Below, one piece after another: positions 1-64,000 of a DNA stretch of 64,000 bases. The notes under the pieces were generated by a model. The model was not told the origin of the DNA, did not search any database, and worked only from the letters and a program-made list of their open reading frames with translations. The number at the start of each line of letters is the position of its first letter. The first letter of the stretch is position 1. Both the position numbers and the translations under genes were made by a program. The stretch is from Archivesica marissinica (taxonomy: Eukaryota > Mollusca > Bivalvia > Venerida > Vesicomyidae): assembly GCA_014843695.1 (NCBI GenBank), contig JABXNX010000098.1:1-64000 (forward strand), in the 5' to 3' direction.

Positions 1-110
1 AAGTCCACATTGCCTCTTATCTCTCCTTCGTGGCGATGAATTCCATCAGGAATGAGGTCTCGAGAGTGATTAATATAAGTTGAAAGAATGTTTCATATCG
101 TGTTCGCCGT
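1..110 (+). repeat. SINE 3' fragment (family C)
   Basis: The segment matches the 3' part of the complete element at 38701-38934, including the shared run GGAATGAGGTCTCGAGAGTG. The tRNA-like head lies left of the window edge. Confidence 0.7.
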
Positions 111-460
111 TACCGTGTGCTAAGAAATTCAACAGACAGTATTTAAACGCTGTAAAATATTGACACAATTGCCTCCATATTTATTTATGTGTTTTGTACT
201 TATGCATTGTGCATCATCCGACCGTGTGCGCAGCTTCCTGTGTTATGCTAAGAATCGTGAGGCACGCGGAAGGCGTGGCTTTTAAGCCGTATATACCATG
301 GCTAGCCCTGAGTTAGCAAGGTATATTTACGGTCCGGTTATCCAATCAAAATACAGGAAACTGCCTTGAAGCGTAATAAACACATATTTATATATATAAT
401 GTTACTGTTGAATATGTATATTAAGCTTACATATTATATATATATACAACGGGTGTGTAA
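111..460. other. Unannotated AT-rich stretch
   Basis: I see no coding signal or repeat structure here beyond a short TATATATA run near 430. Confidence 0.5.
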
Positions 461-1372
461 CGATTCTGTCTGTCTCTGCTCTGCCCTCCTCTCTCATTCT
501 CTCCCCTCGTCTATCATCTCCTCTCTCCATATCTCTCATTCTCTCATTCTCTTCTTCTCTCCCCTTGTCTCTCATCTCCTCTCTCCATATCTCTCTTCGC
601 TCTTCTCTCATTCTCTATTCTTCTCTCCCCTCGTATCTCCTCTCTCCATATCTCTCCGCTTCTTCTCTTCCCATCCCTCTCCTCTCTATCTCTCACTCGC
701 TCTCTCTCTATCTCTCACTCGCTCTCTCTCTCCCTCTCTCTCTCCCTCTCCTCTCACTCGCTCTCTCGATATATATCTCTCTTCTCTCATTCTCTTCTTC
801 TCTCCCCTCGTCTCTCATCTCCTCTCCATATATATATTCTCTCCTCTCTCTATCTCTCTCACTCGCTCTCTCGATATATATCTCTCTTCTCTCCTTCTTT
901 TCTTCTCTTATTCTCTTCTCTCCCTCGTCTCTCATCATATATACGCTGTCTCCATATTCTACCTCATTTATTTCTATCGTACTAATCGTCTCGATCGTTC
1001 CTTCTACTCCATCTCCAATCTTTATCTTCTTTCCGTTCTCTTTTTTCTCTCCCCTTTGATTCATCTCCTTCCCTCTTCATATCTCTCTTCTTAATTCTCT
1101 TTCTTCTTCTTCTCTACCCTTGTCTCTCATCTCCTCTTCCTCTCTCTCATTCTCTCTTCTATCATTCTTTCTCTCATTCTCTTCTTCTCTCCCCTCGTCT
1201 CTCATCTCCTCTCTCCATATCTCTCCTCGCTCTTCTCTCATTCTCTCTTCTTCTCTCCCCTCGTCTCTCCTCTCTCCATATCTCTCCGCTTCTTCTCTTC
1301 CCATCCCTCTCTCTATCTCTCACTCGCTCTCTCTCTATCTCTCCATATATATCTCTCTTCTCTTCTTTCTCT
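461..1372. repeat. CT-rich low-complexity tract
   Basis: About 0.9 kb of almost pure pyrimidine on the + strand, built from TCTC, CCTC and CCATATCTCTC motifs with irregular spacing. Open frames across it are Ser/Leu-rich on + and Arg/Glu-rich on -, as expected from composition alone. It could adopt a purine/pyrimidine triplex structure. Confidence 0.9.
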
Positions 1373-1701
1373 CAATCTCTGATATATTTAATATTTTGTA
1401 TTATTGTATTATCTATATTGTAGCAGTATTTCAAGCACTGGTAGAACGTGCTAACCACTGGACCACTGACACGTCTAATAACGTATTACATGTTTCAGTC
1501 ACCTTGATAAGAGATACAAGAATATCAAAAGCAGTGCACAGGTTCAAGTTCCTTGGGCACAGGTTCGTTCACTTCTTACATATAGCAGTTGTGTATATAA
1601 CCGTATTAAGTGTGGGTTCCGATTTGACTTTTACAACTTAGCATCTATTTATTGCACAGCAGTAGTCAATTTTACCAAGCCAATTCAAATCATTAGATTG
1701 A

Positions 1702-1846
1702 CTACACGCATGTCTAACTACGTATATTCATTTAGAGCGAGCTCTACACGCATGTCTAACTACGTATATTCATTTAGAGCGAGCTCTACACGCATGTCTA
1801 ACTACGTATATTCATTTAGAGCGAGCTCTACATGCATGTCTACTTC
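1702..1846. repeat. 42-bp minisatellite, ~3.4 copies
   Basis: A 42-bp unit beginning CTACACGCATGTCTAACTAC is repeated head to tail with almost no divergence. The last copy is partial. Confidence 0.9.
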
Positions 1847-1849
1847 ATC

Positions 1850-2680
1850 TTAATACGTTGACATTTTGTTTTGTATCGGAAAGGTTGGCATATTAAAATA
1901 AATAACTCTTTTTTTTAAATTAACATTTGTCCATATTTGAATTCTTTCTGTAGAAATGTTTATCAATATGTTGGCCTTTTTCTTGCGAAACAGGTTAACT
2001 AACTAGAATTGGAATTAGTGTCTGGACTCTGGAGTAATATTTCCATTACTTATGCATAGCACTTGCAACTGTAGATAGAATTTTACATTATGTAAATATA
2101 TAATGATACCACAAAAACTAAACTATGTGAATGTGCATGGAATTGATTTCAATGTACACAGAAACAGGTCAAATTAATCTTATTCTTGGAAAATAATGAT
2201 ATATAACCTGTCCTACATTATGTAAGCATGTTGCTCAACATCCATATATCATGCATGCATTTCTATTCAGCGTACATTGAAACATTTCAAATTAATTCTG
2301 AAACCTTCTCCATTGAATTCAATCAGTTATTAACATGTACTCTATATGAAATATTTACTATATTTATTTGTTAATTCACTGTTCGTCTATATCATGAAGA
2401 TATTGTCCTCATGGGCTGTTTAGCTTAAAGAAATTGAAAAATAAAAACTTGTCAAACTTCATCTACATGTTTTGGTTTTGCTTTTATCAGACGTTGTCCA
2501 CCTATTGACTACAGTTCCATCTACAGCTTGCGTCCTCTCTTTAACACACATATACTTATTTTATCCCGAGTAAAATAATTCAAATGAACCGTGCCACGTT
2601 TTGTCTGTTAACTATATCTTTTGTTTGTTTGCATTTGGGAATAAAGTCGCAGACAGCTTATGTCATATGGTAACTATCCA
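1850..2680. other. Intergenic, nothing recognised
   Basis: AT-rich sequence without a long open frame, splice-bounded exon or clear repeat. Confidence 0.5.
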
Positions 2681-2684
2681 GCTG

Positions 2685-2885
2685 TTATTGGTCGAGACAA
2701 TACCCCGGGTGCAGTCTCTGAGCAGTATTTCAAGTACCGACGAGCCCCTGGGTTGAACCACCACCGACCTGCTATATGCCGGCTGGATAGGTTTTTAACA
2801 TGGAAGTATTCGACACCCCCGTGAGATTCGATCTTACAGCGATGAGGGACAATGTCATGAAGATCCCTCATCACAACTATGTCCA
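2685..2885 (-). repeat. Probable SINE-like dispersed repeat
   Basis: Read on the minus strand it holds GTAAGATCGAATCTCACG, resembling a tRNA B box, followed by a GC-richer body unlike its surroundings. The short open frame over it (2674-2886) looks like a by-product. No second copy is seen in the window, so the call is tentative. Confidence 0.35.
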
Positions 2886-3164
2886 TACTAATACTCTAAG
2901 TTGTTCAGCATAGGTAGTTGGAATATCTGATCTCGATTAAACTTGATTGTAAGTATATGTATAATATTCTAATAACATGGACCTCTTTCGCAAATTACTA
3001 AATGCTTCCTTCAATAGATGAATGCTGAAACTATCGTATTAGTTTATTAGATATAATGACAGAACAGCTCTTAGGTATTGTAGCATATTCAATTTGGTAA
3101 ACTTGTGTCATTGTTTAGTGCCGAACGTTTGATTGTCCAATCACAGCTAAGTTGTATATTTCAG

Positions 3165-3887
3165 ATTCATGATGATTCATCCAATCCGATGATCGGATTG
3201 AATCATGCACCGGAACTATCAGATACCAGCATATCAACATATGCAGTATGTACACTGGATGAGTTGGACAACGGCATACATGATAAAGAAAATAAAGACG
3301 CGGCTAAATTACAAGACACTAATGAAATACATTCATATCTCCACGCATGCGATGTCATAAATCAAAACGTTATAATGGAATCTCAGAAAATAGGTACTAA
3401 TCCAGTGACAGAAATGAGATTACGTAAAGATTATTATGTTAGTAATAACTGCAAGCAGAGCACACACGACATTATAAATAGTAGTTCAACAGATGATGAT
3501 TATTCCATGGAGGACGATCAATTCGGTAGTGTAGAACTGAAAGGGATTAGTATTGCTGAACTACAAGCATGTGCTAGTGAAACAGAATGTCCCCAATATA
3601 TTTCTAATGAAGATATTGGACTAAAAGACGAGGCAATTCCTAGCATGTATCCTTGCGCAGCTATATCCCCAATAGAAGCTCAGTGGAATAGTGAGGACGA
3701 TAGTGGGTTTAATCTTAAAGGTATGTTAGGAGATGGTGACCTTGGTGAAGTGGATAACGAGTCTAAGAACAAAGTTGCTGATTCAGCATCAGTAGAATTA
3801 GATTGTAGCATTACTAATATGAATAGTGTTCGGCCCGATACAACGATTGCCCAAAATATCAGTGGCTATTGTGTGAGTATCCAATGA
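3165..3887 (+). CDS. Unrecognised acidic, probably disordered protein, C-terminal exon
   Basis: An open frame of 240 codons follows a good 3' splice site (TTGTATATTTCAG ending at 3164) and ends with TGA at 3885-3887. The frame is also open upstream to 3105, but that part looks intronic. The peptide is rich in Asp, Glu, Ser and Asn, with no globular domain, no transmembrane segment and scattered tyrosines (for example YSMEDDQ, YISNEDIG). It ends in SGYCVSIQ. A GTGAGT donor overlaps the end (GT at 3873), so this may instead be an internal exon. It resembles the cytoplasmic tail of a receptor and converges on the receptor gene at 26-64 kb, but it has none of that gene's YxxQ motifs. I do not recognise the family. 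Other exons would lie left of the window. Confidence 0.55.
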   Translation: MHDDSSNPMIGLNHAPELSDTSISTYAVCTLDELDNGIHDKENKDAAKLQDTNEIHSYLHACDVINQNVIMESQKIGTNPVTEMRLRKDYYVSNNCKQSTHDIINSSSTDDDYSMEDDQFGSVELKGISIAELQACASETECPQYISNEDIGLKDEAIPSMYPCAAISPIEAQWNSEDDSGFNLKGMLGDGDLGEVDNESKNKVADSASVELDCSITNMNSVRPDTTIAQNISGYCVSIQ

Positions 3888-3975
3888 GTAAAGGACTATT
3901 GGTGTAGAACAAAGCATAGGACACGCGACAAATAATTACAATACTGTCCCTCAAAACATCCTGGCATTAGCTTTA

Positions 3976-4260
3976 ATGAATAGCAGGATTCAAATACACT
4001 GCGGGCAACATAACATAAAATACAAATCAACCCCACATAGTTTGTATTTAACCTTATTCACACGAGTCGTAACATTTTGGGGAGACACTGGAGATGACAA
4101 TGGTATTGACGGTGATATATTTTCTGTGGAGGATATTGTTTTGGACTGGACGAGTGACAGAGTGCATTGGTAGGTTCAAAAGCACATCATAACATGGGAC
4201 TGACAGCGACTTTGTTTCTATGGAGGGCATTTTAAAACCAATGCGTGAATGAGTCAGGAT
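3976..4260 (+). pseudogene. Possible coding remnant downstream of the 3165-3887 exon
   Basis: Two short peptides in different frames look related: GDIFSVEDIVLDW (about 4110-4150) and SDFVSMEGILKP (about 4204-4240). The shared (V/M)E(D/G)I(V/L) pattern suggests a duplicated acidic coding segment that has lost its frame. No convincing splice sites join them to the previous exon. Confidence 0.25.
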
Positions 4261-4388
4261 ATTGGTAGGTTAAATGGTCCACTAATACCACTTATTGCGC
4301 CGTTTTATGGGAATCTGTAAACACATTTACAAAAACATAAATAATGAATGGAAACTAAAATAAGGAAAACGAATACAAGCTTTGTGTG

Positions 4389-4830
4389 CTACCAGATATT
4401 CTATATCAGTGCAGAATACGACACTGGGCAAGAAAAGACACGATTGATGTAACTGATAACGTGAGCAAACTGATGAACATACCATACTGGCTGATCTCAC
4501 GGTTTGCATTTCGCGGTCGAGGCATATCTCGCAGCAGCCTATGATACATATATGTTCAGCGTATCGCACTCTCTTCCAGTGTGCGCACGTATCGTCTTAT
4601 CTTAATGACCTTGCTACCAGATAATCTATATCAGTGCAGAATACGACACTGGGCAAGACGAGATATGCTTGATGTAACTAATAACGTGAGCAAACTGATG
4701 CACAGGCCATACCGGCTGGTCTCACGGCGTGCATTTCGCGGTCGGATCATATCTCACAGCAACCTATGACACATCCCGGTGTGAGCACGCACCGTCGTAT
4801 CTTATTGACCGTGTGTCCCGAGTACGCATA
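4389..4830. repeat. ~223-bp tandem duplication with a third partial copy
   Basis: The segment starting GCTACCAGATA at 4389 recurs at 4612 with scattered substitutions. A degraded third piece follows (about 4775-4820). Both main copies contain AACGTGAGCAAACTGATG. Open frames across it are not conserved between copies. Confidence 0.7.
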
Positions 4831-5019
4831 GCCTTTATCCATCATTATCCAGCTTTCAAGAAGAACAACGTGTGCAGATCGGGAAGCGACCTGCAACGCG
4901 CTAATGTCTAAATGCATGGTCGGTTTCTATACTGCTGCGAGATGACCAACAGTGGCCATAAAAAGGACAGTTTCGAAAGAAGTACTCCAGAGCTTGTCAC
5001 CCTACGAAGAGAGATGGTG

Positions 5020-5095
5020 CCGCCTTCTCCTCCTCTCTTCCCCTCATCCTCCTCCTCCTCCTCCTCTCCATCCTCCTCCTCCTTCTGATTCACTC
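5020..5095. repeat. (TCC)n-rich microsatellite
   Basis: A run of CCT/TCC triplets with interruptions. On the minus strand it reads as a poly-Glu/Gly frame, which I do not consider a gene. Confidence 0.8.
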
Positions 5096-5496
5096 GCCCA
5101 TGTGCTTCGGCGGAGAAGAGTATAAACAAAACTGTTGGAAACGAAACGAAATAACTTTTCTTTATAGTCGCCTCCGCCGAGGCATTTGGGCGACTGGTTT
5201 CTCTAAGTAGTTTACGTTGTCATCTAAGTTGTTTATGTAGACAGGCATCTTCGGTCTTCTCAGAGTGACAAGTCCTGTACCATCTTTCGAAGGGGTCCCT
5301 TGTAGAAAACTGTTGGATTGGATTGAACTGACCATATATAGAAGATGACCTAAATTCATAGTATTAATGTATACCTTTTTACGGCATTAAGTATTGCAAA
5401 TGATGACACTTACTAATGAACTATCAGACAAGGTGTTGGATTGGACATTTTAACTACATGTGTATAATATTCAGACAGGTCTCTTCACGGGCATTA

Positions 5497-5700
5497 TACA
5501 AAATAAACTTTATTTATTTTACATTATACAAAATAAACTTTATTTATTTTACAACGATGTGAACAATTTTACAATTTATATTAATCACTCTCGTTGATGC
5601 AGATGAAAGAATATGTGTGGTCATTCGCATGGGGGAAACCGGAGTATCAGGCGAAAACCCACCTGTCCGGTCTGGCGACCACGCATTTATGTACTTTATA
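5497..5700 (-). repeat. tRNA-derived SINE (family B), 5'-truncated
   Basis: On the minus strand it matches the body and tail of the copies at 11450-11695 and 14079-14325: the GTGGGTTTTC segment, the TTAATATAA stretch and an A/T-rich tail ending in AAATAAATAAAG. The tRNA head is missing. The tail repeat is duplicated (5505-5550). Confidence 0.75.
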
Positions 5701-5726
5701 TAACGGGTCTGATACGAGGTGTAAAC

Positions 5727-5729
<3 letters not shown>

Positions 5730-5783
<54 letters not shown>
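5730..5783. repeat. (GAT)n microsatellite, ~18 units
   Basis: Uninterrupted GAT/ATG triplets. The minus-strand frame gives a His run, regarded as spurious. Confidence 0.98.
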
Positions 5784-5784
<1 letters not shown>

Positions 5785-5904
5785 GAGCTTATTTACTCTC
5801 GCCTCTGGCGAACCATGTGGGCGAGTGTAAAAATGGCTTATTGTGGGCATTACATACAATAAATCGTATGTATTCATGCATGCCATTTAATCCAAATGAG
5901 CTAA

Positions 5905-6175
5905 CGTATTACTGTGTGTGTGTGGTTTACGTTTATTTATCGTCGCTACCGGTTGCCCATATGAGCGACGCCTCCTGAAGATATTAAGTCATTTTAGATT
6001 TTGGAGGATAGTGCATGATACAGACAGAGACCCATTCCAGAGTATCTTCTGGTTCTTTTACGTGCACGGTGTAAAGCCCTGACACGAGACCTCGGTTTAA
6101 CGTCCCATCTGAAAGACTGTTAATTTTATTAGGGTCAGATGGGGATCGAACCTGCGACCTGTACGTGTATATAAA
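5905..6175 (-). repeat. tRNA-derived SINE (family A)
   Basis: The minus strand carries the family A signature: a B-box-like GGTTCGATCCCC, then AATTAACAGTCTTTCAGATG, a body with CTGTCTGTATCAT, and the 3' domain GCGTCGCTCATATGGGCAAC followed by AATAAACGTAAA and a (CA)n end. Other copies are at 9281, 12756, 19138, 21222, 35729, 47040 and 61592. The tRNA-like head is truncated here. Confidence 0.85.
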
Positions 6176-6364
6176 ATTTAACTTTATATACGATGGTATG
6201 CCTGATTGTTTATAGTTTATGCAAATGTACTTTAGCTCGATTGCGATACAAGTTATTACACCATTATATATTATCGCTCTCGATACCTCATTTATTATGG
6301 AATCCAAGAAGAGGATATGTGGAAATTAAGTGTCATGCCCAAGAACACAATCATAAAGGCTACA

Positions 6365-7305
6365 GCTGGACGCGTTCACAGACGCTTGGGGTCTGGACAA
6401 ATGTTTGCGGGTTCAAAACCACAGCACTAACAAACTTGTTTTGGTTTTTAAGAACACTATGATACACTATAGGCTTGACATTATACATAAACCATGTTTT
6501 ACACCATTCCAAGCAAGTTTTAAAATGACACCCCATCACTAACAAGGCTAGATACTGATATACTATATACTGAACTCCTTGATCGTGACGGGGTGTCATT
6601 TTTATACTTGCTTGGAATGGCGTAAACATGTTATGTATACACTGAACCGAATTTCTAAACGTCCACCTAATAAATTGTGAGTTTAGGGTAACGGGTCTGT
6701 GTATTAGTCCAAATATTGGTAGTCTATTGTTATCCACCATACTCTATCAATGTACACTAAGAAAGCACCAATTTATTGTCATGGCTGACCAAGCGGAACG
6801 GAAGGTTGGAATCCTAAGTTTTGGCATGAGGACCACGTGCACGGCATGGTGAATGCTCAATTTGATTGCAATTTATTCTATGTGCGACCCGTAACCGAAA
6901 AAACAGAAAATATGGCGAGAATGACCATTGAGGAACGCGGGCGAGCCGTCGGTATGCTTGATACAGGCACTTCTACCAGACAGGTATGTTCAGCGTTGTA
7001 ATTAAATTCGATATATCAAGTACATTTTGTAATGAATCATACAATGTCATATTTTAATATCATTCTAAATCATTTCCATCGTGTTTCCAGGTTGCACGAC
7101 TTTTCAACAGACGGCATTCTACTATGGTCTTTACTTGTTGATTTCTCCAACTGTTATACAACATCAGGTGGACGTTTAGAAATTCGGTTCAGTGTAGTAT
7201 CAAGCCTATAGTATATCATGGTGTACTTAAAAAAAGTTTTAGTTTTGTAGCTTTGAACCAGCAAGCAACAAGGATTTGTTCAGACCTCACGCGTCTGTGG
7301 ACCTC
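6365..7305. mobile_element. Tc1/mariner-like DNA transposon remnant
   Basis: The ends form long imperfect terminal inverted repeats. 6370-6480 (with GTTCACAGACGC and ATAGGCTTGA) is the reverse complement of about 7195-7300 (with TCAAGCCTATAGTA and GCGTCTGTGGAC). Internally, 6633-6670 pairs with 7170-7200 around CGAATTTCTAAACGTCC. A separate palindrome (6508-6630, arms around CCATTCCAAGCAAGT) is nested inside. A small transposase-like HTH coding piece lies between the arms. Confidence 0.6.
6912..7141 (+). pseudogene. Transposase HTH fragment (Tc1-like), possibly with an intron
   Basis: Frame 6912-6983 encodes MARMTIEERGRAVGML, then DTGTSTRQ. If the GTATGT..TTTCCAG segment at 6984-7090 is removed, the frame continues VARLFNRRHSTM and stops at 7139. 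The pattern (I/L)xxRGxxVGMLxxGxSxRxVAxxF is typical of the N-terminal DNA-binding domain of Tc1-like transposases. The DDE catalytic domain is absent, so this is a remnant. The intron may be genuine or an insertion. It sits between the inverted arms of the element at 6365-7305. Confidence 0.5.
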
Positions 7306-7451
7306 CATTGAAAAATATTTAAAACATCCACCCTTGACAAGCTATCTGTGGTGGATGTACCTCTCTTTCACAAAATGATTTTGATTCGTTATCCAGGCCA
7401 CTTTCTCAGTTCTGCCTCTCTACAATTGTAAATACAATGTATACGATTGCA

Positions 7452-7660
7452 ACAGGAACACCGAAGCTATGATCAAAAAACGTGTACTAAGACGAGTGGA
7501 CATTACTAGGATAAGGAGGAAGACCCCGCATGGAGAGAACCATCGACCTTGCGCAAGCCAGTTAGATAGCTTCCTCAGCGGGATTCGAACACATTGCGGT
7601 GATGGCAGTGATTTGAAGTCAACGACATTAACCACTCGGCCACAGAGACTCTCTGGTACA
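7452..7660 (-). repeat. tRNA-derived SINE with Ser/Leu-type tRNA head
   Basis: On the minus strand, CTCTGTGGCCGAGTGGTTAA matches a class II tRNA A-box region and GTGTTCGAATCCCGCTGAGG matches a B box. A body with GGGGTCTTCCTCC follows. The anticodon stem is poorly paired and there is a long 3' body, so it is a SINE rather than a working tRNA gene. Confidence 0.6.
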
Positions 7661-7737
7661 AACAAAATGATAAAATTATTACAGTACTTCCCGAATCATA
7701 TATTTGAAGGCCCGGCACCATGCTGATAGGCAAGCAG

Positions 7738-7866
7738 TAATCATTAGTTAACTAGATGACGGTTCACCAACCGGCCATATCAGAATGTACACCTGGCGAG
7801 GGTCGAACCCGAACCTTCGACCTCCCGCCGCTCCGTAGGCTATGTATGGCGGAATGTTATCAGTAT
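7738..7866 (-). repeat. SINE-like repeat with B box
   Basis: The minus strand contains GAAGGTTCGGGTTCGACCCT, a good B box, inside a GC-richer island. No recognisable A box, and no second copy in the window. Confidence 0.35.
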
Positions 7867-7988
7867 CCCTCCTGGTAAATATATATGTAAAAGGTACATA
7901 CCACCAAAACAGTCGTCTGTTTCTTGTCGTCCACGTGCTCTATATATAGGCTCCTATCATACACATCAATCATTCATTCAGAGACAAA

Positions 7989-8262
7989 GCTGGAAGCTTA
8001 CACCGGTGTCGCTGTAGGAGCTGGAATCTTACACCGGTGTCGCTGTAGGAGCTGGAATCTTACACCGGTGTCGCTGTAGGAGCTGGAATCTTACACCGGT
8101 GTCGCTGTAGGAGCTGGAATCTTACACCGGTGTCGCTGTAGGAGCTGGAATCTTACACCGGTGTCGCTGTTGGAGCTGGAATCTTACACCGGTGTCGCTG
8201 TAGGAGCTGGAATCTTACACCGGTGTCGCTGTAGGAGCTGGAATCTTACACTGGTGTCGCTT
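7989..8262. repeat. 31-bp minisatellite, ~9 copies
   Basis: A unit containing GGAATCTTACACCGGTGTCG is repeated nine times with almost no divergence. The core ACACCGGTGT is a perfect 10-bp palindrome in most copies. Confidence 0.95.
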
Positions 8263-8654
8263 ATGGTAATTACAATGTTCGGCTTTCTTGGCGTCAGATA
8301 AATGTTCATGATACATTAACCGTTTATATGTGTCCATTTAGTATTCATGTCATACGCTCCAACATTTTCAGTCACCAACATTGGCCATGAGCCTGTACCG
8401 AGTTCATTTGTGACACAAGTCACCGTTGTACCGTTTTGCACATCCGACACACTTCGTTGTCCTACTCACAGCACTCACGAATGTCCTCGACGATATGTAT
8501 GTTATAATTAAGTGTCTAGCCTAATGGCACGCACAAGCACTATCTCTGACTGTGTTCGAACTCACAATCGTTCGGATACTAGAGGGACACCGTATCTATT
8601 ACACAAAAGTGGAAAGTTAAGTAAGGCTGGAATCCAGAATTTCGGTATCCTTAG

Positions 8655-8775
8655 CTCCACGTGACAGTTGTCTTGAACTCCACGTGACAGTTGTCTTTAA
8701 GTCACGTTACAGTCGTCTTTAAATTCACGTGGCAGTTGTCTTGAACTCCACGTGACAGTTGTCTTTAACTCTCAC
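8655..8775. repeat. ~26-bp degenerate minisatellite, 5 copies
   Basis: Five imperfect copies of CCACGTGACAGTTGTCTT. Each has a CACGTG or near-CACGTG E-box-like core. Confidence 0.8.
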
Positions 8776-8877
8776 ATGACCATCACATGGTGTAGTGAGT
8801 TTTGTGTTTTTATAATGATAGCGTCTCGGAATCATTCGTTTTTCTAAAAGGAAAAGCAGATATTTATTTAATATGTA

Positions 8878-9040
8878 ATGAGCCTCGGTTGTCGAGTGGG
8901 CTAGTACGCCGTTGTTAGAACTCGCCTTTCATCGCTATCATCCGGGCTGTAGGTTCACTCCCTATCAGGGACAAGTGATAAAATGATGTGTGAGAAAGTT
9001 GTCAGTCGATTTCGGAAGTTTGAGAAACTGGTACTGGTTT
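8878..9040 (+). repeat. tRNA-like SINE
   Basis: GAGCCTCGGTTGTCGAGTGG resembles a tRNA 5' half with A box. GTAGGTTCACTCCC about 50 bp on resembles a B box. A non-tRNA body follows and runs into the next tandem duplication. Confidence 0.45.
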
Positions 9041-9053
9041 CTAACCAGGAAAT

Positions 9054-9221
9054 GCGGGTTGTATTCTCCACCACAACATACTGATTGCGTACGACAATGC
9101 TCCAGCGTGGGCCTCTGTGCAAATCAAAGGTGCACATGCGGGTTGTCTTCTCCACCACAACATACTGATTGCGTACGACAATGCTCCAGAGTTGGCCTCT
9201 GTACAAATCAAAGGTGCAAAT
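9054..9221. repeat. 84-bp tandem duplication
   Basis: Two copies of an 84-bp unit starting GCGGGTTGTNTTCTCCACCA, about 93% identical. The unit is a multiple of three, so frames stay open on both strands without being genes. Confidence 0.85.
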
Positions 9222-9280
9222 GAAACACTGAACAAATTTGAATCGAGAACACAAGTGAACACATTTGATACTATTTTCGC

Positions 9281-9568
9281 GTGTGTGTTTTACGTTTATT
9301 TATCGTCGCTACCGGTTGTCCATATGAGCGACGCCTCCTGAAGAGATTAGTCATTTTAGATTGTTGGAGGATAGTGCAATGATACAGACAGAGACCAATT
9401 CTAGAGTCTCATCTGGTTCTTTTACGTGCACGGTGTACAGCACCGACACGAGACCGGTTTAGCGTCCCATCTGGAAGACTATTAATTTTATTATGGTCAG
9501 ACGGGGGATCGATCCTGCGATCAATGGATTACCAGTCCAGCGTGTTAACACTGGACTACAGATCCGTC
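9281..9568 (-). repeat. tRNA-derived SINE (family A), near full length
   Basis: Minus-strand copy with tRNA-like head (9500-9568, GATCTGTAGTCCAGTGTTAA), body and the 3' domain ending at a GTGTGTG stretch. It abuts the next tRNA-like element at 9569 head to head. Confidence 0.85.
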
Positions 9569-9760
9569 TGGCGTCCGGGGTCCAGTGGGAGAGCGTCTGG
9601 TTTTGAATCGAATGACCCCGGGTTCGATCCTCGGTCAGACCAAGTATGTAGTGTGATTGGGCAAGATTGCTTAGTACTGGTTAACTGTTTTGGTCGGCTA
9701 CACCTGCCCAGGTCCCCGCAAGGGGTTTAGACATGAATGGAACATACATACATGCATACT
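9569..9760 (+). repeat. tRNA-derived SINE (family D)
   Basis: The tRNA-like head has an A box (GGTCCAGTGGGAGAGCGTCT) and a B box (GGGTTCGATCCTCGG), closing with complementary GTCTG/CAGAC. The body contains CTGCCCAGGTCCCCGCAAGG. It is a retroposon rather than a tRNA gene: the anticodon arm is imperfect and the sequence continues as a body. Confidence 0.6.
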
Positions 9761-10682
9761 GTACGTTAAACTGCATTAGTTTAGTTTAATCATATTTTAT
9801 TGCTCGGTTCGTTGTACATCAATCAGGTTGGGCCACACGTTCTAGCAACATTAGTTACGGCCCTTCCCGACTACATTAGTCTGAACCCTTCCACAGTGGG
9901 TACTGTTTGTACTGTCGTTTGAGATTAATCCAAAGACTAATTGAGATTAATCCAAGGACTAATTAAATTTGTCCAAAATGACTAAATATAACAGTAAATT
10001 GCAAAATTGTACAGAGGAAGTTATTATAAAGATGACACGTTGCGATGGCAAAACGTAACTAACCTGAATGGTGTATATACATGTATATCCCTTGCCTGCC
10101 AATCTTTACCAGACAATAATGTCCAAATAGACGTTTCCGAAGTGAATGTTATGTTGTTTGTAAATGTATACGATACTGTAAATATGTAACCGGGGGTTTC
10201 TCAAAACACTGCAAACAGAAGATGTCTGTTTCATCGATTTATCTGAGATGTAGTATATGACATAATTAAAGGATCTATATTTGGGCAAATTGTGTCTGCT
10301 ACCAAAACACATTTATCTGGGAATGACAATTCAACACTGCCGATGTTTGTTAGCAGATTGTAATTGTTGTGCGTCATTTAAATGACCCATAAATTCAGAT
10401 TCTATGAAGCCAAAAATGCCCTCGTTGTCGACAAAAACCTGCATGATCTGGGTCCCGTAATAGGGCATGAACTCCATCAGCTTCCGGCTCTAGCCCATGC
10501 TCAATTCAAAAATCGTCTGTTTACAGTGTTTTGAGAACACCCCTATGATTTGATCGAACTACGTGTATAGTTACATTCACGTCGTAACGCACGTGCAACA
10601 CTGTATTACACAAGGTTCCCATGAATTGTATATCTAGTTATGGTTGAATGATTAACAATAATTACTATAAAATATCGGAAGA
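9761..10682. other. Intergenic, no gene recognised
   Basis: Contains a doubled TTGAGATTAATCCAA(A/G)GACTAA motif at 9920-9965. No coding signal that I can support. Confidence 0.5.
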
Positions 10683-11100
10683 GTGAATAATTGCTGGCTC
10701 GGACACGTACGCTGGATGGACGACGGTCGCATTCCAAAAGATATGTTGTATGGTGTACTGGCCGCAGGGCACAGATACAAAGGACGACCCCAACTTCGCT
10801 TCAAGGATGTCTGCAAACGAGATATGAAAGCGCTGTGTTGGACACCATCAACTGGGAATCCCTAGCAGCAAAGAGAATAGCGTGGAGACAACAGCTGTCA
10901 ACAAGCTTAAAGAGGGGAGCAGCCTCTGACGACAAACGCAGGAAGAGGACAGCCACACAGTGTGAGCCGCCACCAACTGCATCGCCTTCTAGTGACTGTC
11001 TTCACGTGCGAATACTGCAACCGCCACTGCAGGTCACGCATCGGACTGTACAGCCACAGCAGACGGTGCTCATCTGTAGACTCAACGGGCGCTAACTCCA
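10683..11100 (+). pseudogene. Non-LTR retrotransposon 3' end (C-terminus of endonuclease/RT protein)
   Basis: The first frame reads LGHVRWMDDGRIPKDMLYGV and later GRPQLRFKDVCKRDMKAL, the conserved C-terminal region of a widespread animal non-LTR retrotransposon protein. A frameshift near 10850 moves it to a frame with INWESLAAKRIAWRQQL. A second shift gives the terminal zinc-finger segment FTCEYCNRHCRS..GLYSHSRRC around 10990-11080 (CxxC..H pattern). It is 5'-truncated and frameshifted, hence dead. Confidence 0.75.
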
Positions 11101-11449
11101 TAGTCTGACAAGACTGACGGATGCCGAATAATAAGTGAGGGAAACGAAACAGAACTACTGATGGAAAATCTTTCTTATATTCAGTGTCACACTGAATTCC
11201 CTCCCTTATCACATCAAAACGGCACATTCTGTTCCACACTTCAAAGCTTTATATATATCAGGTGGTGCAAAGAGCAGACCAATAACCTAATAAACTGGCA
11301 ATATACAATTATACATGAATATAAGTATTAGTTCTTGCAGCTTATATCTTATTTCCTGGTTTTACTGGTTATTGTTCATATGTTTCATGGTGCTATTTCA
11401 TGTATTAATTCGTTATGGGCGGGCCTCATGGTAGATACATGTAGACTTA

Positions 11450-11695
11450 ATTAATTTAAACTTTATTTACTTTTTACAACGATTGCAAAGCAAATTTTAA
11501 CAACTTATATTAATCACTCTCGTTGGCGCGGATGAAAACGTATTATATGTGGTCATTTGTGTGGGAGGAAACCGGAGTACCCGGAGAAAACCCACCTGTC
11601 CGATCTGGCGACCACCGTACCATCTCACATACTTCCCGGTCCGAGGATCGAACCCGTGTTGCATTGGTGATAAGCGAGCGCGCTAATCGGATTGA
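11450..11695 (-). repeat. tRNA-derived SINE (family B)
   Basis: Minus-strand tRNA-like head (GGGTTCGATCCTCGGACC), body with GGTGGTCGCCAGATCGGA and a 3' tail of AAATAAAG type. It is the reverse orientation of the copy at 14079-14325. Confidence 0.8.
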
Positions 11696-11781
11696 CTTAA
11701 TTGTTCAGATGAGTTCTCTCGTTAAATAAAGTCTTTATTATATTATTATTATAACTGCACACACAGTAATGACCTAAGAAC

Positions 11782-11826
11782 AAGCACGCGGGCACGCGGG
11801 CACGCGGGCACGCGGGCACGCGCACA
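11782..11826. repeat. 8-bp GC-rich minisatellite
   Basis: About five copies of GGGCACGC, an alternating purine/pyrimidine-rich GC island in AT-rich sequence. Confidence 0.9.
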
Positions 11827-12190
11827 CGGGTATTCAATGGCTTACTGTATTATTCACATAAACATAATCCTGTGACATATTGGTTGGTAGTATCTATGTA
11901 TGGGATATAAGCTGAAAACGATCCAATATGTATAAAATTGGCCTATGTGAGGCGTATATCTTACTTAAAATATACACTTATGCAACACTATCTTACTAAT
12001 TATAATTATTAATTACGTACATTTACGCGTAGTATTTAATATAATACTCCTTTAATATTGCCTTTTGACACCAGTCCAATATTAATAATAATGGACTGCA
12101 AGTACAAAGGTATGACGTCACAACAGTGTTTTAATTCATTTTAGGCTCCGGTCCGTCTGTGGTCCTCAATAACAGTTAATCACGAACATA

Positions 12191-12591
12191 TTCGATTGCT
12201 CTCTGGGAAAGATGGTTGTATCCGCCAATTTCGGAAGATACATTTTATTCGATTGCTGTCTGGGGAAAGATGGTTGTATCCACCAATTTCGGAAGATACA
12301 TTTTATTCGATTGCTCTCTGGGAAAGATGGTTGTATCCGCCAATTTCGGAAGATACATTTTATTCGATTGCTGTCTGGGAAAGATGGTTGTATCCGCCAA
12401 TTTCGGAAGATACATTTTATTCGATTGCTGTCTGGGAAAGATGGTTGTATCCGCCAATTTCGGAAGATACATTTTATTCGATTGCTGTCTGGGAAAAGAT
12501 GGTTGTATCCGCCAATTTCGGAAGATACTTATTCGATTGCTCTCTGGGAAAAGATGGTTGTATCCGCCAATTTCGGAAGATACTTATTATT
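12191..12591. repeat. 57-bp minisatellite, 7 copies
   Basis: Copies begin TTCGATTGCTSTCTGGG at 12191, 12248, 12306, 12363, 12420, 12477 and 12532. 57 is a multiple of three, which creates open frames in several phases on both strands, none credible as a gene. Confidence 0.95.
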
Positions 12592-12755
12592 CACAGTAAT
12601 GATAAGTTCTTATCATAGATTCACACATCTTCACATGCCACCTGCTTTTCCAAATCGATGTCACAAATCATTACATTTATCATATATTTATTTACGTCTC
12701 ATCACATGCACTGGATATAAAAACAACAATGATAAACCAATACAGTACAACAGAC

Positions 12756-13042
12756 GGATCTGTAGTCCAGTGGTTAACACACTGGACTGGTAATCCAGTG
12801 ATCGCAGGTTCGATCCCACGTCTGACTCTAATAAAATTAACAGTCTTTCAGATGGGACGTTAAAACCGAGGTCTCGTGTCGGTGCTTTACACCGTGCACG
12901 TAAAAGAACCAGAGGAGACTCTGTAATGGGTCTCTGTCTGTATCATTGCACTATCCTCCAAAATCTAAAATGACTAATCTCTTCAGGAGGCGTCGCTCAT
13001 ATGGGCAACCGGTAGCGACGATAAATAAACGTAAAACACACA
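12756..13042 (+). repeat. tRNA-derived SINE (family A), full length
   Basis: The head reads GATCTGTAGTCCAGTGGTTA, an anticodon arm CTGGACTGGTAATCCAG with GGT in the anticodon position (Thr-like), and B box GGTTCGATCCC. The common body and 3' domain follow, ending AATAAACGTAAAACACACA. Good reference copy for the family. Confidence 0.9.
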
Positions 13043-13125
13043 ATACAGTACACAGACGGATAAAAGAGAAAAATCCATGTTTCTGTGGTCTCTATAGCAC
13101 CTGTCTATGCAGGAGACAATGTAGG

Positions 13126-13310
13126 TTAATCCATTCACCACCAAGTTTTTTCAACCAGTTCATTTACCAAAATGGGTAATTTTGTCTAAGAGATAGTAAT
13201 ATTACTGGCAAAAAGTGCAGATCCTGATAAGACCGCTCGTCACGAGCCGGCTGATCTGGATCTACACTTTTGTAAGCATATGTAATGGTCTGTAGTGTCG
13301 AAAGGGTTAA
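13126..13310. mobile_element. Palindromic MITE (TTAA-ended, group 2)
   Basis: Ends TTAATCCATTC and GAAAGGGTTAA. The core palindrome AGATCCTGAT..ATCTGGATCT surrounds CTCGTCACGAG. It is closely related to 25751-25984. Confidence 0.75.
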
Positions 13311-13469
13311 TATATTTAATGACATATCATAGATTTGTAGCGACCAGTAGGTGGGTGGAGGGGAATTGTTGAGACTTGTGTTGGAAAACATATTAAAGAC
13401 CGCAATTCAAGATAGGATATGATCATAGTTGCCAGTCATCACTACAGCTACATACAACATTGTAGACAG

Positions 13470-13995
13470 CAATACACATATCATGTATAGGCATATGATA
13501 TGTGGGCCTCAATACACATATCATGTATAGGCATATGATATGTGGGCCTCAATACACATATATGTAGGCATATGATATGTGGGCCTCAATACACATATCA
13601 TGTATAGGCATATGATATGTGGGCCTCAATACACATATATGTAGGCATATGATATGTGGGCCTCAATACACATATATGTATAGGCATATGATATGTGGGC
13701 CTCAATACACATATATGTTTAGGCATATGATATGTAGGCCTCAATACACATATATGTATAGGCATATGAAATGTGGGCCTCAATACACATATATGTTTAG
13801 GCATATGATATGTGGGCCTCAAAACACATATCATGTATAGGCATATGATATGTGGGCCTCAAAACACATATCATGTAGGCATATGATATGTGGGCCTCAA
13901 TACACATATATGTAGGCATATGATATGTGGGCCTCAATACACATATATGTAGGCATATGATATGTGGGCCTCAATACACATATATGACATGTGGG
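13470..13995. repeat. 34-40-bp minisatellite, ~14 copies
   Basis: Units alternate between a long form with CACATATCATGTATAGG and a shorter form with CACATATATGTAGG, each followed by CATATGATATGTGGGCCTCA. The inner part is near-palindromic (CATATGATATG). Confidence 0.9.
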
Positions 13996-14039
13996 AATTA
14001 ATATACATATGACATAGATATCGATACACATAATTATAT

Positions 14040-14488
14040 ACAGTCAAACGTGTATCAAGAGACCACCAAAGGGAATATGTCCGATTAGCGCAGTGGTTAG
14101 CGCTCAGCTTCTCACCAATGCAACCCGAGCTCGATCCTCGGACCAGGGAAGTATGTGAGATGGTATGGTGGTCGCCAGATCGGAAAGGTGGGTTTTCTCC
14201 GGGTACTCTGGTTTCCTCCAACACGAATGACCACATTTACGCTTTCATCCGCGTCAACGAGAGTGATTAATACAAGTAGTTAAAACTTGCTTCGCAATCA
14301 TAAAATAAATAAAGTTTAAAACGAACGGCTAAAAGTGGTTTATAAGCAGGAATGGTCTCTTAATACAGGCTGATTTGTTCCTACATAGCATAAAAGGGAA
14401 TTGAAAAAGTGGTCTCTTAATACAAGTGGTCTCTTAATACACGTGGTCTCTTAATTGACGTGGTCTTTCAGGCAAGTTTAACTGTATA
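14040..14488. mobile_element. MITE with ACAGTCAAAC-type inverted ends, split by a SINE
   Basis: The left end TACAGTCAAACGTGTAT (14040) mirrors AAGTTTAACTGTATA at 14472-14488. Short repeats GTGGTCTCTTAATACA near the right end mirror the left subterminal part. A complete family B SINE sits inside. Confidence 0.7.
14079..14325 (+). repeat. tRNA-derived SINE (family B), full length
   Basis: The head GTCCGATTAGCGCAGTGGTT (A box) is followed by CGAGCTCGATCCTCGGACC (B box), the body GGTGGTCGCCAGATCGGA, then TTTCTCCGGGTACTCTGG and an AATAAATAAAG tail. Confidence 0.88.
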
Positions 14489-14744
14489 GACATATGATTT
14501 GTAGGCCTCAGTGTACGTACTTAATATGCTGCCATAATTACATATATAACATGTAGTCAAAAATACATATATGATACATAAGAATTAATATGCCTATTAA
14601 ATGTAGACAAAATTACACATATCATATGCAGTCATAAAAACACATACTGCTAAGCAATAAATCAATACACATAGCACAAGTTGTCATAAATACATGTAAC
14701 TATATGATAATTATGTAGAAATCACAATACACTAAGTATATGTA

Positions 14745-15400
14745 AACATAAATACACATATACTATGTGAGAATCAATATACATACACTATGTGAGCATC
14801 AATACACATACAATATGTGAGCAACAATATACATACACTATGTGAGCATCAATACACATACAACATGTCAGCATCAATACACATACAATATGTCAGCATC
14901 AATACACATACAATATGTGAGCAACAATATACATACACTATGTGAGCATCAATACACATACAACATGTCAGCATCAATACACATACAATATGTCAGCATC
15001 AATACACATACAATATGTCAGCATCAATACACATACACTATGTGAGCATCAATACACATACAACATGTCAGCATCAATACACATACAATATGTGAGCATC
15101 AATACACATACAATATGTCAGCATCAATACACATACACTATGTGAGCATCAATACACATACACTATGTGAGCATCAATACACATACACTATGTGAGCATC
15201 AATACACATACACTATGTGAGCATCAATACACATACAACATGTCAGCATCAATACACATACAATATGTCAGCATCAATACACATACAATATGTCAGCATC
15301 AATACACATACAATATGTCAGCATCAATACACATACAATATGTCAGCATCAATACACATACAATACACATAGACTATGTGAGAATCAATACACATACATC
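14745..15400. repeat. 25-bp minisatellite, ~26 copies
   Basis: Unit AGCATCAATACACATACA plus variable (A/C)(C/A/T)(A/T)ATGTG/CA. Two unit types (CTATGTG and CAATATGTCA endings) alternate in blocks. Confidence 0.95.
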
Positions 15401-15589
15401 TATGTTTATAAACTGTGGAGACCTGCTCTGCTGATGTAACACAAAAACTAAAGATAAAAAATATTAACAACAATGTTTTATCACAATCAATATTAACATC
15501 AGTCTAAAATACACGTTCATAGAATCTAGCAAATCAATGTCTTACTGGAATATATGTGACACAATGCAAGGTACAAAATTGACATTTAT

Positions 15590-16705
15590 AAGTGATATGT
15601 ACGTTTGATGCCAGTGTGAGAATTGGACATTTATGTTTGACGCCAGTGCGAAAAAATGACATTTATATTTGACGCCAGTGCAAAAACATGACATTTATGT
15701 TTGACACCAGTGTGAAAAGATGACATTTATGTTTGATGTCAGTCTGAAAACATGACATTTATGCTTGATGGCAGTGTGAAAACATGACATTTATGTTTGA
15801 TGTCAGTGCGAAAACATGATATTTATCTTTGATGCCAGTGCGAAAACATGATATTTACATTTGATGCCAGTGCAAAAACATGATATTTATATTTGATGCC
15901 AGTGCAAAAACATGACATTTATCTTTGATGCCAGTGCGAAAACATGACATTTATGTTTGACGCCAGTGCGAAAACATGACATTTATCTTTGACGCCAGTG
16001 CGAAAACATGACATTTATCTTTGACGCCAGTGCAAAAACATGACATTTATCTTTGACGCCAGTGCGAAAACATGACATTTATGTTTGACGCCAGTGCGAA
16101 AACATGACATTTATGTTTGACGCCAGTGTGAAAACATAACATTTATGTTTGACGCCAGTGTGAAAACATGACATTTATCTTTGACATCAGTGCAAAAACA
16201 TGACATTTATGTTTGACACCAGTGTGAAAAGATGACATTTATGTTTGATGTCAGTCTGAAAACATGACATTTATGTTTGATGCCAGTGTGAAAACATGAC
16301 ATTTATGTTTGATGTCAGTGCGAAAACATGATATTTATCTTTGATGCCAGTGCGAAAACATGATATTTACATTTGATGCCAGTGCAAAAACATGATATTT
16401 ATATTTGACGCCAGTGCAAAAACATGACATTTATCTTTGATGCCAGTGCGAAAACATGACATTTATGTTTGACGCCAGTGCGAAAACATGACATTTATCT
16501 TTGACGCCAGTGCAAAAACATGACATTTATCTTTGACGCCAGTGCAAAAACATGACATTTATCTTTGACGCCAGTGCGAAAACATGACATTTATGTTTGA
16601 CGCCAGTGCGAAAACATGACATTTATGTTTGACGCCAGTGTGAAAACATGACATTTATCTTTGACATCAGTGCAAAAACATGACATTTATGTTTGATGCC
16701 AGTCT
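15590..16705. repeat. 32-bp minisatellite with 512-bp higher-order repeat
   Basis: About 34 copies of a 32-bp unit (GACATTTATNTTTGANGCCA then GTGNGAAAACAT). Variant order repeats at exactly 512 bp: the diagnostic pair GACACCAG..GAAAAGATG occurs at 15701 and 16213. Confidence 0.95.
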
Positions 16706-16805
16706 GAAAACGGCTACATTTGAACTATACTTGCACACCATTTTAGAACAAATAAATTAACAAGAATTAATGCTACAAAAATTCTAAGAAGAAATACCCT
16801 GATAA

Positions 16806-17755
16806 AGGACAGGGTCCAAATAAATACAAGTAAAAAAGGGGCAGGGTCCAGATAATTACAAGTAAAAAAGGGGCAGGGGCCAAATAAATACAAGTAAAAC
16901 AAAGGGGCAGGGTCCAAATAAATACAAGTAAAAAAGGGGCAGGGTCCAAATAAATACAAGTAAAAAAGGGGCAGGATCCAGATAAATACAAGTAAAAAAG
17001 GGGCGGGTCCAGATAATTACAAGGGAAAAAGGGGCAAGGGCCAAATAAATACAAGTAAAACAAAGGGGCAGGGTCCAAATAAATACAAGTAAAAAAGGGG
17101 CAGGGTCCAAATAAATACAAGTAAAAATGGGACAGGGTCCAGATAAATACAAGTAAAACAAAGGGGCAGGGTCCAAATAAATACAAGTAAAAAAGGGGCA
17201 GGGTCCAAATAAATACAAGTAAAAATGGGACAGGGTCCAAATAAATACAAGTAAAAATGGGACAGGGTCCAGATAAATACAAGTAAAACAAAGGGGCAGG
17301 GTCCAAATAAATACAAGTAAAAAAGGGGCAGGGTCCAAATAAATACAAGTAAAAAAGGGGCAGGGTCCAGATAAATACAAGGGGGCAGGGTCCAGATAAA
17401 TACAAGTAAAAATGGGACAGGGTCCAAATAAATACAAGTAAAAATGGGACAGGGTCCAGATAAATACAAGTAAAACAAAGGGGCAGGGTCCAAATAAATA
17501 CAAGTAAAAAAGGGGCAGGGTCCAAATAAATACAAGTAAAAAAGGGGCAGGGTCCAGATAAATACAAGGGGGCAGGGTCCAGATAAATACAAGTAAAAAA
17601 GGGGCGGGTCCAGATAATTACAAGGGAAAAAGCGCAGGGTCCAGATAATTACAAGTAAAAAAGGGGCAGAGTCCAGATAATTACAAGTAAAAAAAGCGGC
17701 AGGATTCAGATAATTACAAGTAAAAAAGGGGCAGGGCCTAAGTAAATACAATATG
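16806..17755. repeat. 32-bp purine-rich minisatellite, ~29 copies
   Basis: Unit CAAGTAAAAAAGGGGCAGGG then TCCAAATAAATA. Variants with AAACAAAGG, AAATGGGAC and a short CAAGGGGGCAGG form recur in order (for example at about 17221 and 17408). Minus-strand open frames with YLDPAPF-like periodicity are products of this repeat. Confidence 0.95.
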
Positions 17756-18690
17756 AATTGATATCCCCCGCAGAAATGGAGTTGGACGGACAAATATATG
17801 GATATTTATTCAATTAAAGGGCAACAACTCTGGTGACACAGACGATTCCCCTCCCCCAAAAGTCCACTTGTACCATCACACTATTGTGCGAATTTGTTTT
17901 ATCAACACACAAAATATAAACACGCACAGCGCGCATGCGTGAAACAATGGCAGGAGAAAAAAACGTATATATTTTGAACATGAAATACTATCTATCTATC
18001 TTCCTCTAATGTCGAACCCCTCACGGGGATGTAGAAATGCCCCTAAAGACTTAGCTAACAGAGGTATAAATCAACATATCAAGTAATTTAATTACAAAAG
18101 ACAACATGGGGGAAAATGGGGACAATGCATTCAGAATGTAAACCAGCGCGGACGATGCGTTCCGGTTGCGTGACCGACCGACTCGGAAAGTCCTACTTTC
18201 GGTTTCGAGTTTGTTTTATCGCAAGAAAACACTGTTTACCAAATGAACATAAGCATACACAGTATAATGTTAGATTGTGTAGCAGCATTGCTACCTATGG
18301 AAGCCTACAAGGGCCATTTTGTAACACTATTTTTCTGCAATACCTTACAGAGGATTTTCATTTCATCAAATACAAACAAACAATATAACACTCGAAGAAG
18401 GTCATAAATGATTCTTGATCAAATATGATATCATAGTACCGGTACCGTGTATAAAAATTAATACTACTAATATGGACGTTGCAATCTATAACCCTAACAA
18501 TACAGAGTTTATTTTAAGAATGCTGACATTGATATTATATTTATGTATAACTAAGAATGCGAATACCCAATCAAGACATTACAGGGCCTCGCTGCCCTAG
18601 CTGTCATATTTTGGTAGCCAATTGGTTTTAGCCAAATCTGTGTTTTCTTTAGCCAATTCCGATTTGATTTCTTCATAACTTTTTCATTCA
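17756..18690. other. Intergenic, no gene recognised
   Basis: The open frame 18116-18388 + has no recognisable domain. A GC-richer patch lies at 18130-18200. Confidence 0.45.
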
Positions 18691-18937
18691 TTAACCCATT
18701 TGATTCTGGATACAGTTCAAACAGTATTTGCAAAGAACATAGAGCCAGATCGACCGCCATGGAACGTGCCGTCTTATCATGCTCTATGCTGTTTGCTATT
18801 CAGATGATCTTGCTAAGACACTTGGCTATGTAGCAAACAACATAGATCCTGATCAGCACTCAGCGTCACGCTGCGGCTGATCTGGATCTATGTTGTTTGC
18901 AAAAGCTTTTAAATGTATCCAGAATGAAATGGGTCAA
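18691..18937. mobile_element. Palindromic MITE (TTAA-ended, group 1)
   Basis: Ends TTAACCCATTTGATTCTGGA and TATCCAGAATGAAATGGGT are inverted repeats. Subterminal arms with AACATAGAGCCAGATC and GATCTGGATCTATGTT extend the foldback. A near-identical copy is at 45536-45782. Confidence 0.88.
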
Positions 18938-19137
18938 GATAACATTCTCAACGCTGGACCATTTAAAGAGTTGTCCCTGCTTGATTCTAATGATGTGGTT
19001 GTTTTGCAGATGAAATATACGCATTTATTACAAAATTTAAAAATAGTACATACATGTAAAACTGTTCAAAAAATATTTCGATTTAGAATGAAATAGTATT
19101 TGCAGTTATCTTATAACTTGTGTCCTAATTGAGACAT

Positions 19138-19430
19138 CTTGTGTTTTACGTTTATTTATCGTCGCTACCGGTTGCCCATATGAGCAACGCCTCCTGAAGA
19201 GATTAGTCATTTTAGATTTTTGGTGGATAGTGCAATGATACAGACAGAGACCCATTCCAGAATCTCCTCTGGTTCTTTTACATACACGGTGTAAAGCACC
19301 GACACGAAACCTCGGTTTAAAGTCCGATCTGAAAGACTGTTAATTTTATTAGGGTCAGACGGGGAATCGGACCTACGATCCCTGGATTACCAGTCCAAAA
19401 TGTTAACCATTGGACTACAGATCTGTCTAT
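19138..19430 (-). repeat. tRNA-derived SINE (family A)
   Basis: Complete minus-strand copy with degenerate head (19370-19430) and the usual GTTTTACGTTTATTTATCG end. Confidence 0.88.
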
Positions 19431-19727
19431 CGTGCTAATAGTAATTTATTATATACCCAATGATGCCGTCGTAGCACTTTGATAACATGCACAGTCAATG
19501 TCACCCACAAACATCTAATACGCAGCCACAGCGTTCCACAATAAAATGATAATAAAAAATTATTCTGACTTCAAAATTGAAAAATTACCATATATACCGA
19601 TAGAACATAATACACTATTTTGTATATTTCACACGATCATATATTTCTTCATGAGTGATGTAATAAAATGCTCATATATATGTTTCCAGCAAACACGCTG
19701 TGTCTACATGCGAAGTAGGTTGATTAA

Positions 19728-20440
19728 TGTTGTGGATTAACAATCTCTTTCCCCACGTTGCTGCGGGTTCGAGCCCAGGCATACTAATCTTGTGGATTAA
19801 CAATCACTTTCCCCACGTTGCTGTGGGTTTGAGCCCAGGCATACTAATGTTGTGGATTAACAATCACTTTCCCCACATTGCTGCGGGTTTGAGCCCAGGC
19901 ATACTAATGTTGTGGATTAACAATCACTTTCCCCACATTGCTGCGGGTTTGAGCCCAGGCATACTAATGTTGTGGATTAACAATCACTTTCCCCACATTG
20001 CTGCGGGTTTGAGCCCAGGCATACTAATGTTGTGGATTAACAATCACTTTCCCCACGTTGCTGCGGGTTCGAGCCCAGGCATACTAATGTTGTGGATTAA
20101 CAATCACTTTCCCCACGTTGCTGCGGGTTCGAGCCCAGGCATACTAATGTTGTGGATTAACAATCACTTTCCCCACATTGCTGTGGGTTCGAGCCCAGGC
20201 AGGCATACTAATGTTGTGGATTAACAATCACTTTCCCCACGTTGATGTGGGTTTGAGCCCAGGCATACTAATGTTGTGGATTAACAATCACTTTCCCCAC
20301 ATTGCTGTGGGTTTGAGCCCAGGCATACTAATGTTGTGGATTAACAATCACTTTCCCCACGTTGCTGTGGGTTTGAGCCCAGGCATACTAATGTTGTGGA
20401 TTAACAATCACTTTCCCCACGTTGCTGTGGGTTTGAGCAC
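19728..20440. repeat. 60-bp minisatellite, 12 copies, with tRNA B-box in every unit
   Basis: The unit is 60 bp except for a 4-bp insertion near 20200. It contains TTGTGGATTAACAATCACTT and GCGGGTTCGAGCCCAGGCAT. GGGTTCGAGCCC fits a pol III B box with its T-arm palindrome. Divergence is mostly C/T and G/A transitions. Confidence 0.95.
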
Positions 20441-21180
20441 AGGGATACAAGTTATATGTTTCTACCATTATAACTGGTAGGTCATTCTGGTAGGACCACC
20501 CGCATTTCCTGGGTAGGCACGAGCAACAACTCTCCAATCTCCCGTAAGTAAGCTGCCAACATACATGTTTTGGCTATTCCATTTATACAATGCGTGTAAA
20601 GTTTTATGAATGAAAGTCACGTGATGTTTGTAAAAAAATACCAGGGGGAATTCGCGGAAGTGAGCTATTTTTAGAATCACATAATCTCTTGTCCGTCTTG
20701 TTTTTCTGTTTAAGTAACGTTTCAGTTACTATTCTGTACAGTTTTATTTGACAAAATAAATAAAATTATTGATCAGTTACAACTTTTGTTCATTTATGCA
20801 CTAGATTGATATTTTCCATAAAAAATAAAGTCATCACCCCTTACGCGGGAGGAAATTTCGAAAGCCAAATGCAGCGGAGTAGCACATTTGAAGAAAATAC
20901 TCCTCGTCTAAAATTATTAGAAGTAAGTCGTGTTAGAATCGAAATAATAAGTATCAACCGTGGTATATCGCAGAATAACCCGAGTTTGTCGTTCTTATGC
21001 GTAGACATAATATTATATACTTGATACTTATTATGTCTTAATTAACATTACATGTACAATGTGGTTTAAAATATGTCATATACAAATTGTAATGTATTGT
21101 ATTTGTATCATAAAATATGTCTAATAAAACCAGCTACTATTTTTCAAATAAAATACGCACATAATTATCTTGTTTGGTTA
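20441..21180. other. Intergenic, no gene recognised
   Basis: A minus-strand open frame (20468-20680) contains LLTGDWRVVARAYPGNAG, which could be an isolated exon of an extracellular protein. I cannot find splice partners. Confidence 0.4.
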
Positions 21181-21221
21181 CAGACGGATCTGTAGTAAAC
21201 TTAACCGAGATTAAATCTTAA

Positions 21222-21515
21222 ATTTTACAGATGGATCTGTAGTCCAGTGGTAACACGCTGGACTTGTAATCCAGGTATCGCAGGTTCGATCCCCATCTGA
21301 CCCTAATAAAATTAACAGTCTTTCAGATGGGACGTTAAACCGAGGTCTCGTGTCGGTGCTTTACACCGTGCACGTAAAAGAACCAGATGAGATTTTGGAA
21401 TGGGTCTGTCTGTATCATTGTACTATCCTCCAAAAATCTAAAATGACTAATCTCTTCAGGAGGTGTCGTTCATATGGGCAACCGGTAGCGACGATAAATA
21501 AACGTAAAACACACA
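21222..21515 (+). repeat. tRNA-derived SINE (family A)
   Basis: Full-length copy with head GATCTGTAGTCCAGTGG, B box GGTTCGATCCCC and standard 3' domain ending AATAAACGTAAAACACACA. A 5' scrap of a second head lies at 21181-21195. Confidence 0.9.
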
Positions 21516-21679
21516 CACTTGTTTGCATACTAGCATTACTCTCCTATAAGATGAGTTTTTTACCACCAAATACTTATAAGTGAGTGCTAAAATAATTTAA
21601 AATATATATATATTTAAATATGTTAAATGGTATCTATAATGAACTTACACTGGCCAAACATACAATTTATATTTTTGTT

Positions 21680-21785
21680 TGGTATCCATTTTATCAACCC
21701 GTCTTATATGCGAGTGCATGCCAAAACAAACTGGTATCCATTTTATCAACCCGTCTTATATTCGAGTGCATGCCAAAACCAACAG
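21680..21785. repeat. ~51-bp tandem duplication
   Basis: TGGTATCCATTTTATCAACC..GAGTGCATGCCAAAAC occurs twice in a row. Confidence 0.85.
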
Positions 21786-21839
21786 ATATCAGGACCAAAG
21801 TAGGGGGGTTGTCTTAAGGCCAAGATAACCCAAATGGAC

Positions 21840-22130
21840 AGTGTCAGCGTGTGCATCACACCACAGGCACTTGAAGTGTAAACAGTGTCAGCGTGTGCAT
21901 CGCACCACAGGCACTTGAAGTGTAAACAGTGTCAGCGTGTGCATCGCACAACAGGCACTTGAGGTGTAAACAGTGTCAGCGTGTGCATCGCACCACAGGC
22001 ACTTTAAGTGTAAACAATGTTAGCGTGTGCATCGCACCACAGGCACTTGAAGTGTAAACAATGTTAGCGTGTGCATCGCACCACAGGCACTTGACGTCTA
22101 AACAGTGTCAGCGTGTGCATCACACCAAAA
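21840..22130. repeat. 44-bp minisatellite, ~6.5 copies
   Basis: Unit with GTGTCAGCGTGTGCATCGCA and CCACAGGCACTTGAAGTGTA. Low divergence. Confidence 0.95.
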
Positions 22131-22373
22131 TATTACATACAATCTAATGAGAATATTGTGAAATGGAAACAGAAGGTAGTAGTGAAACATGTGTTCTACC
22201 TTGCCATAAATTGACCAGCATATACTTGTTTCTGAATGTTTATATGCCTACGTTATTATTTCCGTGAACGTTTAAATGCTTAAACTATTTTTCCGTGAAA
22301 TTGGAATAAAAATCATGTGAATCGCTCACATTCCTACATGTGAAACGATTTAGTAGTACTCAGCAGGGTTCAT

Positions 22374-22630
22374 TCTAGGTCAGAATTTTTGGGAGAAGTG
22401 AGAAAGCGCGTGATCGCTTCCTTAAATGGTGTTCTTTAATATACTTCTGCAAAATAGGGTTAAAATGCACAGTACAACCATTAAATACAACATTTGAATA
22501 GAAGGAGTGCTTTATAATGGGCCAGTGTATCTTACTAGACAAAATCTTGTTTGAAAATCGTAAAAACCAACAACAAAAATGTTTTTTAGGGAGAAGTCAG
22601 GGTCCCTAGGGCGACAATTTCGCCCACGGA
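22374..22630 (+). repeat. ~270-bp dispersed element, copy 1 (left arm)
   Basis: Starts GGGTTCATTCTAGGTCAGAA and ends GGGCGACAATTTCGCCCAC. The same sequence is inverted at 25411-25686 and direct at 40836-41103. No coding capacity. The 3' end carries a short palindrome around GGGCGACAATTTCGCCC. Confidence 0.85.
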
Positions 22631-23114
22631 TTGGTACATAAATTTATACACTATATATGAAAGATACAATTCATTTACTTCTGCATATCATGCAACATAA
22701 CAATACTGCTGTTTTAGATATGTATATATTTACTCTATGCCCATCAAACATCAATTACCGAGTATATACCGATACCACATAATATATATTTGTTTCAATT
22801 GAATCCCAAACAGAAACCTTAATACTGCACGTAAAATTCTAGATCCTTTCCTGTTTTGATACTTATATACTTACCCAATACTTTACTATGTTACTCATTG
22901 GATGTAAATACTACATAATGACATTGTTTTACCGGATTCAAGTATATTTCCTATAACGTTTTCGAACCTAATCTCATTCAAGCACTACAATGTGGTCGGA
23001 CATTTTCCTGGATACTTTCATTACAACTACATACACTTATGGCCAAGCTTTGTTATTTTTCTAAACGATCGTTTCCATCATGGATTCGTGTTTATCTTTC
23101 ATTTGTAAAGCAAA

Positions 23115-25387
23115 ATGGAAACCTTAATATGTTCATCTAATGTCCGCGGGCTTGCAAACACCAAGAAGCGACTGCAAATATTCCAGTGGTTAAAACGCAA
23201 AACATATGTCAATATGCCTTTTACAGGAAACTCATTCTACTAAAGAATCATTTGGAAATTGGAAATCAGAATGGAAAGGTGAGGCATAGTTTAGCGGAAC
23301 AAAACACAATAGTGAAGGTGTCGCAATTCTTATTAATGAAGTATACCCATGCGTAATCACAAACTTTGAAGAAAAAATAAACGGTCGAATAATTTCACTG
23401 GAACTAAAAATAAAAGAACTTCAATTCACTTTAATTAATATTTATGGACACATACAGATGACCAGCACTTTTACAAAGTGATAGAAATATATCTGCTAGA
23501 AAATAATGATAAAAATGTCTTAATAGGCTGTGATTTTAATACAATATTAGATGTTGACAAAGATAAGAAAAATGGTCAAAAGGACACGTATCTTAAAATG
23601 TAGACAAACAATTTAAAAACAATTTATGACGTTATAAAACAAAACAATTTAGTAGATAAAATATGCAACAGCTAAAAAACAACAACAGTGTAAACAAGAA
23701 CTTGAACTGAAGAAAACAATAGAAGAATTAAAACATAAACTAGTTGATGATAATACAAACACCAACAACTTACAAGAATGATTAAATGAAACACATGAGC
23801 TGCTTAACAATATACTTGAACAAAGAATAAATTGACTTATGATACGAACAAAAGTTATTCATATTGAATCTAACGAAACAAATACAAAATATTTTGCTAA
23901 TTTAGAAAAACAGCATGCTGAGCAAAAGAATATCAATGCACTTAACGTTTCCAATAAAAATATAACTGATCCAACCACAATTCTAGAAGAGGAAAGGATA
24001 TTTTATAAAAACTTATATAAACACAAACAAACAGCTGCTTCATGTCTCAACTTCTTTAATGAAACAGTAACTAAATTAGAATTAGATGATTCTCGACAAT
24101 ATGATGGCCTTTTAGCCGAGTTTGAATGTTGCCAAGCATTATATGAAATGAAAAATAACAAAAGCCCTGGTTCCGATGGTTTAACAGTTGAATTTTACAA
24201 AATCTTATGGAAACATTTAAAGGAATAATATATTAAATTGATAAACTTCTCTTTTCAACAAGGTGAATTAACATGCAAAATCAGGGCATAATAACATTCT
24301 TGCCAAAATCAGTTAAAAGACTCGTAACTTCTGTCAAATTGGTGGCCTATTAGTCTCCTCAATGTAGACTATAAAATAGCAACTAAAACTATTTCAAACA
24401 GAATTAAAAAGGTTTTGCATAAAATAATAAGTCCTGAACAAACCGGTTTCTAAAGGTCGCTATATAGGCGAAAATGTTAAGACTGATATTTGAAATCATT
24501 GAATATGCTGACGAAAATAATCTCCCTTGTCTGCTCTTCTTCTCGGATTACAAAAAAGCATTTGAGAGTCTTGACCACAAGTTCATATTCAAGAGTTTAA
24601 ATCACCTAAAATTTGGAGTATCCTTTACTAATTGGGTTCACTTGTTCTACAATCAGTCAACTAGTGTCATCATCAACAATGGTAATATGTCTGAAGCTTT
24701 TCCAATTGAAAGAGGTGTACAACAAGGATGTCCATTATCATCTTCTCTCTTCATTATATGTATGGAACTACTATCAAACTTCATTACAAACAATAATACA
24801 ATAGTTGGAATAAAAATAAGAAATAAAGAACTTAAACAAACCCTGTTTGCGGTTGATGCAACATACATTAACAATGGACAAAAAGATTCTTTAAACGCCT
24901 AAGTATGATTATCAAAGAATATGGTAAGGCGTCAGGATTAAATATAAATGTTTCAAAATCTAAGATATTGCGTGTAGGCTCTTTAAAAACTTCAAATGTA
25001 AAATATAGTGTAGAAACATCTTTTATTTGGACGTCAGAATCCGCCAAAACTATAGGGATGAACTTCTTTAATGACAAGGAAAGAAATATAAAAAATACCC
25101 TAGAACAAAAACTACTAGAGTTCAGAAATTGTTTAAAAGTGGTAACATCGAAAGCTAACGTTAATGGGAAAAGTTATGATAATAAAAAAACGATTGCTTT
25201 ACCAAAACTTGTATATCTGTTCACTGTGCTCCCTAACCCTGAACCAGAAGTTGTAACAGCGATAAAAAATCAATATATTGTTTTATCTGGGTTTGACCTT
25301 ATCGATACACCCTTATTTTTATGTATTCCTTATTTTCATTTGCTTGTACATTTTTCTCCTAATAACCCAAACTTGTTCCAAATATGA
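23115..25387 (+). pseudogene. Degenerate L1/Tx1-type non-LTR retrotransposon (EN + RT)
   Basis: The N-terminal endonuclease is visible as NVRGLANTKKRLQIFQWL (23130-23190), GVAILINEVYPC (about 23320) and LIGCDFNTILD (about 23520). The RT region gives NNKSPGSDGLTVEFYK (about 24155-24200), PISLLNVDYKIATKTISNRI with a frameshift (24345-24405), FFSDYKKAFESLDHKFI (24540), ERGVQQGCPLSSSLF (24710-24755) and FAVDATY (about 24844). The normal catalytic F/YADD is FAVD, so the first catalytic Asp is lost. Several stops and frameshifts interrupt it. The KSPGSDGL..FYK signature fits the L1/Tx1 group. It is flanked by inverted copies of a ~270-bp element. Confidence 0.85.
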
Positions 25388-25410
25388 CTTTTTGGATACT
25401 CTTGACTTGA

Positions 25411-25686
25411 ACAGGGATCAGTTTAGAGGACGATGTGGGCAAAATTGTCGCCCTAGGGACCCTGACTTCTCCCTAAATAACATTTTTTTGTTGGTTTTTA
25501 TGATTTTCAAGCAAAATTTTGTCTAGTAAGATACACTGGTCCATTATAAAGCACTCCTTCTATTCAAATGTTGTATTTAATGGTTGTACTGTGCATTTTA
25601 ACCCTATTTTGCAGAAGTATATTAAAGAACACCATTTAAGATCACACGCTTTCTCACTTCTCCCAAAAATTAGAATGAACCCTGCT
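25411..25686 (-). repeat. ~270-bp dispersed element, copy 2 (right arm, inverted)
   Basis: Reverse complement of 22374-22630. It extends further at its inner end, with ACAGGGATCAGTTTAGAGG matching the end of the third copy at 41080-41103. Confidence 0.85.
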
Positions 25687-25750
25687 TAAAATCAATGATT
25701 TCAGAAGTAATTAATCGCCATGTTTATTGTTTACCATTGTGGGTTATGGT

Positions 25751-25984
25751 TTAACCCATTCAACACCAAGTAACTCACATGGACTGGTCCATGATATTCA
25801 TAAACCAATAAATGAATCAGAAAATCACATTTGGACAAGTTCATTTATCAAAATGGGTAGTTATGTCTAAAAATAGTCCTATCACTGGCAAAAAATGTAG
25901 ATCCTGATGAGACGGCTCGTCACGAGCCGGCTCATCTGGATCTACACTTTTTGTAAGCCTAGTCTGCGGTGTTGAAAGGGTTAA
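25751..25984. mobile_element. Palindromic MITE (TTAA-ended, group 2)
   Basis: Ends TTAACCCATTCAACACC and GGTGTTGAAAGGGTTAA. Core arms with GTAGATCCTGATGAGACG/CATCTGGATCTAC flank CTCGTCACGAG. Confidence 0.82.
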
Positions 25985-26561
25985 CAGAACGAATAAATGC
26001 ATGATTATCGTCCTCGGGTGAAGCACGACTAATAGTAATAAGATATGGCTTGCCGTAAATACTTCAAATGAAATATTATTAAACTCAGCGACAAAACAAA
26101 TATTTTCTATTGATATTCGGAATTTGATATTGATAGCGAATCGACCTGCGGGAATCGATGATACATCTATATCGCGATTATGAATGACATCTTATCTAGT
26201 CAACAGCTATAATGTCTTAGCAATAAGTCAAGGATGCCATTCTCAGTGCCTGCTACTAATAAAGACAGTTTGATCTATGCTCGAACATAATCTCAGAATC
26301 ATATCATAAACATGAATGCATTAACTACATAATTATGGTTATATGTACGCATATTTGGTAACACAAAACATTTCACACGATCATCATATTCAAAATAAGT
26401 GCAGCAATTTGCATACCCCCTCCCCAACACTGAACAGACCACTCCCACAAGGGCGTTATATATTTCCATTGATTTTAGTAGCACTAATGTTTCACTCTAC
26501 TACCTTGCAATATTTCCCAACATGACAACTCTTCTACATAAACATATTTTAATCAATATTG
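25985..26561. other. 3' flank of the receptor gene
   Basis: Contains the probable 3' UTR of the minus-strand gene. No clear minus-strand AATAAA within the first 500 bases after the stop. The nearest I see is near 25725. Confidence 0.4.
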
Positions 26562-27917
26562 TTAAGAGGTACGTACAATGCCATTGATCTTTTTTGGAGG
26601 TCTCTTTGGATTATTGGGACTATTAATATTAACGTCTTTCTCAGAGACAGTACCGAGATCTTTCATGGTTAGAGCTTCCCCTGTTCTAACCTCTCTAACG
26701 TTTAAATATTCTGGTACATCTGTGCTAGACATTCCATTTGCCATTCCACTATTACCATGGTTACCAGAATCCCCACTAACAATTCTCCCATTTTCATTCG
26801 ACACTTCACTCACACATTTGTTAACAGATTTACAACCAGAAGCACTTTCTCTGTTATCTGAGCCCATAGTTTGCTCAGTGGACTTGCTTGCGACACTTTC
26901 AATACTTCCAACACTCCCGTCAATGTCTGAAATACTGGTATCGTCAGGATCACCTCTCTCTCCTACTTCACTACTGTTCACTATCACTGGATCAGAGTTA
27001 CTCTCATCTTCAGAAACAGAGTCTATATCTATATCAGCACTATGTATATAACTACCATGTAGAATACCATCAGGAATTATACAATCTAATCCACCATTAG
27101 AATCACTTTGTTCAATATCGTCATTAATTGCACTATTGGATAGTATCACAGGTGTATGGCATGGAGAATTGATATGGCACAGTTTATTATGTTCGATTTT
27201 TGCTATGAACTTGTCATCAGTAACTTCATGGACATTTTCATCATAACTATCACTAATTTTAGTCTCTTCTTCTTCTTCTTCTTCTTCTTCTTCTTCTTCT
27301 TCTTCTTCTTCGGTATTCTCCTGAGATAAGTATGTAGGTGCTAAAACCGAATAGGATGCAATATCCTTTAGTTCAATACTTTCTTGAGGATTGTATTTGG
27401 GCAATTTAGTTTCTTGTTCAGTCAATTGCATGATATCTGATTTATTTAGGTTCCTTTCATCAGTAAAAAAATCAACATCTGATAAAAGGCTACTTATGCT
27501 TTTATCATCTATTGATTTATCAGGTCTAGAAACGTATCCAAAATTCTGAGAATCATTTCCTATTTTAACACTTTCATATGAACCAGTTTTGACAGATTCA
27601 TGTTCAGATCTTACAGATTCTTGCTCCGAGTCAATATCGGCTGGCTGTTTATACCCATCTATATTATCCACATCAAATTCATCCAAAGCATCTGAAATAT
27701 CACATACAGAATATTTCCTGTCATTACCAATGTCCGCATAATTGGTTTGCTTGTGTTTAATAAGTGGATCACTCTCTGAGCTGTTTGGTACCTCAGTGAC
27801 AATGGTACTTTGGCTGGAGTATGGAAATCTATAATCCGTGGCTGAGCCAATACCTGATGTTTCACTGGAATGTTCATCTTCCTGCGATTTGATTAGCTGA
27901 ACATCCTGACCTGATTT
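26562..27917 (-). CDS. Receptor exon 10: cytoplasmic tail and stop
   Basis: Acceptor TTTCTTTCAG, 452 codons including the TAA stop. Holds RFPYSSQ, LPKYNPQ and APTYLSQ (three YxxQ motifs), further tyrosines (NYADIG, SYESVK, YDENV) and the Glu run. Ends PKRPPKKINGIVRTS. A GTACGT donor overlaps the last codons (about 26573), so a longer isoform using another 3' exon is possible. Confidence 0.85.
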   Translation of the reverse strand, partial: KSGQDVQLIKSQEDEHSSETSGIGSATDYRFPYSSQSTIVTEVPNSSESDPLIKHKQTNYADIGNDRKYSVCDISDALDEFDVDNIDGYKQPADIDSEQESVRSEHESVKTGSYESVKIGNDSQNFGYVSRPDKSIDDKSISSLLSDVDFFTDERNLNKSDIMQLTEQETKLPKYNPQESIELKDIASYSVLAPTYLSQENTEEEEEEEEEEEEEEEETKISDSYDENVHEVTDDKFIAKIEHNKLCHINSPCHTPVILSNSAINDDIEQSDSNGGLDCIIPDGILHGSYIHSADIDIDSVSEDESNSDPVIVNSSEVGERGDPDDTSISDIDGSVGSIESVASKSTEQTMGSDNRESASGCKSVNKCVSEVSNENGRIVSGDSGNHGNSGMANGMSSTDVPEYLNVREVRTGEALTMKDLGTVSEKDVNINSPNNPKRPPKKINGIVRTS

Positions 27918-30900
27918 CTGAAAGAAACAAGATGCTCATTGTACAAGTCTTCCACATCAATACATGATTTACTTTCATGGAAAGGGTCTTCCTTAAATTG
28001 AGTGAATACATTTTTTAATAGATATTATATATTGCCTGTTATTGAAACTGAGTAGGTTTTCTGTAAAATATAATGTGTAACAAAGTTCCAACTCATTCAT
28101 GTCAATATAAACCAGACATTTTATTTCATTTTCAGATGATATCATGGCCGTAACAGTTTTCGGACCTCTAAGGTCGACTTACATGTACATCAACTGTCAT
28201 ACTATTATGGGGTACTGTGATATAACAACCTACCTGTATATCTACTGTCATACTATTATGGGGTACTGTGATATAACAACCTACCTGTATATCTACTGTC
28301 ATACTATTATGGGGTACTGTGATATAACAACCTACCTGTATATCTACTGTCATACTATTATGGGGTACTGTGATATAACAACCTACCTGTATATCTACTG
28401 TCATACTATTATGGGGTACTGTGATATAACAACCTACCTGTATATCTACTGTCATACTATTATGGGGTACTGTGATATAACAACCTACCTGTATATCTAC
28501 TGTCATACTATTATGGGGTACTGTGATATAACAACCTACCTGTATATCTACTGTCATACTATTATGGGGTACTGTGATATAACAACCTACCTGTATATCT
28601 ACTGTCATACTATTATGGGGTACTGTGATATAACAACCTACCTGTATATCTACTGTCATACTATTATGGGGTACTGTGATATAACAACCTACCTGTATAT
28701 CTACTGTCATACTATTATGGTGTACTGTGATATAACAACCTACCTGTACATCTACTGTCATACTGTTATGGGGTACTGTAACAACCTACCTGTACATATA
28801 CTGTCATACTAGTATGGGGTACTGTAACAACCTACCTGTACATCTACTGTCATACTATTATGGTGTACTGTAACAACCTACCTGTACATCTACTGTCATA
28901 CTATTATGGGGTACTGTAACAACCTACCTGTACATCTACTGTCATACTATTATGGGGTACTGTAACAACCTACCTGTACATCTACTGTCATACTATTATG
29001 GTGTACTGTAACAACCTACCTGTACATCTACTGTCATACTATTATGGGGTACTGTAACAACCTACCTGTACATCTACTGTCATACTATTATGGTGTACTG
29101 TGATATAACAACCTACCTGTACATCAACTGTCATACTATTATGGTGTACTGTAACAACCTACCTGTACATCTACTGTCATACTATTATGGTGTACTGTGA
29201 TATAACAACCTACCTGTACATCAACTGTCATACTATTATGGTGTACTGTGATATAACAACCTACCTGTACATATACTGTCATACTATTATGGGGTACTGT
29301 AACAACCTACCTGTACATCTACTGTCATACTATTATGGTGTACTGTAACAACCTACCTGTACATCTACTGTCATACTATTGTGGGGTACTGTAACAACCT
29401 ACCTGTACATCTACTGTCATACTATTATGGTGTACTGTAACAACCTACCTGTACATCTACTGTCATACTATTGTGGGGTACTGTAACAACCTACCTGTAC
29501 ATCTACTGTCATACTATTATGGTGTACTGTAACAACCTACTTGTACATCTACTGTCATACTGTTATGGGGTACTGTGATTAACAACCTACCTGTACATAT
29601 ACTGTCATACTATTATGGGGTACTGTAACAACCTACCTGTACATCTACTGTCATACTATTATGGGGTACTGTAACAACCTACCTGTACATCTACTGTCAT
29701 ACTATTATGGTGTACTGTGATATAACAACCTACCTGTACATCAACTGTCATACTATTATGGTGTACTGTAACAACCTACCTGTACATCTACTGTCATACT
29801 ATTCTGGGGTACTGTAACAACCTACCTGTACATCTACTGTCATACTATTCTGGGGTACTGTAACAACCTACCTGTACATCTACTGTCATACTATTATGGT
29901 GTACTGTAACAACCTACTTGTACATCTACTGTCATACTGTTATGGGGTACTGTGATATAACAACCTACCTGTACATATACTGTCATACTAGTATGGGGTA
30001 CTGTAACAACCTACCTGTACATCTACTGTCATACTATTCTGGGGTACTGTAACAACCTACCTGTACATCTACTGTCATACTATTCTGGGGTACTGTAACA
30101 ACCTACCTGTACATCTACTGTCATACTATTCTGGGGTACTGTAACAACCTACCTGTACATCTACTGTCATACTATTCTGGGGTACTGTAACAACCTACCT
30201 GTACATCTACTGTCATACTATTCTGGGGTACTGTAACAACCTACCTGTACATCTACTGTCATACTATTCTGGGGTACTGTAACAACCTACCTGTACATCT
30301 ACTGTCATACTATTCTGGGGTACTGTAACAACCTACCTGTACATCTACTGTCATACTATTCTGGGGTACTGTAACAACCTACCTGTACATCTACTGTCAT
30401 ACTATTCTGGGGTACTGTAACAACCTACCTGTACATCNNNNNNNNNNNNNNNNNNNNNNNNNNNNNNNNNNNNNNNNNNNNNNNNNNNNNNNNNNNNNNN
30501 NNNNNNNNNNNNNNNNNNNNNNNNNNNNNNNNNNNNNNNNNNNNNNNNNNNNNNNNNNNNNNNNNNNNNNNNNNNNNNNNNNNNNNNNNNNNNNNNNNNN
30601 NNNNNNNNNNNNNNNNNNNNNNNNNNNNNNNNNNNNNNNNNNNNNNNNNNNNNNNNNNNNNNNNNNNNNNNNNNNNNNNNNNNNNNNNNNNNNNNNNNNN
30701 NNNNNNNNNNNNNNNNNNNNNNNNNNNNNNNNNNNNNNNNNNNNNNNNNNNNNNNNNNNNNNNNNNNNNNNNNNNNNNNNNNNNNNNNNNNNNNNNNNNN
30801 NNNNNNNNNNNNNNNNNNNNNNNNNNNNNNNNNNNNNNNNNNNNNNNNNNNNNNNNNNNNNNNNNNNNNNNNNNNNNNNNNNNNNNNNNNNNNNNNNNNN

Positions 30901-33900
30901 NNNNNNNNNNNNNNNNNNNNNNNNNNNNNNNNNNNNNNNNNNNNNNNNNNNNNNNNNNNNNNNNNNNNNNNNNNNNNNNNNNNNNNNNNNNNNNNNNNNN
31001 NNNNNNNNNNNNNNNNNNNNNNNNNNNNNNNNNNNNNNNNNNNNNNNNNNNNNNNNNNNNNNNNNNNNNNNNNNNNNNNNNNNNNNNNNNNNNNNNNNNN
31101 NNNNNNNNNNNNNNNNNNNNNNNNNNNNNNNNNNNNNNNNNNNNNNNNNNNNNNNNNNNNNNNNNNNNNNNNNNNNNNNNNNNNNNNNNNNNNNNNNNNN
31201 NNNNNNNNNNNNNNNNNNNNNNNNNNNNNNNNNNNNNNNNNNNNNNNNNNNNNNNNNNNNNNNNNNNNNNNNNNNNNNNNNNNNNNNNNNNNNNNNNNNN
31301 NNNNNNNNNNNNNNNNNNNNNNNNNNNNNNNNNNNNNNNNNNNNNNNNNNNNNNNNNNNNNNNNNNNNNNNNNNNNNNNNNNNNNNNNNNNNNNNNNNNN
31401 NNNNNNNNNNNNNNNNNNNNNNNNNNNNNNNNNNNNNTGGGGTACTGTAACAACCTACCTGTACATCTACTGTCATACTATTCTGGGGTACTGTAACAAC
31501 CTACCTGTACATCTACTGTCATACTATTATGGTGTACTGTAACAACCTACCTGTACATCTACTGTCATACTATTATGGTGTACTGTAACAACCTACCTGT
31601 ACATCTACTGTCATACTATTATGGGGTACTGTAACAACCTACCTGTACATCTACTGTCATACTATTATGGGGTACTGTAACAACCTACCTGTACATCTAC
31701 TGTCATACTATTATGGGGTACTGTAACAACCTACCTGTACATCTACTGTCATACTATTATGGGGTACTGTAACAACCTACCTGTACATCTACTGTCATAC
31801 TAGTATGGGGTACTGTAACAACCTACCTGTACATCTACTGTCATACTATTCTGGGGTACTGTAACAACCTACCTGTACATCTACTGTCATACTATTCTGG
31901 GGTACTGTAACAACCTACCTGTACATCTACTGTCATACTATTATGGGGTACTGTAACAACCTACCTGTACATCTACTGTCATACTATTATGGGGTACTGT
32001 AACAACCTACCTGTACATCTACTGTCATACTATTCTGGGGTACTGTAACAACCTACCTGTACATCTACTGTCATACTATTCTGGGGTACTGTAACAACCT
32101 ACCTGTACATCTACTGTCATACTATTATGGGGTACTGTAACAACCTACCTGTACATCTACTGTCATACTATTGTGGGGTACTGTAACAACCTACCTGTAC
32201 ATCTACTGTCATACTATTATGGTGTACTGTAACAACCTACCTGTACATCTACTGTCATACTATTGTGGGGTACTGTAACAACCTACCTGTACATCTACTG
32301 TCATACTATTATGGTGTACTGTAACAACCTACTTGTACATCTACTGTCATACTGTTATGGGGTACTGTGATATAACAACCTACCTGTACATATACTGTCA
32401 TACTAGTATGGGGTACTGTAACAACCTACCTGTACATCTACTGTCATACTATTATGGGGTACTGTAACAACCTACCTGTACATCTACTGTCATACTATTA
32501 TGGTGTACTGTGATATAACAACCTACCTGTACATCAACTGTCATACTATTATGGTGTACTGTAACAACCTACCTGTACATCTACTGTCATACTATTCTGG
32601 GGTACTGTAACAACCTACCTGTACATCTACTGTCATACTATTCTGGGGTACTGTAACAACCTACCTGTACATCTACTGTCATACTATTATGGTGTACTGT
32701 AACAACCTACTTGTACATCTACTGTCATACTGTTATGGGGTACTGTGATATAACAACCTACCTGTACATATACTGTCATACTAGTATGGGGTACTGTAAC
32801 AACCTACCTGTACATCTACTGTCATACTATTCTGGGGTACTGTAACAACCTACCTGTACATCTACTGTCATACTATTCTGGGGTACTGTAACAACCTACC
32901 TGTACATCTACTGTCATACTATTCTGGGGTACTGTAACAACCTACCTGTACATCTACTGTCATACTATTCTGGGGTACTGTAACAACCTACCTGTACATC
33001 TACTGTCATACTATTGGGGTACTGTACAACCTACCTGTACATCTACTGTCATACTATATGGGGTACTGTAACAACCTACCTGTACATCTACTGTCATACT
33101 ATTCTGGGGTACTGTAACAACCTACCTGTACATCTACTGTCATACTATTATGGGGTACTGTAACAACCTACCTGTACATCTACTGTCATACTATTCTGGG
33201 GTACTGTAACAACCTACCTGTACATCTACTGTCATACTATTCTGGGGTACTGTAACAACCTACCTGTACATCTACTGTCATACTATTATGGGGTACTGTA
33301 ACAACCTACCTGTACATCTACTGTCATACTATTATGGGGTACTGTAACAACCTACCTGTACATCTACTGTCATACTATTATGGGGTACTGTAACAACCTA
33401 CCTGTACATCTACTGTCATACTATTATGGGGTACTGTAACAACCTACCTGTACATCTACTGTCATACTATTATGGGGTACTGTAACAACCTACCTGTACA
33501 TCTACTGTCATACTATTATGGTGTACTGTAACAACCTACCTGTACATCTACTGTCATACTATTATGGTGTACTGTGATATAACAACCTACCTGTACATCA
33601 ACTGTCATACTATTATGGTGTACTGTAACAACCTACCTGTACATCTACTGTCAACACTATTCGGGGTACTGTAACAACCTACCTGTACATCTACTGTCAT
33701 ACTATTCTGGGGTACTGTAACAACCTACCTGTACATCTACTGTCATACTATTATGGTGTACTGTAACAACCTACTTGTACATCTACTGTCATACTGTTAT
33801 GGGGTACTGTGATATAACAACCTACCTGTACATATACTGTCATACTAGTATGGGGTACTGTAACAACCTACCTGTACATCTACTGTCATACTATTCTGGG

Positions 33901-36900
33901 GTACTGTAACAACCTACCTGTACATCTACTGTCATACTATTCTGGGGTACTGTAACAACCTACCTGTACATCTACTGTCATACTATTCTGGGGTACTGTA
34001 ACAACCTACCTGTACATCTACTGTCATACTATTCTGGGGTACTGTAACAACCTACCTGTACATCTACTGTCATACTATTCTGGGGTACTGTAACAACCTA
34101 CCTGTACATCTACTGTCATACTATTCTGGGGTACTGTAACAACCTACCTGTACATCTACTGTCATACTATTCTGGGGTACTGTAACAACCTACCTGTACA
34201 TCTACTGTCATACTATTCTGGGGTACTGTAACAACCTACCTGTACATCTACTGTCATACTAGTATGGGGTACTGTAACAACCTACCTGTACATCTACTGT
34301 CATACTAGTATGGGGTACTGTAACAACCTACCTGTTCATCTACTGTCATACTATTCTGGGGTACTGTAACAACCTACCTGTACATCTACTGTCATACTAT
34401 TCTGGGGTACTGTAACAACCTACCTGTACATCTACTGTCATACTATTATGGGGTACTGTAACAACCTACCTGTACATCTACTGTCATACTATTCTGGGGT
34501 ACTGTAACAACCTACCTGTACATCTACTGTCATACTATTATGGGGTACTGTAACAACCTACCTGTACATCTACTGTCATACTATTCTGGGGTACTGTAAC
34601 AACCTACCTGTTCATCTACTGTCATACTATTATGGGGTACTGTAACAACCTACCTGTACATCTACTGTCATACTATTCTGGGGTACTGTGATGCCCATGC
34701 TCTGTCTGACCCTCTTATATTTCCGACAACACCAACTGAAAAGTAGACAGATAATCAAAATATTACTGAAAATCAGTCATAAAATTGTTGTTGTAACATG
34801 GGCAGAGGGCCTACATGTCAACGGAGAAATAATGATTTATAGAAAATGATAATTAACAAAATAATTTTAAGAATCACAAATCAGCATGACGAAAAATCAT
34901 TACGCTTTTATTAATAAATTACATAGCTGATACAAAAGTAATTAGCAGGCTCTGAATAGCAAGCTCCAATTTTTCTTTCTCTCCAGCACGACCCCAATTT
35001 TTCTTTCTCTCTCCAGCACGACCCCCATCTCTTTCTTTCTCCTTCCCTCTCCCATAAGTCAAACTTTTTCTTATTCTAATTTACTTTGTTTTAATAATTC
35101 TACAAAATGTACTTTTTTCAGAAAAAAAATGATTTTGTGTAAAAATATAATCGTTATGTTTCTATATTTATATATGCTTGAAATCAGTAGTTGCTATTTC
35201 TATTCATTTACTATCTTGTCGGGAAGGGCAGTCAAGGGCAGCTTAAACAGTCAAAATAGTACCACAAATTAATCATGTCTGCATAATGATCATGGGTAGT
35301 AATCGTGGAGAACAGTAATTGACAGGTCGCCACATTCAAGGAAGATTTATCACTTAAACAAATTGTTTATTTTAGTTTGAAAAGTCTCTTTATGATAGAA
35401 AAACGATGCAACAATAAGCTAAGTGGCGCTAGAAAAAATCGAGTTTACAGTTTGGTTTGGTTTGGTTTAAACATATTTATTCGACATTATATAATTTATT
35501 TACAACAAATAATTATGTACACAATAAATACAAGTGGATTGAAATGAAAGCTAAAAGCTTATTGGATTTCTCCCATGAATGAGTTTGAACTGAAAATGAA
35601 ATAAAATGTCTGGTTTATATTGACATGAATGAGTTGGAACTTTGTTACACATTATATTTTACAGAAAACCTACTCAGTTTCAATAACAGGCAATATATAA
35701 TATCTATTAAAAAAATTGATTCACTCAAACAGATCCCCCGTCTGACCCTAATGAAATTAACAGTCTTTCAGATGGGACGTTAAACCGAGGTCTCGTGTCG
35801 GTGCTTTACACCGTGCACGTAAAAGAACAAGAGGAGACTCTGGAATTGGTCTCTGTCTGTATCATGCACTATCCTCCAAAATCTAAAATGACTAATCTCT
35901 TCAGGAGGCGTCGCTCATATGGGCAACTGGTAGCGACGATAAATAAACGTAAAACACACACTTATTCACTCAATTTAAGGAAGACCCTTTCCATGAAAGT
36001 AAATCATGTATTGATGTGGAAGACTTGTACAATGAGCATCTTGTTTCTTTCAGAAATCAGGTCAGGATGTTCAGCTAATCAAAGCGAAGGAAGATGAACA
36101 TGCCAGTGAAACATCAGGTATTGGCTCAGCCACGGATTCTAGATTTCCATACTCCAGCCAAGTACCATTGTCACTGAGGTACCAAACAGCTCAGAGAGTG
36201 ATCCACTTATTAAACAGAAGCAAACCAATTATGCAGACATTGGTAATGACAGGAAATATTCTGTATGTGATATTTCAGATGCTTTGGATGAATTTGATGT
36301 GGATAATATAGATGGGTATAAACAGCCAGCCGATATTGACTCGGAGCAAGAATCTGTAAGAGCTGAACATGAATCTGTCAAAACTGGTTCATATGAAAGT
36401 GTTAAAATAGGAAATGATTCTCCAAATTTTGGATACGTTTCTAGACCTGATAAATCAATAGATGACAAAAGCATAAGTAGCCTTGATGTGGATAATATAG
36501 ATGGGTATAAACAGCCAGCCCATTTTGGAGTTTGGTTTGAAAACATTTACGTTGACAATATTTCAAACTGCAATGGCTGTGAAAAATTATGTTGTTTCAA
36601 CCAGTGCAATAATACATTTTATTTCAACGATAAATTTCTATATTTCATTGGAAATCATAAAATATAAATGTTTCTTACCATACTAGAGCAACAACAACAA
36701 TGATAGTGACAACTACACAGACAATAACCATCAACAGCACCGGACTCACTCCATCTGTAATACAACAATGATAGCCATAACTACACAGACAATAACCATC
36801 AACAGCACCTGACTCACTCCATCTGTAATACAACAATGATAGCCATAACTACACAGACAATAACCATCAACAGCACCTGACTCACTCCATCTGTAATACA

Positions 36901-39900
36901 ACATTGATAGCCATAACTACACAGCCAATAACCATCAACAGCACCGGACTCACTCCATCTGTAATACAACAATGATAGCCATAACTACACAGACAATAAC
37001 CATCAACAGCACCTGACTCACTCCATCTGTAATACAACAATGATAGCCATAACTACACAGACAATAACCATCAACAGCACCTGACTCACTCCATCTGTAA
37101 TACAACATTGATAGCCATAACTACAGCCAATAACCATCAACAGCACCGGACTCACTCCATCTGTAATACAACAATGATAGTGACAACTACACAGACAATA
37201 ACCATCAACAGCACTGGACTCACTCCATCTGTAATACAACAATGATAGCCATAACTACACAGCCAATAACCATCAACAGCACCGGACTCACTCCATCTGT
37301 AATACAACAATGATAGTGACAACTACACAGACAATAACCATCAACAGCACCGGACTCACTCCATCTGTAATACAACAATGATAGCCGTAACTACACAGCC
37401 AATAACCATCAACAGCACCGGACTTACTCCTTCTGTAATACAACAATGATAGCCATAACTACACAGCCAATAACCATCAACAGCACCGGACTCACTCCAT
37501 CTGTAATACAACAATGATAGCCGTAACTACACAGCCAATAACCATCAACAGCACCGGATTCACTCCATCTGTAATACAACATGAAATATTCTTACCATCA
37601 AACCTCAGATATAATAGCAACCAATCTGCCGGAATGTTGGTCACCACAAGTTAGACTGGTCCCTAATAAATAACGCAAGAATAGCTATAAAGTATATTCA
37701 AATACCAAAATCGCTATTCGTTGCCATCCCTACTTTAAAGTCATGTTCCTGTTATGAATGTCATGTTCCTTCTATGACTGTCACAAGTCATGTTACCATT
37801 ATGACTGTCACAAAGTCATGTTACCATTATGACTGTCACAAAGTCATGTTACCATTATGACTGTCACAAGTCATGTTACCATTATGACTGGCAAAAAGTA
37901 ATTTGTTATGACTGGCAAAATGTTCCTGTTGTGACTGACACAGTCATATTCCTGATATGACTGACACAAAGTCATGTTCCTACTATGACTGTCACAAAGT
38001 CATGTTCCTACTATGACTGACACAAAGTCATGTTCCTACTATGACTGACACAAAGTCATGTTCCTACTATGACTGACACAAAGTCATGTTCCTACTATGA
38101 CTGACACAAAGTCATGTTCCTGTTATGTCTCACACAAAGTCAAGTTCCTGTTATGACTGACACAAAGTCATGTTCCTGATATTACTGACACAAAGTGACT
38201 TTATTACATTACAAATCATACAAAAATGCACTGATGTACAACAATAATTTATGAAGCTTGTTTATCAGTTTTCTATTGTTCATATTGTAAATAATTGTCT
38301 CAAAATTGATCCTCCAAAAATCTAAAATGACTGATCTCTTCAGGAGGCGTCGCTCATATGGGCAACCGGTAGCGACATTAAATAAATGTAAAACACACAA
38401 AGATTATATTTGAATTATTGTTACTTACTTGTCCTCTCAGAAATGGTGAGCGATATGGACTTTGTATTTAGTGGTCCCATTCCTGCTTTGCTGCTTCCCC
38501 TAACCCACACGCAGACTAGGGAACCAACCGTTAGACCGCTAACAGTATAACTGTTGCTCTGTCGGGATACACGGGCTGATACTGTATCCTCCAAACCTGA
38601 AGAGAACCAATGAACAATGTTACACTCTGTACAAGGTCTTCCTTACCGGTATGTAGTATTTATCTACGGGACATAATCACTCCCTTGCTTTTAAACACAG
38701 TTGGAGGTCGTGATAGCGCAGTGGATGCGCATTCGCTTCAGGCGCGAAAGGTCCGGAGTTCGAGCCCCACTGGAGCCATTACGATTGTGCCCTTAGGCAA
38801 GGCATTTAAATTCCACGTTGCCTCTTCTCTCTCCCTCGTGGCGATGGATTCCATCAGGAATGAGGTCTCGAGAGTGATTTATATAAGTTGAAATAACTTG
38901 TTTCGCAATCGAGCTAAAATAAATTTGTATAAACTAAACACAGGTGGACAAAATCCCACCATCTATGTTACACTCTGTACAAGGTCTTCCTTACAGGTAC
39001 GTAGTATTTATCTACGGGAGCGGGACATAATCACTCCCTTGCTTCTAAACACAGGTGGACAAAATCCCACCATCTATGCTTATCTCTGTACACGGTCTTC
39101 ATTACAGGTACGTAGTATTTATCTACGGGACATAATCACTCCCTTGTTTCTAAACACAGGTGGACAAAATCCCACCATCTATGCTTATCTCTGTACACGG
39201 TCTTCATTACAGGTACGTAGCATTTATCTACGGGACATAATCACTCCCTTGCTTCTAAACACAGGTGGATGAACAAGTTTGTCTATGTAACTGCTAGTTT
39301 TAATCAGTGTGAATCAATATAAGGTACTTGCATGACCTCTTGAAACAATACAACATTTACAGATACTTGACCTATGACCTGTATTTAAAGTGTGACCTTG
39401 AAACTGATATGGTTCAAACACGAGTTATGTATGTCATCATCTCGATGTTGTTAACATCAGACACAAGTTTCAACAAAATCCTTTAAGGGCTGTATGGAGA
39501 TATGGACCAGCTTGTTCGTTGACCGGTAAATGCAATATTGACCTGGAACTGACGTAGTTGTAAACATGGGTCCTGAACGTTGTCTAAATATGACGAATAA
39601 TTTACCGATGTTTCTGGAAATTCTTTCAAGGGGTTTAGGAGATATCGGTATCGGACACAAAATGTTGCATCTAAAAAAGACATCCTCCCATTTCGTCCAT
39701 GGTGGGGAAATAATAACACATTGTACTTACATTTGCAAGTTTCCTTTCCATCGCCGATACAATACATGACGTTGTAGTGTGTGATGTAGGCTTTAGTGAC
39801 CTTGCAGTCATAGAGGGTCCATTCTACAGTGAACCCATTGTCTGGTGTCATCATTGTGAGATGGACATTTTGCACAGGTTCATCTTCATCTGGCACTGAA

Positions 39901-42900
39901 ATCATCACTTTAATTTAACCCTTTCCTTCATAGAGATTTAGGTTAATATATTATTATATCTCCATACAAACGCCAGCCATTTAGCTATCATGCAGTGGTT
40001 AAGTAGTCACCATATCTATCCCACCTCCATAGATATTACTGGGACTACATGAGATTTAGGTTAATATACTATTATATCTCCATACAAACGACAGCTAAAT
40101 GGCTGTCGTTTGTATGGAGATATAATAATATATTAACCTAAATCTCTATGAAGGAAAGGGTGAAAAAACTAATAATATCCAGGATTTTTGCAAATGAAGC
40201 AGTACAAACCCACCCATGACAACAAACATCAAAGCAAAACCATGTTGTCATTAATGGGCCTCTGATGGTTAGGTGCATAATTGATAGCATAATTGTTAGT
40301 ATGTCATAAAAACATAATGTGTATCTATTTATCTATAGCCGTATTGTGTTTATTTAAGTCGTAGCTTGGCATCTTTAACTCGTGTGTAATATGTTTGTTC
40401 TAAACATAATTACGTTTAATACCAATTTAAACTATGGATAAAAAAGCCGCCGTGATTGAAACCCAGTCACAATAGAATAGTAAGTGCCAATCTCACAACG
40501 TGTACATTACGCGAGTGTACCGATCAAAGGGGATGTCATTGCCATTAACAAAAGCTGTGAAAACTTTTGTGTGACACGCGGACCTGGACACTCAGCCAAT
40601 TGTGTTCGACCAAAAGGTGTTAATTTAAGTACTAATTGATTTCATGGGACCAGTGATCTGGTTCGAGAGTTCCAGTCATCCGTGCTCGAGTCATCGAAGG
40701 TAGAACAATATGCATTATAGAGATTATCGCCGGGACCAGACGACATGTTCGAGCCAACGGTGGTGTTCGAGCCAACCGAGTTCGAGGCAACGACGTTCGA
40801 CTGTACTAACAGTGCACAATTACCTATTAAAGTTCAGAGTTCATTCTAGGTCAGAATGTTTGGGAGAAGTGAGAAAGCGCGTAATCGCTTCCTTAAATGG
40901 TGTTCTTTAATATACTTCTGCAAAATAGGGTTAAAATGCACAGTTCAACCATTAAATACATTTGAATAGAAGGAGTGCTTTATAACTTTATAATGGGCCA
41001 GTGTATCTTACTAGCCAAAAGTTTTTTTTGTTTTTTTTAGGGAGAAGTCAGGGTCCCTAGGGCGACAATTTCGCCCACATCGCCCTCTAATCTGATCCCT
41101 GAAAGTTTTATCTTATTTCATTGATAAGTAATCGTTGTTGGGCTAATTCTATACTTATTTACTTTCTGTGATTACCTCCACTGAAGAGCAGAATGCAATA
41201 ATAAACAAAGGTCACCTTTGGGGAGTGGCCGACCATTTTCGGAAAAATCTTAATTTCACTTTTGAGAATCTGTTGATTGCGTAGAAATTAGTCACCGATT
41301 GAAAATAATTGTTGAAATTATTTCGGACGAATGTGTACTGTAGTAGCAATGTTGTTTATACGTGAAATAATATTTTGTGGTGGATACAATTCTATGCCAT
41401 TTAAAGCTATAGAGTTACCTTTTCCTGCTTCGTAGATGCACGGTTCCCAGTGGATACCAGTATCAGCCGACAGACCTTGACCTTTGTCATAACCATGGGT
41501 AACAAGACCATACTGATATATCTCATTACACTGGTTGCCAGGCAACATAAATAATGTTGCATTTGTCATCAGTTTCTTCCTTCTGACTGGTTCCTGAAAT
41601 GTATCACAAATAATTTGAAAATTTAATGTTTTTCGTATTTTGTTTAAATCATTGAGAATAAATGTACCACAGCATTTAGACCCCCTGAATAATAACTCTT
41701 CTTAACCCTTTCCCTCATAGAAGCACCTCTTGACGCCATTACCAATACCACATACATTAACCCTTTCCCTCATAGAAGCACCTCTTGACGCCATTACCAA
41801 TACCACATACATTAACCCTTTCCCTCATAAGAAGCACCTCTTGACGCCATTACCAATATACATACATTAACCCTTTCCCACATAGAAGCACCTCTTGATC
41901 ATTACCAATATGACATACATTAACCCTTTCCCTCATAGAAGCACCTCTTGACGCCATTACCAATACGACATACATTAACCCTTTCCCTCATAGAAGCACC
42001 TCTTGACGCCATTACCAATACGACATACATTAATCCTTTCCCTCATAGAAGCACCTCTTGACGCCATTACCAATATGCCATACATTAACCCTTTCCCTCA
42101 TAGAAGCACCTCTTGACGCCATTACCAATATGACATACATTAACCCTTTCCCTCATAGAAGCACCTCTTGACACCATTACCAATATGACATACATTAACC
42201 CTTTCCCACATAGAAGCACCTCTTGAGCCATTACCAATATGACATACATTAACCCTTTCCCTCATAGAAGCACCTCTTGACGCCATTACCAATACGACAT
42301 ACATTAACCCTTTCCCTCATAGAAGCACCTCTTGACGCCATTACCAATACCACATACATTAACCCTTTCCCACATAGAAGCACCTCTTGATGCCATTACC
42401 AATATGACATACATTAACCCTTTCCCACATAGAAGCACCTCTTGATGCCATTACCAATATGACATACATTAACCCTTTCCCTCATAGAAGCACCTCTTGA
42501 CGCCATTACCAATATGACATACATTAACCCTTTCCCTCATAGAAGCATATCTTGACGCCATTACCAATATGACATACATTAACCCTTTCCCTCATAGAAG
42601 CACCTCTTGACGCCATTACCAATACAACATACATTGACCTTTTCCCTCATAGAAGCACATCTTGACACAATTACCAATACGATATACAGTGACAATGTAG
42701 TAGCCAAACCAATGTTCATTAACCCTTTCCCTCATAGAAGCACCTCTTGAGGCCATTACCAATACGACATACATTAACCCTTTCCCTCATAGAAGCACTT
42801 TGTCGCCATTACAAATACGACATACATTAACCCTTTCCCTCATAGAAGCACCTCTTGATGCCATTACAAATACGACATACATTAACACTTTCCCTCATAG

Positions 42901-45900
42901 AAGCACCTCTTGACGCCATTACCAATATGACATACATTAACCCTTTCCCTCATAGAAGCACCTCTTGACGCCATTACCAATACGACATACATTGACCTTT
43001 CCCTCATAGAAGCACCTCTTGACGCCATTACCAATATGACATACATTAACCCTTTCCCTCATAGAAGCACCTCTTGATGCCATTACAAATATGACATACA
43101 CTGACAATGTAGTAGCCAAACCAATGTTCATAATAAAGGCCAGAATCGCATGTAGTCTCAGTAATATCTAGGGAGGTGGGATAGATATGGCGACTACTTA
43201 TCCACTGCATGATAGCTAAATGGCTGTCGTTTGTATGGAGATATAATAATATATTAACCTAAATCTCTATGAAGGAAAGGGTGAAAAAACTAATAATATC
43301 CAGGATTTTGAAACAGTACAAACCCACCCATGACAACAAACATCAAAGCAAAACAATGTTGTCCTTAATGGGCCTCTGATGGTTAGGTGCATAATTGATA
43401 GCATAATTGTTAGTATGTCATAAAAACATAATGTGTATCCATTTCAGCTACACACAAAATATCGATTAACACACAAATTAACGTCAGTAACTTAAAGTGA
43501 ATTTATGTGAAATTGTATCAAATGTTCCCAGTAAAGACAAATTTGTTGTATCGACTTGGAAAACGATGTAATTTATTCATACAATACTTATAACAGGCAG
43601 CTATAATCAGTTGGTGTATCTTGTCAACATTTAGTGCTTCTGTGTGGGAGAGCACGTAATACAGTACTTTGTATGTACGACAGAAGACAAGCGAGAAATT
43701 AAATTAGGTTGTTCAAAAGACCATTAAATTAGGTTGTTCAAAAGACAATTATATTAGGATTTTTAAAAGACACTTAAATTAGGTTGTTTGAAAGACAATT
43801 TAATTAGGTTGTTAGAAAGACAATTAAATTAGGTTGTTCAAAAGACAATTAAATTAGGTTGTTAGAAAGACAATTAAATTAGGTTGTTCAAAAGACAATT
43901 AAATTAGGTTGTTTGAAAGACAATTAAATTAGGTTGTTCGAAAGACAATTAAATTAGGTTGTTCAAAAGACAATTAAATTAGGTTGTTTGAAAGAAAATA
44001 ACATAGGTTGGTCGAAAGACAATTAAATTAGGTTATTCGAAATACTGTTACAGGGTAAAACGGGGCATCACACTCTGCACCAGACACGATTGTTGAGTAC
44101 TGTTGCACCAGATCACTGCATGGAATACAATGCACATCAAAACCACACTCGCCCCAGACCGACCCTCTTAAAACAGAAACCAATCTGACACGATTGTTGA
44201 GTACCGTTGCACCAGATCACTGCATGGAATGGAATGGAATATATCTTAACAACACCCAGGTCAGCCCAACCCTCTTATAAAACAGAAACCAATCTGACAC
44301 GATTGTTGAGTACCGATGCACCAGATCACTGCATGGAATGAAATGGAATATATCTTAACAACACCCATGTCAGCCCAACCCTCTTATAAAACAGAAACCA
44401 ATCTGACACGATTGTTGAGTACCAATGCACTAGTCCAAATATTTAGACTTGAAAAATGTGACAGTTTACTATCCAGGCATTTTTCAAAGTCTAAACGCTA
44501 AACCTCAATTACGCGTAGCATATTTTATATTCTAAAAAGTCCTTTTTATAAATTAAAATTGTTAACAAGATCAACACACATACCGTTGTTTGAATTCTGC
44601 AGTCTATAACGTCTCTTGACACAATATTATACATGAAATCAACGTTTAAATTTCATGGCAGAGTTTCGCCATTCGAAATCGGCCATTTTGAATATTTGAT
44701 TATTGCGAAAAACAAAAATAGAACTAGAAATAGACGAAAATGTTTATCTCCGTGCCATTACGGTGAACCAAATAAGATTTCGTTTAATATCCAATTGTTC
44801 ATACATATGAAATAATAATCATTCGGATTTCTTTTGTGAAGACTGTGCAGAAAAAATGGGAGAATTTTACCTGTCGACTTCAAACAGCTAAATGACATGC
44901 ACAACGGTAATACAATATATTTTTAACGTTCTTAATATCTATATTTAGGATTATTCTTAACACCAATGCACACATTTATAACCGTTCATGTCCAAAAAGC
45001 TTCAAAATATTGGTCAGAAATTCCGCCATCGGATCAGGGCTATGCGAAAATGAGCTTTAACGATAACACCTCGAAATAACAGGAAAAACAAATTACGTAG
45101 AGGTCTTATTTATAGTCCTATAAATAAGAATACATCTTAACAACACCCACGTCAGCCCCACCCTCTTATAAAACAGAAACTAACCTGACACGATTGTTGA
45201 GTACCGATGCACCAGATCACTGTATGGAACATGTTCGAGTATCTTGTCCCGTTTTCTTTGACCACGATGTTCGCTACTGTCACGCAGCTTTGGTCTGTTT
45301 TATTGTATTCTACGATCAATTCTGACGGAACGGGTGCTGTAATTAGTAGATTACATGGAGATCATGCAAGGTATAGAGACACTAATATTCAACATTTTAT
45401 AATTTATTACTGGTACAGAGAGCTTGTATGCCTACTTTTAACAAGAAACACATTTTATACAGCTACCCATCACGATATGCAAAGAAAATCATCATTCTTA
45501 TGTATTACCAAATTTGATATACAGTCAAACCTGTGTTAACCCATTTCATTCTGGATACCGTTCAAACAGTACTTGCAAAGAACATAGAGCCAGATCAACC
45601 GCCATGGTACGTGCCGTCTGATCAAGCTCTATGCTGTTTGCTATTCAGATGATCTTGCTAAGACACTTGGCTATGTAGCAAACAACATAGATCCTGATCA
45701 GCACGCAGCGTCACGCTGCGGCTGATCTGGATCTATGTTGTTTGCAAAAGCCTTTTAATGTATCCAGAATGAAATGGGTTAAGCAGCCAGTTTCCAAATT
45801 CCCAATTTGTTATTTCATTATATATTTGCCATCTATTAAGCAGCCACCTGTGCTAAGCAGCCACTTTCTCGGATTCCCTTGGTTGGCTGCGTAAGACAGG

Positions 45901-48900
45901 TTTGACTGTATTTTAAATTGAATCTGCTCCACATAAATTTGTCTTATATTTCCTATCTACTATCTCTAATAACACTTTACATTGGAAACATTTTTATTTA
46001 TTGACCCTTTGCAATCTGAGTAAATAAAATCACTTTTGCAAACAACATAGATCCAGACCAGCCACGGCATAACGCCGCATCTGATCAGGATCTATATTGT
46101 TTGCCATTCAGCCAAGTGTTTTAGCTCCACTATCCGAATATCAAACAGCATAGAGCCTGATCAGACGGCACAGCTCTATGCTGTTTGCAAAATTGATTTT
46201 ATCTGCCGCTAGCGGGCAAAGGGTTAATATACTTGTATATCGACCAGCATTCTAACACTCTAAATATATTGATGACTTTTTTTTCATTGCATGCAATTGT
46301 ATATGTTTTATCAGGCCAGGTCAAAAAAATATGTTTGGTTCCAATTACCCGACCGACCCTAGTATTTCACGCCCGACCCTAGTATTTCATGCCCGACCCT
46401 AGTATTTCACGACCGACCCTAGTATTTCACGACCGACCCTAGTATTTCACGCCCAACCCTAGTATTTCACGCCCGACCCTAGTATTTCACGCCCGACCCT
46501 AGTATTTCACGCCCGACCCTAGTATTTCACGCCCGACCCTAGTATTTCATGCCCGACCCTAAAGTGAAACCACGCCAGACCCTAAAGTAAAACCAGACAG
46601 TTAAAGCAAACGGTGCCATTGCATATGAACAGATACAATATACCTGTACAAATCCCGCCCAGACACAAAAACAAAATAATAATGGCCTCAAAGGTCTCAA
46701 TTTGAAAAGCCAAACTAGCTTTTCATGAGAGACAAACATATCCAACTGGAACGGGATTATAAAATGCACAACTAGACATCATGCTGATGCCTCCTACACA
46801 GTGTGGTGAATAATTTACAAGGGTTTTGGAGAGGAAGCGTGGATTGGAAGCGTGGTTTTGTATTATAAAAATGTTCAAAGGGCCATAAAGAAATCCTCCG
46901 GAACGAGATTACAATATAATAGCAACTAGACACAATGATGATGTTCCAGCAAAGATTAGTGAAACTCCAACAAGAGGTTTTGGAGATGAAGCATGGACAA
47001 GGAAACATTGGACAGATGGACGGACAGACGGCAAAGGCATGTGTGTTTTACGTTTATTTATCGTCGCTACCAGTTGCCCATATGAGCGACGCCTCCTGAA
47101 GAGATTAGTCATTTTAGATTTTTGGAGGATAGTGCAATGATACAGACAGAGACCCATTCAAGAGTCTCCTCTGGTTCTTTTATGTGCAAGGTGTAAAGCA
47201 CTGACACAAGACCTCGGTTTAAAGTCGCATCTGAAAGACTGTTAATTTTATTAGGGTTAGACAGGGGATCGAACCTGCGATCCCTGGATTACCAGTCCAG
47301 CGTGTTACCACTGGACTACAGATCCCTCTGTAACGGCAAAGGCAAAAACGTCTGTAACGGCAAAGGCAAAAACATATTTCTCCCCTTGATTGGGGGGGGG
47401 ACATAAAAATATGCAAATATCAAGAAATGTTATCCTGGCATACCGAACATTGCTGGAAAAATGGTTACAACTCTTGAATCTTCCAGAGAACCAGCACTAT
47501 TTGCAGCACGCAGGGAAATATTGAGGATTTTGTGGTTTGGTACGTCAATATGTGTGGACGCCGCCGGATGTTGGACGCTCTTACTTCTGTTGTATGCCGT
47601 AATGTAGTACATAACATTGTCCGGATCATCATGTAGATTGCAGTCAATCAACGGCTGAAAGTAAACGGACGGACAAAACTATAATATTTGAATGCCGTAT
47701 TGTCGTTCATAACTGTGTACAGTACAGTTACTCAACGGCTGAAAGTAAACAGATGGACAAAACTATAATATTTGAATGCCGTATTGTCGTTCATAACCGT
47801 GTACAGTACAGTCCCTCAACGGCTGAAAGTAAATGGATGCAATCATAAAGCACATGCAATATTCATACTTGTCTTGTATGCTGTATTGTTCAACAACATC
47901 ATGAATCAAATAATCCATCGCCATGAGGGAGGTAAAAGAGGCATGAGGGAGGTAGAAGAGGCATGAGGGACCAAGTTAATTTGTAATGAACAACATTCCG
48001 GCAGATTGGTTGCTATTATCTCTGAGGTTTGATGGTAAGAATTTTTCATGTTGTATTACAGATGGAGTGAGTCCGGTGCTGTTGATGGTTATTGTCTGTG
48101 TAGTTATGGCTATCATTGTTGTATTACAGATGGAGTGAGTCCGGTGCTGTTGATGGTTATTGGCTGTGTAGTTATGGCTATCATTGTTGTATTACAGATG
48201 GAGTGAGTCCGGTGCTGTTGATGGTTATTGTCTGTGTAGTTATGGCTATCATTGTTGTATTACAGATGGAGTGAGTCCGGTGCTGTTGATGGTTATTGGC
48301 TGTGTAGTTATGGCTATCATTGTTGTATTACAGATGGAGTGAGTCCGGTGCTGTTATTGGTTATTGGCTGTGTAGTTATGTCTATCATTGTTGTATTACA
48401 GATGGAGGGAGTCCGGTGCTGTTGATGGTTATTGTCTGTGTAGCTATGGCTATCATTGTTGTATTACAGATGAAGGGAATCCAGTGCTGTTGATGGTTAT
48501 TGTCTGTGTAGTTATGGCTATCATTGTTGTATTACAGATGGAGTGAGTCCGGTGCTGTTGATGATTATTGTCTGTGTAGTTATGGCTATCATTGTTGTAT
48601 TACAGATGGAGTGAGTCCGGTGCTGTTGATGGTTATTGGCTGTGTAGTTATGGCTATCATTGTTGTATTACAGATGGAGTGAGTCCGGTGCTGTTGATGG
48701 TTATTGTCTGTGTAGTTATGGCTATCATTGTTGTATTACAGATGGAGTCCGGTGCTGTTGATGGGTATTGTCTGTGTAGTTATGGCTATCATTGTTGTAT
48801 TACAGATGGAGTCCGGTGCTGTTGATGGTTATTGGCTGTGTAGTTATGGCTATCATTGTTGTATTACAGATGGAGTCCGGTGCTGTTGATGGTTATTGGC

Positions 48901-51900
48901 TGTGTAGTTATAGCTATCATTGTTGTATTACAGATGGAGTCTGGTGCTGTTGATGGTTATTGGCTGTGCAGTTATGGCTATCATTGTTGTATTACAGATG
49001 GAGTGAGTCCGGTGCTGTTGATGGTTATTGGCTGTGCAGTTATGGCTATCATTGTTGTATTACAGATGGAGTGAGTCCGGTGCTGTTGATAGTTATTGGC
49101 TGTGTAGTTGTCACTATCATTGTTGTATTACAGATGGAGTGAGTCCGGTGCTGTTGATGGTTATTGGCTGTGTAGCTATGGCTATTATTGTTGTATTACA
49201 GATGGAGTGAGTCCGGTGCTGTTGATGGTTATTGGCTGTGCAGTTATGGCTATCATTGTTGTATTACAGATGGAGTGAGTCCGGTGCTGTTGATGGTTAT
49301 TGGCTGTGCAGTTATGGCTATCATTGTTGTATTACAGATGGAGTGAGTCCGGTGCTGTTGATAGTTATTGGCTGTGTAGTTGTCACTATCATTGTTGTAT
49401 TACAGATGGAGTGAGTCCGGTGCTGTTGATGGTTATTGGCTGTGTAGCTATGGCTATTATTGTTGTATTACAGATGGAGTGAGTCCGGTGCTGTTGATGG
49501 TTATTGGCTGTGCAGTTATGGCTATCATTGTTGTATTACAGATGGAGTGAGTCCGGTGCTGTTGATGGTTATTGGCTGTGCAGTTATGGCTATCATTGTT
49601 GTATTACAGATGGAGTGAGTCCGGTGCTGTTGATGGTTATTGGCTGTGTAGTTGTCACTATCATTGTTGTATTACAGATGGAGTGAGTCCGGTGCTGTTG
49701 ATGGTTATTGTCTGTGTAGTTATGGCTATCATTGTTGTATTACAGATGGAGTGAGTCAGGTGCTGTTGATGGTTATTGGCTGTGTAGTTATGGCTATCAT
49801 TGTTGTATTGCAGATGGAGTGAGTCCGGTGCTGTTGATGGTTATTGGCTGTGTAGTTATGGCTATCATTGTTGTATTACAGATGGAGTGAGTCCGGTGCT
49901 GTTGATGGTTATTGTCTGTGTAGTTATGGCTATCATTGTTGTATTACAGATGGAGTGAGTCCGGTGCTGTTGATGGTTATTGTCTGTGTAGTTATGGCTA
50001 TCATTGTTGTATTACAGATGGAGTGAGTCAGGTGCTGTTGATGGTTATTGGCTGTGTAGTTATGGCTATCATTGTTGTATTGCAGATGGAGTGAGTCCGG
50101 TGCTGTTGATGGTTATTGGCTGTGTAGTTATGGCTATCATTGTTGTATTACAGATGGAGTGAGTCCGGTGCTGTTGATGGTTATTGTCTGTGTAGTTATG
50201 GCTATCATTGTTGTATTACAGATGGAGTGAGTCCGGTGCTGTTGATGGTTATTGGCTGTGTAGTTATGGCTATCATTGTTGTATTACAGATGGAGTGAGT
50301 CCGGTGCTGTTATTGGTTATTGGCTGTGTAGTTATGTCTATCATTGTTGTATTACAGATGGAGGGAGTCCGGTGCTGTTGATGGTTATTGTCTGTGTAGC
50401 TATGGCTATCATTGTTGTATTACAGATGAAGGGAATCCAGTGCTGTTGATGGTTATTGTCTGTGTAGTTATGGCTATCATTGTTGTATTACAGATGGAGT
50501 GAGTCCGGTGCTGTTGATGATTATTGTCTGTGTAGTTATGGCTATCATTGTTGTATTACAGATGGAGTGAGTCCGGTGCTGTTGATGGTTATTGGCTGTG
50601 TAGTTATGGCTATCATTGTTGTATTACAGATGGAGTGAGTCCGGTGCTGTTGATGGTTATTGTCTGTGTAGTTATGGCTATCATTGTTGTATTACAGATG
50701 GAGTCCGGTGCTGTTGATGGGTATTGTCTGTGTAGTTATGGCTATCATTGTTGTATTACAGATGGAGTCCGGTGCTGTTGATGGTTATTGGCTGTGTAGT
50801 TATGGCTATCATTGTTGTATTACAGATGGAGTCCGGTGCTGTTGATGGTTATTGGCTGTGTAGTTATAGCTATCATTGTTGTATTACAGATGGAGTCTGG
50901 TGCTGTTGATGGTTATTGGCTGTGCAGTTATGGCTATCATTGTTGTATTACAGATGGAGTGAGTCCGGTGCTGTTGATGGTTATTGGCTGTGTAGTTGTC
51001 ACTATCATTGTTGTATTACAGATGGAGTGAGTCCGGTGCTGTTGATGGTTATTGTCTGTGTAGTTATGGCTATCATTGTTGTATTACAGATGGAGTGAGT
51101 CAGGTGCTGTTGATGGTTATTGGCTGTGTAGTTATGGCTATCATTGTTGTATTGCAGATGGAGTGAGTCCGGTGCTGTTGATGGTTATTGGCTGTGTAGT
51201 TATGGCTATCATTGTTGTATTACAGATGGAGTGAGTCCGGTGCTGTTGATGGTTATTGTCTGTGTAGTTATGGCTATCATTGTTGTATTACAGATGGAGT
51301 GAGTCCGGTGCTGTTGATGGTTATTGGCTGTGTAGTTATGGCTATCATTGTTGTATTACAGATGGAGTGAGTCACGGTGCTGTTGATGGTTATTGGCTGT
51401 GTAGTTATGGCTATCATTGTTGTATTACAGATGGAGTGAGTCCGGTGCTGTTGATGGTTATTGTCTGTGTAGTTATGGCTATCATTGTTGTATTACAGAT
51501 GGAGTGAGTCAGGTGCTGTTGATGGTTATTGGCTGTGTAGTTATGGCTATCATTGTTGTATTACAGATGGAGTGAGTCCGGTGCTGTTCATGGTTATTGG
51601 CTGTGTAGTTATGGCTATCATTGTTGTATTACAGATGGAGTGAGTCCGGTGCTGTTGATGGTTATTGGCTGTGTAGTTATGGCTATCATTGTTGTATTAC
51701 AGATGGAGTCCGGTGCTGTTGATGGTTATTGTCTGTGTAGTTATGGCTATCATTGTTGTATTACAGATGGAGTGAGTCCGGTGCTGTTGATGGTTATTGT
51801 CTGTGTAGTTATGGCTATCATTGTTGTATTACAGATGGAGTGAGTCCGGTGCTGTTGATGGTTATTGGCTGTGTAGTTATGGCTATCATTGTTGTATTAC

Positions 51901-54900
51901 AGATGGAGTGAGTCCGGTGCTGTTGATGGTTATTGGCTGTGTAGTTATGGCTATTATTGTTGTATTACAGATGGAGTGAGTCCGGTGCTGTTGATGGTTA
52001 TTGTCTGTGTAGTTATGGCTATCATTGTTGTATTACAGATGGAGTCCGGTGCTGTTGATGGTTATTGTCTGTGTAGTTATGGCTATCATTGTTGTATTAC
52101 AGATGGAGTGAGTCCGGTGCTGTTGATGGTTATTGGCTGTGTAGTAGTCACTATCATTGTTGTATTACAGATGGAGTCCGGTGCTGTTGATGGTTATTGG
52201 CTGTGTAGTAGTCACTATCATTGTTGTATTACAGATGGAGTGAGTCCGGTGCTGTTGGTGGTTATTGGCTGTGCAGTTATGGCTATCATTGTTTGCTACG
52301 ATGTGGATAGCCAGACACAACTACCGTGGTTCTGGCGAGGTACAAACTCACAACCCCCTTGTTACGATGCGGACAACACAACCCTGGTTCTGGCAAGGTA
52401 CAAACTCACAACCCTTTTGTCACGATGTGGACAGCCGGACACAACCATCGTGGTTCTGGCGAGGTACAAACTCACAACCCCATTGTCACGATGCGGACAC
52501 AATATTCATTATATAATGCTCTATATCTCTTCCAATCCTTGTGTATAATTACTTTGAGATATTTGAACAATCCTAGTTATTGCTAGTGTCTATTCCACCA
52601 ACCTGCAATAATTTAAAACTGTTCAAACATATGGATATAGTTATTGAAAAAAAAGTTTGTAATACTGGTTTGTAACGTATACAATTGCACGACAGCAACA
52701 TTTGTAGAAATTGTGAAATTGATTCTGACTTTAATTAAATTATGCGACAACAACATCGCCAGTTAGTTAGTTTCTATATAACTCATAATGCATAGGAATG
52801 TACAGTCAAACCTGTGTTAATGGTCACTTCTATTAAGCAGCCACCTGTGCTATGCAGCCACTTTCTGTGATTCCCTCGGCTGGCTGCTTAAGACAGGTTT
52901 GACTGTATTGTCATTTTATTGAATGGCCTTGAAACGTACAAGTATCAATGCTACTATTTTCAGTCAGTAAACAGTGTTTATTTTGCAATATAACAACTAA
53001 CAGTGAAATTTACAGTCAAACCTGTCTTAAGCAGCCAGCCAAGGGAATCACAGAAAGTGGCTTCTTAACACAGGTGGCTGCTTAATAGAGGTCAAATTTA
53101 TAAATAAAACAACTTATTGGGAATCTGGAAACAGGCTGCTAAATACAGGTTGGTTGCTTAATAGAGGTGATCACTAACACAGGTTTGATTGTACTACTTT
53201 ACTGAATCAGTTTGCCACGCCCTGCGTACATTCGAAACGCATCGCCCTCCATCAGTAATCAGAACAAATGTTTCAACACTCAATGCCGAGTCAAGCATGC
53301 ACATTAAGCATTGTTTACGATTATGCCGCGAGGACATTTAAATTCCATGTTGCCTCTTCTCTCTTGCCTAAGGGCACAATCGTAACGGTTCCAGCGGGGC
53401 TCGAACTCCGGGCCTTTCGCACAGGAATTATTTATGTCATTAAAGGAAACATAACAAAATTGCAATGTTTGGCACTGAAATGAGATCAATCGAAATATGA
53501 ATTAACCATCAACAACAAAAATGAGGTTGCGCAGGTTGGTGAGGTTGTGCAGGTTGGTGAGGTTGCACAGGTTGGTGAGGTTGTGCATGTTGGTGAGGTT
53601 GTGCAGGTTGGTGAGGTTGATAGGTTGGTGAGGTTGTGCAGGTTGATGAGGTTGTGCAGGTTGGTGAGGTTGCGCAGGTTGGTGAGGTTGATAGGTTGGT
53701 GAGGTTGTGCAGGTTGATGAGGTTGTGCAGGTTGGTGAGGTTGTGCAGGTTGATGAGGTTGTGCATGTTGGCGAGGTTGCGCAGGTTGGTGAGGTTGTGC
53801 AGGTTGGTGAGGTTGTGCAGGTTGTGAGGTTGTGCAGGTTGGTGAGGTTGATAGGTTGGTGAGGTTGCGCAGGTTGGTGAGATTGTGCAGGTTGGTGAGG
53901 TTGTGCAGGTTGGTGAGGTTGTGCAGGTTGATGAGGTTGTGCAGGTTGGTGAGGTTGTGCAGGTTGGTGAGGTTGTGCAGGTTGATGAGGTTGTGCATGT
54001 TGGCGAGGTTGCACAGGTTGGTGAGGTTGTGCATGTTGGCGAGGTTGCGCAGGTTGATGAGGTTGCACAGGTTGGTGAGGTTGCACAGGTTGATGAGGTT
54101 GTGCATGTTGGTGAGGTTGTGCAGGTTTGTGAGGTTGCGCAGGTTGGTGAGGTTGATAGGTTGATGAGGTTGCGCAGGTTGATGAGGTTGTGCAGGTTGG
54201 TGAGGTTGTGCAGGTTGATGAGGTTGTGCATGTAGGCGAGGTTGCGCAGGTTGGTGAGGTTGTGCAGGTTGGTGAGGTTGGCAGGTTGATGAGGTTGTGC
54301 AGGTTGATGAGGTTGTGCAGGTTGGTGAGGTTGCGCAGGTTGGTGAGGTTGATAGGTTGGTGAGGTTGTGCAGGTTGGTGAGGTTGTGCAGGTTGGTGAG
54401 GTTGTGCAGGTTGATGAGGTTGCGCAGGTTGATGAGGTGTGCATGTTGGCGAGGTTGTGCAGGTTGGTGAGGTTGTGCAGGTTGGATGCAGTTGATAGGT
54501 TGGCAGGTTGTGCAGTTGGTGAGGTGCGCAGGTTGGTGAGGTTGTGCAGGTTGATGAGGTTTGCAGGTTGGTGAGGTTGTGCAGGTTGTGAGGTGTCAGG
54601 TGGTGAGGTTGCAGGTTTGAGGTTTGCAGGTTGGTGAGGCATGGTGAGGTTGTGCAGGTTGGTGAGGTTGTGCAGGTTGATGAGGTTGCGCAGGTTGATG
54701 AGGTTGTGCATGTTGGCGATGTTGCACAGGTTGGTGAGGTTGATAGGTTGGTGAGGTTGTGCAGGTTGATGAGGTTGTGCAGGTCGGTGAGGTTGTGCAG
54801 GTTGGTGAGGTTGTGCAGGTTGATGAGGTTGCGCAGGTTGATGAGGTTGTGCATGTTGGCGAGGTTGCGCAGGTTGGTAAGGTTGTGCAGGTTGGTGAGG

Positions 54901-57900
54901 TTGTGCAGGTTGATGAGGTTGTGCAGGTTGATGAGGTTGTGCAGGTTGGTGAGGTTGCGCAGGTTGGTGAGGTTAGGCAGGTTGATGAGGTTGCGCAAGT
55001 TGATGAGGTTGTGCAGGTTGGTGAGGTTGTGCAGGTTGGTGAGGTTGAGCAGGTTGGTGAGGTTGTGCAGGTTGATGAGGTTGCGCAGGTTGGTGAGGTT
55101 GTGCAGGTTGGTGAGGTTGTGCAGGTTGGTGAGGTTGAGCAGGTTGGTGAGGTCAACAACAATGCGCAGGTTGGTGAGGTTGTGCAGGTTGGTGAGGTTG
55201 TGCAGGTTGGTGAGGTTGTGCAACAACAGGTTGGTGAGGTTGAGCAGGTTGGTGAGGTTGTGCAGGTTGGTGAGGTTGCGCAGGTTGGTGAGGTTAGCAA
55301 AGCAGGTTGATGAGGTTGCGCAAGTTGGTGAGGTTGTGCAGGTTGGTGAGGTTGTGCAGGTGATGAGGTGCGCAGGTTGATGAGGTTGTCGCATGTAGCG
55401 AGGTTGCGCAGGTTGGTGAGGTTGTGCAGGTTGGTGAGGTTGCACAGGTTGGTGAGGTTGCACAGGTTGGTGTTGCACAGGTTGATGAGGTTGTGCAGGT
55501 TGATGAGGTTGCGCAGGTTGGTGAGGTTGTGCAGGTTGGTGAGGTTGCCAGGTTGGTGAGGTTGTGCAGGTTGTGAGGTTGTGCAGGTTGGTGAGGTTTG
55601 AAGGTTGGTGAGGTTGTGCAGGTGGATGAGGTTGTGCAGGTTGGGGAGGTTGCGCAGGTTGGTGAGGTTGATAGGTTGGTGAGGTTGTGCAGGTTGATGA
55701 GGTTGTGCAGGTGGTGGTTGTGCAGGTTGGTGAGGTTGTGCGCATGTTGGCGAGGTTGCGCAGGTTGGTGAGGTGTGCAGGTTGGTGAGGTTGTGCAGGT
55801 TGGTGAGGTTGTGCAGGTTGGTGAGGTTGATAGGGTGGTGAGGTTGCGCAGGTTGGTGAGATTGTGCAGGTTGGTGAGGTTGTGCAGGTTGGTGAGGTTG
55901 TGCAGGTTGATGAGGTTGTGCAGGTTGGTGAGGTTGTGCAGGTTGGTGAGGTTGTGCAGGTTGATGAGGTTGTGCATGTTGGCGAGGTTGCACAGGTTGG
56001 TGAGGTTGTGCATGTTGGCGAGGTTGCGCAGGTTGATGAGGTTGCACAGGTTGGTGAGGTTGCACAGGTTGATGAGGTTGTGCATGTTGGTGAGGTTGTG
56101 CAGGTTTGTGAGGTTGCGCAGGTTGGTGAGGTTGATAGGTTGATGAGGTTGCGCAGGTTGATGAGGTTGTGCAGGTTGGTGAGGTTGTGCAGGTTGATGA
56201 GGTTGTGCATGTAGGCGAGGTTGCGCAGGTTGATGAGGTTGCCAGGTTGGTGAGGTTGCACAGGTTGATGAGGTTGTGCAGTTGGTGAGGTTGTGCAGGT
56301 TGGTGAGGTTGCGCAGGTTGGTGAGGTTGTCAGGTTGGTGAGGTTGTGCAGGTTGATGAGGCAGTGCAGGTTGATGAGGTTGTGCAGGTTGATGAGGTTG
56401 CACATGTTGGCGAGGTTGCGCAGGTTGGTGAGGTTGTGCAGGTTGGTGAGGTTGTGCAGGTTGGTGAGGTTGTGCAGGTTGGTGAGGTTGTGCAGGTTGG
56501 TGAGGTTGCGCAGNNNNNNNNNNNNNNNNNNNNNNNNNNNNNNNNNNNNNNNNNNNNNNNNNNNNNNNNNNNNNNNNNNNNNNNNNNNNNNNNNNNNNNN
56601 NNNNNNNNNNNNNNNNNNNNNNNNNNNNNNNNNNNNNNNNNNNNNNNNNNNNNNNNNNNNNNNNNNNNNNNNNNNNNNNNNNNNNNNNNNNNNNNNNNNN
56701 NNNNNNNNNNNNNNNNNNNNNNNNNNNNNNNNNNNNNNNNNNNNNNNNNNNNNNNNNNNNNNNNNNNNNNNNNNNNNNNNNNNNNNNNNNNNNNNNNNNN
56801 NNNNNNNNNNNNNNNNNNNNNNNNNNNNNNNNNNNNNNNNNNNNNNNNNNNNNNNNNNNNNNNNNNNNNNNNNNNNNNNNNNNNNNNNNNNNNNNNNNNN
56901 NNNNNNNNNNNNNNNNNNNNNNNNNNNNNNNNNNNNNNNNNNNNNNNNNNNNNNNNNNNNNNNNNNNNNNNNNNNNNNNNNNNNNNNNNNNNNNNNNNNN
57001 NNNNNNNNNNNNNNNNNNNNNNNNNNNNNNNNNNNNNNNNNNNNNNNNNNNNNNNNNNNNNNNNNNNNNNNNNNNNNNNNNNNNNNNNNNNNNNNNNNNN
57101 NNNNNNNNNNNNNNNNNNNNNNNNNNNNNNNNNNNNNNNNNNNNNNNNNNNNNNNNNNNNNNNNNNNNNNNNNNNNNNNNNNNNNNNNNNNNNNNNNNNN
57201 NNNNNNNNNNNNNNNNNNNNNNNNNNNNNNNNNNNNNNNNNNNNNNNNNNNNNNNNNNNNNNNNNNNNNNNNNNNNNNNNNNNNNNNNNNNNNNNNNNNN
57301 NNNNNNNNNNNNNNNNNNNNNNNNNNNNNNNNNNNNNNNNNNNNNNNNNNNNNNNNNNNNNNNNNNNNNNNNNNNNNNNNNNNNNNNNNNNNNNNNNNNN
57401 NNNNNNNNNNNNNNNNNNNNNNNNNNNNNNNNNNNNNNNNNNNNNNNNNNNNNNNNNNNNNNNNNNNNNNNNNNNNNNNNNNNNNNNNNNNNNNNNNNNN
57501 NNNNNNNNNNNNNTTGTGCAGGTTGATGAGGTTGTGCAGGTTGGTGAGGTTGTGCAGGTTGGTGAGGTTGATAGGTTGGTGAGGTTGTGCAGGTTGATGA
57601 GGTTGTGCAGGTTGGTGAGGTTGTGCAGGTTGATGAGGTTGTGCAGGTTGGTGAGGTTGCGCAGGTTGGTGAGGTTGATAGGCTGGTGAGGTTGTGCAGG
57701 TTGATGAGGTTGTGCAGGTTGGTGAGGTTGTGCAGGTTGGTGAGGTTGCGCAGGTTGATGAGGTTGTGCAGGTTGATGAGGTTGTGCATTGGCGATGTTG
57801 CGCAGGTTGGTGAGGTTGATAGGCTGGTGAGGTTGTGCAGGTTGATGAGGTTGTGCAGGTTGGTGAGGTTGTGCAGGTTGGTGAGGTTGTGCAGGTTGAT

Positions 57901-60900
57901 GAGGTTGCGCAGGTTGATGAGGTTGTGCATGTTGGCGAGGTTGCGCAGGTTGGTAAGGTTGTGCAGGTTGGATGAGGTTGTGCAGGTTGATGAGGTTGTG
58001 CAGGTTGATGAGGTTGTGCAGGTTGGTGAGGTTGCGCAGGTTGGTGAGGTTGTGCAGGTTGATGAGGTTGCGCAGGTGATGAGGTTGTGCAGGTTGGTGA
58101 GGTTGTGCAGGTTGGTGAGGTTGAGCAGGTTGGTGAGGTTGGCAGGTTGATGAGGTTGCGCAGGTTGGTGAGGTGTGCAGGTTGATGAGGTTGGCAGGTT
58201 GGTGAGGTTGCGCAGGTTGGTGAGTTGTGCAGGTTGGTGAGGTTGCGCAGGTGGGATTTTGCAGGGTGATGAGGTTGTGCAGGTTGGTGAGGTTGTGCAG
58301 GTTGGTGAGGTTGTGCAGGTTGGTGAGGTTGTGCAGGTTGATGAGGTTGTGCATGTTGGCGAGGTTACGCAGGTTGGTGAGGTTGTGCAGGTTGGTGAGG
58401 TTGTGCAGGTTGATGAGGTTGTGCAGGTTGATGAGGTTGTGCAGGTTGATGAGGTTGTGCAGGTTGGTGAGGTTGTGCAGGTTGGTGAGGTTGTGCAGGT
58501 TGGTGAGGTGTGCAGGTTGTGAGGTGTGCAGGTGGGAGGTTGTGCAGGTTGGTGAGGTTGCAGGTTGGTGAGGTTGGCAGGTTGGTGAGGTTGTGCAGGT
58601 TGGTGAGGTTGTGCAGGTTGGTGAGGTTGTGCAGGTTGGTGAGGTTGTGCAGGTTGATGAGGTTGCGCAGGTTGATGAGGTTGTGCATGTTGGCGATGTT
58701 GCACAGGTTGGTGAGGTTGATAGGTTGGTGAGGTTGTGCAGGTTGATGAGGTTGTGCAGGTCGGTGAGGTTGTGCAGGTTGGTGAGGTTGTGCAGGTTGA
58801 TGAGGTTGCGCAGGTTGATGAGGTTGTGCATGTTGGCGAGGTTGCGCAGGTTGGTAAGGTTGTGCAGGTTGGTGAGGTTGTGCAGGTTGATGAGGTTGTG
58901 CAGGTTGATGAGGTTGTGCAGGTTGGTGAGGTTGCGCAGGTTGGTGAGGTTAGGCAGGTTGATGAGGTTGCGCAAGTTGATGAGGTTGTGCAGGTTGGTG
59001 AGGTTGTGCAGGTTGGTGAGGTTGAGCAGGTTGGTGAGGTTGTGCAGGTTGATGAGGTTGCGCAGGTTGGTGAGGTTGTGCAGGTTGGTGAGGTTGTGCA
59101 GGTTGGTGAGGTTGAGCAGGTTGGTGAGGTTGTGCAGGTTGGTGAGGTTGCGCAGGTTGGTGAGGTTAGGCAGGTTGATGAGGTTGCGCAAGTTGGTGAG
59201 GTTGTGCAGGTTGGTGAGGTTGTGCAGGTTGATGAGGTTGCGCAGGTTGATGAGGTTGTGCATGTGGCGAGGTTGCGCAGGTTGGTGAGGTTGTGCAGGT
59301 TGGTGAGGTTGTGCAGGTTGATGAGGTTGTGCAGGTTGATGAGGTTGTGCAGGTTGATGAGGTTGTGCAGGTTGGTGAGGTTGCGCAGGTTGGTGAGGTT
59401 GTGCAGGTTGGTGAGGTTGTGCAGGTTGGTGAGTTGTGCAGGTTGGTGAGGTTGTGCAGGTTGGTGAGGTTAGGCAGGTTGATGAGGTTGCGCAAGTTGA
59501 TGAGGTTGTGCAGGTTGGTGAGGTTGTGCAGGTTGGTGAGGTTGAGCAGGTGGTGAGGTTGTGCAGGTTGATGAGGTGTGCAGGTTGGTGAGGTTGTGCA
59601 GGTTGGTGAGGTTGTGCGCAGGTTGGTGAGGTTGTGCTGGTTGGTGAGGTTGTGCAGGTTGGTGAGGTTGGTGAGATTGTGCAGGTTGTGAGGTTGGTGA
59701 GATTGTGCAGGTTGGTGAGGTTGCGCAGGTTGGTGAGGTTGCGCAGGTTGGTGAGGTTGTGCAGGTTGGTGAGGTTGCGCAGGTTGGTGAGGTTAGGCAG
59801 GTGATGAGGTTGCGCAAGTTGATGAGGTTGTGCAGGTTGGTGAGGTTGTGCAGGTTGGTGAGGTTGAGCAGGTTGGTGAGGTTGTGCAGGTTGATGAGGT
59901 TGTGCAGGTTGGTGAGGTTGTGCAGGTTGGTGAGGTTGTGCGCAGGTTGGTGAGGTTGCGCTGGTTGGTGAGGTTGTGCAGGTTGGTGAGGTTGCACAGG
60001 TTGGTGAGGTTGCACAGGTTGGTGTTGCACAGGTTGATGAGGTTGCACAGGTTGGTGAGGTTGTGCAGGTTGGTGAGGTTGCACAGGTTGGTGAGGTTGT
60101 GTGCAGGTGGTGAGGTTGTGCAGGTTGGTGAGGTTGCACAGGTTGGTGTTGCACAGGTTGATGAGGTTGCGCAGGTTGGTGAGGTTGTGCAGGTTGATGA
60201 GGTTGTGCAGGTTGGTGAGGTTGTGCAGGTTGATGAGGTTGTGCAGGTTGGTGAGGTTGTGCAGGTTGGTGAGGTTGTGCAGGTTGGTGAGGTTGAGCAG
60301 GTTGGTGAGGTTGCACAGGTTGGTGAGGTTGCGCAGGTTGGTGAGGTTGAGCAGGTTGGTGAGGTTGCACAGGTTGGTGAGGTTGTGCAGGTTGGTGAGG
60401 TTGTGCAGGTTGGTGAGGTTGTGCAGGTTGGTGAGGTTGTGCAGGTTGGTGAGGTTGTGCAGGTTGGTGAGGTTGTGCAGGTTGATGAGGTGTGCAGGTT
60501 GGTGAGGTTGCGCAGGTTGATGAGGTTGCGCAGGTTGGTGAGGTTGTGCAGGTTGGTGAGGTTGTGCAGGTTGGTGAGGTTGTGCAGGTTGGTGAGGTTG
60601 AGCAGGTTGGTGAGGTTGCACAGGTGGTGAGGTTGCACAGGTTGGTGAGGTTGCACAGGTTGGTGAGGTTGTGCAGGTTGGTGAGGTTGTGCAGGTTGGG
60701 TGAGGTTGTGCAGGTTGGTGAGGCTGTGCAGGTTGATGAGGTTGTGCAGGTTGATGAGGTTGCACTGGTTGGTGAGGTTGTGCAGGTTGGTGAGGTTGTG
60801 CAGGTTGGTGAGGTTGTGCAGGTTGGTGAGGTTGTGCAGGTTGGTGAGGTTGTGCAGGTTGGTGAGGTTGCGCAGGTTGGTGAGGTTGAACGTAGATTAG

Positions 60901-63731
60901 GAACAGATGAAATGGGAAAACCAGAATTACTTACAGTCCAATACAGAGTTAGTCGATCATAGCCTTCCAAACTGGGCCGTGTGATGCTCGAGATTTCATA
61001 AAGACCTACGTAAGTTTCAGGGTTTACATCCAGAACTGAAATATTGTAATACATGTACATATTATTGATGAGAATGCTATAAAAAAAAACTCATATTAAC
61101 CCTACCTACCAATCAACCCCGTTACTTGCCAATCACAACAAAAGACGCTTTTGCAAACAGCATAGAGCCAGATCAGGCGGAAGAGAATGTGCCGTCTGAT
61201 CAGGCTCTATGCTGTTTGTTATTCGGATAGTGGAGCTAAAACACTTGTCTGAATAGCAAACAACGTAGATCCTGATCAGACGCGCCGCTACGCCACGGCT
61301 GATCTGGATCTATGTAGTTTGTACATTCCGTCCTATATATTCGGCAGGTTAAGGGTTCATAGTCTTTGTAAACTGTTCAAAATATAAAGTCTTTCTTTCA
61401 CATTGGTTGGGGTAATGAAGGAGGGGATTAGTTGGTAGTTCAGGGACGTAGACTACATTAAAAATGGGGTTCCTGGAACTTTTTTAAGTCTATATCGCCA
61501 CAGATGCATTCTGTGGCATATTCTGATGAGAAATAAGGAACATATATTTTACCCAGCATGCAAAGCATTAATACAGATGACACTTCAGAAATCAGATGGA
61601 TCTGTAGTCTAGTGGTAACACGCTGGACTGGTAATCCAGGGATCGCAGGTTCGATCCCCCGTCTGACCCTAATAAAATTAACAGTCTTTCAGATGGGACG
61701 TTAAACCGAGGTCTCGTGTCGGTGCTTTACGCCGTGCACGTAAAAGAACCAGAGGAGACTCTGGAATGGGTCTCTGTCTGTATCATTGCACTATCCTCCA
61801 AAAATCTAAAATGACTAATCTCTTCAGGAGGCGTCGCTCATATGGGCAACCGGTAGCAACGTTAAATAAACGTAAAACACACACACCAGAAAATCATCAC
61901 TGAATTTCATCTCCAATCTACATAGATAAATGCATGTTGAAAAAACAGCACAGGTCATATGTATAATTCAACAACATATTGGGAATCTGGAAACTGGCTG
62001 CTAAATATAGGTTGGCTACTTATTGGAGGTGACCACTAACACAGGTTTCACTGTACAGTCTACAACCGTTCATCAAAGTCGATTATGTCAAATTCTCCAT
62101 TTATCTCGAAGTCAGATCAAAGTCCCGTTTCAGACTTCGGTAAGACAGGATATGATGTAAATGATATACTGTAAGTGCTTCCAATATGTGCCGCTACCTG
62201 AGGTTATCTACTCGTTACCACCAACCTCACTACAAGAGGAATCTAGGCTCAACATGTTTGAAGATATTTACAAGAAATGCCTTTGCTCTTCAAAATATTG
62301 CAGTGAACTTCACCATTAATCCAATGACTCATAATTCAGTAGAGGTCTTTAAGGATCACGATAAGCTAAGCCTTTAACAGCAACAATCTCAGTAATTGAG
62401 CGTGAAGACAGGCTCAGACTCGAACCCAGTACCTAGCATGAAGACAGGTGACCCAGGCTCCATCCCAGTACCTAGCATGAAGACAGGCGAACCCAGGCTC
62501 CAACCCAGTACCTAGCATGAAGACAGGCGAACCCAGTACCTAGCATGAAGACAGGCGAACCCATGCTCGAACCCAGTACCTAGCATGAAGACAGGTGACC
62601 CAGGCTCCAACCCTGTACCTAGCATGAAGACAGGTGACCCAGGCTCCAACCCTGTACCTAGCATGAAGACAGGTGACCCAGGCTCCAACCCTGTACCTAG
62701 CATGAAGACAGGTGACCCAGGCTCCAACCCTGTACCTAGCATGAAGACAGGCGAACCCAGTACCTAGCATGAAGACAGGCGAACCCAGTACCTAGCATGA
62801 AGACAGGCGAGAAGACAGGCGAACCCAGTACCTAGCATGAAGACAGGCGACCCATGCTCGAACCCATACTAGCATGAAGACAGGTGACCCAGGCTCCAAC
62901 CTGTACCTAGCATGAAGACAGGTGACCCAGGCTCCAACCCTGTACCTAGCATGAAGACAGGTGACCCAGGCTCCAACCCTGTACCTAGCATGAAGACAGG
63001 GACCCAGGCTCCACCCAGTACCTAGCATGAAGACAGGTGACCCAGGCGCCACCCAGTACCTAGCATGAAGACAGGCGAACCCAGTACCTAGCATGAAGAC
63101 AGGCGACCCAGTACCTAGCATGAAGACAGGCGAACCCAGTACCTAGCATGAAGACAGGCGAACCCATGCTCGAACCCAGTACCTAGCATGAAGACAGGTG
63201 ACCCAGGCTCCAACCCTGTACCTAGCATGAAGACAGGTGACCCAGGCTCCAACCCTGTACCTAGCATGAAGACAGGTGACCCAGGCTCCAACCCTGTACC
63301 TAGCATGAAGACAGGTGACCCAGGCTCCAACCCTGTACCTAGCATGAAGACAGGCGAACCCATGCTCGAACCCAGTACATAGCATGAAGACAGGCAACCC
63401 AGACTCCAACCTAGTACCTAGCATGAACACAGACAACCATGGCTAGAATCCGGTACATAGCAAGAAGGCAGACTCATGCTTGAACCCAGTGCACTGCGCA
63501 AGGTGCTGCTAATTGAGCTAACTGAAGCTACTCACCATCACTATTAGTCCGCATCACGAATAGTGCGGGTTTGCTCCAGAACCCCTTCGGAATGAACGTT
63601 TTATTATCAAACCCCTTCTGTTCCATCAACTGACCAGTAATATTGTAAGTATACTCGGTGTATGGGTTCAGCCCGCATAGCCTCGTATCATCAAGTACCG
63701 CCTTCTTTCCATCATACCTAACTCCCTTTAC
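26562..63731 (-). CDS. Domeless/gp130-like class I cytokine receptor (N-terminus outside window)
   Basis: Ten exons with matching GT..AG sites and phases join to 893 codons plus a TAA stop. Domain order by residue in this partial protein: 1-65 second half of a cytokine-binding module, with a WS-containing segment (GFWSKPALF) in place of canonical WSxWS; 66-170, 171-278 and 279-388 three fibronectin type III domains; about 391-415 transmembrane helix (GVSPVLLMVIVCVVV...); 416-422 CWCCRKY.. basic stop-transfer; then a ~470-residue acidic cytoplasmic tail. The tail has YSSQ (about 475), YNPQ (617) and YLSQ (638). YxxQ is the STAT3-type docking motif of gp130. A run of about 16 Glu is encoded by a microsatellite. 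A clear proline-rich Box 1 for JAK binding is not obvious; the nearest is ITVPQN. One cytokine module + three FN3 + TM + YxxQ is the gp130/LIFR/Domeless layout. Known role of the family: cell-surface JAK-STAT cytokine receptor in immunity and development. Assignment is by architecture and motifs. Confidence 0.85.
27262..27313. repeat. (TTC)n microsatellite inside the receptor coding exon
   Basis: About 16 perfect TTC triplets, encoding poly-Glu on the minus strand. In frame, so length change alters the protein without frameshift. Confidence 0.95.
27480..28137 (-). repeat. Inverted duplication, left arm (part of receptor exon 10 and its upstream intron)
   Basis: This segment is repeated in opposite orientation at 35588-36483, interrupted there by a SINE. 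The arms are highly similar over both intron (for example TTTTACAGAAAACCTACTCA) and exon. Confidence 0.88.
28178..34690. repeat. 51/46-bp minisatellite, ~6.5 kb, derived from the juxtamembrane exon donor
   Basis: The first ~11 units are 51 bp and contain TACTGTGATATAACAACC. Most later ones are 46 bp, lacking the GATAT-containing insert, with a 51-bp unit returning occasionally. Middle variants are ATTATGG, ATTCTGG, ATTGTGG and AGTATGG. On the minus strand each unit carries exon 9's end and its donor CAG|GTAGGT, then TTGTTACAG. The array contains a 1000-N gap. Confidence 0.95.
30438..31437. other. Assembly gap of 1000 N
   Basis: Exactly 1000 N in the middle of the 46-bp array. The round number suggests a placeholder, so the array length is unknown. 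Confidence 0.95.
34654..34735 (-). CDS. Receptor exon 9: juxtamembrane segment
   Basis: Acceptor CTTTTCAG, donor GTACAG|GTAGGT, 82 nt. Encodes CWCCRKYKRVRQSM then GITVPQNSMTVDVQ. The Arg/Lys cluster straight after the helix is a stop-transfer signal. The last 32 nt plus 14 nt of intron form the unit of the array at 28178-34690. Confidence 0.85.
34745..35587. other. Intron of the receptor gene
   Basis: Contains a doubled CAATTTTTCTTTCTCTC..CAGCACGACCCC pyrimidine-rich stretch (34968-35045). Nothing coding is seen. Confidence 0.5.
35588..36483 (+). pseudogene. Inverted partial copy of receptor exon 10 and its intron
   Basis: On the + strand, 35588-35718 and 35974-36053 match the intron upstream of exon 10. 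36054-36483 matches its first ~430 coding bases, with a retained TTTCTTTCAG acceptor. A one-base deletion near 36160 (CCAAAGTACC to CCAAGTACC) shifts the frame just after the first YxxQ codons. It lies antisense between receptor exons 8 and 9. A second short copy of GATGTGGATAATATAGATGG follows at 36484-36521. Confidence 0.85.
35729..35963 (+). repeat. tRNA-derived SINE (family A), 5'-truncated, with target-site duplication
   Basis: It starts at AGATCCCCCGTCTGACC and ends with the family 3' domain. It is flanked by ATTCACTCAA at 35719-35728 and 35964-35973, a 10-bp target-site duplication. The same site is empty in the other arm near 28000. Confidence 0.92.
36679..36754 (-). CDS. Receptor exon 8: transmembrane helix
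   Basis: Acceptor TTGTATTACAG, donor TATG|GTAAGA, 76 nt. Encodes GVSPVLLMVIVCVVV followed by TIIVVVALV. It is the last unit of a 68-bp tandem array and the only one carrying the donor. The other units carry the acceptor and most of the helix codons. Confidence 0.85.
36755..37573 (-). repeat. 68-bp minisatellite of the transmembrane exon acceptor, ~12 copies
   Basis: Minus-strand units contain TTGTATTACAG then ATGGAGTGAGTCCGGTGCTG and codons of the helix. 68 is not a multiple of three, so reading through units shifts frame. Unit variants differ at GTCTGTG/GGCTGTG and TTGTCAC/TTATGGC. Confidence 0.95.
37735..38200. repeat. ~28-bp minisatellite, ~17 copies
   Basis: Unit GACTG(A/T)CACAAAGTCATGTT plus CCTACTAT. 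Lies in the intron between receptor exons 7 and 8. Confidence 0.92.
38311..38400 (+). repeat. SINE family A, 3' fragment
   Basis: Only the last ~90 bases of the family are present: AATCTAAAATGACT, GCGTCGCTCATATGGGCAAC and the (CA) end. Confidence 0.85.
38429..38596 (-). CDS. Receptor exon 7: FN3-3, C-terminal half
   Basis: Acceptor GTTCTCTTCAG, donor GGACAA|GTAAGT, 168 nt. Encodes SYTVSGLTVGSLVCVWVRGS and GPLNTKSISLTISERT. Phase 1 out joins the transmembrane exon. Confidence 0.85.
38617..39268. repeat. ~110-bp tandem repeat, 4-5 copies, split by a SINE
   Basis: Copies contain GTAGTATTTATCTACGGGAC and CACTCCCTTGCTTCTAAACA. Lies just upstream (minus strand) of receptor exon 7. The first copy is separated from the others by a SINE at 38701-38934. 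Confidence 0.88.
38701..38934 (+). repeat. tRNA-derived SINE (family C), full length, with target-site duplication
   Basis: Head GTCGTGATAGCGCAGTGGAT, B box GAGTTCGAGCCCCACTGG, body TGGCGATGGATTCCATCAGG, short AAAATAAA tail. Flanked by TAAACACAG at 38692-38700 and 38935-38943. Confidence 0.9.
39731..39895 (-). CDS. Receptor exon 6: FN3-3, N-terminal half
   Basis: Acceptor AGTGATGATTTCAG, donor CAAAT|GTAAGT, 165 nt. Encodes PVQNVHLTMMTPDNGFTVEW and THYNVMYCIGDG, strands A-C with the conserved Trp and Tyr. Confidence 0.85.
39905..40160. mobile_element. Palindromic element with 40-55-bp arms
   Basis: Around 40096 the sequence ATACAAACGACAGC is followed by its inverse GCTGTCGTTTGTAT. The arms extend outward through GAGATATAATAATATATTAA to ATTTAGG. 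An inverted partial copy of the left half is at 43155-43290. Outer ends read AACCCTTTCCTTCATAGAG. Confidence 0.8.
40100..40330. repeat. ~230-bp direct repeat, copy 1
   Basis: The segment from the palindrome's right arm to AAAAACATAATGTGTATC is repeated at 43203-43441 with about 95% identity and a small deletion. Confidence 0.85.
40836..41103 (+). repeat. ~270-bp dispersed element, copy 3
   Basis: Same sequence as 22374-22630, including the terminal part CGCCCACATCGCCCTCTAAT and CTGATCCCTG. It lies alone in a receptor intron, which shows the element moves independently of the LINE at 23-25 kb. Confidence 0.88.
41419..41593 (-). CDS. Receptor exon 5: FN3-2, C-terminal half
   Basis: Acceptor ACATTTCAG, donor AAAAG|GTAACT, 175 nt. 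Encodes NATLFMLPGNQCNEIYQYGL and GIHWEPCIYEAGK, an FN3 E-G region like those in gp130-type receptors. Confidence 0.82.
41704..43110. repeat. 55-bp minisatellite, ~25 copies
   Basis: Unit AACCCTTTCCCTCATAGAAG, CACCTCTTGACGCCATTACC, AATACGACATACATT. The first 16 bases match the outer end of the palindromic elements at 39905 and 43290. Confidence 0.95.
43155..43441. repeat. Second copy of the palindromic element and flank
   Basis: 43155-43290 is inverted relative to 39918-40045 (shared GATAGATATGG, CATGATAGCTAAATGG). 43203-43441 is direct relative to 40100-40330. The two copies bracket the 55-bp array and receptor exon 5. Confidence 0.82.
43690..44045. repeat. 25-bp minisatellite, ~14 copies
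   Basis: Unit AAATTAGGTTGTTCAAAAGA plus CAATT. Intron of the receptor gene. Confidence 0.93.
44084..44435 (-). repeat. ~109-bp array of the exon 4 donor region, ~4 copies
   Basis: Each unit repeats the last 36 nt of receptor exon 4 and about 70 nt of following intron (TTTTATAAGAGGGTTGGG). In the copies near 44185, 44294 and 44403 the donor GT reads AT. Only the genuine exon keeps CAG|GTTAGT. Confidence 0.9.
44436..45123. other. Intron of the receptor gene
   Basis: AT-rich, with no repeat or exon that I can support. Confidence 0.5.
45185..45336 (-). CDS. Receptor exon 4: FN3-2, N-terminal half
   Basis: Acceptor CTAATTACAG, donor TGTCAG|GTTAGT, 152 nt. Encodes PVPSELIVEYNKTDQ, NGTRYSNMFHTVIWC and GTQQSCQ. 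It lacks a Met-initiated frame and is found only by splice logic. Its phases (2-nt start, phase 0 end) fit both neighbours exactly. Its last 36 nt are re-used in a tandem array at 44084-44435. Confidence 0.82.
45520..45910. mobile_element. ACAGTCAAACCTG-type MITE interrupted by another MITE
   Basis: Left end TACAGTCAAACCTGTGTTAA and right end AGACAGGTTTGACTGTA are inverted. The outer sequence resumes at GCAGCCAG after the inner element. Intact relatives lie at 52800-52915 and 53010-53192. Confidence 0.88.
45536..45782. mobile_element. Nested palindromic MITE (TTAA-ended, group 1)
   Basis: Near-identical to 18691-18937. TTAA occurs at both junctions (45536-45539 and 45779-45782), consistent with insertion into a TTAA of the outer element. 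Confidence 0.9.
46010..46227. mobile_element. Palindromic MITE (TTAA-ended, group 3)
   Basis: Ends TTGACCCTTTGC and GCAAAGGGTTAA. Arms with TTTGCAAACAACATAGATCC and GAGCTCTATGCTGTTTGCAA-like sequence. Related to 61096-61358. Confidence 0.82.
46345..46560. repeat. 20-bp minisatellite, ~11 copies
   Basis: Unit GCCCGACCCTAGTATTTCAC, ending in two diverged copies with CCCTAAAGT. Confidence 0.95.
47040..47330 (-). repeat. tRNA-derived SINE (family A)
   Basis: Full minus-strand copy, head at 47265-47330 with GTAGTCCAGTGGTAACACGC. Inserted about 110 bp downstream of receptor exon 3. Confidence 0.9.
47444..47654 (-). CDS. Receptor exon 3: FN3-1, C-terminal half
   Basis: Acceptor ACTTTCAG, donor TTCG|GTATGC, 211 nt. 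Encodes DNVMYYITAYNRS and ILNISLRAANSAGSLEDSR, typical FN3 C, F and G strands. In phase with exons on both sides. Confidence 0.82.
47645..47830 (-). repeat. 84-bp triplication of the exon 3 acceptor
   Basis: ACGGCTGAAAGTAAA occurs at 47651, 47735 and 47819. On the minus strand each has CTTTCAG|CCGTTG, so three potential acceptors stand in a row. Only the last leads into the open exon. Confidence 0.9.
47990..52292 (+). repeat. Inverted 68-bp array of the transmembrane exon, ~62 copies
   Basis: Reverse orientation of 36755-37640. 47990-48056 matches the unique flank at 37574-37640 (GCAGATTGGTTGCTATTAT). The units are the same 68-bp TM-exon sequence. A ~1956-bp block is duplicated within it (variant TGTTATTGGTTATTGG at about 48350 and 50306), as is a 272-bp block (4 units) at 48960 and 49232. 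Confidence 0.95.
52293..52500. repeat. ~78-bp tandem repeat, 3 copies
   Basis: Copies with GGTTCTGGCGAGGTACAAAC followed by TCACAACCCC and ACGATG(C/T)GGACA. Confidence 0.85.
52800..53192. mobile_element. Two ACAGTCAAACCTG-type MITEs, one after another
   Basis: 52800-52915 and 53010-53192 both start TACAGTCAAACCTGT. The internal GCAGCCACCTGTG and TGGCTGCTTAA segments are in opposite orientation in the two. A truncated third lies at 61965-62055. Confidence 0.8.
53325..53440 (-). repeat. SINE (family C), partial
   Basis: The minus strand has GAGTTCGAGCCCCGCTGG and AACATGGAATTTAAATG, matching the middle of the 38701-38934 element. Confidence 0.75.
53520..60890. repeat. 18-bp minisatellite, ~7.4 kb
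   Basis: Unit GAGGTTGTGCAGGTTGGT with common variants (TGATG, GCGCA, GCACA, GAGCA, and a 15-bp GATAGGTTG form). Large blocks are duplicated: about 53885-54235 recurs at 55864-56214 (1979 bp) and 54759-55140 recurs at 58736-59110 (3977 bp). Multiples of three create long Thr/Ser/Pro/Gln or Arg/Leu/Val frames that I reject as genes. Lies in the intron after receptor exon 2 and holds a gap. Confidence 0.97.
56514..57513. other. Assembly gap of 1000 N
   Basis: Exactly 1000 N inside the 18-bp array, probably a placeholder of unknown true length. Confidence 0.95.
60935..61035 (-). CDS. Receptor exon 2: FN3-1, N-terminal half
   Basis: Acceptor AATATTTCAG, donor GGACT|GTAAGT, 101 nt. Encodes PETYVGLYEIS and RPSLEGYDRLTLYWT, the opening strands of an FN3 domain with the conserved Trp. 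Phase 0 out joins the next exon. The 18-bp array starts about 45 bases into the following intron. Confidence 0.82.
61096..61358. mobile_element. Palindromic MITE (TTAA-ended, group 3)
   Basis: Arms TTTGCAAACAGCATAGAGCC and GATCTGGATCTATGTAGTTT, with an internal AGTGGAGCTAAAACACTTG segment also found, inverted, in 46010-46227. Confidence 0.8.
61592..61890 (+). repeat. tRNA-derived SINE (family A), full length
   Basis: Head GATCTGTAGTCTAGTGGTAA, anticodon arm CTGGACTGGTAATCCAG, B box GGTTCGATCCCC, complete body and (CA) end. Confidence 0.92.
61891..62397. other. Intron of the receptor gene
   Basis: Holds a truncated ACAGTCAAAC-type MITE (61965-62055). The rest shows no exon or repeat that I can support. 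Confidence 0.5.
62398..63440. repeat. 39-bp minisatellite, ~27 copies
   Basis: Unit CCTAGCATGAAGACAGGTGA then CCCAGGCTCCAACCCTGTA, with shortened copies. A block (62540-62760) recurs at 63143-63360, 603 bp away. On the minus strand some units contain a B-box-like GGGTTCGAGCATGGG. Confidence 0.95.
63470..63528 (-). repeat. tRNA-like fragment next to the 39-bp array
   Basis: Minus strand GTTAGCTCAATTAGCAGCAC (A-box-like) then CACTGGGTTCAAGCATGAG (B-box-like). Probably the 5' part of a SINE from which the 39-bp array arose. Lies a few bases inside the intron after receptor exon 1. Confidence 0.5.
63536..63731 (-). CDS. Receptor exon 1 of 10 seen: cytokine-binding module, second half
   Basis: Acceptor TTGTACATCACAG, donor GATG|GTGAGT, 196 nt, phase 0 in and 1 out. 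It encodes LCGLNPYTEYTYNITGQ and GFWSKPALFVMRT. The spacing from LNPYTEYT to FWSKP matches strand E to G of a class I cytokine receptor D2 domain. Confidence 0.82.
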
Positions 63732-64000
63732 CTGTGATGTACAAAATAAATCTGTTCATATATCAGGGAACTAAAATACTACAAATAAATGCACGATTGT
63801 CATCACATCCTCACCCACTCTTATTGAAGCAACCATCTCCATGGCATAGAACATTGTAATTAGCCATTTTTTTCATCTACTGGTCACCAAAATGCCATAG
63901 TTAACTTTTCAGGTAAATCGCCACACCGTTTGGAATGAGAAGTTGAAAATGACTTTACAGTGTTTTTCTGTTTGTTTGTTTTTTTCGATTTTTATTTCCT

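Follow-up and report, generated by a model that had tools for sequence, protein, structure and literature searches.

Within the stretch of Archivesica marissinica DNA analysed here (the window, 64,000 nucleotides), a minus-strand receptor gene carries tandem junction-spanning copies at four of its 19 exon–intron junctions, namely the exon 3 acceptor, the exon 4 donor, the exon 8 acceptor and the exon 9 donor. We consider it very probable that these are minisatellites of the mirage kind, in which a segment that by chance held a junction was duplicated, expanded and homogenised, and was tolerated where the array is spliced out.

The receptor gene and its junction-spanning copies

The gene model has ten exons, all on the minus strand, in an unbroken frame of 894 codons of which the final one is a stop (exon numbers count from the first exon within the window, earlier exons lying outside it). 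Exons 1 (63536..63731), 2 (60935..61035), 5 (41419..41593), 6 (39731..39895) and 7 (38429..38596) were placed by tblastn with the Mercenaria protein P0001 together with the gene model, and tblastn with P0001 also placed exon 3 (47444..47654, 48.7%), which by eye forms part of a fibronectin-III-like domain, and exon 4 (45185..45336, 54.7%; donor CAG/GTTAGT, the slash marking the junction). The transmembrane exon 8 (36679..36754, 76 nt, donor ATG/GTAAGAAA) and the juxtamembrane exon 9 (34654..34735, 82 nt) are followed by exon 10 (26562..27917, acceptor TTTCTTTCAG/AAATCAGG), into which the frame carries on from exon 9 and which holds the intracellular tail and the stop codon. A model without exon 4, in which the start of exon 5 was frameshifted, was refuted: tblastn with the Mercenaria protein found an exon at 45336-45185 and the frameshift was gone.

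Mercenaria and Ruditapes proteins match the encoded product and cover the exons, with relatedness that spans the extracellular, transmembrane and tail exons (47% identity for P0002, 40% for P0003 and 40% for P0001). The gene is a predicted bivalve LIFR-like receptor, a label taken from the name that P0001 carries at its source. An fn3 domain was found in the window part of the gene (2.4e-08), and a scan of a 464-aa piece from the window gave no class I cytokine-receptor domain of Pfam. In P0002 and P0003, LIFR_D4 fell below its cut-off, and that region precedes the exons of the window.

All 19 junctions were searched for further copies, using 40 bp on either side and E up to 1e-3. The search gave two copies of the exon 3 acceptor, three of the exon 4 donor, 75 of the exon 8 acceptor (12 sense and about 63 inverted) and 116 of the exon 9 donor. 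The exon 10 acceptor has a single, non-tandem inverted copy, in a plus-strand block at 35590..36484 (97.8 and 97.9% identity), and the remaining 14 junctions gave no copies within these limits. Two further arrays were considered and left uncounted: a 55-bp array near exon 6, which has 20 bp in common with the intron upstream of that exon's acceptor and does not reach the junction, and a 105-bp array near exon 7, one copy of which stops about 20 bp short of the acceptor.

The two smaller junction arrays lie on the minus strand at exon 3 (47641..47833; 84-bp unit, 2.3 copies, spanning the acceptor) and downstream of exon 4 (44083..44430; 109-bp unit from the donor region, 3.2 copies). The initial annotation had the same pattern recurring at exons 3 and 4; both junctions do have arrays, but the exon 4 array does not adjoin its exon, as it begins about 690 bp past the end of the unit's genuine copy, perhaps having been split from it by an insertion. 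The donor GT of exon 4 is lost, having become AT, in all three junction copies.

Anatomy of the exon 9 and exon 8 arrays

The exon 9 array (28180..34689, minus strand) contains 116 junction-spanning copies besides the genuine one and is interrupted by a 1000-N gap (30438-31437). Read on the minus strand, its 46-bp unit is made of a 32-nt match to the end of exon 9 (to ...GTACAG) and, after it, 14 nt starting GTAGG. It had been proposed that the 46/51-bp array is built from the last 32 nt of exon 9, its donor and 14 nt of intron; the exon and donor part is borne out, but the 14 nt are not demonstrably native intron. The intron beyond the array begins CAT/GTAAGTCGACC rather than GTAGGTTGTTAT, and the 3'-most unit (28183..28221, minus strand) has the donor CAT/GTAAGT. 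Exon 9 itself ends at the first-unit donor, CAG/GTAGGT; reading through this donor leads to a stop in the second unit, before the next donor. The 51-bp unit is open in frame across the eleven 3'-most units.

Across 117 cores of 32 nt, all from the exon 9 array, neighbouring units are more alike than shuffled ones: they show 1.84 differences on average against 2.35, and none of 2000 shuffles gave a mean that small. We conclude that this array has undergone local homogenisation, that is, concerted evolution. Its edge units are one and two bases away from the 32-nt core consensus, the interior mean being 1.37.

The 68-bp array at exon 8 (36694..37581, minus strand; 13 units, 13.1 copies) has a unit in which 13 nt, with the acceptor at their end (TGTTGTATTACAG), precede 55 nt of exon 8, a composition that agrees with its proposed derivation from the acceptor and body of this exon. 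An inverted copy of the array and its 5' flank, on which the initial annotation was silent, lies within intron 2 in antisense orientation (47963..52293, plus strand). It has about 63 units, its array part occupies 48049-52293, and it matches 36694-37667 with 93.4% identity over 976 bp.

The 894-codon frame stays open when exon 9 is ended at its 5'-most donor and exon 8 begun at its 3'-most acceptor. It can be seen that the genuine exon is the end unit of its array, as had been noted, with exon 9 at the 5' end and exon 8, the 3'-most unit, at the 3' end. This position gives no extra clue to origin, because any segment with one junction, once tandemly duplicated, places the genuine exon there.

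Part of this anatomy could be thought to come from the assembly. Two 1000-N gaps lie inside arrays, and the inverted blocks might be misjoined haplotypes. That the array sizes and inverted copies are artefacts is nonetheless very unlikely, since the units carry distinct variants in local order, the inverted blocks diverge by 2-7% and one of them contains its own inserted repeat, and the exon 3 and exon 4 junction copies sit in gap-free sequence.

Founding and maintenance of the arrays

In translation, the exon-derived parts of the units align with Mercenaria and Ruditapes proteins, and the exons are therefore older than the arrays and seeded them, as the initial annotation had it. We give virtually no credence to the reverse order, with the arrays first and exons arising within them; the aligned clam proteins have no repeat there, and no support for this reading was found.

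We propose that in each case a segment between 51 and 109 bp long, by chance holding one exon–intron junction, would have been tandemly duplicated and then expanded and homogenised through unequal exchange. The exon 8 founder could have arisen by duplication between two TGTTGT repeats, as TGTTGT opens the 68-bp unit and recurs after the last copy. Replication slippage, the mechanism suggested earlier, fits exon 8 if it took place at short direct repeats and, weakly, exon 4 (through a TTC repeat), but in the units of exons 9 and 3 there are 12 to 56 nt not traced to a source, and simple slippage thus does not account for all founders. The exon 9 founder may have been an in-frame coding repeat of 17 codons, in which a 5-bp loss would have given the 46-bp units and put them out of frame, with the array remaining as intron.

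Such arrays would be tolerated provided that splicing can omit them, a donor array probably being skipped through use of its 5'-most donor and an acceptor array through use of its 3'-most acceptor; arrays that break coding sequence would be purged. On this account the surviving arrays may be neutral.

It could instead be argued that selection maintains the arrays for a role in splice regulation, for example because use of an upstream exon 8 acceptor would give a decoy receptor that is anchored in the membrane and lacks the tail. All 12 upstream acceptors run into a stop, and in 11 cases a complete transmembrane segment comes first, the stop following a few residues on. These stops precede the donor by 67 to 813 nt, however, and RNA of this sort would be degraded by the usual rule. 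At exon 9, GT and AG are kept in 116 of 116 array units found through an exon-body anchor. Of 117 units in total, the 92 that are 46 bp long show no variable site at positions 1-17 and 43-46, although the base preceding the donor varies in the 51-bp units. We do not take these invariant signals as a sign of selection, since a like pattern is seen in the antisense 68-bp array, where function is impossible. There, variation is seen at 1 of 13 positions of the acceptor part and at 17 of 55 of the exon part, counted over the 50 of 62 antisense units that are 68 bp long (12 of other length omitted); from the sense array the control took 11 of 12 cut units, again only those of 68 bp. This copy cannot serve as an acceptor in this transcript and conserves the acceptor part about equally well, partly perhaps by inheritance from the sense array. 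With the loss of the donor GT from the exon 4 copies, these results argue against the earlier suggestion of selection on splicing, and we regard maintenance as splice regulators as highly improbable.

A separate observation counts against the mirage explanation: the splice-signal part of the exon 9 array is less variable than its exon part, and the antisense control was made on the 68-bp array. One indel-shifted unit accounts for part of the exon-side variation in exon 9.

The initial annotation also saw a special link between arrays and exon edges. The background of arrays is very high: about 34 of them, merged by hand from rows of TRF output, together take up about 47% of the window. A junction lies in four of the gene's 16 arrays, where 0.38 to 1.41 would be expected depending on the length assumed. 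The probability of four or more is 0.0004 on the present gene length, 0.016 and 0.013 on non-array length, 0.043 on 10 kb, and 0.029 and 0.088 if arrays inside coding exons are assumed to be purged, all for a locus picked for showing the pattern. Four of 16 is only weakly above chance, and with values of 0.013 to 0.088 under the fairer nulls, at a place selected for the pattern, we do not uphold a special link. It remains a point against our explanation that four junction arrays were observed and the fairer models expect 1.0 to 1.8.

A stronger version would make exon edges the preferred birthplaces of arrays in the genome, through a process tied to splice sites or transcription such as R-loop breaks or repair templated by exon ends. 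The figures on non-array length and the fact that donors and acceptors are both hit speak for it; nevertheless we judge it unlikely. If ancestral introns are taken as shorter, or coding arrays as purged, the probability increases to 0.029-0.088 before the choice of locus is allowed for. The five arrays with the longest units include three of the four at junctions, and long units have a higher chance of meeting a junction through their length alone. No motif common to the four founders was seen by eye. Partial-copy lengths (25 of the ~34 arrays) gave no clear common founder rule. Distinctly unlikely, in our estimate, is a wider proposal in which exon borders would be hot spots of minisatellite birth across this bivalve genome, the end of exon 9 would have turned into intron as a 17-codon in-frame repeat spliced out after the 5-bp loss, and the inverted 68-bp arrays of intron 2 and exon 8 would form long double-stranded RNA in the pre-mRNA, affecting inclusion or circularisation of exons 3-7.

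Relation to known junction-spanning repeats

To call arrays of this type unusual, as was done at first, is an overstatement, because amphioxus has junction-spanning minisatellites, described as mirages, and others are known from the human CBS and F7 genes. Mirages are reported from lancelet Adh3, the globins BflGb6 and BflGb9, troponin C and PGBD5; their units are homogenised within clusters and measure 10-72 bp in Adh3 and 150-160 bp in the globins, and the BflGb6 mirage has six and three repeat units in two haplotypes (PMC3087553, PMC3902484). The unit lengths in the clam gene fall between and among these. The clam gene has a repeat unit holding an exon–intron boundary at 4 of 19 junctions, an authentic boundary with an intact frame (our own wording of the papers' descriptions) directly beside the array at exons 3, 8 and 9 and about 690 bp away at exon 4, and concerted evolution in the exon 9 array. 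It differs from the mirages so described in copy number (up to 116 for one junction), in the presence of four arrays within a single gene and in the inverted copy of one of them.

Among human cases, the 31-bp CBS VNTR, c.1444_1467+7(16_21), has 16-21 copies at one junction, and by its name the unit is 24 nt of exon and 7 nt of intron, with a donor in every copy (PMC2630376). In the 37-bp repeats of F7 intron 7 the donor lies in the first repeat and normally only the most upstream donor is used (PMC6627357), a choice known for F7 and probable for exon 9 here. Internal tandem repeats at exon–intron boundaries in human segmental duplications, which average four 30-bp units, are likewise boundary minisatellites; they were found by comparison of paralogues with transcripts and are described as able to alter splicing and create new introns (PMC2812944). 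In the Rogers model a new intron arises when an exon segment containing AGGT is duplicated in tandem (PMC4974935). As in that model, GT and AG are supplied by the duplicated segment (CAG/GTAGG and ACAG in the exon 9 unit); the clam case lengthens an existing intron, whereas the model as set out there concerns a new intron position.

The kind of array is thus already known, and what is new is the mollusc host, as far as literature searches show, the array size and the presence of four in one gene. If mirages are common outside lancelets, false exons would often confuse gene models in repeat-rich mollusc genomes. Such arrays would then provide a natural series of duplicated splice sites for studying site choice by the spliceosome, and they may show an intermediate step from exon edge to intron.

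The receptor gene and its junction arrays

Ten exons of the minus-strand receptor gene lie inside the window, and spliced at consensus sites they give 894 codons with the sole stop at the end. A protein search using the first, incomplete gene model as query matched one protein, the leukemia inhibitory factor receptor-like protein of Mercenaria mercenaria (E 1.4e-84), and a profile search added two further relatives, one uncharacterized protein each from Mercenaria and Ruditapes philippinarum. The receptor is 40-47% identical to these three clam proteins (two from Mercenaria, one from R. philippinarum), and Pfam gave one fibronectin type III domain (2.4e-08) in the 464-aa window piece that was scanned.

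Approximately 34 minisatellite arrays (period at least 15 bp, TRF rows merged by hand) occupy 30,360 of the 64,000 bases (47%), counting two 1000-N gaps inside arrays. An 18-bp array of more than 7 kb in intron 2 (53522-60888) starts 46 nt past the exon 2 donor, contains a 1000-N gap and has long minus-strand open frames. A dispersed repeat of 230-300 bp is present in eight copies that are 88-96% identical (5918-6157, 9281-9520, 12802-13050, 19140-19378, 21278-21518, 35732-35961, 47040-47280 and 61643-61886), with a shorter piece at 38309-38399. Open frames at 23836-25387 are, by eye, similar to fragments of a non-LTR reverse transcriptase, and a 267-aa plus-strand frame at 3084-3887, for which there was no Pfam match, resembles by eye the acidic tail of the receptor and is perhaps the tail exon of a related gene.

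A search of the window with all 19 exon-intron junctions of the gene model, each taken with 40 bp on either side (E up to 1e-3), found tandem junction-spanning copies at four of them. The observation in the initial annotation that arrays sit at exon junctions was right and nearly complete. The four are the exon 3 acceptor (84-bp unit, 2 extra copies), the exon 4 donor (109-bp unit, 3 copies), the exon 8 acceptor (68-bp unit, 75 copies) and the exon 9 donor (46/51-bp unit, 116 copies). The exon 10 acceptor has a single inverted, non-tandem copy, and at these settings the window held no copies of the other 14 junctions.

Twelve of the 75 exon 8 copies form a sense array at 36694-37581, giving 13 acceptors with the genuine one, and the remainder lie in an inverted array in intron 2 (48049-52293). 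This inverted array and its flank are 93.4% identical to the sense array over 976 bp. These inverted copies (47963-52293 and 36694-37667) flank exons 3-7 on either side, and pairing between them in the pre-mRNA could give a duplex of nearly 1 kb. Another inverted copy, a partial one (27486-28135 versus 35590-36484, approximately 98%), covers intron 9 and the first part of exon 10; inside the copy at 35590-36484 lies a dispersed repeat roughly 230 bp long. The 109-bp array starts some 690 bp past the end of the genuine exon 4 copy, and the donor site in the array's three junction copies is CAG/AT, not CAG/GT. By eye, the intervening 690 bp or so (44434-45127), between exon 4 with its flank and the array, has short inverted repeats close to each end; it may be an inserted element.

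Order of origin and founding events

Translated, the exon parts of the array units align with the clam proteins (at exon 4, for example, HTVIWCIGTQQSCQ against HTLVWCKGT-QDCQ), and in the alignment the Mercenaria and Ruditapes proteins have no repeat at the array positions. The exons therefore predate the arrays. Tandem duplication of a segment spanning one junction leaves a single end copy attached to the rest of the exon, the 3'-end copy for an acceptor and the 5'-end copy for a donor. The genuine exon is indeed terminal in the array at exons 3, 8 and 9, as the initial annotation stated, but duplication must give the same pattern, so that this position would be forced and does not indicate a special mechanism.

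At exon 8, TGTTGT is found at the unit start and directly after the final copy; slippage involving short direct repeats would be expected to leave such edges. Exon 4 has at most TTC as a short direct repeat. The exon 9 and exon 3 units contain stretches without counterpart at the genuine flank, and an insertion or a lost flank must therefore be assumed. The 51-bp unit of exon 9 is 17 codons long, with the frame open across the eleven 3'-most units, and this array may have started as an in-frame coding repeat that later turned into intron. The 46-bp form probably derives from the 51-bp form by loss of 5 bp, because genuine exon 9 carries the ATCACAG of the latter. Immediately 5' of the first 68-bp unit, at 37589-37598, the minus strand carries ATGGTAAGAA, and the identical 10 bases are present at the exon 8 donor; this is perhaps the trace of an older, larger duplication.

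Chance was modelled as the probability that a founder unit covers a junction, using 16 gene arrays with units of 18-109 bp (inverted copy left out). At the present gene length 0.38 junction arrays are expected and the probability of at least four is 0.0004, a value that is misleading because the arrays themselves made the introns longer. Counting only the 13,421 bases outside arrays gives an expectation of 1.05 and a probability of 0.016; adding one founder unit per array changes these to 0.99 and 0.013, and taking the length as 10 kb changes them to 1.41 and 0.043. Restricted to a subset of 12 arrays, the calculation put the probability at 0.0092 on non-array bases and at 0.025 on 10 kb, and with purging of arrays inside coding exons the expectations became 1.24 and 1.78, with probabilities of 0.029 and 0.088. 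The excess over chance is weak, the locus was chosen for having the pattern, and an exon-edge mechanism is hypothetical.

Splice choice and uniformity of the units

Splicing at 34654, where the exon 9 array has its first donor, and at 36754, where the exon 8 array has its last acceptor, leaves the frame open. Read-through beyond donor 34654 hits a stop before the next donor, and a stop is reached from all 12 upstream exon 8 acceptors, 67-813 nt ahead of the donor; eleven of these give the transmembrane segment and a few residues, and one a longer shifted stretch. In human F7 the donor of intron 7 is contained in the first of a series of 37-bp repeats, and normally the most upstream donor alone is used (PMC6627357); by analogy, the receptor gene would follow this rule.

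Selection on splicing had been suggested for these arrays. In the exon 9 array GT and AG are both kept in 116 of 116 units (found by exon-body anchor), and among the 46-bp units, which make up 92 of the 117, donor, intron and acceptor part are invariant. In the sense 68-bp array 0 of 13 acceptor-part positions vary, versus 11 of 55 in the exon part (11 of 12 cut units). The antisense array varies in much the same way (1 of 13 versus 17 of 55; 50 of 62 units, other lengths left out), yet it cannot act as acceptor in the receptor transcript, and this like constancy speaks against selection on splicing; part of its uniformity may go back to the sense array. The invariance in the exon 9 array and the sense-like antisense array can both be explained by homogenisation, because adjacent units in the exon 9 array differ less than units in shuffled order (1.84 versus 2.35; 0 of 2000 shuffles).

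Relation to known minisatellites

The arrays are of the same kind as the mirages, junction-spanning minisatellites published from amphioxus (PMC3087553, PMC3902484), with an unusually high unit number here. Published work gives PGBD5 and troponin C as further mirage cases (PMC3902484), the human CBS VNTR as an example of like structure (PMC2630376), boundary repeats of human segmental duplications that alter splicing and form introns (PMC2812944), and tandem duplication as an intron-forming route (PMC4974935). The pattern is thus unusual in its many units and, among the matches listed, in its mollusc host, but not in its structure, since the mirages, CBS and F7 are in print. Among the articles listed there was no report of such arrays in a bivalve, which is weak evidence of absence. 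We conclude that the set is one of mirage-type minisatellites which, as far as the literature matches listed show, are new for a mollusc.
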